Source of the DNA: Holophagaceae bacterium
Lineage (GTDB): Bacteria; Acidobacteriota; Holophagae; Holophagales; Holophagaceae
Assembly: GCA_025361955.1 (NCBI GenBank)
Contig: JANYIU010000126.1
Location: 1 to 34,012 of the forward strand
Length of the DNA stretch: 34,012 nt
Direction: 5' to 3'
Both the position numbers and the translations under genes were made by a program. Shown here piece after piece: positions 1 through 34,012 of this stretch (within the stretch, counting starts at the first letter, position 1; every line of letters starts with the position of its first letter). The notes below the pieces were generated by a model. The model had not been told where the DNA came from and searched no databases. It worked only from the letters and a program-made list of their open reading frames with translations.

Positions 1-545
1 CCGCTGCCAGGCATTGAAGACCTCCGGATTGAGCGGCTCCCCCGCCGACGAGCAATGCACCAACTTGCTCCAGTCGTACTCCGCCAGGTTCTCCTTGATC
101 AAAAAGCGCAGCGCCGTGGGCGGGGCACAGAAGGTCTGCACCCCGTAGCGGGAGGTCACCTCCAGCAGTTGCAGCGGGTCAAAGCGGTCCACGTCGCAGA
201 CAAAGATCCCCGTGCCGCAGACCCACTGCCCGTAGATCATCCCCCACGTCGCCTTGGCCCAACCGGTATCCGACAGCGTGCAGTGCAGCCCGTCGTCGAG
301 CACCTGCTGCCAGTACCCGGCGGTGAGGATGTGCCCCAGCGGGTAGGTGAAGTTGTGCCACACCATCTTGGGATAGCCGGTGGTGCCAGAGGTGAAATAG
401 AGCAGCGAAATATCGCCATTCTCAGGCAACTCTTCCGCACTTGGTTTCGTGACCGTGGCTTCCGCTCGCAGGTATTCCGCATCGAAGTCGATCCAGCCAG
501 GCCTCGATCCACCGACGATTAGACCTGCTTGATTTTCTCTTGCAT
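1..545 (-). pseudogene. Remnant of an AMP-forming acyl-CoA synthetase, 5' part deleted
   Basis: Reading the minus strand from about 535 down to the window edge gives a coherent AMP-binding enzyme fragment. It contains a VGGSRPGWIDFD stretch, then the adenylate-binding loop YFTSGTTGYPKM, then SDTGWAKATWGMIYGQW and FCAPPTALRF. This pattern is typical of medium-chain or benzoate-type acyl-CoA synthetases, which activate a carboxylic acid with ATP and CoA. About 150-180 residues that normally precede the SGTTG loop are missing. No start codon with a ribosome site lies in this frame. In another frame an ATG at 545 follows a GGGAG ribosome site at about 7 nt and reads MQEKIKQV before a TAA at 519. 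That could be the original N-terminus, joined out of frame to the middle of the gene by an internal deletion. The C-terminal part lies outside the window, so only the 5' damage can be judged. Confidence 0.6.
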
Positions 546-688
546 GGCAGGACTCCCATGGGGCAGCCAGAAACCTATATCCTCGCCAAGCCGCGAGAAC
601 GTGCGACCTGAACGAGTGCGGGTGCGTTCCAGAATGCCATGAAGGCATGCCTGGTTGACGTTTGTGTCCAACCTGGACAACCCTTTTG

Positions 689-2173
689 TCAGATGTCCTT
701 TACGCCCCCAGGAGGGGGCTTGGGTGGCAGCTTCTGCTGAATGCCTTCCAGTTCATCCTGTCGTGCTCCCATGCTGGGGCGGATAGGCGGTGGCGGCGGG
801 GGCTTCTTGGGCGCAGGGGGCGGGAGTGGGCTGTTCTTGATGAGGCTCTGCAGGTTGTGCACGGCCTCGGGGCGACCCGGCTCCTCGCGTAGGACGCGCT
901 GGAGGAACTCCTTGGCCTCTTCCGGGCGCTCCAGTGCCATGCAGGCGCGGGCCGCGAGCAGCAACGCGGGCGCCCGCCAGACCGGAATCGGCTTGGGCGC
1001 GCCTTGGCCTGTGAGCGGAGTCAGAATCGTCAGCGCAGCCCCGAAGTCCTGGGCCTTGAGATTGATCCTGGCGGCGAGCAGGCGGTGGTTGGGCTGGTCA
1101 CCCCGGGGCATCCATTTCTGGGCCAAGGCGAGCTCGCCGCGTTCCAGGGCCTCCTGGGCCACCCAAGCCTTGATGCCCTGGGGCCAGGGCAGGGCCGCTC
1201 GTCCTGGCGAAGCCCAGCCCAGGCAGACCAGCAGGCTGAGAGCAAGGCGCCAGGCTCGGAGGGGCTTGCCCGTGGCCAAGAGCCAGAGCCCCAGCCCAAT
1301 CAGGGCGAACCACGCCCCCAGCTCCGGGTGGGCTGGTTGCCTGGAACGCGCCAGCGGCATGGCGAGCTGGCCGTCGGCCAGTTTGTGGAAGAGCGCGGCC
1401 AGATTCTCCTTGGGATCCAGTAACGTTCCGCCACTGCCCTCGGCGAGGACCTTGAGCAACTGGGGATTCGCGGTGCTGATGGCCGTTGGCTCCTTGGGGT
1501 CCACGCTGGGCACCGGCTGCGCTGCTGAGTCGCCCAGGGCCAGCGCGTAGAGGGGCAGTTTCGCGTCCTGGAGGAACGTCAGCGCCCGCTGCTGAGCCTC
1601 ACTGCCACCCTCCCAGGTTTCCTCGCCATCGCTCACCAGCAGGATGACCGCCGGGGTCTGCCGCTCAACCGTCGCAACGATCTGCGGGATTCCGCGCCCC
1701 AGGCTCGTTCCAGGGGAACCAATCGCTCCGGGCTGCACGGCCTTCAGCGCATCCCGCAGCAGAGCTCCGTCTTCCCCAGGGGGCATGAGCGGAATCGTGT
1801 CCCCGGTGAGGAGATCCAGGCTGAATTGGACGACGTTCCCCGGTTGGGACCAGAGTCGATCAAGAATGGCTGTGGCCGCTTCCCAGCGACTGTTCCCAGC
1901 GCAATCCCGCACCAGCATGGAACGGCTGGCGTCCACCACGACATGCACGGTCAACCTAGGCACTTCAGGCAATCCCCAGCGGGGTTCGGCCAGGCCGACG
2001 CCCAGCCCGGCAAGCACCAGGGCCATGCCCAAGCCCTGGATGAGGGGCCGCTGACCCACTACCCGGACCCCCTGACCGGGCCGGGCCTGGGCCCAGAGTC
2101 CGAAGCTCAGGGTCAGCAGCACCATTACCCCGGCGGGGATCAGGACGATGGGATAGGTGAAGGTGGGAATCAT
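689..2173 (-). CDS. VWA-TPR membrane protein, BatB/BatC-like
   Basis: A 494-residue protein. Two hydrophobic segments near residues 8-26 and 45-62 are followed by a von Willebrand A domain with the metal-site motif VVVDASRSM and a conserved VSDGEE. A further membrane segment follows (about 290-330). The C-terminal region has alanine- and leucine-rich helical repeats resembling TPRs (AARACMALERPEEAKEFLQRVLREEPGRPEAVHNL). It ends in a proline-rich tail. This combines the layout of BatB (membrane VWA) with BatC (TPR) of the Bacteroides aerotolerance locus. Such proteins are thought to act in the cell envelope, but their molecular role is not firmly known. The ATG overlaps the upstream stop in ATGA, so translation is probably coupled. 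It is the last gene of the cluster. Confidence 0.75.
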   Translation of the reverse strand: MIPTFTYPIVLIPAGVMVLLTLSFGLWAQARPGQGVRVVGQRPLIQGLGMALVLAGLGVGLAEPRWGLPEVPRLTVHVVVDASRSMLVRDCAGNSRWEAATAILDRLWSQPGNVVQFSLDLLTGDTIPLMPPGEDGALLRDALKAVQPGAIGSPGTSLGRGIPQIVATVERQTPAVILLVSDGEETWEGGSEAQQRALTFLQDAKLPLYALALGDSAAQPVPSVDPKEPTAISTANPQLLKVLAEGSGGTLLDPKENLAALFHKLADGQLAMPLARSRQPAHPELGAWFALIGLGLWLLATGKPLRAWRLALSLLVCLGWASPGRAALPWPQGIKAWVAQEALERGELALAQKWMPRGDQPNHRLLAARINLKAQDFGAALTILTPLTGQGAPKPIPVWRAPALLLAARACMALERPEEAKEFLQRVLREEPGRPEAVHNLQSLIKNSPLPPPAPKKPPPPPPIRPSMGARQDELEGIQQKLPPKPPPGGVKDI

Positions 2174-2946
2174 TCCGTTGGGATCTCGGCAGGCAGGGCC
2201 TGGATGACACTACCGAAATCCCCCATGCGGCACGGGTAAGCGGGACGCTTCCAGTCGCCACAATGGGCGAGCCATCGGCCGCGGGTTCCGCCCAGGGCGA
2301 AGGCCTCCTCCATGGCAGCTGCCAGCCCGTCGAGCAGGGCCGAGACGGTGGTGGCCGCCTGTCCCATGGGCATATCGCCGCCGTGCTCCCCGCCGAGATA
2401 GAGGGCGAAGGCCACCAGGGTGCCGACGATCTGGACGACCCTTTCCCGCAGGCCCGCTTGGCTCTCGAAGCGGAGGTCCTCGGGATTGACGGCCAGGATT
2501 CGGGACCCCAGCAACCCGATGGTCAGGGCCGAGACATGGTGGTCAAGGTGGTTCCAGATCCAGCGGACCAGTTGCGACCGATCCGCGGCTTTCAGATCCA
2601 ACCGCAGTTCAGGCAACACCAAGTCCGGACCATCCGCCACCAGGAAGGCCAGTTCATAGAACAGGCTCTCCGCTTGGGTCCGCTGTTTTGCGGTCCAGCG
2701 CGGGTTCTTGCCCGGCAGACAGTCGAAGCCCATCTCACGGAAGTCGCGCGCGAGCGACTTGAAGGCAGGAGGATCGAAGGTGGGAATGCCTTTGATGACC
2801 GTCCACCAGCGCAACAGCCGCTGGGCGAGAAAGGCCAGGGTTTCCGGTGGACGCCGGACCTCGCGGGCGACCAGGAGCGCGCTGGCGCGATTGAGCACTG
2901 CGACGGGAAGCAGGGGTGAAGCTGCCGTGGTTGTTCTCGGTTTCAT
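2170..2946 (-). CDS. Unrecognised 258-aa protein within the Bat cluster
   Basis: I do not recognise a family. The start at 2946 (MKPRTTTAASPLLPV) is chosen because its ATG overlaps the BatA stop as ATGA, like the other junctions of this cluster. A longer reading from 3042 would run deep into BatA. The protein is probably soluble: no signal peptide and no clear membrane segment. It has mostly helical character, with a WIWNHLDHHVSALTIGLLGSR stretch in the middle and a glycine-rich region near ALYLGGEHGGDMPMGQAA. Its position between two VWA genes with overlaps on both sides suggests that it works with the Bat-like proteins. That role is inferred from position only. Confidence 0.7.
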   Translation of the reverse strand: MKPRTTTAASPLLPVAVLNRASALLVAREVRRPPETLAFLAQRLLRWWTVIKGIPTFDPPAFKSLARDFREMGFDCLPGKNPRWTAKQRTQAESLFYELAFLVADGPDLVLPELRLDLKAADRSQLVRWIWNHLDHHVSALTIGLLGSRILAVNPEDLRFESQAGLRERVVQIVGTLVAFALYLGGEHGGDMPMGQAATTVSALLDGLAAAMEEAFALGGTRGRWLAHCGDWKRPAYPCRMGDFGSVIQALPAEIPTE

Positions 2947-3899
2947 GAATTCTCCAGCCAGGATGGACGTGGTTTTCCTCGCTTGCGCACCAGATCGCAG
3001 GCCAAGGGGAGAGCCAGCAGGACGGCAGCCATCAGGAACCATCGGGCCAGGGGCCTGCCCTCCGAGGGCGGGTCCACCGGCAGGGCGGTCTTTTCCAGTT
3101 GATCCACGGCCAGCAAGCTTCTGGCCAGTCCCTGCGGATCGTCGGCCGCCAGGGCCTCCCCACCTGTGGCTTGAGCCACCCGCTTGAGGGTTTCTGGGTC
3201 AGTCTCCACCTTGAGCTTGGTGAAGCCGCCTCCTTCGATGGGGTACAGGCTTTCGCCCTTGCCCCCCATCGCGACAGTGTGGATGCGGATGCCCTGGCCC
3301 TTGGCCTCCTCCGCCGCTTCCAGTACGGTGACGCGGCCCCGATTCTGGGCGCCATCGGTGAGCAGCAGGATGACTCGGGAACGGGCCGGGCTGTCCGAAA
3401 GCCTGCGCACCGCCGTCATGAGCGCGGAGCCGATGGCCGTGCCGTCGTCCCGGCTGCTCAGTTCGAGGCGGTCAAGCATCGTGTAGAGGCGCACGTGATC
3501 CGCGGTGAGGGGGCTTAGGGTCACGGGATGTCCGCTGAAGAGCACCAGCGCGAAGCGATCATCCGGGCGTCCCGCGATGAAGGTTTTCAGCAGGCGCCGC
3601 GCGGCGCTCCAGCGATCTTCCTGGCCATCATCGAGGGCCCTCATGGAGCTGGACCCATCCAGCACCACTGCGAAGTCCACCACCGGCGCCCGGCCCCAGG
3701 CGGTCTCGCGCCATTCCGGCCCCGCCGCGGCAAGCACCAAAAGGGTCGCGAGCAGCGCGGGCACCAGCTGGGACATGACCCGCGCAAATCGGCCGGTGGG
3801 GCGCTCATGGGGGATTCCCCAGCGGTAGGGAGCCCGCCAGGAATACCAAAGGGCCGGCAGCAGAAATAGAACCATGAAGGGGTAGCGGAGGGCGATCAT
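2943..3899 (-). CDS. batA: BatA-like VWA domain membrane protein
   Basis: A 318-residue protein with the standard BatA plan. It has a short N-terminal membrane segment (FMVLFLLPALWYSW), a second one around residues 47-63, a VWA domain of about 170 residues, and a C-terminal membrane segment (WFLMAAVLLALPLACDLV) ending in basic residues. The metal-ion site DGSSSM is intact, and the downstream threonine/aspartate motifs (DGTAIGSALMTA, LLLTDGAQNRG) are present. The VWA domain should therefore face the periplasm, anchored at both ends. It lies in a run of overlapping genes (ATGA with the gene before and after), which implies a coupled operon. Bat proteins have been linked to stress or aerotolerance in Bacteroides and Leptospira, but the activity is unproven. 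Confidence 0.85.
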   Translation of the reverse strand: MIALRYPFMVLFLLPALWYSWRAPYRWGIPHERPTGRFARVMSQLVPALLATLLVLAAAGPEWRETAWGRAPVVDFAVVLDGSSSMRALDDGQEDRWSAARRLLKTFIAGRPDDRFALVLFSGHPVTLSPLTADHVRLYTMLDRLELSSRDDGTAIGSALMTAVRRLSDSPARSRVILLLTDGAQNRGRVTVLEAAEEAKGQGIRIHTVAMGGKGESLYPIEGGGFTKLKVETDPETLKRVAQATGGEALAADDPQGLARSLLAVDQLEKTALPVDPPSEGRPLARWFLMAAVLLALPLACDLVRKRGKPRPSWLENS

Positions 3900-4717
3900 C
3901 GGCGTTCCTCTAAGACCTTCAGCAAGTCACCCAGGGGCGGGAAGGGCGGGTCCTTCCTGGAAAACCGCGCCGCATCAAGGCTCTGAATCCAGGTGGCCCA
4001 GCTATCCAGATGGTGCGCTTGGGACTCACGGATGCCCCAGCTGCGGGCCTCCTCTCCAAAGTGAGCCGCCAACAGGTCCCGTCCCAGCGCATGAGCGTAG
4101 TCCAAAGTTTTACGATCCGTCGTTGCGGGTGGCCAGTGGTGGGAGAAGGCGCTGCGCGCATGCTTTCTGGCTCGGCTGGGCAAAGACCGCCGCCAGCGCC
4201 GCCAGATCCACCAACCCAGAGTCGTCAGGGGCAGCACGAGCAGGCTCGCCCAAGCCCAGGGAAAGGGGATGTACGGGATGACATCCCCTTGACCCCCGCC
4301 CACCCCCAGCCATGGCGTCTGGAAGGGAACGGTGCGAGGGATCTTGACGCGCAATTCTGGAGACTGCCGCCCATCCCCGAAGTTCACCGGCGGGATCACG
4401 GCGATGCCGGGTAGCATGGGCTGCACCGTGAGTCGCCAGCCGCGCCCGTCCGGTGTGGGCTCGACACTGCGAAGCGCCAGCGGACCGAGCTGCTCATCGC
4501 CCGGGCGCGGCAATGGAGGCTGCGCCGGATCCTCTTCCCGGAGCTCCAGGACTGACAAGGCTCCGAAAGGCAGTGTCTCGGGGGTCTTCCAGGTGGGTGC
4601 GGCAGGGAGAAAATTCACTACGAAGACACCAAGACACAAAGAAAATATAGTAATAAATATTTTATGTATCGGCTTTGTGGCTTTGTGGCTCTGTGTCTTG
4701 GTGGTGATTCTTTTCAC
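3896..4717 (-). CDS. Single-pass membrane protein of the Bat cluster (DUF4381-like position), repeat-encoded N-terminus
   Basis: A 273-residue protein with a GTG start overlapping the DUF58 stop (GTGA). Residues 1 to about 36 are read from a dispersed inverted repeat. They form a basic segment (KRITTKTQSHKATKP) followed by a hydrophobic core (FITIFSLCLGVFVV) and a plausible cleavage site near LPAAP, so the repeat appears to supply the signal peptide. The mature part starts with a beta-rich extracytoplasmic region of about 110 residues. A transmembrane helix (WAWASLLVLPLTTLGWWIW) then leads to a very basic cytoplasmic segment (RRWRRSLPSRARKHAR) and a helical tail. A small membrane protein with this topology between DUF58 and BatA is usual in Bat loci. 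Its assignment to DUF4381 is by position and shape, not by a clear motif. Confidence 0.7.
   Translation of the reverse strand: MKRITTKTQSHKATKPIHKIFITIFSLCLGVFVVNFLPAAPTWKTPETLPFGALSVLELREEDPAQPPLPRPGDEQLGPLALRSVEPTPDGRGWRLTVQPMLPGIAVIPPVNFGDGRQSPELRVKIPRTVPFQTPWLGVGGGQGDVIPYIPFPWAWASLLVLPLTTLGWWIWRRWRRSLPSRARKHARSAFSHHWPPATTDRKTLDYAHALGRDLLAAHFGEEARSWGIRESQAHHLDSWATWIQSLDAARFSRKDPPFPPLGDLLKVLEERR
4614..4717. repeat. Dispersed inverted repeat (ACCAAGACACAAAG type) inserted at a gene start
   Basis: The left arm contains ACGAAGACACCAAGACACAAAG. The right arm contains CTTTGTGGCTTTGTGGCTCTGTGTCTTGGTGGTG, whose complement repeats ACCAAGACACAGAG and CACAAAG. The arms flank an A/T-rich centre (about 4643-4670) that stands out from the GC-rich surroundings. 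I recall this motif family (near-palindromes around CACCACGAAGACAC...) as an intergenic repeat in several phyla, often mis-annotated as small proteins. Here the right end encodes the start codon and first residues of the overlapping membrane-protein gene. Copy number cannot be judged from this window. Confidence 0.7.
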
Positions 4718-5487
4718 GCCCCACCGCCCTTCAGCCAGGCGCCCAGCTTCAGGACAGGATCGTCGAAGAGGTCCCAGACCTGACGTTCGATCGCGGCAGA
4801 GAAGCCTGGCTCAGGCCAGTTGGGGGCGTGTTTCAGGTGGGGATTCTCGGGCCGGAACCAGACCACGCGATGCCGTGCTGCCAAGGGTTTTAGGAAGGGT
4901 GCCAAGCCCTGTAGACCCGCGCCATTGCTCAGTATCCAGATCCGGTGTCCCTTGCCGTGCTCGCCCCAGTGCCCTATTGCCTGCTGCCAGCTTGCGGGCG
5001 TGGGGATGGCCGGGCCGCGCTCCACCAGGGCTTCCAGAAGATGCAGGCCGGCCCCGCGGCCGCGCTTGGGGGCGATGCGCAGGGCAGGGGTGCGTCCGTC
5101 TCCGGGCACCAGCAAGCCCAAGCGATCCTGGCCCGCGTTCATGGTCGCCATGGCCGCGCCGCTGATCTCCAGGGCCCAGCGCATGGGGCTCACGGGATCC
5201 CCCAGGAACATGGATGGAGAAGGGTCCACCACCAGCCACAGGATCAGCTCACGGCTGGATTCGAAGCGCTTGATGATGGGTGACCCAACCCGGGCGGTGA
5301 GGGGCCAGTTGATGGCCCTTGGATCATCGCCAGGCACGTAGGGTCGGTTCTCCACGAAGGTGAGGCCGGAGCCTTTCAGCTTGCTGGGATGCAGTCCCTC
5401 GGTACCCCCCGGCAGAACCCTTCTCAGCCGCAGCGGCAGGCGCCGCAGGCGGGCCAGGAAGCGATTCCAGTGGCGGGGCTGAGTCAT
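4714..5487 (-). CDS. DUF58 (VWA-like) domain protein
   Basis: A 257-residue protein with the DUF58 signature: YVPGDDPRAINWPLTAR, then PIIKRFESSRELILWLVVDPSPSM, the strand and metal-site region of a degenerate VWA fold. DUF58 proteins sit with MoxR AAA ATPases and Bat proteins, where they are thought to act as partners in maturing or assembling complexes. No membrane segment is evident, so it is probably cytoplasmic. The first 20 residues are strongly basic. It starts 6 bp after the stop of the DUF4139 gene and overlaps the next gene by GTGA, so it lies inside the same transcription unit. The MoxR ATPase that normally precedes DUF58 is absent here. Confidence 0.85.
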   Translation of the reverse strand: MTQPRHWNRFLARLRRLPLRLRRVLPGGTEGLHPSKLKGSGLTFVENRPYVPGDDPRAINWPLTARVGSPIIKRFESSRELILWLVVDPSPSMFLGDPVSPMRWALEISGAAMATMNAGQDRLGLLVPGDGRTPALRIAPKRGRGAGLHLLEALVERGPAIPTPASWQQAIGHWGEHGKGHRIWILSNGAGLQGLAPFLKPLAARHRVVWFRPENPHLKHAPNWPEPGFSAAIERQVWDLFDDPVLKLGAWLKGGGA

Positions 5488-5493
5488 GGAGGA

Positions 5494-7173
5494 TCAGGAT
5501 GCCTTCGGAAAGAGTGCTTCCATGCCCGTGACGATGCCCTCCTTGGGGGCGCGGATGGTGATGGGCAATTCCAGGCGCTTCTGTTCCTTGGGGGCCAGCT
5601 TGAGCTTCCAGCTCCGTACGCCGGGGATGGGTTCGGTCCAGCCGGTCGTGAATTCAGGCAGGAGGTTGATCTTCACCTGGTCGCTGACAGGTTTGAGGAT
5701 GCGGTCCTGCACTTCCACATCCAGGACCTCGGCCCCATCGTTGTCCAGTTCGATCTGCTCTCGGAGCAGCCACTGGCGCTCCTTGCTGAAGGAGCCGACC
5801 TGTTCGAACTTCGGCTCGACGCGACGGAAGGTGACCCGCACGGCTTTGTGAGGGCCGAAGCCCAAGGCAAAGGACTGACCCGCGGCAGGGATCGTCAAAG
5901 GAGCTTCGCCGAGGCGCTGATTGCCCGCGTATCTCACCACCGGTGAGCCTGGGAAGAGGGGCAGCCCGCCGGGAGCAGTGAAGCGTGCCAAGAGGTAGGC
6001 CGTGGGGTCCAGTCGCGGGGTGACAAATAGTGTGAGGGTAGGCTCCACATCCTTGGCTTGTACTTTGAAACGATGCGGTTCATTGTCTGATGGAACCTCC
6101 TTGCCGCCGTCCACGAGGAAGGTGGCAGCGAGGCCAGAGGCTTCTTCAATGACACTGGCTGAGGCTTCCACGGCCTCCTCCGCAGGGGGCGCCGGGGCCA
6201 TGAAATTCTCTGCCATGACTTGGACCTGCATCGACTTGTCGGCTCTCATCATCGGTGCCGGGGCCTCTGCATAGACCGGTGGGGGCGGCTGCTTCATCCA
6301 GTCCACGGACTGGCCGGCGCTGTAGACCGGCACGGCGAGGCTTCGGCTGGGCCGGGCATTGCTGATTTCCAGGCGTACTCCGTTCCAGTTTTCGCCCGTG
6401 TTCTGGGTCACCGAAGCATACAGGACGAGATCCAGTTTCTTCCGGTTCTCGGCCAGTCGCGCCTCGTACAAAGGCCGCCAGCGTGCGGCATGTGTGCGGT
6501 AGCTCAGCTCCACTTCGATGCTCCCTTCCTGGGCCGTCGTGAGTTCGAGGGTCACCCGGCTGGGGGCGGTGCGGCGCTCGCTGGAGCGTTTCTGGAACTC
6601 GGCCTTCACCCTGGCTTCTTCTTGCGCCAGTTTCTCGAGCTCCCGCTTGCGTTTACGTTCTGCCGTCAAAAGTTCCGTCATGCGGTTCTGCAGGCTCTTC
6701 CCAAGCTCCAAGATGCTCACTGGATTGGGCGTCGTATAGATCATGCGGCTGGAGAGTTCCTTGTCGTGGGCCGCCTGAAGCCCTTTCAGGAACGCCAGTT
6801 CCTGCTGGGCGGCTTCGCCCTGAGCCTCCAGGGCGTCGCGCTTTTCGCGCAGTACATCCCGCTCGGATTCCAGTTTCTTCCATTCGGCGGTTTCGGTCAC
6901 CACGCGTACATCGCTGGCCACGGAAAGATCCCCCAGACGTAGGCCCGCTGGCCCTCTTGCGGTGGCCTGCAGATCCTCCACGCGCAAGCCAGGGGGTAGG
7001 GCTTCCAGCTGCAGTTTGTGGGTGCCCTGGGAGGGCAAGCGCACCTTGCCCACTCGAGTCACCCAGGCCTCGTCCGGGTGCAGACGCACTCGAGTGATGG
7101 GGGCCTCGATGACGATAGGTTGCTGCGCCGCCAGGGCGGCGGAAAAGACGGAGAGTATGAGTAAACTGCGCAT
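5494..7173 (-). CDS. DUF4139-family exported protein
   Basis: A 559-residue protein starting at the ATG at 7173, which has a good ribosome site (GGGAGG, 6 nt away) and gives a clean signal peptide (MRSLLILSVFSAALAAQQ). An upstream in-frame start at 7227 has no such support. The N-terminal third matches the DUF4140 type (PITRVRLHPDEAWVTRVGKV). It is followed by a charged coiled coil (about residues 105-185) and the C-terminal DUF4139 beta domain (ELSYRTHAARWRPLYEARL, SVTQNTGENWNGVRLEISNARPS, and a late KLKLAPKEQKRLELPI). The family is widespread in envelopes (mucoidy-inhibitor MuiA-type annotations) with no established activity. A proline/alanine-rich insertion lies near residues 300-350. It is followed 6 bp later by DUF58, so co-transcription with the Bat-like genes is likely. 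Confidence 0.8.
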   Translation of the reverse strand: MRSLLILSVFSAALAAQQPIVIEAPITRVRLHPDEAWVTRVGKVRLPSQGTHKLQLEALPPGLRVEDLQATARGPAGLRLGDLSVASDVRVVTETAEWKKLESERDVLREKRDALEAQGEAAQQELAFLKGLQAAHDKELSSRMIYTTPNPVSILELGKSLQNRMTELLTAERKRKRELEKLAQEEARVKAEFQKRSSERRTAPSRVTLELTTAQEGSIEVELSYRTHAARWRPLYEARLAENRKKLDLVLYASVTQNTGENWNGVRLEISNARPSRSLAVPVYSAGQSVDWMKQPPPPVYAEAPAPMMRADKSMQVQVMAENFMAPAPPAEEAVEASASVIEEASGLAATFLVDGGKEVPSDNEPHRFKVQAKDVEPTLTLFVTPRLDPTAYLLARFTAPGGLPLFPGSPVVRYAGNQRLGEAPLTIPAAGQSFALGFGPHKAVRVTFRRVEPKFEQVGSFSKERQWLLREQIELDNDGAEVLDVEVQDRILKPVSDQVKINLLPEFTTGWTEPIPGVRSWKLKLAPKEQKRLELPITIRAPKEGIVTGMEALFPKAS

Positions 7174-7227
7174 TGCACCTCCCAGGGGATCGTACAAGTC
7201 TAGCCGCGCTTTTCTGGGGGAATCCAT

Positions 7228-8202
7228 TCAGGAGCAATCCGTCAATCGCTGGATCGCGCACTCGATCTCTTTGGTCTCAGGATGTGTTTTCCGCTGGGCT
7301 TCAAGGTATTCGAGCGCGACGGCATGCCCTTTGACTTCGCCGAGCGTTTCCCCCAGCAGCACGATGGCGCGTGTGTCTCCTGGCTTGCGCGAGAGCAGAC
7401 GTTGGTAGCTTTGCAGGGCGAGATCGAACTCTCCGCGATGCCGTTGCAGGCGCGCAAGGCCCAGAAGCGCCGAGGTGTCATGACCGAGAGCCAGGGCGCG
7501 CTGAAAGAGAGCCTCGGCCTTCGATAGATCCCCGATATGGAAGCAGCAGTCCCCCGCGCGGGTCAGAACCTGCGGATTGTTCGGATCCTCCGCCACGATC
7601 TCGTCCCAGTAAGGCGCGGCCTGCTCGTAGCGGCCGAGCCCGCGCAAAGCATCCGCCATGCCGAACACGGCGTAGGTGTTGTGGGGAGCGATCTTGATGG
7701 CGGCACCGAAGTAGTCGATGGCTTTCTCGAAATTGTGCTGCTTGCGATGGACGTTGCCCACCATCGTGATGATGTTGATGAGCCGCGGATCGATCTGCAG
7801 GAGTCGCTCCCAGTGGACCAGTGCCTCTTTGTAGCTGTGTTCCTTGTAGTAGAGATCGCCGAGCCCCATCAAGGCATAGCGGTTGGTTCCTTGCAGGTCC
7901 AAGGCCCTATGGTAGTAATCAATGGCGAGATCTCGGTGTCTCAGTTGCTTGTGTGCATCCCCGATGCGCGTGAGCAACGGTACATCTTTCGGGTGCTCCT
8001 TGATGCCCATCATCCAGAGGCGAAGACAGTTCTCGAAGTCCTTCAGCCCACGATAGGCGTCACCCATGGCAAGCAGGGCCGATCGATTGTCTGGATCCTG
8101 ATCCAGGGCCAGCTGGTAGTAGCCCAGCGCACTGGCAAAGTCTCGGGCCTTCCGGCTCTCATGGCCAAGCTCGAACAATCGTTGAACATCCATCATGACC
8201 AC
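7228..8202 (-). CDS. TPR-repeat protein
   Basis: A 324-residue protein made almost entirely of about eight tetratricopeptide repeats. Canonical units are visible: ALGYYQLALDQDPDNRSALLAMGDAY, AIDYYHRALDLQGTNRYALMGLGDLY, AIDYFGAAIKIAPHNTYAVFGMADAL, ALQSYQRLLSRKPGDTRAIVLLGETL. There is no signal peptide or enzyme domain, so it is likely a cytoplasmic protein-protein scaffold. The start is uncertain: GTG at 8202 or the tandem ATGs at 8196 and 8193, none with a strong ribosome site. It lies 54 bp before the DUF4139 gene on the same strand and could head that operon, but a link to Bat function is only positional. Confidence 0.8.
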   Translation of the reverse strand: MVMMDVQRLFELGHESRKARDFASALGYYQLALDQDPDNRSALLAMGDAYRGLKDFENCLRLWMMGIKEHPKDVPLLTRIGDAHKQLRHRDLAIDYYHRALDLQGTNRYALMGLGDLYYKEHSYKEALVHWERLLQIDPRLINIITMVGNVHRKQHNFEKAIDYFGAAIKIAPHNTYAVFGMADALRGLGRYEQAAPYWDEIVAEDPNNPQVLTRAGDCCFHIGDLSKAEALFQRALALGHDTSALLGLARLQRHRGEFDLALQSYQRLLSRKPGDTRAIVLLGETLGEVKGHAVALEYLEAQRKTHPETKEIECAIQRLTDCS

Positions 8203-8352
8203 ACGGGAACGGGAGCAGAGTCCGCTAGGTTTCCTATCGGAAACGTGCGCCGGATCTCAATAAACCTGCGTCCCGAGCCTTTATAATCCCTGGTCGGGGG
8301 AGAATCCCAGGGTGCGATGGCTGGAAGAGTAGTTGATCCAAAAAGTATCATT

Positions 8353-8368
8353 CAACGGATAATTCACA
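8353..8368 (+). promoter_or_regulatory. Conserved upstream block CAACGGATAATTCACA (rex1 leader)
   Basis: The 16-mer CAACGGATAATTCACA occurs here and again, identical, at 14125-14140 upstream of rex2. It ends in TTCACA, the half-site of the palindromes closer to the genes. Exact conservation within otherwise diverged leaders suggests a binding site, possibly an upstream half-operator or an activator site. The function is inferred. Confidence 0.55.
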
Positions 8369-8451
8369 CCTAATCCTACGCCTACCTAGGAAACGGTCCG
8401 CTCATGAAAGGCTTTGCTCATTGAGCCTGGATCTCAATAAGGCATCAGGTC

Positions 8452-8507
8452 ATGAATGAGGTTGACAATGCGGAGAGAGCCGTTGGAGACTATTCGTTAC
8501 AGAATGA
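8452..8507 (+). promoter_or_regulatory. Putative promoter block of rex1-hydBAC
   Basis: ATGAATGAGGTTGACA is followed 17 bp later by GGAGACTATTCGTTACAGAATGA. The same two pieces occur with identical spacing at 14224-14279 (ATGAAAGGGGTTGACC and GGAGACTAGTCG..., 22 of 23 identical in the second piece). TTGACA at 8462 would serve as a -35. No good -10 lies 16-18 bp downstream (GACTAT is 20 bp away), so an activator or a non-standard sigma factor is possible. Conservation supports function; the transcription start is not determined. Confidence 0.5.
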
Positions 8508-8536
8508 GTAGATACCACTTGTTACTGTTTGAAACG

Positions 8537-8554
8537 ATGTGAATTAATTCACAT
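8537..8554. promoter_or_regulatory. Rex-type operator palindrome upstream of rex1
   Basis: ATGTGAATTAATTCACAT is an 18-bp perfect palindrome ending 13 bp before the rex1 ATG. Rex repressors bind sites of the type TTGTGAA-N6-TTCACAA. The arms TGTGAA and TTCACA are matched here, but the spacer is 4 rather than 6 bp. Its place at the rex start suggests NADH-sensitive autorepression of the whole operon. Binding is inferred. Confidence 0.65.
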
Positions 8555-8567
8555 TCCAAGGATTGAG

Positions 8568-9239
8568 ATGAACCTCTCGAACAAGGTCATGGGACGGTTG
8601 ACGCGCTACCGTGCGCTGCTGACCGAGTACTTCCCCAAGGAGAAGACCTATGTCTTTTCCCACGAACTGGCCGCGATGGTGAGCTTGTCCGCATCGCAGG
8701 TTCGGCGCGATCTGATGTGCCTTGGGTACTTCGGCGTCCCGAGATACGGCTACGAAGTCGTTGAATTGATCAAGCATATCAATAGGGTCCTGGACGCCGG
8801 CAAGCTCCACAATGTTGCGGTCGTGGGAGCGGGCAATCTCGGACAAGCCTTGATGACCTTCCTGGAGAGCAGACGAGCCACGCTGAGGATCATCGCGGCT
8901 TTCGACGATGATCCTAGGCTGTCGAATCGGGTGATCAACGGCGTCCCGTGTCATCCCATGGAAAGGCTCGAAGAGCTCGTCGAGGGCAAGGAGATCCGTA
9001 TCGCGATCCTTTGCGTGCCTGGCTCAGCAGCCCAGCGGGTCGCGGACCGGCTCGTGAAGGCCGGGATCAAGGGGATCCTCAATTTCGCACCCGTGCCCAT
9101 CCGACTTCCGGTGGGCGTCGCCCTCGAAGAGATCGACATAACCAGTCACCTGGAAAGGGTTGCCTTTTTCACCACCACTCGTGCCACTCCGTCAAAGGAG
9201 AGACGCCCTACCCAGGTGCGTCTGCGCGCGAGGAGTTAG
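8568..9239 (+). CDS. rex: Redox-sensing transcriptional repressor Rex (copy 1)
   Basis: A 223-residue protein. The ATG at 8568 is chosen over 8529 because it aligns with the start of the second copy (MNxSxKVMGRLxRYRALL) and has an AAGGA ribosome site; the longer form would also translate through the operator. The N-terminal winged helix carries the Rex recognition region (LSASQVRRDLMCLGYFGVPRYGY). The C-terminal Rossmann domain has VAVVGAGNLGQAL (GxGxxG) and the dimer-swap helix near the end (ALEEIDITSHLERVAFF). Rex releases DNA when NADH is high, which typically induces fermentation and hydrogenase genes. It is followed after 153 bp by hydB1 on the same strand. It is a close paralogue of the gene at 14314. 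Confidence 0.95.
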   Translation: MNLSNKVMGRLTRYRALLTEYFPKEKTYVFSHELAAMVSLSASQVRRDLMCLGYFGVPRYGYEVVELIKHINRVLDAGKLHNVAVVGAGNLGQALMTFLESRRATLRIIAAFDDDPRLSNRVINGVPCHPMERLEELVEGKEIRIAILCVPGSAAQRVADRLVKAGIKGILNFAPVPIRLPVGVALEEIDITSHLERVAFFTTTRATPSKERRPTQVRLRARS

Positions 9240-9263
9240 CCAGCTTTGCGATTTATCAAATCC

Positions 9264-9372
9264 GGATCGGTTCTGCCGATCCAGGGACAGCATTCAAGAG
9301 TATCCGGTTCCAGGACACGTCCTCGGCCGTGCATGCCACAGGCCTTTCTGGCCTAACAAGGGGGTCTCCCCC
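9264..9372 (+). other. Three hairpins between rex1 and hydB1
   Basis: The 153-bp gap has no gene but contains three short perfect inverted repeats: GGATCGG-N5-CCGATCC (9264-9282), AGGCC-N5-GGCCT (9340-9354) and GGGGG-TCT-CCCCC (9360-9372). None is followed by a T run. The last one ends about 20 nt before the hydB1 ATG, just upstream of its ribosome site (AAAGGGAG). They could be mRNA-processing or stability elements, or weak attenuators that set the Rex to hydrogenase ratio. This is inference only. Confidence 0.4.
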
Positions 9373-9392
9373 TGATCCAAAGGGAGTCGATC

Positions 9393-11576
9393 ATGTCCAC
9401 TTCGGTGACTCAATTCTTCGAGGGACTGCAGTCTCGCGTTCTGGAGGCCACAGCCGCGCGAAGGCTGCAGGAGAAGATCGTGATCCAGGTCGGCTCGGCC
9501 ACCTGTGAGCACGCGGCTGGTTCCTTGGACGTCATGGATGAGTTCGTCAAGCATGTGAAATCATCCGGCCGTCAGGACGTGGTTCTGCGCAAGACCGGCT
9601 GCACCGGACGCTGCAGCAAGGAGCCCATCGTAGGGGTCACCGTTCCGGGCCAGCTGCCGGTGAAGTACGAGCGAGTGAATCGCGAGCTGGTGCACAAGAT
9701 CTTCACCAGCCACATCCAGGACGGGGCTCCGGTCGTAGAGAGCGCCCTGGACGACAGCCTTTCCGAGATCCACAAGAGCGAGTTCGTTTTCTGCGCTGGT
9801 GTCCGCTGCGGTCTGGAAGGCGAGAACGTCATGATGCACAAGTTCGCTCAAAAGCTGCGGGATCGGGCTCCCCATCCCGAGACCATCAAGGTGTCCAAGG
9901 TGGGCTGCTTCGGCGCTTGCAGCCAGGAGGACCGGGGCAAGTGCGCCTATATCCTGCACCGTCCCTCGAAGGCGATGTACCGCATCCATTCCGAGCAGGA
10001 TCTTGACGAGATCATCGCCACCCAGGTTCTGGGCGGGCAGCTGGTGGAGCGCCTCCTGGCGACGGATCAGCTCGTGAGCAAGGACTTCTTCGACATGTAC
10101 GGCGACGTTGCCTTCTTCAATCGCCAGAGTCGAGTGGCCCTGAGAAACTGTGGGGTCGTGGACCCTGAGAGCTTGGACGAGTACGTCACCTACGGTGGCT
10201 TCAAGGCACTGGGCACCGTACTCACCAACCGGGATCCCCAGTGGGTCATCAACGAAGTCCTCAAGGCCAGGCTCCGGGGCCGGGGGGGTGGCGGTTTCCC
10301 CACGGGCAAGAAGTGGCAGATGGCCTTCGATCAGAAGGAAACCACCCGCTACCTGATCTGCAATGGTGACGAAGGCGATCCCGGTGCGTTCATGGATCGT
10401 GGCATGCTGGAATCCGACCCCTTCAACATCGTCGAAGGCATGATCATCGGCGCTTACGCCATCCAGGCCCAAAAGGGCTTCCTCTACATTCGTGCCGAGT
10501 ACCCTTTGGCCATCAAGCGCATCCAGAACGCCATCGATCTCAGTCGTGCGTCTGGCCTGCTGGGCCAGGACATCATGGCTTCGGGTTACAGCTTCGATCT
10601 GGAGATCCGTCTGGGTGCCGGAGCCTTCGTGTGCGGCGAGGAGACGGCTCTCATCGCCTCCATCGAGGGCGAACGCGGCCAGCCCGGCCTGCGTCCTCCC
10701 TATCCAGTGGAGAAAGGTCTCTGGGGCAAGCCCACCTGCATCAACAACGTTGAGACCTTCGCCAACATCTCCGCGATCATTAATTTCGGCGGCGACTGGT
10801 TCGCGCGCATCGGCACAGCCGAGAGCGGGGGCACGAAGGTGTTCGCCCTGGCTGGCAGGGTGAAGCATACGGGCTTGGTGGAAGTGCCCCTCGGCACGAC
10901 CCTCAAGGATGTGGTCTTCGACATCGGTGGCGGGGTCCAGGACGACAAGCCTCTGAAGGCGGTCCAGACCGGGGGTCCCGCAGGCGGCTTCATCCCCGCG
11001 AAGTGGTTGGATATGGAGGTGGACTTCGCACCGCTCGCCAAGGCCGGTTCCATCATGGGCTCCGGCGGCATGATCGTCCTCTCCGAAGAGGACTGCATCG
11101 TCGATATCGCCAAGTTCTATCTCTCCTTCACCACGGATGAATCCTGCGGCAAATGCACCCCCTGCCGAGAGGGTACGACCCGCATGCAGGAGATCCTGGA
11201 GCGCATCACGATCGGTACTGCGGTGATGGGCGACTTGGACAAGCTCGAGCGGCTTGCCCAACTCTGTCAGCAGACCTCCCTCTGCGGTCTCGGTCGCGCT
11301 GCACCGAACCCGATCCTCAGCTCTCTGGATCACTTCCGCGACGAGTACCTCGAGCACATCATTGACAAGCGTTGCCGTTCCAAGAAGTGCGTGGCGCTGA
11401 TCCGCTACGTCATCAGCCAGGAGCTGTGCATCGGCTGCACCGTGTGTGCCCGCAACTGCCCCGTGGAGTGCATCTCCGGCAAGCGGAAGGAAGTCCACGT
11501 CATCGACCAGGAGCGCTGCATCAAGTGCGGGCAGTGCTTCCAGGTTTGCCGCTTCGACGCTGTCGAGCGGGGCTGA
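9393..11576 (+). CDS. hydB: NuoF-like (HydB/HndC-type) flavin subunit of [FeFe]-hydrogenase, with two N-terminal ferredoxin-like domains
   Basis: A 727-residue protein that carries FMN and the NADH site of a trimeric, probably electron-bifurcating hydrogenase. Two thioredoxin-like [2Fe-2S] domains come first. One has Cys38, 70 and 74 (SATCEH, GCTGRC). The other has Cys134, 139, 172, 176 and 184 (FCAGVRC, GCFGAC, KC). The NuoF core has the FMN/NADH glycine loop GRGGGGFPTGKKW (296-308), NGDEGDPGAF, GAGAFVCGEETAL, and the [4Fe-4S] ligands SCGKCTPC (585, 588, 591) with Cys631. Two C-terminal [4Fe-4S] motifs follow, CIGCTVCARNCP (679-690) and CIKCGQCFQVC (709-719). Typical HydB proteins have one N-terminal domain and about 600 residues, so the extra domain is like HndB fused to HndC. 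It is followed 33 bp later by hydA1. Confidence 0.93.
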   Translation: MSTSVTQFFEGLQSRVLEATAARRLQEKIVIQVGSATCEHAAGSLDVMDEFVKHVKSSGRQDVVLRKTGCTGRCSKEPIVGVTVPGQLPVKYERVNRELVHKIFTSHIQDGAPVVESALDDSLSEIHKSEFVFCAGVRCGLEGENVMMHKFAQKLRDRAPHPETIKVSKVGCFGACSQEDRGKCAYILHRPSKAMYRIHSEQDLDEIIATQVLGGQLVERLLATDQLVSKDFFDMYGDVAFFNRQSRVALRNCGVVDPESLDEYVTYGGFKALGTVLTNRDPQWVINEVLKARLRGRGGGGFPTGKKWQMAFDQKETTRYLICNGDEGDPGAFMDRGMLESDPFNIVEGMIIGAYAIQAQKGFLYIRAEYPLAIKRIQNAIDLSRASGLLGQDIMASGYSFDLEIRLGAGAFVCGEETALIASIEGERGQPGLRPPYPVEKGLWGKPTCINNVETFANISAIINFGGDWFARIGTAESGGTKVFALAGRVKHTGLVEVPLGTTLKDVVFDIGGGVQDDKPLKAVQTGGPAGGFIPAKWLDMEVDFAPLAKAGSIMGSGGMIVLSEEDCIVDIAKFYLSFTTDESCGKCTPCREGTTRMQEILERITIGTAVMGDLDKLERLAQLCQQTSLCGLGRAAPNPILSSLDHFRDEYLEHIIDKRCRSKKCVALIRYVISQELCIGCTVCARNCPVECISGKRKEVHVIDQERCIKCGQCFQVCRFDAVERG

Positions 11577-11609
11577 TTCTCCGTCCCCCACTGACCCAGG
11601 AACGCGACC

Positions 11610-13376
11610 ATGACCGAACCAATGATCAAACTGACCATCGACGGGGAACTCCTCGAGGTGCCCGCTGGCACCACCGTCATGAAGGCGGCGGAAAAATTGG
11701 GCATCAACATTCCCCGCCTCTGCTACCACCCCGATCTGAGCCTCGAAGGTGCCTGCCGCGTCTGCGTCGTGCAGGTAGAGGGCTTCAATCACTTCATCGC
11801 CTCCTGCAGCCAGCAGGTGTGGGAGGGCATGATGGTCCAGACCAACAGCCCCCAGATCCGGCAGGCTCGCCGGGATATCCTGGAACTCCTCTTGGACAAC
11901 CATCCAAAGGACTGCCAGACCTGCGAGCGCGATGGCAATTGCGAACTGCAGCGCCAGGCCTATCGCCTGGGTGTGCGCGAGCGGCTCTTCGAGGGCAAGC
12001 GCAAGCAGTATCCCCAGGATGAGAGCAGCAAATCCGTGGTCCGCAATCCGGAGAAGTGCATCCTTTGTGGGCGCTGCATCCGGGTCTGCGCCGAGGTGCA
12101 GGGTGTCCAGAACCTCAGCCAGCACGGCCGAGGTTTCAATACTGTCGTTGGCCCCGCCAATCTGGGCCCCATGGACGAGAGCGCCTGCATCCAGTGCGGT
12201 CAGTGCGTGGCGGTCTGCCCCACAGCGGCCTTCCTGGAGAAGGATCACACCGAGCGCGTGTGGGAAGCCTTGAGCGGAGCCGCTGGCAAGAAGCACTTGG
12301 TGGTTCACACGGCCCCCGCCATTCGCGCGACCATCGGCGAGTCCTTTGGCTTCCCTTTGGGCACACCGGTGACCGGCCAGCTGGTGACGGCGCTGCGACG
12401 GCTGGGTTTCGATGCCATATTCGATACGAACTTCGGCGCGGACCTCACCGTCATCGAAGAGGGAAATGAGTTCCTGAAGCGCTTGAATGGGGAGGGGCCC
12501 CTGCCGCTGCTCACCAGTTGCAGTCCCGGCTGGATCAACTTCATGGAAAAGTTCTACCCAGAGATGATCCCCCTTGCTTCCACCTGCAAGTCCCCGATGC
12601 AGATGACGAGCACCCTCATCAAGACCTACTACGCCGAGCGGAAGGGCATCGATCCGAAGGACATCTTCGTGGTGGCCATCATGCCTTGCGTGGCTAAGAA
12701 ATACGAAGCGGCGCGCCCCGAGCAGCTGCTCTCTCAAGGTGAGACTGTCACGGATGCCGTGTTGACCACTCGGGAACTGGCCTGGATGATCAAATCTTAC
12801 GGCATTGACTTCGCCAACTTACCGGAAGGCGAGTACGACCGTCCCCTGGGCGTTTCCTCGGGTGCGGGGGACATCTTCGGCACCACTGGCGGCGTCATGG
12901 AAGCTGCGCTGCGAACCGTCGCCGTCAAGCTGACGGGCGAGGAGCTGGGGCCATTGGTGTTCGAGGCTGTCCGCGGCATCGTTGGCCTCAAGGAGGCTAC
13001 CGTGAGCATCGGTGGCCAGGAGATCAACGTAGCGGTTTGCGACGGGCTCACGCATGCGAAGAAGGCTCTGGCCTACATCAAGAGTGGTGAGAAGAACTAC
13101 CATCTCGTCGAGATGATGGCGTGTCCTGGCGGCTGCATCATGGGTGGCGGACAACCCTATCCGCCCTTCGAGATGGACGTGCTGGACCCTGAACTCGCCA
13201 AGCTGCGCGCCAAGGCCCTCTATTCCGTGGATGCCCACAAGCAATTGCGCCGTTCCCACGAAAATCCAGCTATCACGAAGCTCTACGAGGAATACATCGG
13301 TGAGCCGAACGGCGAAAAAGCGCACGAGCTTCTGCATACCCATTATCAAGCCCGCATGCCTAGGGGGATCCGGTGA
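11610..13376 (+). CDS. hydA: [FeFe]-hydrogenase catalytic subunit (HydA/HndD type), copy 1
   Basis: A 588-residue protein. The N-terminal NuoG-like part holds a [2Fe-2S] cluster (Cys38, 49, 52, 66), a His-ligated [4Fe-4S] cluster (HPKDCQTCERDGNC; His98, Cys102, 105, 111) and two [4Fe-4S] clusters (CILCGRCIRVC and CIQCGQCVAVCP). The H-cluster domain has all three signatures: TSCSPGW (Cys304), MPCVAKKYE (Cys360) and MACPGGCIMGGGQP (Cys505, 509). It also has the complete C-terminal small-subunit-like tail (HENPAITKLYEEYIGEP). It reduces protons or oxidises H2 in the cytoplasm, with electrons shared with HydB and HydC. In L1 the second residue after the ligand is Ser, not the Cys of TSCCPGW enzymes; I recall this as common in HndD-type subunits. 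The ribosome site is AGGAA. Confidence 0.96.
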   Translation: MTEPMIKLTIDGELLEVPAGTTVMKAAEKLGINIPRLCYHPDLSLEGACRVCVVQVEGFNHFIASCSQQVWEGMMVQTNSPQIRQARRDILELLLDNHPKDCQTCERDGNCELQRQAYRLGVRERLFEGKRKQYPQDESSKSVVRNPEKCILCGRCIRVCAEVQGVQNLSQHGRGFNTVVGPANLGPMDESACIQCGQCVAVCPTAAFLEKDHTERVWEALSGAAGKKHLVVHTAPAIRATIGESFGFPLGTPVTGQLVTALRRLGFDAIFDTNFGADLTVIEEGNEFLKRLNGEGPLPLLTSCSPGWINFMEKFYPEMIPLASTCKSPMQMTSTLIKTYYAERKGIDPKDIFVVAIMPCVAKKYEAARPEQLLSQGETVTDAVLTTRELAWMIKSYGIDFANLPEGEYDRPLGVSSGAGDIFGTTGGVMEAALRTVAVKLTGEELGPLVFEAVRGIVGLKEATVSIGGQEINVAVCDGLTHAKKALAYIKSGEKNYHLVEMMACPGGCIMGGGQPYPPFEMDVLDPELAKLRAKALYSVDAHKQLRRSHENPAITKLYEEYIGEPNGEKAHELLHTHYQARMPRGIR

Positions 13377-13942
13377 GCCACTGCTGCCAAGTTTCGACCG
13401 ACAACTGGGAAGACGTGAAAGCAAAGTGCCTGACCGCGCTTCCCGAAGACATCGTCAACTACATTGATGACCACAAGGGCGACGAGCACGCTGAAAGCAA
13501 TCTCATCGCCATCCTGCACAGGGTCCAGCGGCACTTCGGCTATCTGGGGCAGGAACAGATGAATGCCGTCGCCCAGTTGGCCCAGATTCCTCTGGCCAAG
13601 GTGACCGGTGTCGCGACGTTCTATCATCTGTTCCGGCTGCAGCCCCGTGGCAAGCACGTCATCAGCGTCTGCATGGGCACGGCCTGCTACGTGAAAGGCG
13701 CTGAAAAACTCAGCCAGCGGCTCATGGACGAGCTGGGCATCCACTATGGTGAGACCACCAAGGACGGGATGTTCTCTCTGGACAACAGCCGCTGCCTGGG
13801 CACGTGCGGCCTGGCGCCGGTGATCATGGTGGATGATCAGGTCTATGGACCCGTGACGCCCAGCGAGATCACCATCATCCTGGAAAAGTACATCAAGCAG
13901 CCAAGGGCTGCCGCTCCGAAAGCCGCACTCGCTGTGCAGTAG
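13373..13942 (+). CDS. hydC: NuoE-like [2Fe-2S] subunit of [FeFe]-hydrogenase (HydC), copy 1
   Basis: A 189-residue protein with a GTG start overlapping the hydA1 stop (GTGA). After a helical N-terminal bundle (LIAILHRVQRHFGYL, GVATFYHLFRLQPRGKH) comes the thioredoxin-like ferredoxin domain, with ligands Cys100, Cys105 (CMGTACYVKG) and Cys141, Cys145 (CLGTCGLAPV). This is the 24-kDa/NuoE pattern. It should pass electrons between the HydB flavin and the HydA clusters. The order B-A-C differs from the C-B-A order of the second operon. An Ala/Pro/Lys-rich tail of about 15 residues follows the fold. It is the last gene of operon 1 before a hairpin terminator. Confidence 0.94.
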   Translation: MSHCCQVSTDNWEDVKAKCLTALPEDIVNYIDDHKGDEHAESNLIAILHRVQRHFGYLGQEQMNAVAQLAQIPLAKVTGVATFYHLFRLQPRGKHVISVCMGTACYVKGAEKLSQRLMDELGIHYGETTKDGMFSLDNSRCLGTCGLAPVIMVDDQVYGPVTPSEITIILEKYIKQPRAAAPKAALAVQ

Positions 13943-13992
13943 AAAAACACTGCACCCGGCCTGCGGTCCGATCCGTCCCTTGCCGCCACGCA

Positions 13993-14035
13993 CGAACGCC
14001 GGACTTGAAGGTCGATCCTTCAGGTCTGGCGTTCG
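13993..14035 (+). terminator. Strong hairpin after hydC1
   Basis: CGAACGCCGGACTTGAAGG, a TCGAT loop and CCTTCAGGTCTGGCGTTCG form a 19-bp stem, continuous if two G-U pairs are allowed. No T run follows, so termination may be incomplete or Rho-assisted. It is the likely end of operon 1, about 50 bp after hydC1. The rest of 13943-14313 is the leader of rex2 with no gene. Its A/T-rich stretch (14054-14122) contains TATAAT at 14092-14097, a possible -10 without a clear -35. Confidence 0.6.
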
Positions 14036-14124
14036 CTCGCGTCAAGCAGGCTGGATATGTTTGAAAAATTAGTAAAAAATCAAAATTTACATATAATAGA
14101 TATGTTGATCGTAAAAATATGAAA

Positions 14125-14140
14125 CAACGGATAATTCACA
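14125..14140 (+). promoter_or_regulatory. Conserved upstream block CAACGGATAATTCACA (rex2 leader)
   Basis: Identical to the 16-mer at 8353-8368. Here it lies 174 bp before the rex2 ATG; in the first leader the distance is 199 bp. An additional TTCACA half-site occurs near 14192 (GTTCACATA). Confidence 0.55.
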
Positions 14141-14223
14141 TCTCTTCCATATGGTTCAAAGGGATTGGGCCTAATTGGTGTCGAGGCTTTTGTTCACATA
14201 CCCGATCGAAGAGATTTTCAGTA

Positions 14224-14279
14224 ATGAAAGGGGTTGACCTTTATTGAGGCATTGGAGGAGACTAGTCGTTACAGAATGA
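14224..14279 (+). promoter_or_regulatory. Putative promoter block of rex2-hydCBA
   Basis: ATGAAAGGGGTTGACC, then 17 bp, then GGAGACTAGTCG with CGTTACAGAATGA following, aligning without gaps to 8452-8507 of the first leader. TTGACC (14234-14239) is a -35 candidate. As in the other copy, no standard -10 sits at 17 bp. The operator follows 3 bp after this block, which places Rex at or just after the transcription start if the block is the promoter. Confidence 0.5.
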
Positions 14280-14282
14280 AAC

Positions 14283-14302
14283 GATGTGAAATCTTTCACA
14301 TC
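14283..14302. promoter_or_regulatory. Rex-type operator palindrome upstream of rex2
   Basis: GATGTGAAATCTTTCACATC has 9-bp perfect arms around a 2-bp centre and ends 11 bp before the rex2 ATG. The TGTGAA-N4-TTCACA core and position match the palindrome at 8537-8554, so the same repressor, or both Rex copies, could control both operons. Confidence 0.65.
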
Positions 14303-14313
14303 ACAAGGATCAA

Positions 14314-14967
14314 ATGAACATCTCGACCAAGGTCATGGGACGACTGGCGCGCTATCGTGCGCTGCTCACTGACTATTTTCCGAAGGAGAAGACCCACATC
14401 TTCTCCCATGACCTCGCCGCGATGATGGGACTGTCCGCTTCCCAGATCCGACGGGACCTGATGTGTCTCGGCTATTTCGGGGTCCCCCGCTACGGCTACG
14501 AGATCTCGGAACTGGTGAAGCACATCAATAACGTCTTGGATGCCAGCAAACTCCATCACGTGGCGGTGGTCGGGGCTGGGAATCTGGGCCGGGCCTTGAT
14601 GACCTTCCTGGAAAGCCGCCGGGCCACCCTGAAGATTGTCGCCGCCTTTGATGACGATCCTGACAAGGCGAACCGGGTGCTCAATGGCGTCCCCTGTTTT
14701 CACATGGATCTGGTTGAAGAAGTAGTGAAACGCGACGACATTCGCATCGCCATCCTTTGCGTCCCGGGCGCAGTCGCCCAGCGGGTCACGGACCTCCTCG
14801 TCAAGTCCGGAGTGAAAGGTATCCTGAACTTTGCCCCGGTTCCCATCCGCATTCCCGTCGGAGTCGTTCTCGAAGAGATTGACCTCACCAGTGCCCTCGA
14901 AAGGGTCGCTTTTTTTACTAATAACCGCGCCAACGCGCCAAAGGAGAAACGGCATGCCGACCGTTAA
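14314..14967 (+). CDS. rex: Redox-sensing transcriptional repressor Rex (copy 2)
   Basis: A 217-residue protein, colinear with copy 1 from MNISTKVMGRLARYRALL onward and very similar throughout. It has the winged-helix recognition region LSASQIRRDLMCLGYFGVPRYGY, the NADH-binding loop VAVVGAGNLGRAL, and VLEEIDLTSALERVAFF for domain swapping. The main differences are in the last 15 residues, which are polar and probably disordered. The 3' end overlaps hydC2 by 14 bp, so this copy is translationally coupled to its hydrogenase, unlike copy 1. Sequence alone does not show whether the two copies have divided targets or form heterodimers. Confidence 0.95.
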   Translation: MNISTKVMGRLARYRALLTDYFPKEKTHIFSHDLAAMMGLSASQIRRDLMCLGYFGVPRYGYEISELVKHINNVLDASKLHHVAVVGAGNLGRALMTFLESRRATLKIVAAFDDDPDKANRVLNGVPCFHMDLVEEVVKRDDIRIAILCVPGAVAQRVTDLLVKSGVKGILNFAPVPIRIPVGVVLEEIDLTSALERVAFFTNNRANAPKEKRHADR

Positions 14968-15439
14968 AAGCGTTGAGACCATTCTGAAGGAACACCCGAA
15001 CGCCGGGCGGGATCACCTGATCCCGATCCTCCAGGAGGTCCAAGAGTCGGAAGGATTCCTGTCCCAGGAATCCATCACCAAGGTCGGGAGGGCGCTGAAC
15101 CTGCCATCCAGCAAGATCTTTGGTGTCGCGACCTTCTTCAATATGTTCCGCTTCCAGCCCAAGGGTAAGTACCACGTGATGGTTTGCCGTGGCACCGCCT
15201 GTCACGTCAAGGGCTCCGGGAAGTCCCTGGACATGGTCACCAAGACCCTCAAGATCCAGCCTGGCGAGACCAGCCGCGACAAGCTGTTCAGCCTTGAGAT
15301 CGTGGCCTGCATGGGCGCATGCGGACTGGCTCCGGTGGTGAACATCAACGGCCAGTTTTACGCCAAGATCTCCCCGATGAAGCTGCAGCGCATCATCGAA
15401 GAGTGCCGCGAGAAGGAGCAGACTCATGCCAACGCTTGA
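14954..15439 (+). CDS. hydC: NuoE-like [2Fe-2S] subunit of [FeFe]-hydrogenase (HydC), copy 2
   Basis: A 161-residue protein. The start MPTVKSVETILKEH at 14954 has an AAGGAG ribosome site at 14941 and gives normal family length; a longer reading from 14831 lies inside rex2 and is discarded. It has the helical N-terminus (HLIPILQEVQESEGFL, GVATFFNMFRFQPKGKY) and the [2Fe-2S] ligands Cys78, Cys83 (CRGTACHVKG), Cys119 and Cys123 (CMGACGLAPV). It overlaps both rex2 and hydB2 by 14 bp. It is shorter than copy 1, which has extra residues at both ends. It should connect HydB2 and HydA2. Confidence 0.95.
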   Translation: MPTVKSVETILKEHPNAGRDHLIPILQEVQESEGFLSQESITKVGRALNLPSSKIFGVATFFNMFRFQPKGKYHVMVCRGTACHVKGSGKSLDMVTKTLKIQPGETSRDKLFSLEIVACMGACGLAPVVNINGQFYAKISPMKLQRIIEECREKEQTHANA

Positions 15440-18400
15440 CGCTAAGGTCGATCGCGGATTCTGCTGGGATACCCCGGCCCAGCCCGCATCCGCACTCCTG
15501 AATGCTCTCAAGAGCGGCCCGTTCAAAGCCGTCTCCGGCACCAAACTCACTGAGCTCATCGCCTCCCTGCGCCGCGAAACTGTGACCCGGCCCGTGATCT
15601 ACGTGGGCGCGGGCACTTGCGGCCTGGGCGCTGGCGCCGACAAGACCCTCGCACAGATCAAGGCCTTCTGCGCCTCCAAGCAGCTGGAAGTGGAAGTCAA
15701 TGAAGTGGGCTGCGTGGGCCTCTGCTCCGAAGAGCCGGTCGTGGACATTCAACTGCCCGGTCTGGCCCGGGTCTCCTTCGGCAATGTGACGGCCGACAAG
15801 GTCGATGGCTTGCTCGAGCAGGTCTTCGCCGGCAAGATCCCCAGTGACCTACTCCTGGGTCAGCACCGCAACGATCGCCACAAGATCTACGACAAGGTAG
15901 CCTACCTGGATCAGCACCCCTTCCTGGCTCTCCAGAAGCGCTGGGTGCTGGCTAATTCGGGCCTCATCGACTTCAACTCCATCGACGAATACATCGCCCG
16001 GAGCGGCTATTCGGCCCTCTTCAAACTCCTTCACAGCAAGACCCGCCAGGAGGTGGTCGACGAGCTGTTGGCGAGCGGCTTGCGGGGGCGTGGCGGTGGC
16101 GGTTTCCCCACGGGCAAGAAGTGGCAGATGGCCCTCAACACGCCGAGCGAGCAGAAGTACATGATCTGCAACGCTGACGAAGGTGATCCTGGTGCGTTCA
16201 TGGATCGCGCGGTCTGCGAATCCGATCCCCACCGGCTCCTGGAAGGCATGATCACCGGCTGCTACGCGATTGGTGCCACCAAGGCCTACATCTATATCCG
16301 GGCCGAGTATCCCCTGGCCATCCAGAATCTCAAGACGGCCATCGCCAAGGCCAAGGAATACGGCCTCCTGGGCCAGAACATCCTGGGCAGTGGCTTCAAC
16401 CTCGAGATCATCATCAAGATGGGTGCGGGTGCCTTCGTGTGTGGCGAGGAAACCGCCCTGATGCACAGCATCGAAGGCAAGCGTGGCATGCCGCGCCCCC
16501 GTCCTCCCTATCCCATTCAGTCCGGTCTCTTCGGCAAGCCCACGGTGATCAATAACGTGGAGACCTTCGCCAACGTCCAGACCATCATGCAAAACGGTGC
16601 GAAGGCATTCGCCGCTATGGGGACCGAAGGTTCCAAGGGCACCAAAGTGTTCGCCATGTCTGGCATGGTCCGCCGCACAGGCCTCGTGGAGGTTCCCATG
16701 GGCACCTCCATCCGCAGCGTCGTCTTCAGCGTGGGTGGCGGTATCCCCAACGGCAAGAAGTGCAAGGCCGTCCAGATCGGCGGCCCTTCGGGTGGCTGCA
16801 TCCCCGAGTCTCACCTGGAACTGGCCTGCGACTATGAAGAGTTGAAGAATTTCGGCGCCATCATGGGCTCCGGCGGCCTTGTGGTCCTTGACGAAAACAC
16901 CTGCATGGTGGATCTCGCCAAATTCTTCATGGAATTCATCCAGTCTGAGAGCTGCGGCAAGTGTATCCCGTGTCGTGAAGGCACGCGCAGAATGCTGGAG
17001 ATCCTCAAATCCATCACCCAGAATCGCAAGAGCGAGGAAGGCATTGATTCCCTCATTCGTATGAAGGGCGTGATGCTTCTCCAGGAACTGGGCGAAAGCA
17101 TCCGTCGCAGCTCGCTATGCGGCCTTGGCCAGACGGCTCCGAACCCGGTGCTGTCCACCCTGAAGTGGTTCCGGGAGGAATACGAAGCCCACATCTACGA
17201 TCGCCGCTGCCCGTCCGGGTCCTGCCGTGAGCTCGTGGGCGCCCCCTGCCAGTCCGCCTGCCCCGTGGGGACAGAAGTATGGCGCTACGTGGCCCACATC
17301 GGCCTGGGCGAATACGAGGAAGCCTATCGCGCGATCCGCTCCGCGAATCCGTTCCCCTCCGTCTGCTCCCGCGTTTGCAACCACCCTTGCGAGACCGTCT
17401 GCCGCTGCGGCACCACGGGCGGAGAGCCGATCGCCATCCGGCACCTCAAACGCTTCGTGGTGGATCGCGTCGAACCTGCCTCCTACAAGTACGGCATCCG
17501 GGTCCGTCCCAACGCGCCGCGTATCGCCGTCATCGGTGCCGGCCCCGCCGGTCTCACGGCCGCCCACAGCCTATCCATCCTGGGCTACAAGGTCACGGTG
17601 TTCGAGCAGGAAGCCAAGGCCGGTGGCATGCTGGTGTCCGCCATTCCTGAATACCGCCTCCCCCGCCCGACCCTTCAGAAAGAGATTGATTCGCTGCTCA
17701 ATGAGAATGTCGAGGTCAAATACAACCAGGCCCTGGGCAAGGACTTCACCGTCGCAAGCCTGAAGAAGGACGGCTACAGCGTCGTGTATGTCGCCATCGG
17801 TTCCCAGCGCAGCAAGAAGCTGGGCCTCCCTGGCGACGATGCTGAAGGAATTCTCCCCGGTATCGAGTTCCTCAAGGCCTACAATCTGCACGGCTTGGAA
17901 ATCGCTAAGGGCCGCGTTGGCATCATCGGTGGCGGCAACAGCGCCCTCGATGCCGCCCGGGTGGCCATCCGCCAGAAGAACGTGGATTCCGTGACGGTCT
18001 TCTACCGACGCACGCGCGGCGAGATGCCCGCCTACGCCGAAGAGATCGACGCGGCTCTGGAAGAGGGCATCAAAGTCGAGACCCTGGTGGCTCCTGTGGG
18101 CGTCAAGTCCCAGAACGGCAAGCTCACCGGCATCGAGTTCCAGCGCAACGAGCTGGGCGAGCGGGATGACAGCGGCCGTGCCAGGCCGGTACCCCTTCCG
18201 GGGAGCGAATTTGTCGCGGAAATGGACACCTTGGTGGTGGCCATCAGCGAGGAGCCGGAGACAGAAACCCTCAATGGCCTCAAGACCAGCCGCTGGGGTT
18301 CCCTGGTCATCAACCCGGAATCCTATATCACCAACGAAGCGGGTGTCTTTGGCGGCGGCGACGTCGTCACCGGCCCCAGCACGGTCATCGAGGCCATCGC

Positions 18401-18680
18401 CGCGGGCAAGAATGCCGCGATCATGATGGATCGTTTCATGACCGGCAAGCAACTCAAGAAACTCACCAAAGTGGTACTGCCCACGGTGTACGTCGCCCCG
18501 GTCAGTGCAGAGGATGAAGGCGAAAGCATTGGCCGCATTCACCCCGAACATCTCCCCGTGGAAGCACGCGTGAAGAACTTCAAGGAAGTGGATCTCTGCC
18601 CCTCCGAGAATCACGCGATGTGCGAAGCGCGGCGCTGCCTGCGCTGCGACATCGAATTCACCCAACCGGCTATGAATTGA
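15426..18680 (+). CDS. hydB: HydB (NuoF-like) subunit fused to a GltD/NfnB-like NAD(P)H oxidoreductase
   Basis: A 1084-residue fusion. Residues 55-135: thioredoxin-like ferredoxin domain (GTCGLGAG Cys65; GCVGLC Cys96, 100). Residues 150-590: NuoF core with GRGGGGFPTGKKW (221-233), NADEGDPGAF, GAGAFVCGEETAL and [4Fe-4S] ligands Cys510, 513, 516, 565. Where HydB1 has a two-cluster ferredoxin, this protein continues with a GltD-type module. It has a cysteine-rich Fer4_20-like region (PCQSACPVGTEV 607-618; CSRVCNHPCETVCRCG 647-662), an FAD loop GAGPAG (704-709), a nucleotide loop GGGNSA (835-840) followed by YRRTR (860-864, arginines typical of NADPH binding in this family), the second FAD motif GVFGGGDVVTGP, and a terminal CEARRCLRCD. 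This suggests a hydrogenase with an NADH-type and a separate NADPH-type flavin site. The AAGGAG ribosome site lies within hydC2. Confidence 0.93.
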   Translation: MPTLDAKVDRGFCWDTPAQPASALLNALKSGPFKAVSGTKLTELIASLRRETVTRPVIYVGAGTCGLGAGADKTLAQIKAFCASKQLEVEVNEVGCVGLCSEEPVVDIQLPGLARVSFGNVTADKVDGLLEQVFAGKIPSDLLLGQHRNDRHKIYDKVAYLDQHPFLALQKRWVLANSGLIDFNSIDEYIARSGYSALFKLLHSKTRQEVVDELLASGLRGRGGGGFPTGKKWQMALNTPSEQKYMICNADEGDPGAFMDRAVCESDPHRLLEGMITGCYAIGATKAYIYIRAEYPLAIQNLKTAIAKAKEYGLLGQNILGSGFNLEIIIKMGAGAFVCGEETALMHSIEGKRGMPRPRPPYPIQSGLFGKPTVINNVETFANVQTIMQNGAKAFAAMGTEGSKGTKVFAMSGMVRRTGLVEVPMGTSIRSVVFSVGGGIPNGKKCKAVQIGGPSGGCIPESHLELACDYEELKNFGAIMGSGGLVVLDENTCMVDLAKFFMEFIQSESCGKCIPCREGTRRMLEILKSITQNRKSEEGIDSLIRMKGVMLLQELGESIRRSSLCGLGQTAPNPVLSTLKWFREEYEAHIYDRRCPSGSCRELVGAPCQSACPVGTEVWRYVAHIGLGEYEEAYRAIRSANPFPSVCSRVCNHPCETVCRCGTTGGEPIAIRHLKRFVVDRVEPASYKYGIRVRPNAPRIAVIGAGPAGLTAAHSLSILGYKVTVFEQEAKAGGMLVSAIPEYRLPRPTLQKEIDSLLNENVEVKYNQALGKDFTVASLKKDGYSVVYVAIGSQRSKKLGLPGDDAEGILPGIEFLKAYNLHGLEIAKGRVGIIGGGNSALDAARVAIRQKNVDSVTVFYRRTRGEMPAYAEEIDAALEEGIKVETLVAPVGVKSQNGKLTGIEFQRNELGERDDSGRARPVPLPGSEFVAEMDTLVVAISEEPETETLNGLKTSRWGSLVINPESYITNEAGVFGGGDVVTGPSTVIEAIAAGKNAAIMMDRFMTGKQLKKLTKVVLPTVYVAPVSAEDEGESIGRIHPEHLPVEARVKNFKEVDLCPSENHAMCEARRCLRCDIEFTQPAMN

Positions 18681-18689
18681 GGTATCGCC

Positions 18690-20411
18690 ATGTTTGCCAT
18701 TGAAGCGAACGGCCAGAAAATTGAGGCCAAGAAGGGCGAAACGATCCTACAGACCCTCACGAGAGCCGGGATCAACGTGCCCACGATCTGCCATATGGAA
18801 GGGCTGCTGCCCTCCGGAACCTGCCGCATGTGCGTTGTCGAAGTTGAAGGCTTCGGCGGCCTGGTTCCCTCCTGCTCCCACCCCGTTGCCGAGGGCATGA
18901 AGATCCGGACGAATACGCCGGAAGTCATGCAAACCCGGAAGACGATCATCGACCTGCTTCTGAGCAACCATCCGGACGACTGCCTTTATTGCGCCCGGAA
19001 CGGCAACTGTGACTTGGCCAAGCTGGCCGCCGATAACGGCGTCCGGGATCGCACCTTCCACGGTGAACGCACCCATCGCCCCAAGGACATCTCCAGTCCC
19101 GCCATCATCCGGGACCCGGATAAGTGCATCCTCTGTGGCAAGTGCGTCCGCATGTGCGAGGAAATCCAGGGTGTCTCCGCCATCGATTTCGTCAATCGCG
19201 GGTCCAAAGCCTATGTCGGGACGGCCTTCAACGAGGGCCTGAACGTCTCCAGCTGCATCAGTTGCGGTCAGTGCATCCTGGTCTGTCCTACCGCCGCCCT
19301 CTCCGAACACAAGTACATTGACGAGGTGCTCCAGGCCCTGGCCGACCCCGAGATGATGGTAGTGGTCCAGCATGCCCCAGCGGTGTCCGTCTCGATCGCC
19401 GAGGAATTCGGTTTCAAGCCCGGCACCGACTTTGATGGCAAAATGGTTGCCGCCCTTCGCCGGGTGGGCTTCGATCGGGTCTTCGACACCTCGTTCGCCG
19501 CCGATCTCACCATTATGGAAGAGGGTTCGGAACTGGTGCATCGCGTCCAGAACAACGGCCCGCTGCCTATGTTCACCAGTTGCTCGCCGGGCTGGGTCAA
19601 GTTCGTCGAGCAGTTCTACCCTGAATTCCTGCCCAACGTGTCCACCTGCAAGAGCCCTCAGCAAATGATGGGTGCGGTCATCAAGTCCTTCTTCGCTGAG
19701 AAGGAGAACCTCGATCCCAAGAAGATCGTGAGCGTCTCCATCATGCCTTGCACGGCCAAGAAGTTCGAATGCGGACGCCCTGAAATGGGCCGTGATTTCG
19801 TGCCGGATGTGGACTTCGTGCTGACCACCCGCGAGCTGGCCGAACTGTTCCGGATCACAGGCGTGAATCCCGCGGCCATCGAGCCCGAGCCTCCCGATAA
19901 TCCCTTTGGTGAGCGTTCCAGCGCGGGCAAGCTGTTCGGAGCTTCTGGAGGAGTGATGGAAGCCGCCATCCGCAGCGCCTACTTCCTGCTCACGGGCGAG
20001 GAGTTGAAAGAATACAAGATTCAGGATCTGCGCGGAATGAAAGGCTCCAAAGAACTGCGCGTCAAGATTGGTGATCTTGAAGTGGGCGCCGCCGTGGTCT
20101 CCAGTCTCGGCCAAGCGCGGAAGCTGATGGATGAGATCAAGGCCGGACGCAGCGACATCCACTTCATCGAAGTCATGACCTGCCCCGGCGGTTGCATCAA
20201 CGGTGGCGGTCAGCCCATTGGCGCTGATCAGGAAGCGATCAAGGCGCGCATGAACGCGCTCTACCAGATCGACCGTGACGATCGTCTGCGGGTCAGCCAC
20301 AAGAACGAATGGGTGCAGCGACTGTATACTGAATTCCTAGGCAAGCCGCTGGGTCATAAGAGCCACGAGCTGCTCCATACTCACTACGAAAAGCGCGAAG
20401 TTCTGCTGTGA
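18690..20411 (+). CDS. hydA: [FeFe]-hydrogenase catalytic subunit (HydA/HndD type), copy 2
   Basis: A 573-residue protein of the same plan as copy 1. [2Fe-2S] ligands are Cys34, 45, 48, 62. The His-ligated cluster is HPDDCLYCARNGNC (His94, Cys98, 101, 107). Two [4Fe-4S] motifs are CILCGKCVRMC and CISCGQCILVCP. H-cluster signatures are TSCSPGW (Cys298), MPCTAKKFE (Cys354) and MTCPGGCINGGGQP (Cys498, 502). The C-terminal small-subunit segment is complete (RVSHKNEWVQRLYTEFLGKP). All ligands are intact, so it should be catalytic. The ATG follows hydB2 by 9 bp with a GAGGT ribosome site. It is followed after 19 bp by a receiver gene, so the signalling genes are probably in the same operon. Maturases (HydE, F, G) would be needed from elsewhere. 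Confidence 0.96.
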   Translation: MFAIEANGQKIEAKKGETILQTLTRAGINVPTICHMEGLLPSGTCRMCVVEVEGFGGLVPSCSHPVAEGMKIRTNTPEVMQTRKTIIDLLLSNHPDDCLYCARNGNCDLAKLAADNGVRDRTFHGERTHRPKDISSPAIIRDPDKCILCGKCVRMCEEIQGVSAIDFVNRGSKAYVGTAFNEGLNVSSCISCGQCILVCPTAALSEHKYIDEVLQALADPEMMVVVQHAPAVSVSIAEEFGFKPGTDFDGKMVAALRRVGFDRVFDTSFAADLTIMEEGSELVHRVQNNGPLPMFTSCSPGWVKFVEQFYPEFLPNVSTCKSPQQMMGAVIKSFFAEKENLDPKKIVSVSIMPCTAKKFECGRPEMGRDFVPDVDFVLTTRELAELFRITGVNPAAIEPEPPDNPFGERSSAGKLFGASGGVMEAAIRSAYFLLTGEELKEYKIQDLRGMKGSKELRVKIGDLEVGAAVVSSLGQARKLMDEIKAGRSDIHFIEVMTCPGGCINGGGQPIGADQEAIKARMNALYQIDRDDRLRVSHKNEWVQRLYTEFLGKPLGHKSHELLHTHYEKREVLL

Positions 20412-20430
20412 TGACTATCGAGGCGATGCC

Positions 20431-20820
20431 ATGACATTGACAAAGAAGATTCTTGTTGTAGATGACGACATCGATCAGCTGGATCATGTCGCCATGATCC
20501 TGAAAGCGGAAGGCTACGACGTGATCAGGGCTCAGGGACAGAAGGAGGGCGAGGATGCCATCCTCACCACGATTCCCGATCTGGCCATCCTTGATCTCAT
20601 GATGGAGAACATGGACTCCGGTTTCGTGCTCTGCAATCAGATCAAGCGCCTGTATCCCGAAACCCCGGTGATCCTGCTGACAGCTGTCAAATCCGCGACC
20701 GGCTTGGATTTCTCACCCAAGTCCAGCGGCGCGGCAAGCTGGATCAAGGCCGATGTGCTACTCGATAAGCCGGTCCGGCCCGAGCAGCTCCGGAATGAAG
20801 TCAAGCGCCTCATGGCGTGA
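20431..20820 (+). CDS. Single-domain response regulator (CheY-like receiver)
   Basis: A 129-residue stand-alone receiver: acidic pair Asp11/Asp12 (VVDDD), phospho-acceptor Asp55 (LAILDLMMEN), Thr84 (LLTA) and Lys113 (LDKP). All catalytic positions are present and there is no output domain. An unusual short insertion (KSATGLDFSPKSSGAASWIKAD) lies between the Thr and Lys strands. It sits between hydA2 and the hydrogenase-like sensor kinase, so the kinase is a natural phosphodonor. The output must be a protein interaction. A role in relaying a redox or H2 signal is inferred from context. Confidence 0.9.
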   Translation: MTLTKKILVVDDDIDQLDHVAMILKAEGYDVIRAQGQKEGEDAILTTIPDLAILDLMMENMDSGFVLCNQIKRLYPETPVILLTAVKSATGLDFSPKSSGAASWIKADVLLDKPVRPEQLRNEVKRLMA

Positions 20821-20826
20821 ACTGTC

Positions 20827-20860
20827 GCCGGGGAAGCCACATCCGTGTGGCTGCCCCGGC
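20827..20860 (+). other. Hairpin between receiver and sensor-kinase genes
   Basis: GCCGGGGAAGCCACA, a TCCG loop and TGTGGCTGCCCCGGC form a 15-bp stem with one A-G mismatch. It lies 6 nt after the receiver stop and 13 nt before the sensor-kinase ATG. No T run follows, so it may be an attenuator or an mRNA end-protecting element that lowers kinase expression relative to the upstream subunits. Confidence 0.5.
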
Positions 20861-20873
20861 GGAGAGGACCTTG

Positions 20874-22928
20874 ATGAGCGAATGTGGGGAAACCCGGCCA
20901 GAAAAGGCACTGGAATCTCTTTGCTTCGTCAAAGAGGTCAAGAACCGCTGTCGGATTTGCTACACCTGTGTGCGCGAGTGCCCCGCCAAGGCGATCAGTA
21001 TCTCCAAGAGCCAGGCCATCGTCGTTCCCGAGCGCTGCATTGGGTGCGGTAACTGTCTCAAGGTCTGCAGTCAGCAGGCCAAGAAGATGGTTTCCTCGAT
21101 CGAAGAGGTGGAAGCCCTGCTCAAGAGTGGGGCTTCCGTCGCTGCCTGCCTTGCTCCCAGCTTCCCGGTGGAGTTCCAGGCCGAGTTTGATTTCAGGGTG
21201 CTGGTCGGCATGACCCGTGCCTTGGGTTTCGATTTCGTCACTGAGGTGGCCTTCGGGGCCGATCTGGTGGCGGATCGTTATCGTGAAGCCCTGATGTACA
21301 ATAAGGGACGCCAATACATCGCCACCACGTGCCCTGCCATCGTGGGTTTCGTGGAACGCTACCATCCCGATCTCGTGCCCTTCCTCTCTCCCATCGTATC
21401 CCCGATGGTCGCCATGGCCCGAGTCCTGCGCTCGCTGCACGGCCCCGAATTGAAAATCGTGTTTGTGGGTCCCTGCGTCGCGAAGAAAGCCGAGGCCATG
21501 GACCCCGACGTCATCGGCGGACCGGACGCGGTGCTGACCTTCCCGGAATTGCGCGAGATCTTCCAGCATGCGGGGATCACCTCAAACGTTGCGGATCCCT
21601 GTGATTTCGATCCTCCCCAGCCCCGGCGTGGTTCGCTGTTCCCCATCAGTCATGGCATGCTGCAGGCCGCCGAGATCCACGAAGATCTGCTGACCAACGA
21701 TGTGGTGGCCACGGATGGACTTCACAACTTCATGAATGCCCTGAACGAGTTCGCGGCGGGCGGGATGGAGGCGAATCTGGTCGAACTGCTCTCTTGCAAT
21801 GGCTGCATCGCTGGACCGGGTCTGAGCAGCAAGGAGAACCTCTTCCAACGTCGCGCCCGGGTCAGCCACTACGCCAGCTACCGCGAACGCACCCAGGACC
21901 AGGAGCAATGGCAGAGGTCCATCGATCATTTCGCCAACCTGGATCTGACACGATCCTACCGATCCCTGGACCAGCGGATCACGGACATCGACGAGCATGA
22001 AATCGCCGGGATCATGAAGCGGATGGGCAAGCAGTCGGATGAGGACGAACTCAACTGTGGAGCCTGTGGCTATCATTCCTGCCGCGAGCACGCCATCGCC
22101 ATCCACAAGGGACTGGCCGAGAGCGAGATGTGCCTGCCCTATGTCATCAATGAGCATCTCAAGACCATCGTTCAACTTTCCGACCTGAATGATCGCCTCG
22201 CGACGACCCAGGAGACCTTGATGCACTCTGAGCGTCTGGCTAGCATGGGTCAGCTGGCGGCCGGTGTTGCCCACGAGATCAACAATCCTCTCGGCGTGGT
22301 GATCATGTACACCAATCTCCTGCTGGAGGAGTGCAGCAAGGATACGGAATTCCAGGGCGATCTCCAGATGATCGCGGAGCAGGCGAACCGCTGCAAACGG
22401 ATCGTCGCGGGTCTGCTGGACTTTGCTCGGCAGAACAAGGTGGCCCATCAGCCGGTCGACATCCGCGAGCTGGTGTCAGCAACCCTGTCGAACCTTCCGC
22501 AGCCAGAGAATGTGGAGCTGGAGATCAGCCACGAGGAAATCGATCCCATCGCGGAAGTGGACCGGGACCAGCTGATTCAAGTGCTTCTCAATCTTGTGGT
22601 GAATGCCTATGACGCCATGCCTGATGGCGGCAAGCTCTGCGTGCGCACCAAGGGAGATGACTCCTGGATCACCTTCGAGATCCAGGACACGGGCATGGGC
22701 ATTCCCCGCGAGAACCTGAAGAAGCTTTTCGAGCCCTTCTTCACCACCAAGTTGATGGGGAAGGGGACCGGGTTGGGTCTCCCCGTGGTCTACGGAATCG
22801 TCAAGCTGCACCGGGGTGACATTTCGGTGGAATCCAACGCGGATCCAAGTCTCGGCCCGACGGGAAGTACCTTCCGGGTCAAACTGCCTCGCGAGGCGCG
22901 GACCCATTCCGGAAAGGGCGTGCTGTGA
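20874..22928 (+). CDS. Sensor histidine kinase with [FeFe]-hydrogenase-like domain (HydS/HsfB-like)
   Basis: A 684-residue protein starting at MSECGE (GGAGAGG ribosome site); the longer reading from 20817 would include the hairpin. Two [4Fe-4S] ferredoxin motifs come first ([11 protein letters not shown] 26-36; [11 protein letters not shown] 55-65). Then comes a domain like the hydrogenase H-cluster domain, with altered signatures: TTCPAIVGF (Cys153) for TSCxPx[10 protein letters not shown] (Cys201) for MPCxxKxxE, and [10 protein letters not shown] (Cys308, 311) for the third. A PF04060-like Fe-S motif follows (CGACGYHSC, Cys395-403, with Cys420). The C-terminus is a histidine kinase: HEINNPLG (His467), N-box [16 protein letters not shown] and GKGTGLGL. 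It has no membrane segment, so it is cytoplasmic. It fits the sensory hydrogenase group proposed to report H2 or redox state. The ligand sensed here is inferred. Confidence 0.88.
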
Positions 22929-24094
22929 GCGAGACCTTACATCTCCTGGTGGTGGACGACGAGATCGGCATGCGTCTGTCCGTGGAACGGGCTCTCCGTC
23001 ACTATTCAACGCACGCGCCTGATCTTCAGCATGAAGTGAACTTCCGGATCAGTCAGGCTGAAACCGGCGAAGCCGCGCTGGCACTGATCGATTCAGATAC
23101 GCCCGACATTATTCTGTTGGACTACAAGCTCCCGGGGATCTCAGGTCTGGAGGTCCTGCTGGCCCTGAAAGAGCGAAAACTGGACATTCTCGTGGTGATG
23201 ATCACGGCTTATGCCTCCCTGGAGACTGCGGTTCAAGCCACCAAGAGCGGAGCTTTTGACTTTCTGGCGAAGCCCTTCACGCCCGAAGAACTCCGGGCCA
23301 CGGTCCACAAGACCACCAAGCACTGCATGGTGCAGCGCCAAGCCGCGAAGCTTGCCGGAGAGCGACGCCAGATCCGCTTTGAATTCCTGTCGGTCCTCGC
23401 CCACGAACTGAAATCCCCTCTGGCGGCGGTAGAAGGAAACATGTTCATCCTTCGGGACCACTTGGCCGGGGATGCGATCCAGGCTTACGACCACCTGGTG
23501 AATCGTTCCATCATCCGGTTGGAGGGGATGAAGAAACTGATCTTTGATCTGCTCGATCTGACCCGCATCGAGTCAGGGCAGAAAAAGCGATCCCTCATGG
23601 ATATCGATGTATGCGCCATCGCCCGTCAATCCATCGAGACTCATGGGGTCCTCGCGCTGGATAAGCAGGTTTCCATCTCCTTCGAAGGTCCTGAATCCCT
23701 CGTCTTTAAGGCAGATGCCGGAGAGCTTGAGATCATCTTCAATAACCTGATCTCGAATGCGGTGAAGTACAACCAGGATGGAGGAACGGTGGTCGTGTCC
23801 GTTCGGGAGCTCGGTGCCACCGTGTCCATCGCCGTCAGGGATTCCGGGATCGGAATGACCAAGGAAGAAGTCTCCAAGTTGTTTGGCGAGTTCATCCGCA
23901 TCAAGAACCAGAAAACGATGAATATTTTAGGCAGCGGCTTGGGGCTCTCCATCCTCAAGCGGTTGTCGCACCTTTACGGTGGCCAAGTCAGTGTGGAGAG
24001 CGAACCCGATCAGGGAAGTACCTTTACGGTAACATTGCAAAAAGATGCCGTGGCTGCCTCCGCAGGCAGTGAATCCATCCCTATCACAGTCTAG
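22925..24094 (+). CDS. Receiver-histidine kinase hybrid
   Basis: A 389-residue protein with a GTG start overlapping the sensor-kinase stop (GTGA). Residues 1-130 form a receiver with Asp11/Asp12, Asp66 (LLDYKLP), Thr94 (MITA) and Lys116 (AKPF). The rest is a histidine kinase: LAHELKSPL (His160), N-box FNNLISNAVKYN, DSGIGM and GSGLGL. There is no membrane or PAS domain. The order receiver-then-kinase suggests that phosphorylation by the upstream hydrogenase-like kinase tunes this kinase, making a relay. No DNA-binding domain is encoded in the operon, so the final target is unknown. It is the last gene of the operon. The 197 bp after it, before convergent mutS2, show no gene and no clear terminator. 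Confidence 0.9.
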   Translation: MSETLHLLVVDDEIGMRLSVERALRHYSTHAPDLQHEVNFRISQAETGEAALALIDSDTPDIILLDYKLPGISGLEVLLALKERKLDILVVMITAYASLETAVQATKSGAFDFLAKPFTPEELRATVHKTTKHCMVQRQAAKLAGERRQIRFEFLSVLAHELKSPLAAVEGNMFILRDHLAGDAIQAYDHLVNRSIIRLEGMKKLIFDLLDLTRIESGQKKRSLMDIDVCAIARQSIETHGVLALDKQVSISFEGPESLVFKADAGELEIIFNNLISNAVKYNQDGGTVVVSVRELGATVSIAVRDSGIGMTKEEVSKLFGEFIRIKNQKTMNILGSGLGLSILKRLSHLYGGQVSVESEPDQGSTFTVTLQKDAVAASAGSESIPITV

Positions 24095-24291
24095 ATTCAT
24101 TTCCAGGCCACCGTGGAATGTCCGTGCGTTTCGCGAAGCTGTCCTAGTCAGTCGCCAGGGATCAGTTCTCTCCCTTGGTACAGGCCTTGGCGCTGCTTGT
24201 GGGGCTGCCCGTCCGCCTGAGCGATGGGGATGATGGATCGCTGCTGGTGTCGAGACTTGTGCTGCATCTCTGTGTAAGCGTTTGGTTCGAT

Positions 24292-26718
24292 TCATCGCAG
24301 GGTGATGAGGGTCGCTCCCGCGCCCCCTTGATTCTGGGGAGCATCCGCAACCGTTGAAATGCCCGGGTGGCCCATCAGCGCCTTACGCACGGCGGCCTTC
24401 AAGCGACCGGTCCCATGACCGTGAACGATCCGGATGAATTTCTGTCCTGCGGCCAGGGAGGTCTCCACGAAGCGGTGGATCTCGAAGTCCACATCATCGG
24501 AAGCTCGGCCGATGAGATTGATCTCCGATTCGGTCTCCGAACTCTCGGCTCTCAGGCGCACTCGGCCCACCCGGGGAGTGGCATCCAGCTCCGCACGCAC
24601 GATCGGTTCCAGTTCACTCACCCTAGCTTCCAGCTGGCGTCCTTGGCGTGTCAGGAGCGAGGCCCGGTCTCCTCTCAGAGTCACCACCTTGCCCTCCAGC
24701 CCGAGGCCGCGATGCCGAGCATAGCCCCCCTCCTTCAGAGCCATGTTCGAGACCTTGGGGGCCAGGGTGCCCAGCTCAGCTCGAGCGATCTGTTCAATGG
24801 TCTTCACCCGCTCTCGGGCCTCAGTCCCTAAGCAATCCGCGCTGAAGGTCTCGCTGGTCTTCTGCTTCTCTTTCAACTCTTTCACCAAGCGCTTGGATTC
24901 GTGATCGATGAAATCCAGGACGCGCAGCACCTTCTCCTGCGACTCCCGCTGGGATTTTTCCTGATTTTCCCGCAAGGTCGCCTCGCGCTGGCTGAGGATG
25001 CGCTGATCCTTCTCCAGGGCGGCTTGCCCTGCTTTCAGGGCTTCGCCTTCTGTGATCAGACGCAGCCGGTCCGCTTCAAGTTGTTTCAGGAATTCCCTCC
25101 AATCCTGCTCTTGTTTGCCCAGGATCTTCTCGGCCTGATCGAGCACGAACTTCGGCAGACCAAGTTTCGCGGCGATGGTCAGCGCCCGGCTCTGACCGGG
25201 CATGCCCACCAGCAGACGGAAGGTCGGGGCCAGCTTTTCTTCGTCGAACTGGACGGAGGCGTTCTGGAAGCGGGCATGGCGCAGGGCCCATCGACTGATC
25301 TCGCCCAGGTGGGTGGAACAGAACACCCAGCAGCCGCGGCGGGAAAGGGCCTGTAGCACCGCGATCCCCAGCGCGGCACCTTCCTTGGGATCCGTGCCTG
25401 TCCCCAGTTCGTCCAGGAGCACGAGACCCCCGGGCTTGGCCTGATCAAGAATTTGTTTCAGATGGACGATGTGGCTGGAAAAGGTGCTGAGGCTGCCAAT
25501 GAGGGTCTGATGGTCGCCGATGTCCGCATGGAGTGCGGGCAGCATGGGCATTTCGGAGCCGTCCTCCGCAGGGATGGCGCAGCCACTTTGGGCGAGACAC
25601 ATGAACAAGCCAACGGTCTTCAGGACCACGGTTTTGCCACCCGTATTGCTGCCAGAAATGACCAGCCCGGGCCGCCCTGCGTCCAAGTCCAGGTTCAGGG
25701 GCACCACAGCGTGCTCCAGCGGTTTCAGTTCCAGCGCATCCCGGATGACTGATAGCAGGAAGGGATGCCGGGCTTCGATGAGGCGCATGCGCGTCCCACC
25801 CAGGATGGGCAAGGCCCCTTGACACTGACTCTGCCATCGGAGGAGGGCGAGGACCTCGTCCACCTCCGCCTGGAAACCGTGCCATCGCTCGAAGTCCTCG
25901 CGACGGGCTCGGAGACTTTCCAACAGTTCACGCAGGAAGGCTTGCACCGCTTGGGTGTAGGCCCGATCGGCCTCGACAAAGTCATTGTTGAGACCCACGG
26001 CCTCGAAAGGTTCGATGAAGACGGTGGCACCGCTGGAAGAGCGGTCGAGCACAAGGCCTGGGACCAACCCCTTCCGTTCCTGCCGCAAGGGGAGACAGAA
26101 ACGTCCGTTCCGCTCCACAATGTTGGCTTCGAGGAAGGCCTCCGAGGAATCCTTGAGGAGCTTCTGCAGTCGGTTCTGGATGGCTTGGAAGCAGCGTTGC
26201 CGTTCGCGATGGAGCGCCGCCAAGCCCGGTATGCGCAGGGGATCCAGCTGGCCATCCTCCAGGAAGCAGCGTGCTAGCCGTTCGACGATGCCTGTGGGAT
26301 CGGGCAGCAACCGGGCGGTCACCTGGAGGAGGTCGATACCGAGGTGGGTGCCAGGCTCCGTGAGCTGGTCCTCGGGCCAGGCAAGGGTGGCGATGGTTTG
26401 CAGCAGGACCGCGGTGGCGCTCAGTCCGGCCCGGAGCTGCCGCCAGTGCTCAGGCAGTAGCCAGCCCGCAGGACTCATGATCTCGTCCAAGGCTTCATCG
26501 AAACCCACGATGGGCAAGGTGGACGGATACTGCGCCCAGATCGCGACCAGTTCCCGTTGCCGCAGTCTCCGGAGTCCAGTCAGTTTGTCCCAAGGGTTCA
26601 TGCCCCTGATCGCCTCCCGGCCACGATGGGTCCGGGCTCCTTTGGAAAGGAGATTCACCACCGTGGGAAATTCCACGGCCTCGAGTTCGGCTTGTTGAAA
26701 GGGGGCGAGTTTGGACAT
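24292..26718 (-). CDS. mutS2: Endonuclease MutS2
   Basis: An 808-residue protein, normal length for MutS2. It has an N-terminal MutS core/clamp-like helical region, an ATPase with Walker A GSNTGGKT, Walker B LVLLDELGTGTDP and the STHLGE histidine switch, and a long charged coiled coil (about residues 510-620). A small basic region follows, and a C-terminal Smr nuclease domain (LIGRASDDVDFEIHRFVE, IVHGHGTGRLKAAVRKAL). It lacks the mismatch-recognition domain of MutS, as the family does. Known roles are anti-recombination nuclease activity or rescue of collided ribosomes, depending on the organism. It lies downstream of rpsU on the same strand, past a strong terminator. Confidence 0.96.
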   Translation of the reverse strand: MSKLAPFQQAELEAVEFPTVVNLLSKGARTHRGREAIRGMNPWDKLTGLRRLRQRELVAIWAQYPSTLPIVGFDEALDEIMSPAGWLLPEHWRQLRAGLSATAVLLQTIATLAWPEDQLTEPGTHLGIDLLQVTARLLPDPTGIVERLARCFLEDGQLDPLRIPGLAALHRERQRCFQAIQNRLQKLLKDSSEAFLEANIVERNGRFCLPLRQERKGLVPGLVLDRSSSGATVFIEPFEAVGLNNDFVEADRAYTQAVQAFLRELLESLRARREDFERWHGFQAEVDEVLALLRWQSQCQGALPILGGTRMRLIEARHPFLLSVIRDALELKPLEHAVVPLNLDLDAGRPGLVISGSNTGGKTVVLKTVGLFMCLAQSGCAIPAEDGSEMPMLPALHADIGDHQTLIGSLSTFSSHIVHLKQILDQAKPGGLVLLDELGTGTDPKEGAALGIAVLQALSRRGCWVFCSTHLGEISRWALRHARFQNASVQFDEEKLAPTFRLLVGMPGQSRALTIAAKLGLPKFVLDQAEKILGKQEQDWREFLKQLEADRLRLITEGEALKAGQAALEKDQRILSQREATLRENQEKSQRESQEKVLRVLDFIDHESKRLVKELKEKQKTSETFSADCLGTEARERVKTIEQIARAELGTLAPKVSNMALKEGGYARHRGLGLEGKVVTLRGDRASLLTRQGRQLEARVSELEPIVRAELDATPRVGRVRLRAESSETESEINLIGRASDDVDFEIHRFVETSLAAGQKFIRIVHGHGTGRLKAAVRKALMGHPGISTVADAPQNQGGAGATLITLR

Positions 26719-26763
26719 GGGAAAGGGCCGTTCCGATAGAGGCTACCGCGATCCGAAGGAGCC

Positions 26764-26808
26764 CCATCAAGCAAAGAGGCCCGCGACGCGGGCCTCTTTG
26801 CTTGATGG
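26764..26808 (-). terminator. 45-bp perfect palindrome, terminator of rpsU
   Basis: The 22-bp arms are exactly complementary (CCATCAAGCAAAGAGGCCCG... on the left) around a single central base. The core AAAGAGGCCCGCG / CGCGGGCCTCTTT is the usual GC stem flanked by A and T tracts, functional in both directions. It lies 8 bp after the rpsU stop and 45 bp before mutS2, so it should separate or partly uncouple the two genes. Confidence 0.85.
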
Positions 26809-26815
26809 CATGGTC

Positions 26816-27022
26816 TCAACCCATGATCCTTCGTTCCTGCGCGAGTCGCTTGAGGGATTTCTTCCTCGCCGCGAGCATCTTCCGCTTCCGCTTGGCGCTG
26901 GGCTTCTCATAATGTTGACGCTTCTTGAGTTCGCTCAGGATTCCTGACTTCTCGCACTTGCGCTTGAATCGGCGCAACGCGTTTTCGAAGGTTTCGTCTT
27001 CCTTGATCTTCACTAGTGGCAT
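26816..27022 (-). CDS. rpsU: 30S ribosomal protein S21
   Basis: A 68-residue basic protein: [20 protein letters not shown], then [20 protein letters not shown] and a lysine/arginine-rich tail. This is the typical bS21 sequence and length. The start at 27022 follows a GAGGGGG ribosome site; an in-frame extension to 27142 is not conserved-looking and is discarded. bS21 binds the 30S platform near the anti-Shine-Dalgarno region and aids initiation. The 176-bp region between it and the divergent kinase gene must hold both promoters. Confidence 0.97.
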
Positions 27023-27198
27023 GTATGGACACCCCCTCTCGCCGCAGAATCGCCCAGGTCCGTAACCGGATTTTGGGCCGACGCCCAGAATACCTCCTAT
27101 CCGTCGGCATGGCGAGCCTTGTTCGTGGGGGGAACGCAACAAATCAGCGGAATCGCTTGCTGGGACTTGGGTCGGAAGGTTAGAATTTCCCGTTTCCG

Positions 27199-29559
27199 AT
27201 GAGTCTTATGCAACGCCCCCTACTCTTGATCGTGGATGGTGAGTCCCTGAAAACACCGGGGCTTGAAAAGGCTCTGGAAAAGGGCGGCTGGGATCTGGCC
27301 TGGACCACCAGTCAGCAGGCTCTGAACGTGGGACTCATGGGTCAGGAACCCTGTCTCGTGATCCTGGACCCGGCCCGCGGCGGACCGGCTGGAGCTAGGT
27401 CCATTCTGGGGCTTCGAGAACTGAATCCGGAGTTGCCCATCATCGTCGTTCGCGGTCAGGAGCCACCCCCAAGCGGAATTCCAGTGACCGCGTTCCTGGA
27501 ACGAGAGCTTGCTCCGGAACAATGGTGCTCGTTCCTGAAGGAATTCCTGCCGCACTTGGCTCAGGATCGGAAACTCACCAGCGAGGATCTCTTCGGGGAC
27601 ATCCTCGCGGATATCGAAGGCTCGGTTTCTGCCCCTGCGGCCAAGGCCGTGCCGGCGACCCCGCAGAAGCCAGCGCCTGCCGCTCTTCGACCCGCACTGG
27701 CCCAGTCGCCCGTTAAACCCCTACTAGTGCAGATGCCTGGTGCCCGTCCCGCCCAGGTCAAGCCTGCCTTGAACGCCTCGACTCTCAAGAAACCAAACCT
27801 ACTGCCTTCCATTGCACCCCTGTCTGCCCCCAAACCTGTCAGCGCGCGCCGAGTTCCTCAGGGAGTCCTGGCTCAGGACACGATTCCGGCACCATCTGAT
27901 GCCGCTTTTGATTCCAAAGCAGCAAGGGTGGAGCCTGAACGGACGATTTCGCCCCCCGAGGTTCCGCAATTCCCCCCTCTCTCTTCCTCCCGAGATCTTT
28001 CGGTTCTACCTGACTTGTTCGGGGACATACTCGGCCCTTTGGTGGAATCACGGGCGTCGCATGCGTTCAAGGCCAAGAACGACTTCACCTTGAGCGGGAT
28101 TCCCGGCATTCATGATCCCTTCGAAGTCAAACTCAAGGAGGAGACCCCCGCGCAAGCCCCTGCGGATCTCAGAAACCCTGGTGCGCCCGATCCCATCGGA
28201 TCCATGGGGAATGACTTGCTGGAGCTGGAGTTCATAGGTTCCAGCGACAATACCCCTGCCACTCGGCCGCCTCAGCAAGGGGCTGCTTCCCTGGTCCACC
28301 AGCCACCGCCCCAGCCCACGGTTCCACTGGACCCCAATCTTCTGAAGGAGCCCTTCGACACTGCCTCAGCGGAAGAGTTCGGGAACTACTACCTCATCGA
28401 GAAGATCGCGGTGGGCGGCATGGCGGAGCTCTTCAAGTCCCGTCAGCGTGGCGTCCACAATTTCGAGAAGATCGTTGCCATCAAGCGGATCTTGCCCCAC
28501 CTTTCGGATAACGATGAGTTCGTCCGGATGTTCATCGATGAGGCCAAATTGGCCGCGCAGCTGACGCATCCGAACATCGTCCAGATCTTCGATCTGGGTA
28601 AGGCGGGTGGGTTTTACTACATCGCCATGGAATACGTGGATGGCAAGGATCTTCGGAGCCTCCTCCGGAAGGTCCGCGAGTACCACTTGCCCTTCCCGGA
28701 GGCTGTGGCTGCCTTGGTCACCATGAAGGTGGCCATGGCACTGGATTACGCGCATCGCAAGCGCGGTATGAACGACAAGGAACTGAAACTGGTCCATCGG
28801 GATGTCAGCCCACAGAATGTTCTGATCTCCAGCGAAGGCGCGGTGAAATTGGTGGATTTCGGTATCGCCAAGGCTGCGACCAAGACCACCCAGACCATGG
28901 CGGGGGCGCTCAAGGGCAAGCTTCTCTACATGAGCCCCGAACAGGCTCTGGGACAATCCCTGGACAATCGCTCGGACATTTATTCACTTGGCCTCGTGCT
29001 GTTCGAGTTGCTCACGGGCGAGCGCTGTTTCCAAGCGGATAGTGAACTGGGGGTGTTGGAAAAGGTCCGACTTGGCAAGGTCCAGGATGTCCAGGTCGTG
29101 AATCCATTGATTTCCCGGGACATGGCCAACATTCTCAACAAAGCGCTGCAGAAGAACGTCGACCAGCGCTACGGTTCGGCTCGTCTCATGGAACGGGATC
29201 TGAAATCGCTGTTGGTCCGGCATGGGAACGAACCCACGGATCATGACGTCGCCGAATACGTGAACACCCTGTTGAAGGGAACCAAGGAAGAACTGGACCT
29301 GCTGCTGGCCACCCATTTCGTCAACAAGCCAGTCAAGTCTGCGCCTGAGCTTGGGCCTTCCTTGCTTTCGAATCCCGGGATTGAGGACCCTGCGACCGCG
29401 GTGGAGCTGAAAAAAGCGCCAATCAAGTCCGATTCGCCCCCGGAAATCCGCAAAGAGAGCAGACGCGAACTCCCTCGCTGGCTCCTTCCCGTGCTTTTAT
29501 GTGTCGCCTTGGCTCTATTGTTGGTCTTCTGGTTTTTTGCCCGCGGGATAAGCGGGTAA
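27199..29559 (+). CDS. Serine/threonine protein kinase with degenerate N-terminal receiver
   Basis: A 786-residue protein. Residues 6-115 look like a receiver fold ([18 protein letters not shown]) but lack the second acidic residue, the Thr (VVRG) and the Lys (FLERE), so it is a pseudo-receiver. A Pro/Ala-rich linker follows (about 120-390), with two copies of DLFGDIL. The kinase domain (about 395-660) has the glycine loop AVGGMAELF, the lysine in [18 protein letters not shown] and DFGIAKA, so it should be active. It has an acidic/alanine tail and one C-terminal membrane helix ([19 protein letters not shown]). Most of the protein is therefore cytoplasmic and tail-anchored. The start is ATG 27199 or 27208, neither with a good ribosome site. 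TAGAAT at 27181 could be a -10 giving a very short leader. Confidence 0.93.
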
Positions 29560-29622
29560 GATGATGTCATTCTCTTTCGCTTTGACCACCCGCCACTTTT
29601 CCATATTCCCAGGGAGCTATCC

Positions 29623-29919
29623 ATGGAACTGAACAAGGATCAGTCAGCCTTCTATAGCCAGGCGCGGGAGCGCTGCCGTCAGGACGTCGGCGAGATGAAC
29701 AACACCATCCGTGCCGAGTGGCAGCACCTGAACGATGAGATCAAGCGAGTCCAGGAACTGATCCAGGTCCTGGAGACGCGCAAGCAGACCCTCGGCCAGA
29801 TGTATGCCTCCGCCAGTGAAATGGTTGGCGCGGAAAACGATCTGGATATCTCTCCGGCCATCAAGGAGGGGATGGAGGAAAGCAGCGACGATCTTGGAGT
29901 TGGCGAGATCGATCTGTAA
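29623..29919 (+). CDS. Small coiled-coil protein, unknown function
   Basis: A 98-residue protein starting at ATG 29623, with an AGGGAG ribosome site. Residues about 10-62 are charged and heptad-like (EWQHLNDEIKRVQELIQVLETRKQTLGQMY), predicting a coiled coil. The C-terminal 35 residues are acidic and end in DDLGVGEIDL. There are no cysteines other than Cys18, and no signal or membrane segment. It lies 63 bp after the kinase gene on the same strand and before a hairpin terminator, so it may be co-transcribed and could be a substrate or partner. That is only positional. I recognise no family. Confidence 0.75.
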   Translation: MELNKDQSAFYSQARERCRQDVGEMNNTIRAEWQHLNDEIKRVQELIQVLETRKQTLGQMYASASEMVGAENDLDISPAIKEGMEESSDDLGVGEIDL

Positions 29920-29940
29920 GACGCTCGCAAGCGATCAGAG

Positions 29941-29978
29941 ACACGGACAGCGGACCCTCGGGGGGACGCCGTCCGTGT
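29941..29978. terminator. Hairpin between convergent genes
   Basis: ACACGGAC (29941-29948) pairs with GTCCGTGT (29971-29978). An inner GCG/CGC pair extends it after one mismatch, with a G-rich loop. It lies 21 bp after the coiled-coil gene and 20 bp beyond the stop of the minus-strand zinc-ribbon gene, so it can serve both directions. Confidence 0.65.
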
Positions 29979-29998
29979 TCCTCATGAAGGATGACCAC

Positions 29999-30244
29999 TC
30001 AAGGCGTGGCAAGGAGTGGCGCGGCGCATTTAGCGCAGCTGGTGCGATGCGCGGAATTGCGCTTGCCGCAATGGGCGCAGATCCTTTCTCGCCCCGGTTT
30101 CCGTCGCCAGAGGCGGAGATACAGGATGCCGAGGAGGACCACCAGCAGCACTGCCTTCGTCGAGGCGGTCAGCGCGAGGTTGCCTGGACTCAGGAGGCGC
30201 CCTGCAGTGGGCGCTTCCGTCAGCTCTATAGTCCGTCGGTTCAT
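29999..30244 (-). CDS. Small membrane protein with C-terminal zinc ribbon
   Basis: An 81-residue protein. The ATG at 30244 is taken because upstream sequence in the frame (to 30415) overlaps the nitroreductase gene and looks non-coding. It has a polar N-terminus of about 27 residues, one transmembrane helix (TKAVLLVVLLGILYLRLW), a basic stretch (RRKPGRER), then CAHCGKRNSAHRTSCAKCAA, a two-CxxC zinc-ribbon-like motif. The topology suggests an inner-membrane protein with a cytoplasmic zinc knuckle. It lies 34 bp after the nitroreductase on the same strand and is probably the last gene of the lepA operon. The function is unknown. Confidence 0.65.
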   Translation of the reverse strand: MNRRTIELTEAPTAGRLLSPGNLALTASTKAVLLVVLLGILYLRLWRRKPGRERICAHCGKRNSAHRTSCAKCAAPLLATP

Positions 30245-30278
30245 CGGATTCCAGCAACGCCATTGGCGGATCTGGTGC

Positions 30279-30839
30279 TCACGGTGCGAGGTAAGGTTTG
30301 CCCCAGGACTCGGAATAGGTAAGTTCCGAAAGGGGACGCCGGGGACGGGGTTTCGGATTCTCAGCGGCCCAGCCGACGATGATGACTCCAAGCACGAAAA
30401 TGCTTTCAGGGACACCGAGCAACGGCCTGATCTCGTCCTGCGTATACCAGCCGATCCAGCAGGTTCCGAGTCCCAGTTCCACGGCTCGGAGCATTAGATG
30501 GTCGACGGCGATGGCCGTGTCACGGATGGCGCGTTTCGCGTCCATGCCCGGCGTATCCTCGTCGAAACGCTCGTTCGCGCTGGCTCGTGCTTCGAGATCC
30601 GCGCCGACCACGATGTGGACGGGGGCTGTCGCCATCCAAGGTTGGTCGTGGCACACCCTGGCCAGGGTTTTACGCATCGCAGGATTCTCGATGACCAGGA
30701 AGCGCCAGGGTTGGGAATTGTTGCCCGAGGGGGCGGAACGCGCTGCGTCGAGCAGTTCAAGCACGGTTTTCCGTTCGATGGGGTCGTCGGAATAGTTCCT
30801 GATGCTTCTGCGTTTTCCGATGGCTTCGATGACATCCAT
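30279..30839 (-). CDS. Nitroreductase-family flavoprotein
   Basis: A 186-residue protein of the FMN-dependent nitroreductase fold. Key features are the N-terminal RRSIRNYSDDPI (phosphate and ribityl contacts), SAPSGNNSQPWRFLVI, the mid-region GTCWIGWYTQDE and the C-terminal LGVIIVGWAAENPKPRPRRP. Such enzymes form dimers and reduce nitro, quinone or flavin substrates with NAD(P)H; the substrate cannot be told from sequence. The ATG starts 1 bp after the lepA stop, so translation is probably coupled to lepA. Confidence 0.92.
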   Translation of the reverse strand: MDVIEAIGKRRSIRNYSDDPIERKTVLELLDAARSAPSGNNSQPWRFLVIENPAMRKTLARVCHDQPWMATAPVHIVVGADLEARASANERFDEDTPGMDAKRAIRDTAIAVDHLMLRAVELGLGTCWIGWYTQDEIRPLLGVPESIFVLGVIIVGWAAENPKPRPRRPLSELTYSESWGKPYLAP

Positions 30840-30840
30840 G

Positions 30841-32658
30841 TTAGTTGTCCACCTTGAGAATGGCCAGGAACGCTTCTTGCGGAATATCCACGTTGCCGAT
30901 GGACTTCATCCGCTTCTTGCCTTCCTTCTGTTTGGATAGCAGTTTTTTCTTCCGGCTGATATCCCCGCCGTAGCACTTCGCAAGCACGTCCTTGCGCCGG
31001 GCCTTCACGTTGGTGCGGGCGATGATCTTGGCGCCAATGGCGGCTTGGATGGACACATCGAAAAGCTGTTGTGGGATGACCTCTTTCATCTTCACCGTCA
31101 AGCCGTGGCCCATGGACTGGCTCTTGCTTCGGTGGATGAGAATGGAGAGGGCGTCCACAGGCTCCCCATTGACCAGGATGTCCATCTTCACCAGGTCGGA
31201 TTCGCGGTAGCCCTTCAGGTGATAGTCGAGGCTCGCGTAGCCCTTGGAGATGGACTTCAGCTTGTCGTAGAAATCCAGCACCACCTCATTGAGGGGCAGT
31301 TCGTAGACCAACATCACGCGGTCTTTGCCCACGAACTCGAGCCGCTGCTGGATCCCGCGTCGCTCCTCGCAGAGTTTCAGGAGGCCGCCCACAAAGTCGG
31401 GGCGGGTGAGGATCGTCGCCTCGATCAAAGGTTCTTCGATCCGCACAATCCTGGGCAAGGGGGGAAGCCTGGCGGGATTGTCCACGTCAATCTCGGTGTC
31501 GTCCGTGAGATAGACCTGGTAGCGCACGCTGGGCGCGGTCGTGATGAGGTCCAAGTCGAACTCGCGCTCCAGCCGTTCCTGGACGATTTCCATGTGCAAC
31601 AACCCCAGGAAACCGCAGCGGAAACCGAAGCCCAGGGCCTGGCTGGTCTCCGGCTCGTACTGGAAGGAACTGTCGTTGAGGCGCAGCTTCTCCATGGCGT
31701 TCCGGAGGTTCTCGTAGTCGTCGCTGCTGGTCGGGAAGATGCCAGCGAAGACCACGGGCTGGAGTTCCTTGAAGCCCTTCAAGGCCACCGTGGCGGGCTT
31801 CGTGTTGTGGGTGAGCGCGTGAGTGATGGTGTCGCCCACTTTCACATCTGAAAGTTGCTTGATGCTGCCGACCAGGTAACCCACTTCGCCAGGGCCCATC
31901 GCATCGAGTTTCGACATCTTCGGATTGAAGATACCTACCTCATCCACTCGGTGCTCACCGCCCGTAGCCATGAAGCGGATGGTCTCGCCAGGCTTGATCC
32001 GGCCGTTCATGATACGGATGAGACTCACTACACCCCGGTAGGCATCGTAGTAGCTGTCGAAGACCAGGGCCTGAAGGGGTGCATCCGGGTTCCCTTGGGG
32101 GGGCGGAATGTACTTGACGATCTGTTCCAGCACTTTGTCACAGTTCTCGCCGGTCTTGGCGGAGACATTCACCGAGTGCGCGATGTCCACCAGTCCGATG
32201 ACACTTTCGATCTCTTCCAGGACTCGCTCGGGCTCGGAAGACGGCAGGTCGGTTTTGTTCAGGACCGGCAAGACCTCAAGGTAGTTTTCAAGGGCGAGGT
32301 ACGTGTTGGCCAGGGTTTGGGCCTCCACCCCCTGGGTCGAGTCCACCACGAGAATCGCCCCTTCGCAGGCGGCCAGGCTCCGGCTCACTTCATACGCGAA
32401 ATCCACGTGTCCCGGGGTGTCAATGAGGTTCAGGGTGTAAGTCTCGCCATCCAAGGCGTCGTATTTCAGGGTCACGGCATGGGCCTTGATGGTGATCCCA
32501 CGCTCCCGTTCCAGGTCCATGTTGTCCAGGATCTGAGCCTGCATATCCCGATGGGCGATGGTGTGCGTCAGTTCGAGTAGTCGGTCCGCCAGGGTGGATT
32601 TGCCATGATCGATATGAGCGATGATGGAGAAATTGCGAATGAGTTTAGGATCCGTCAC
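30841..32658 (-). CDS. lepA: Elongation factor 4 (LepA), ribosome back-translocase GTPase
   Basis: A 605-residue protein of normal length. The G-domain motifs are AHIDHGKST (P-loop), [17 protein letters not shown] and NKTD (G4). EF-G-like domains II and III/V follow, then the LepA-specific C-terminal domain with [28 protein letters not shown]. The start is GTG at 32658, preceded by GAGGTAAC at a suitable distance. LepA binds stalled ribosomes and affects elongation or 30S assembly. It heads a minus-strand operon with the nitroreductase and the zinc-ribbon protein. Confidence 0.97.
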
Positions 32659-32677
32659 GCGTTACCTCGAACCGATC

Positions 32678-32683
32678 ATTATA
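32678..32683 (-). promoter_or_regulatory. Putative -10 element of lepA
   Basis: TATAAT on the minus strand, 19 bp before the GTG start of lepA. It would give a leader of roughly a dozen bases containing the GAGGT ribosome site. No good -35 lies 17 bp upstream, so the assignment is tentative. Confidence 0.4.
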
Positions 32684-32813
32684 TCCTGCGCGCAGCAAGG
32701 AGGCCCGCTCGAATAAGGGAGGAATCGGGCCAACATTTTAGATGGGTTTAACCCGAACGAAGGGTAGGATTTTCCTAGGCTTCGCGATTCGCGAGTCCTG
32801 TCAGGAGGAAGGA

Positions 32814-33617
32814 GTGGTTCCCCGAAAGTTAGAGGATCGGATCCTGCTGGTGGATGATCTGTCGCTGGTCCGGAGGACTGTGCCCGCCCGGCTGGGCGCC
32901 CTTGGCCGCAAGATCGGTGCGGTATCCAATGTGCCCGAAGCTTGGGAATGGCTGGAAAAGCATGCGGTGGAATTGATCCTGTTGGACGTCGTGCTGCCCG
33001 GCAAAGACGGTTTCACCTTCTGCCGCGAACTCAAGGCAGACCCGAGATACCGGCATATTCCTGTGATCATGTTCACGGATGTCGGGGGGAACGTCTTCGA
33101 GCGCAGCATGGATGCGGGTGCGGATGACTATCTCCCGAAACGCATCGACGATGCGTTCCTGAGGATCCGCATCCACCTCCATCTCCACCTTTCCGAACTC
33201 AGAAGGGAGCAAGGGTCCGCCCTGGTTCCCGCAGGGCCGGCCACCATCCTGCTGGCCACCCCTTCGACGCTTCTCCAAGCCCAGCTTCCCTCCCAGTTGG
33301 CTGGGGAGGGCCACAATGTCCGTTTGGCGGATCGACTGGAAGACATTCTTCCCTCGCTGACGGGCCAGGAAAGGCTCTTGATCCTGGACATGGCCATCGA
33401 TCCGCAAGGCATCCACGGCTTCCTTTCCAATCTTCGCATGGACCCGGAAGCGGCTGGTGTGCCAGTACTGCTGCTGTGCGACAAGGACGACGTGGAGCAT
33501 CTGATGGGACTGGAGTTCATGCTGGATGATGTAATGCTGAAACCCCTGACCGCCCAGATGAATCGGCAGCGGCTGAAACTGCTTCTGGAGATGGGCCATC
33601 GCCTTCAGGGAGCCTGA
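32814..33617 (+). CDS. Response regulator with two receiver domains, the second degenerate
   Basis: A 267-residue protein. A GTG at 32814 with an AGGAGG ribosome site is preferred over the in-frame ATG at 32742, which has none. Receiver 1 (residues 8-125) is intact: LLVDD, LLDVVLPGKDGF, MFTD and LPKR. Receiver 2 (about 142-260) keeps the fold (LLILDMAIDPQGIHGF, LKPL) but has ILLATPS in place of the acidic pair, so it should not be phosphorylated normally. No output domain is present, so it probably signals by protein contacts. No kinase is adjacent. It is transcribed divergently from lepA and followed by a hairpin. Confidence 0.85.
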   Translation: MVPRKLEDRILLVDDLSLVRRTVPARLGALGRKIGAVSNVPEAWEWLEKHAVELILLDVVLPGKDGFTFCRELKADPRYRHIPVIMFTDVGGNVFERSMDAGADDYLPKRIDDAFLRIRIHLHLHLSELRREQGSALVPAGPATILLATPSTLLQAQLPSQLAGEGHNVRLADRLEDILPSLTGQERLLILDMAIDPQGIHGFLSNLRMDPEAAGVPVLLLCDKDDVEHLMGLEFMLDDVMLKPLTAQMNRQRLKLLLEMGHRLQGA

Positions 33618-33625
33618 ATAAGGAA

Positions 33626-33668
33626 CCGTTACGAAATAACCACTGTTTTTATGGTTGTTTCGTCACGG
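33626..33668 (+). terminator. Hairpin after the two-receiver gene
   Basis: CCGTTACGAAATAACCA and TGGTTGTTTCGTCACGG pair over 17 positions with two mismatches, around a T-rich loop (CTGTTTTTA). It lies 8 bp past the stop. It could also belong to the end of the neighbouring IS630-like remnant. Confidence 0.5.
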
Positions 33669-33702
33669 CTCCTCATGCCGCTCTCGCCACCGGACGACAA
33701 GG

Positions 33703-34012
33703 TTAGGTTTGGATGGCGGCTTCGAGTTCAGGGACCGATTTAAAAACACCTCTACGGATACGGTTCTCAGTGATGTCTCGAAAAAATTATTCGACCATGT
33801 TCAGCCACGATGAACTCGTTGACGTGAAGTGGGTGTGGATGCGCGTGTGTGTTTCCAGCCACTCCTTTACCGCAGGGTGTTCGTGGGTGGCGTAGTTATC
33901 GCGAATAATGTGCAAGTCCAGATCCCTTGGCGTCTCACGGTGCAAGCGTTTGAGGAACTTCAGCCACTGGTTGTGTCGATGGTGCTGCATCGTCTCGGAG
34001 ATCACTGTGCCG
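33703..34012 (-). pseudogene. IS630-family transposase fragment (DDE superfamily), interrupted
   Basis: On the minus strand the frame from the window edge reads TVISETMQHHRHNQWLKFLK, then DLHIIRDNYATHEHPAVKEW (second catalytic Asp region) and FTSTSSSWLNMVE. A TAA at 33787-33789 interrupts it. The same frame continues as FFRDITENRIRRGVFKSVPE and LEAAIQT to a TAA at 33703-33705. In intact IS630 transposases the interrupted site reads VERWF or similar, so a Trp/Arg stretch seems to have been replaced by a stop and Phe codons. The C-terminal part is therefore split and the copy is probably inactive. The N-terminal half lies outside the window. Confidence 0.8.

Follow-up and report, generated by a model that had tools for sequence, protein, structure and literature searches.

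The window, the whole stretch of 34,012 nucleotides that was analysed, is one entire contig (G000:C209) of a Holophagaceae genome (3.06 Mb in 322 contigs, 89.7% complete). It contains two consecutive [FeFe]-hydrogenase operons, each headed by a rex gene:

8568 to 9239, + strand: rex1, redox-sensing repressor Rex, recognition helix QVRRDLM
9393 to 13942, + strand: operon 1 past rex1, with NuoF-like (9393-11576), [FeFe] hydrogenase of NCBIfam group A6 (11610-13376) and NuoE-like (13373-13942) genes
14314 to 14967, + strand: rex2, recognition helix QIRRDLM
14951 to 20411, + strand: operon 2 past rex2, with NuoE-like (14951-15439), NuoF/GltD-like fusion (15426-18680) and [FeFe] hydrogenase of group A6 (18690-20411) genes

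Downstream of operon 2, the gene at 20817-22928 (+ strand) encodes an [FeFe]-hydrogenase-like domain fused to a histidine kinase; the FeFe_hydrog_B1 match of this domain falls below the cut-off of that model. On reading, its flanking genes at 20431-20820 and 22925-24094 encode a receiver-only and a receiver-kinase protein, and the set at 20431-24094 is likely a sensory hydrogenase two-component set with no obvious DNA-binding output. A third [FeFe] hydrogenase of the same type (50% to HydA1) is encoded on another contig (G000:C89:12340-14148), which has no Rex site at up to two mismatches.

Rex1 and Rex2 scored 204.9 and 205.0 bits against the NF003995 model (cut-off 126). Both are sequence relatives of Rex proteins with solved structures and carry VGAGNLG, the NAD-binding glycine motif of the NAD-binding domain. 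In a quick FastTree tree the hydrogenase-linked Rex proteins grouped apart from canonical Rex (support 0.98), and with few exceptions the recognition helix in this clade reads Q[IV]RRD[LI]M. The idea that the RRD helix is exclusive to the hydrogenase clade proved wrong, as RRDF occurs in Leuconostoc and relatives among the lactic-acid bacteria.

We compared the leaders of rex1 and rex2 (leaders 1 and 2) with each other and with those of UBA1801 (G001 = L033), a 71% complete MAG of the same genus and the nearest relative among the genomes compared. The elements discussed here, with operators and promoter as predicted, are:

8332 to 8368, + strand: block C of leader 1, GTTGATC..CAACGGATAATTCACA, including the 16-mer at 8353-8368
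14104 to 14140, + strand: block C of leader 2, about 21/37 identical to UBA1801, with 127 bp to GGTTGAC in both
8443 to 8461, + strand: block A position in leader 1 (..GGTCATGAATGAGG), partial conservation only
14215 to 14233, + strand: block A of leader 2, TTTTCAGTAATGAAAGGGG, identical in UBA1801, possible activator site beside the -35
8462 to 8467, + strand: -35-like TTGACA, leader 1
8486 to 8491, + strand: -10-like GAGACT, leader 1, 18-bp spacer, non-consensus
14234 to 14239, + strand: -35-like TTGACC, leader 2
14258 to 14263, + strand: -10-like GAGACT, leader 2, 18-bp spacer
8494 to 8508, + strand: extra copy of the left part of operator site 1, TCGTTACAGAATGAG, leader 1, tied to a 25-bp insertion
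8519 to 8537, + strand: operator site 1, leader 1, TTGTTACTGTTTGAAACGA, 15-wide dyad, N5
14266 to 14284, + strand: operator site 1, leader 2, TCGTTACAGAATGAAACGA, 15-wide dyad, N5
8537 to 8554, + strand: operator site 2, leader 1, ATGTGAATTAATTCACAT, Rex consensus dyad, N4
14284 to 14301, + strand: operator site 2, leader 2, ATGTGAAATCTTTCACAT, Rex consensus dyad, N4

The initial annotation had reported that the two leaders share conserved blocks separated by diverged sequence. Its exact 16-mer CAACGGATAATTCACA is indeed present at 8353-8368 and 14125-14140, TCGTTACAGAATGA at 8494-8507 and 14266-14279, and GGTTGAC at 8460 and 14232. The upstream block begins earlier than had been given, with GTTGATC at 8332. 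From this point (8332/14104) to TCGTTACAGAATGA (8494/14266) the blocks lie on one diagonal, and their identical offset of 5772 means that there is no net indel between 8332 and 8507. Past 8507, leader 1 has 25 additional bases before the common TGAAACGATGTGAA (8530/14277, offset 5747). This insertion resembles a partial duplication of operator site 1 (window 8494-8537); leader 1 has three GTTAC/GTGAA left halves in succession there, including a second GTTAC copy at 8519-8537 that had been missed. At the fixed offset, the 16-mer matches at 16/16 positions and the stretch 8485-8507 at 22/23; identity falls to 35/91 (38%) between these two, in agreement with the divergence noted before, and is 27/129 (21%) upstream of the shared blocks. 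The longest common substring of the leaders is 16, compared with at most 12 in 150 shuffles. Random occurrence of the blocks elsewhere in the genome, which the initial annotation had named as a result that would speak against binding sites, was not observed: the 16-mer has only its two leader copies even when two mismatches are allowed, and TCGTTACAGAATGA is exact only in both leaders, with one further place at one mismatch. Gene conversion between the leaders is not supported, as the coding identity of rex1 and rex2 includes no near-identical stretch.

The palindromes next to the rex genes had been proposed to bind Rex, and they hold up well as such. Both fit TTGTGAAN4TTCACAA with two mismatches each, at the outermost bases, and the gene context agrees, with a rex gene first in both operons. 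Scanning the genome for this consensus at up to two mismatches returned six places, and the inner arms are complete only in the two leaders; hence, we discarded the idea of a Rex regulon elsewhere in the genome.

A further dyad lies next to this site. In all of ten Holophagaceae leaders, four of this genus and six of a sister genus with Rex proteins 50-55% identical, a 15-wide dyad (site 1) begins 18 bp upstream of the Rex consensus dyad (site 2). Site 1 reads CGTnAC-N5-GnnACG in most of them, and CGTTACAGAATGAAACG is this upstream dyad, so that Rex alone can account for both dyads. The CGTTACAGAATGA block, which the initial annotation had ascribed to at least one factor other than Rex, is thus more plausibly the upstream half of a tandem operator for Rex, for which a second factor is unnecessary; a further factor may act at block A (14215-14233) or at block C, the 16-mer block. 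A Rex operator in the strict sense is a 14-wide dyad with a 4-base centre, whereas Holophagaceae site 1 is 15 wide with N5. Because it is one base wider than the solved Rex operator, the Rex dimer may not span it, and its left half in the sister genus is mostly GTAAC rather than GTGAA/GTTAA, which also counts against a Rex site. By position, site 1 would work like a second operator. In four of the six sister-genus genomes (G005, G014, G022, and G032) it is a perfect palindrome, CGTNACA-N3-TGTNACG, and site 2 is weak (with one additional base in G014). This genus shows the reverse, with a stronger site 2 and a weaker site 1, and such reciprocal strength is expected if one protein reads both. 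The exact palindrome occurs four times in eight genomes, each time in a rex leader. With up to one mismatch it occurs at nine places (seven in rex leaders) compared with six for the backward control, hardly above the control, and only the four exact matches are therefore telling.

We also found tandem dyads before rex genes outside the Holophagaceae. Sets of two or three Rex-type dyads, spaced by exactly 17 bp, were first seen in the loci L034 and L047 (Planctomycetota), L042 (Brocadiia), L050 (Fermentibacteria), and L046 (Acidobacteria). The dyad scoring function was written after these loci had been seen and was fixed before new loci were fetched; first-round scoring used a hand-made subset of loci. 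Of 396 Acidobacteriota genomes scanned, 18 encode a close Rex, and these yielded 15 new loci whose leader was usable; L148, whose contig extends only about 22 bp upstream beyond the match, was excluded, leaving 15 of 16 newly fetched loci in the test. A second dyad with a score of at least 8 was present at 17 bp in 12 of the 15 (mean 0.15, maximum 3 in 1000 shuffled sets), and L146 came close with a score of 7.9. The 17-bp pair was absent from the new loci L147 and L151 and from the older loci L058, L064, and L035. Among the RRD-type leaders whose best site scored at least 9 (39 of 65), an offset of 17 was found 17 times and the next commonest offset three times. This offset test took 59 of 80 earlier loci; L033 was handled apart and 20 loci, mostly near-identical ones of lactic-acid bacteria or loci short upstream, were dropped by hand. 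A NuoE gene directly follows rex in L034, L042, L047, L050, L137-L146, and L149, showing that the tandem goes with the NADH-linked hydrogenase operon. A side-by-side layout of predicted Rex sites recurs before related operons in other bacterial phyla. The tandem of the RRD[LI]M clade has its dyads 17 bp apart and those of all ten Holophagaceae leaders are 18 bp apart from start to start; the Holophagaceae operator (18 bp, N5) is accordingly classed as a variant of the 17-bp tandem.

The protein sequences point to a possible reason for the altered half-site. In Thermotoga maritima Rex, the major groove is read by Arg48 and Lys49, the latter contacting Gua7, according to the cited part of the structural report (PMC8836258); by our own mapping, Gua7 is the third half-site base. 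Relative to this protein (PDB 7WB3), and as far as that part of the report and the alignment go, the Rex proteins studied here retain Gln46, Arg48, Gly58, and Tyr64 and differ by K43S, K49R, S52M, R60P, and G61R (PMC8836258). Of the canonical DNA-contact residues Arg48, Lys49, Arg60, and Gly61, only Arg48 is thus retained. The third half-site base is the one that varies in site 1 (GTnAC), in a Rex with Lys49 replaced by arginine, and we infer that the two changes may be tied. A single I/V difference separates the recognition helix of Rex1 from that of Rex2 and the operator cores are nearly identical, which suggests that both proteins probably bind both leaders and regulate both operons.

The initial annotation had also noted that a canonical -10 is missing at normal spacing, which it took as a hint at an activator or an alternative sigma factor, and a sigma-70 scan likewise returned no site in either leader. 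The best fit is TTGACA/TTGACC-N18-GAGACT; set against a sigma-70 promoter with both hexamers near consensus and 16-18 bp apart, its -35 is good and GAGACT is poor. The poor hexamer is kept in three of the four leaders of the genus, and the sister genus has by eye a better hexamer (TAAAAT and similar) at about the same position, together with a poor -35. The conservation of GAGACT and the better sister-genus hexamer favour an ordinary but weak sigma-70 promoter. A reading of site 1 as a promoter element of the ECF, sigma-54 or MerR type was set aside, since by eye no matching second element stood at a conserved distance. Upstream of site 1, three of the six sister-genus leaders (L005, L007, and L008) have by eye a CRP-like dyad TGTGAN6TCACA, and the other three of L005-L010 a looser GTGA-N6-TCAC; these dyads may be CRP-like or Rex-like. 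With a weak -10 here and a poor -35 below a CRP-like dyad in the sister genus, an activator at these promoters is plausible in both genera; in this genus, block A is the leading candidate for its site.

In most tandem loci of the other bacteria the operators overlap or adjoin the best-scoring -10. In L137-L143 and L146 this -10 coincides with the right end of site 1 (CACAAT or CACAGT), 17-18 bp past a TTG-type -35, and L137 and L139-L142 have TTGAC[AT]-N17-CACAAT. The best-scoring -10 of L042, L144, L145, and L149 begins 8-10 bp before site 1, as in leader 2, a position that also fits L047 with a poorer hexamer.

UBA1801 has an orphan rex1 directly before rex2 and operon 2 (L033 4990-6654), with no operon-1 genes between them. 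We did not find the operon-1 hydrogenase in this 71% complete assembly; the best match to HydA1 is at about 50%, indicating that operon 1 is absent both from this locus and from the assembly as a whole. No gap is needed to align the two rex2 leaders over the 127 bp that separate TTGAT from GGTTGAC. Block C of leader 2 matches UBA1801 at 13/20 positions at 14105-14124 and at 8/16 in the 16-mer. The 16-mer is thus more alike in the two paralogous leaders within this genome than in the orthologous leaders from different species, and its last bases form the half-site TTCACA. Block C of leader 2 (window 14109-14149) also repeats part of site 1 (TCGTAAAAATATGAAAC compared with TCGTTACAGAATGAAAC, 157 bp apart) as a 17-nt direct repeat with 76% identity, so that it may be a decayed operator copy. 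Block C may be read either as a degenerate upstream operator copy (AACG plus the right half-site TTCACA) or as a distal promoter-like TTGATC-N19-GATAAT; the incomplete dyad and the 8/16 identity of the 16-mer in UBA1801 argue against a role as auxiliary Rex operator. An RNA stem of TTTTCAGTAATGA (block A) and TCGTTACAGAA (site 1) was set aside, being good by eye only in leader 2 and in the rex2 leader of UBA1801 and decayed in the other two leaders.

From the architecture and its conservation, we consider it likely that the leaders are autoregulated rex-hydrogenase promoters with a tandem Rex operator switched by NADH. RNA polymerase would start from the weak promoter TTGAC-N18-GAGACT, and the operator would lie directly downstream, from about +1 to +35, with site 1 (CGTTACAGAATGAAACG and counterparts) and site 2 (TGTGAAN4TTCACA) centred about 17.5 bp apart. 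Membership in the Rex family predicts repression at low NADH and release at high NADH. At low NADH, Rex1 and/or Rex2 would occupy both sites and block the start of transcription; as NADH rises, Rex would leave and the rex and hydrogenase genes would be made.

Counting against this model are the altered DNA-contact residues of the Rex proteins, the width of site 1 and the loci that lack a 17-bp pair, and it leaves blocks A and C unaccounted for. A dedicated activator bound to block A, upstream of the -35, could offset the poor -10 and would be compatible with the tandem Rex operator. Block A together with the -35, TTTTCAGTAATGAAAGGGGTTGAC, is identical at 24/24 positions between leader 2 and UBA1801, where the background is near 30-35%, and by eye it contains an inverted repeat TTTCA/TGAAA with N4. 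The block had no other match at up to three mismatches in eight genomes, is kept only partly in leader 1 and is absent from the sister genus, and no regulator can be named, so that we regard the activator as a tentative proposal with somewhat less than even chances. Alternatively, site 1 (CGTnACA-N3-TGnnACG) could belong to a different regulator acting beside Rex, such as a response regulator or a CRP/FNR-type or LysR-type protein. Its width and third half-site base differ from those of the Rex dyad, it is the better palindrome of the two in four sister-genus genomes, and the CRP-like dyad further upstream suggests that other regulators are active there. We nevertheless consider a second regulator at site 1 unlikely, because a Rex-type dyad occupies this tandem position in related operons from other families and phyla, and because the four exact palindromes all belong to rex leaders and give no hint of a larger regulon.

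Two further explanations appear very improbable to us. The blocks could act as RNA, in a long leader transcribed from an upstream promoter and folding into the hairpins TCGTT-N9-AACGA and TGTGAA-N4-TTCACA; both dyads could pair, and the second lies by eye just before the ribosome site. However, Rfam 15 gave no match at the gathering score, the dyad arms fit the Rex DNA consensus, leaders that otherwise have little in common keep the 17-bp spacing, and site 2 is unpaired in most sister-genus leaders. Equally improbable are blocks that are mere leftovers of a duplication of the rex-hydrogenase operon and have yet to diverge. Although the leaders are paralogous and colinear, the blocks are 84-100% identical while identity is 38% between them and 21% upstream, and site 2 as well as its junction with site 1 also occurs in another genus.

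The tandem Rex operator may reflect a more general arrangement, which we put forward with more doubt than confidence. A hydrogenase-linked Rex subfamily with an altered recognition helix, Lys49 changed to Arg, could act as paired dimers on a fixed tandem and thereby provide a steeper NADH switch for H2 metabolism in several phyla; the Holophagaceae would have shifted this switch by one base (N5) and then duplicated it with a second hydrogenase operon. A distance of 17 bp from centre to centre would place the dimers on roughly opposite faces of the DNA, sharing an edge base. If this is true, a whole Rex clade uses a paired operator of fixed geometry before NADH-linked [FeFe] hydrogenases. This would provide a sequence rule for finding and testing redox switching of hydrogen metabolism in soil and sediment bacteria that are uncultured, together with a natural series (N4/17 bp compared with N5/18 bp, Lys compared with Arg) for how Rex reads DNA. 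We found no report on Rex in Holophagaceae and none of a 17-bp tandem Rex operator in literature that did not include the main comparative Rex study, and the tandem may thus be in print. What appears to be new is the pairing at a fixed 17 bp, with its variant of 18 bp and N5 in Holophagaceae; two Rex sites per promoter and Rex-controlled hydrogenases were already known.

The system shares with the known Rex/ROP operator TTGTGAAN4TTCACAA the Rex gene, the autoregulatory position, the consensus match of site 2 and a hydrogenase as target. It differs in the helix, RRD[LI]M instead of RKDL, and in having two dyads at a fixed 17 bp (18 bp with N5 in Holophagaceae) instead of one. In Caldicellulosiruptor bescii, Rex controls a hydrogenase and rex itself, according to the cited section of that study (PMC6391272). 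The cited sections on Streptococcus mutans rex and adhE and on Staphylococcus aureus ldh1 describe more than one Rex site per promoter (PMC3441419; PMC2883068), with two at the S. mutans rex promoter (PMC3441419); they describe no tandem at a fixed 17 bp, and none of these operons encodes a hydrogenase (PMC3441419; PMC2883068). Hnd of Solidesulfovibrio fructosivorans is likewise an NADH-linked [FeFe] hydrogenase for which control by Rex is predicted, and a sensory hydrogenase (HydS) is proposed as regulator; as described in the excerpt cited, Hnd has a single predicted Rex site, in contrast to the tandem proposed here, and its control by Rex is only proposed (PMC10084766).

Follow-up and report, generated by a model that had tools for sequence, protein, structure and literature searches.

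The hydB2 gene of a Holophagaceae bacterium (contig JANYIU010000126.1 of assembly GCA_025361955.1) raises the question of which electron carriers an [FeFe] hydrogenase would serve when the ferredoxin-type tail of its flavin subunit has given way to a complete NADP(H)/FAD module. In ordinary HydABC enzymes, the roles of cluster C1, of the B2 site and of the tail are disputed, as is whether B2 holds zinc or a [2Fe-2S] cluster. The first-pass annotation of the window, i.e., the whole stretch of 34,012 nucleotides analysed here, had described such a tail replacement, had seen in it the parts of a bifurcating hydrogenase combined with those of the transhydrogenase NfnAB, and had implied that the architecture is new.

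An intact fused flavin subunit and its operon

HydB2 is encoded by a single uninterrupted reading frame in the ORF list (Table 1) and consists of a bifurcating-type HydB core with FMN, SLBB, B1 and B2 sites, followed by a Fer4_20 domain and an FAD/NAD(P) domain. Pfam matches trace this order along the protein (Complex1_51K at residues 216-385, 5e-46; SLBB at 408-457; NADH_4Fe-4S at 496-589, 3e-30; Fer4_20 at 600-682, 3e-22; Pyr_redox_2 at 699-994, 3e-26) and include no Fer4-type ferredoxin domain in HydB2; HydB1 in the same window does have one. With the ferredoxin-type B3/B4 domain (IPR017896) absent from the C-terminus, Fer4_20 and Pyr_redox_2 found there instead by Pfam, and good HydA and HydC adjoining, the annotated replacement of the HydB ferredoxin by a full Fer4_20/FAD/NAD(P) module is borne out. 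All of the motifs named for that module are found in the protein, including GAGPAG, GGGNSA (835-840), YRRTR (860-864), the second FAD motif and the terminal CEARRCLRCD, which ends at residue 1075. In Foldseek searches, the AlphaFold2 model of HydB2 (mean pLDDT 89.4, pTM 0.81) matches bifurcating HydB/StnB/NfnB chains with its core and StnC/NfnA chains with its tail.

A frameshift or assembly artefact at the joint of the NuoF- and GltD-like parts, which the annotation had named as a refuting outcome, is excluded, as is chance, by full-length relatives: five genomes of the sister genus, two of them closed, share the whole gene at 75-76% identity, 67 of the 396 genomes of the phylum have matches at E<=1e-200 (mostly whole-length), and fusions of this type also occur in many further phyla. 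Purifying selection acts on the tail, with dN/dS values of 0.15-0.28. All conservation counts given here are based on an alignment of 81 fusions, all of them full-length and drawn from many phyla.

The operon is headed by rex2, which we take to encode Rex on the basis of its sequence. HydC2, whose start we read at MPTVKS, has all four cysteines, and HydA2 carries all three H-cluster motifs (P1 TSCSPGW at 296, P2 MPCTAKK at 352 and P3 EVMTCPGGCINGGGQ at 494). The order Rex-hydC-hydB-hydA is common to the sister genus, G072, Phycisphaerae L041 and several ferredoxin-tailed orthologues, and neighbourhood comparison places hydS next to the operon in relatives too. Among the ORFs of the window, neither an NfnA partner nor a separate BfuD gene is found in the hydA2-B2-C2 operon. 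The genome encodes the maturase HydG, PFOR, PntB and, separately from this operon, a canonical NfnAB with the Glu signature (ERF motif); that NfnAB and PntB are already available was counted against an NADP-linked tail swap as a mechanism.

Table 1. Features of the hydB2 locus, in positions of the window, with the basis of each assignment.
Feature	Position	Strand	Basis
rex2, NADH/NAD+ redox-sensing repressor (putative), operon head	14314..14967	+	ORF; 3' end overlaps hydC2
hydC2, NuoE-like [2Fe-2S] subunit (cluster C1)	14954..15439	+	Pfam 2Fe-2S_thioredx 4e-48
hydB2, fused flavin subunit, 1084 aa	15426..18680	+	ORF, Pfam, homologues, AlphaFold2 model
Thioredoxin-like N-terminal domain (B5 position), HydB2 ~55-140	15588..15845	+	Alignment to 9n5u_B and others
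FMN/NADH domain, HydB2 216-385, bifurcation-type A257 and M259	16071..16580	+	Pfam Complex1_51K; PMC7311640 criteria
SLBB domain, HydB2 408-457, GGPSG at 452-456	16647..16796	+	Pfam, alignment
B1 [4Fe-4S] and B2/Zn site, HydB2 493-600	16902..17225	+	Alignment, 81/81 conservation
Junction, HydB2 600-608, ferredoxin tail exchanged for NADP module	17223..17249	+	Identity shift along alignment
Fer4_20 (DPD_II), two [4Fe-4S] sites; C608, C612, C651, C655, C659, K675	17223..17471	+	Pfam, conservation, StnC alignment
FAD/NAD(P) domain: GAGPAG, R744, GGGNSA, YRRTR, second FAD motif	17520..18407	+	Pfam Pyr_redox_2, alignments
C-terminal CEARRCLRC, HydB2 1066-1074; C1071 and C1074 as distal [4Fe-4S] ligands, StnC-type	18621..18647	+	Alignment
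hydA2, [FeFe]-hydrogenase catalytic subunit	18690..20411	+	NCBIfam NF040763, 826 bits, over cut-off
Response regulator, kept in operon	20431..20820	+	ORF, neighbourhood comparison
hydS, sensory hydrogenase-like H-domain and histidine kinase fusion	20817..22928	+	Pfam Fe_hyd_lg_C, HisKA and HATPase_c
Receiver-histidine kinase protein, last of conserved block	22925..24094	+	ORF, neighbourhood comparison

Core and tail of HydB2 and their relatives

Losey et al. defined bifurcating HydB by A/E232, M234 and GGPSG in T. maritima numbering (PMC7311640), and the matching A257, M259 and GGPSG 452-456 of HydB2 are invariant in all 81 fusions. Equally invariant are the ligands of B1 (C510, C513, C516 and C565) and those of the B2/Zn site as defined in PMC8880783 and PMC9499530 (C493, H589, C595 and C600, aligning with C438, H525, C531 and C536 of A. 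mobile HydB). F395, assigned by motif only, in a column unanchored on T. maritima, to the place of the Phe expected near the FMN at T. maritima HydB 367, is Phe in 44/81 and Tyr in 35/81 fusions, and the thioredoxin-like domain in the B5 position holds Cys 65, 96 and 100. By the strict 2022 definition, with its ferredoxin-type B3/B4 domain, HydB2 falls outside canonical BfuB; it probably functions as one.

The first cysteine of the tail clusters, C608, follows only 8 residues past the last B2 ligand. All seven cysteines of the two tail clusters, C1071 and C1074 of the C-terminal motif among them, are invariant across the 81 fusions together with R744, R861 and R862. This C-terminal CEARRCLRC aligns with the C-terminal motif of 8oh5_C and 9bov_A and with the N-terminal motif of NfnL. 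K675 (codon 17448-17450) aligns with K170 of StnC and with a Glu in NfnB, and its column holds Lys in 73/81 and His in 8/81 fusions and in no case Glu. The Glu of a 'GEP' motif was considered as an NfnB-type ligand and rejected, the aligned position being K675. The nearest solved relatives of the tail are the NADPH-binding modules of StnC/NfnA, and by its ligand pattern the tail is of the Stn/Nfn-Bfu and not of the NfnB kind; because of the C-terminal CLxC ligands and the Lys where NfnB has Glu, the FAD of the tail probably does not bifurcate (PMC10482914). The annotated union of a bifurcating hydrogenase with NfnAB therefore stands in so far as an NADP(H)/FAD module does lie beside HydA and HydC, and fails for the NfnAB parts: the tail shares the GltD fold, the FAD/NADP site and two [4Fe-4S] clusters with NfnAB but differs from it in the operon without NfnA, the Lys for Glu at the proximal cluster and a C-terminal instead of an N-terminal ligand pair.

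Core and tail also have different relatives. The core is 59-66% identical to ferredoxin-tailed HydBs of the same operon type and groups with them at 100% support, while the tail groups with those of BfuBs adjoining a glutamate-synthase-like protein, and a single clade for all GltD-tailed rows is rejected (AU p = 3e-6). Along the alignment, identity to the ferredoxin-tailed orthologues drops from 65-72% (residues 541-600) to ~20% (601-660), and identity to the glutamate-synthase-type BfuB goes from 53% to 68-73% across the junction. On these alignments and trees, HydB2 is a recombinant of a ferredoxin-tailed-type core and a glutamate-synthase-type BfuB tail. The GltD-tailed design occurs widely, has been put together on more than one occasion and has varied partners, with fused subunits accompanying FeFe and NiFe hydrogenases, formate dehydrogenases (Fdh) and the glutamate-synthase-like protein (whose predicted model is poor, at pLDDT 45). 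Since the HydB of orthologous C-B-A operons has a ferredoxin tail instead, the NADP module sits where ferredoxin would otherwise be served.

The implied novelty of this architecture does not hold, as the sub-type I BfuABC [FeFe] hydrogenases, predicted from sequence only and described in 2024 for Hydrogenedentota among others, have a BfuB in which B3/B4 has likewise given way to DPD_II and an FAD/NAD(P) domain, next to a subunit with the H-cluster (mSystems 2024, PMC11406978); beyond that study, we found nothing on GltD-fused HydB in the open-access literature. Unlike sub-type I, represented in our trees by the Hydrogenedentota fusion L081 (with a BfuD-like small gene) and not by that study's own sequences, the HydB2 core lies outside the L081 clade and the tail has its glutamate-synthase-type affinity. 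With the Group A3 HydABC of T. maritima, A. woodii and T. kivui, the complex shares an H-cluster HydA, HydC and a HydB core with FMN, B1 and B2/Zn, but HydB2 has the NADP(H)/FAD module in place of a C-terminal 2x[4Fe-4S] ferredoxin domain. The Stn/Nfn-Bfu enzymes (S. ovata StnABC, 8oh5; C. saccharolyticus, 9bov; T. sibiricus, 9n5u) have in common with it the GltD-like module, the C-terminal CLxC, the Lys at K170 and a HydBC-like bifurcating core. Their module resides in the A-type subunit (StnC), where it feeds the FMN via B1 in place of an H-cluster, and their B subunit retains the ferredoxin tail, whereas HydB2 has the module in the ferredoxin position with the H-cluster retained; a module on a NuoG/FdhF-like A-type subunit is accordingly not what we found.

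Proposed reaction and its alternatives

We favour, at somewhat better than even chances, the reading of HydA2-HydB2-HydC2 as a Bfu-type [FeFe] hydrogenase whose B3/B4 tail has been swapped for a Stn-type NADP(H) module and in which FMN bifurcates, because the core keeps every firmly tested bifurcation feature (A257, M259, GGPSG, B1 and B2/Zn) and because the tail takes exactly the place of B3/B4. The mobile, ferredoxin-docking HydB tail has been exchanged just past the B2/Zn hinge for a module predicted to carry two [4Fe-4S] clusters and FAD. Along the predicted path, electrons from H2 would leave the H-cluster by way of HydA2 and B1 and reach the FMN in HydB2, where they would part, one going to NAD(H) and the other via C1 (HydC2) and B2 to the two tail clusters. 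FMN/B2/C1 would thus form the bifurcation centre, and the tail FAD, an ordinary two-to-one-electron converter, would gather electron pairs for hydride transfer to NADP+, a specificity over NAD that we infer along with the cofactor content. The net reaction would be 2 H2 + NAD+ + NADP+ <-> NADH + NADPH + 2 H+, with its direction, towards H2 or NAD(P)H, presumably set by conditions. Coupling of H2, NAD(H) and NADP(H) without ferredoxin is the simplest reading of the sequences, and the ferredoxin tail was probably replaced so that H2 exchanges with NADH and NADPH together, not with NADH and ferredoxin. Calculated with E' values from PMC9304861 (Table 1 therein), the balancing H2 pressure is ~4 Pa for NADH alone, ~190 Pa for NADH and NADPH and ~17 kPa for NADH and ferredoxin, so that coupling with a balance point at ~190 Pa would be useful.

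Ferredoxin might still be a substrate that docks at the distal [4Fe-4S] cluster of the tail, giving a four-way exchange between H2, NAD(H), NADP(H) and ferredoxin. The Fer4_20 clusters of NfnB do donate to ferredoxin, StnABC handles NADPH, NAD+ and ferredoxin together (PMC10482914), and a ferredoxin pool is expected in the host from its PFOR; we nonetheless consider such an exchange unlikely, given that HydB2 has no Fer4 domain left and that the proposed ferredoxin site in StnABC/Nfn-Bfu is the ferredoxin-like tail of the B subunit, the very part replaced here. Bifurcation may instead have been lost with B3/B4, as the absence of this domain marks the published S. wolfei-type HydB that does not bifurcate (PMC7311640, PMC11406978), reducing HydA2B2C2 to a simple H2:NAD(P)+ hydrogenase that has two pyridine-nucleotide sites working independently and that also equilibrates NADH and NADPH. 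Yet the bifurcating-type residues of the core and the intact B2 site do not fit such a loss, and an uncoupled short-circuit between NADH and NADPH would seem harmful, at odds with the selective constraint on the tail, making this enzyme quite improbable in our view.

Very doubtful is a second bifurcating flavin, raised as a possibility in PMC11406978, with the tail FAD acting in the fashion of NfnB besides the FMN. The fold and FAD pocket of the tail are NfnB-like, and R744, the equivalent of NfnB R201, is kept throughout the 81 fusions, but this Arg occurs in StnC too, whose FAD is regarded as non-bifurcating (PMC10482914). The operon also lacks an NfnA-type high-potential branch, and a Lys (or, in 8/81, His) at the proximal-cluster ligand position, never the Glu of NfnB, with K675 in the position of StnC K170, argues against bifurcation at the FAD.

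Beyond this locus, the chances seem evenly balanced that GltD-tailed BfuB forms a general, repeatedly re-assembled NADP-specific Bfu branch in which a one-domain swap at the B2/Zn hinge sets the low-potential carrier for any third substrate, be it H2 (FeFe or NiFe), formate or the substrate of the glutamate-synthase-like protein. The range of FeFe, NiFe, Fdh and glutamate-synthase-like partners of one subunit is expected of a carrier-choosing part, and HydB2 might, with the same balance of chances, be the natural chimera that displays the tail exchange.

Implications for HydABC bifurcation

Orthologous operons that differ in the HydB tail, with a ferredoxin domain in some and an NADP module in others, amount to a ready-made natural experiment. 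Should two acceptors still be coupled in the NADP-tailed enzyme, then FMN/B1/B2/C1 would be the seat of bifurcation and the tail would do no more than select the carrier, a result that bears on how HydABC bifurcates and on whether it can do without its mobile B3/B4 tail. If our favoured reading is true, the enzyme would form a direct link between H2 and both pools of pyridine nucleotides, and it is predicted to work at ~200 Pa H2, between the ranges of NADH-only and NADH- plus ferredoxin-dependent hydrogenases.

Architecture and spread of the fusion

HydB2 is encoded by a single ORF of 1084 aa (ORF reading of the window), in which Pfam identifies NuoF domains followed by Fer4_20 and Pyr_redox_2 but no ferredoxin domain, whereas HydB1, the window's other HydB, has an ordinary ferredoxin tail. 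This bears out the first-pass annotation, which had proposed a hydrogenase flavin subunit with a complete Fer4_20/FAD/NAD(P) module in place of the ferredoxin. An artefact at the joint is ruled out, because the fusion recurs at full length in a sister genus (five genomes, some of them closed; 75-76% identity to HydB2), in many genomes of the same phylum and in organisms that their record titles place in more than a dozen phyla, including Moorella thermoacetica. The HydB2 tail is under purifying selection (dN/dS 0.15-0.28). The NCBIfam family NF009410 (PRK12771), named only "NAD(P)-binding protein", begins inside the NuoF tail, which suggests that an existing annotated family already included the joint.

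HydA2 exceeds the NCBIfam cut-off of the NADH-dependent [FeFe] group A6 model and carries all three H-cluster motifs. The four cysteines of HydC2 are present and, as HydG is encoded in the same genome, the H-cluster can probably be made. The product of hydS is an H-domain-kinase with deviating cluster motifs; the gene is followed by one for a receiver-kinase protein and accompanies the operon in several genomes. The second hydrogenase set has its own rex just upstream and resembles sub-type III ("BAC" order, double B5) of PMC11406978; HydB1 has two N-terminal thioredoxin-like domains and GGPAG in place of GGPSG.

Coordinates of the hydrogenase genes and related loci
Feature	Location	Content
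hydB2 operon-like block	window 14314-24094	rex2-hydC2-hydB2-hydA2-response regulator-hydS-receiver/kinase
hydB2	window 15426-18680	
NF009410 match	window 17100-18650	HydB2 residues 559-1075
hydS	window 20817-22928	
Second hydrogenase set	window 9393-13942	hydB1-hydA1-hydC1
Glu_synthase-associated set (example)	L046:5543-11917	
Canonical NfnAB pair (L134)	G000:C36:3265-4515	window's own genome
Further sister-genus set	L128:3-3500, L129:1717-5700	hydA-hydB-hydC

Core, hinge and cluster ligands

HydB2 can be aligned with solved bifurcating HydB/StnB chains to about residue 604. The ligands of the A. mobile B2/Zn site (C438, H525, C531, C536; PMC8880783), termed the Zn hinge in T. maritima (PMC9499530), correspond in the alignment to C493, H589, C595 and C600, and at the positions defined in PMC7311640 as distinguishing bifurcating from non-bifurcating HydB the protein has A257, M259 and GGPSG. 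All of these are invariant in our alignment of 81 full-length fusions, from which conservation was counted.

Among solved sequences, the tail is closest to the NADPH modules found in Stn/Nfn-Bfu transhydrogenases (9bov_A, 9n5u_A, 8oh5_C), in agreement with a Foldseek search using an AlphaFold2 model of HydB2 (pLDDT 89.4, pTM 0.81). By the ligand scheme of dihydropyrimidine dehydrogenase, which we take to apply here, one cluster would be held by C608, C659, C1071 and C1074 and the FAD-proximal one by C612, C651, C655 and K675. The seven cysteines are present in 81/81 fusions, and the K675 position is Lys in 73 and His in eight (L084, L086, L090, L091, L095, L096, L099 and L105, several of them NiFe-associated) but never the Glu of NfnB. 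The tail is StnC-like, and the suggestion of the first-pass annotation that the complex would combine parts of a bifurcating hydrogenase with those of NfnAB is not supported: NfnL has one ligand pair at its N-terminus (EAxRCLxC), whereas HydB2, like StnC, has this pair (C1071, C1074) at the C-terminus. StnC carries K170 at the K675 position, and its FAD is considered non-bifurcating (PMC10482914). The Arg binding FAD N5 (NfnB R201) has no discriminating value, since it is found in both HydB2 (R744) and StnC (R239).

Origin of the tail and catalytic partners

Separate trees were built for cores (HydB residues 1-604) and tails, with support values obtained by quick methods and no bootstraps; deep branches are uncertain. 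The core tree groups the HydB2 clade with the ferredoxin-tailed HydBs of L121-L125 and L132 (support 100, quick method), which share an identical hydC-hydB-hydA order, rex and/or hydS alongside in most, and HydA at 58-64% identity. The tail tree places the same clade with tails of fused BfuBs adjoining a glutamate-synthase-like protein (support 100, quick method). Identity to the ferredoxin-tailed orthologues falls from 65-72% at residues 541-600 to about 20% at 601-660, while identity to glutamate-synthase-type BfuB rises from 53% to 68-73%. Both trees and this break are most simply explained if the HydB2 lineage received the tail of a different BfuB, joined at the hinge. By parsimony, tail type changed six to eight times on the core tree; a single clade of all GltD-tailed HydBs was rejected (AU p = 3e-6, lnL difference 311).

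An [FeFe] HydA adjoins the fusion at 35 of the 81 fused loci. Others adjoin a Glu_synthase-like protein together with a HoxU-like FeS protein (22), a [NiFe] hydrogenase (five; L084, L086, L088, L091, L095) or an FdhA-like molybdopterin protein (five; L062, L078, L092, L093, L109), and in 14, many at contig ends, the catalytic neighbour is unassigned. With partners so varied, the tail is not tied to hydrogenases but travels with the BfuBC core, as would fit a carrier-selecting part. The Glu_synthase-associated sets (L042-L050, L021-L036) comprise a HydC-like protein, a GltD-fused BfuB, an FeS protein of 226 aa (HoxU/NuoG-N-like) and a Glu_synthase-like protein of ~530 aa that had no match in PDB or NCBIfam and is 67-84% identical across phyla. 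These Bfu-like sets have a GAF-kinase and a sigma-54 regulator upstream and are probably undescribed.

PMC11406978 describes sub-type I BfuB with DPD_II and FAD/NAD(P) in place of B3/B4 and homologues in Hydrogenedentota, Spirochaetota, Pseudomonadota, Planctomycetota, Verrucomicrobiota, Kiritimatiellota and Thermodesulfobacteriota. The authors of that study consider a second bifurcating centre possible and call for further work. As a kind, the HydB2 architecture is known but uncharacterised, and Acidobacteriota members may already figure in the supplement of that paper. What is new about HydB2 is that it falls outside the clade of the Hydrogenedentota fusion L081, that its tail is Stn-like with a Lys ligand, that swap point and donor type can be seen, and that this kind of fused subunit also has other catalytic partners.

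Proposed electron flow

Every catalytic statement on HydA2-B2-C2 is one that we infer. In the Bfu model, electrons of the third substrate reach FMN by way of A and B1, and the order along the low-potential arm is C1-B2-B3/B4-ferredoxin (PMC9304861, PMC8880783, PMC10482914). With B3/B4 replaced, this arm would terminate at FAD/NADP(H) in HydB2. Computed from physiological potentials (PMC9304861 Table 1), the balance H2 pressure is about 4 Pa for NADH alone, 190 Pa for NADH and NADPH, 7.9 kPa for NADPH alone and 17 kPa for NADH and ferredoxin. The window's genome also encodes PntB, PFOR and a canonical NfnAB pair with the NfnB Glu signature (LERF), so HydB2 is not the sole connection between the pools. 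In the sister genus, a further hydrogenase set lies a few kb upstream, and its HydB, lacking any tail, resembles non-bifurcating sub-type II. HydA2-B2-C2 might confurcate NADH and NADPH to H2 or, alternatively, H2 might drive NADPH supply aided by NAD+, and the NADH-sensing Rex and sensory HydS kinase encoded in the same block would fit such a reversible valve.
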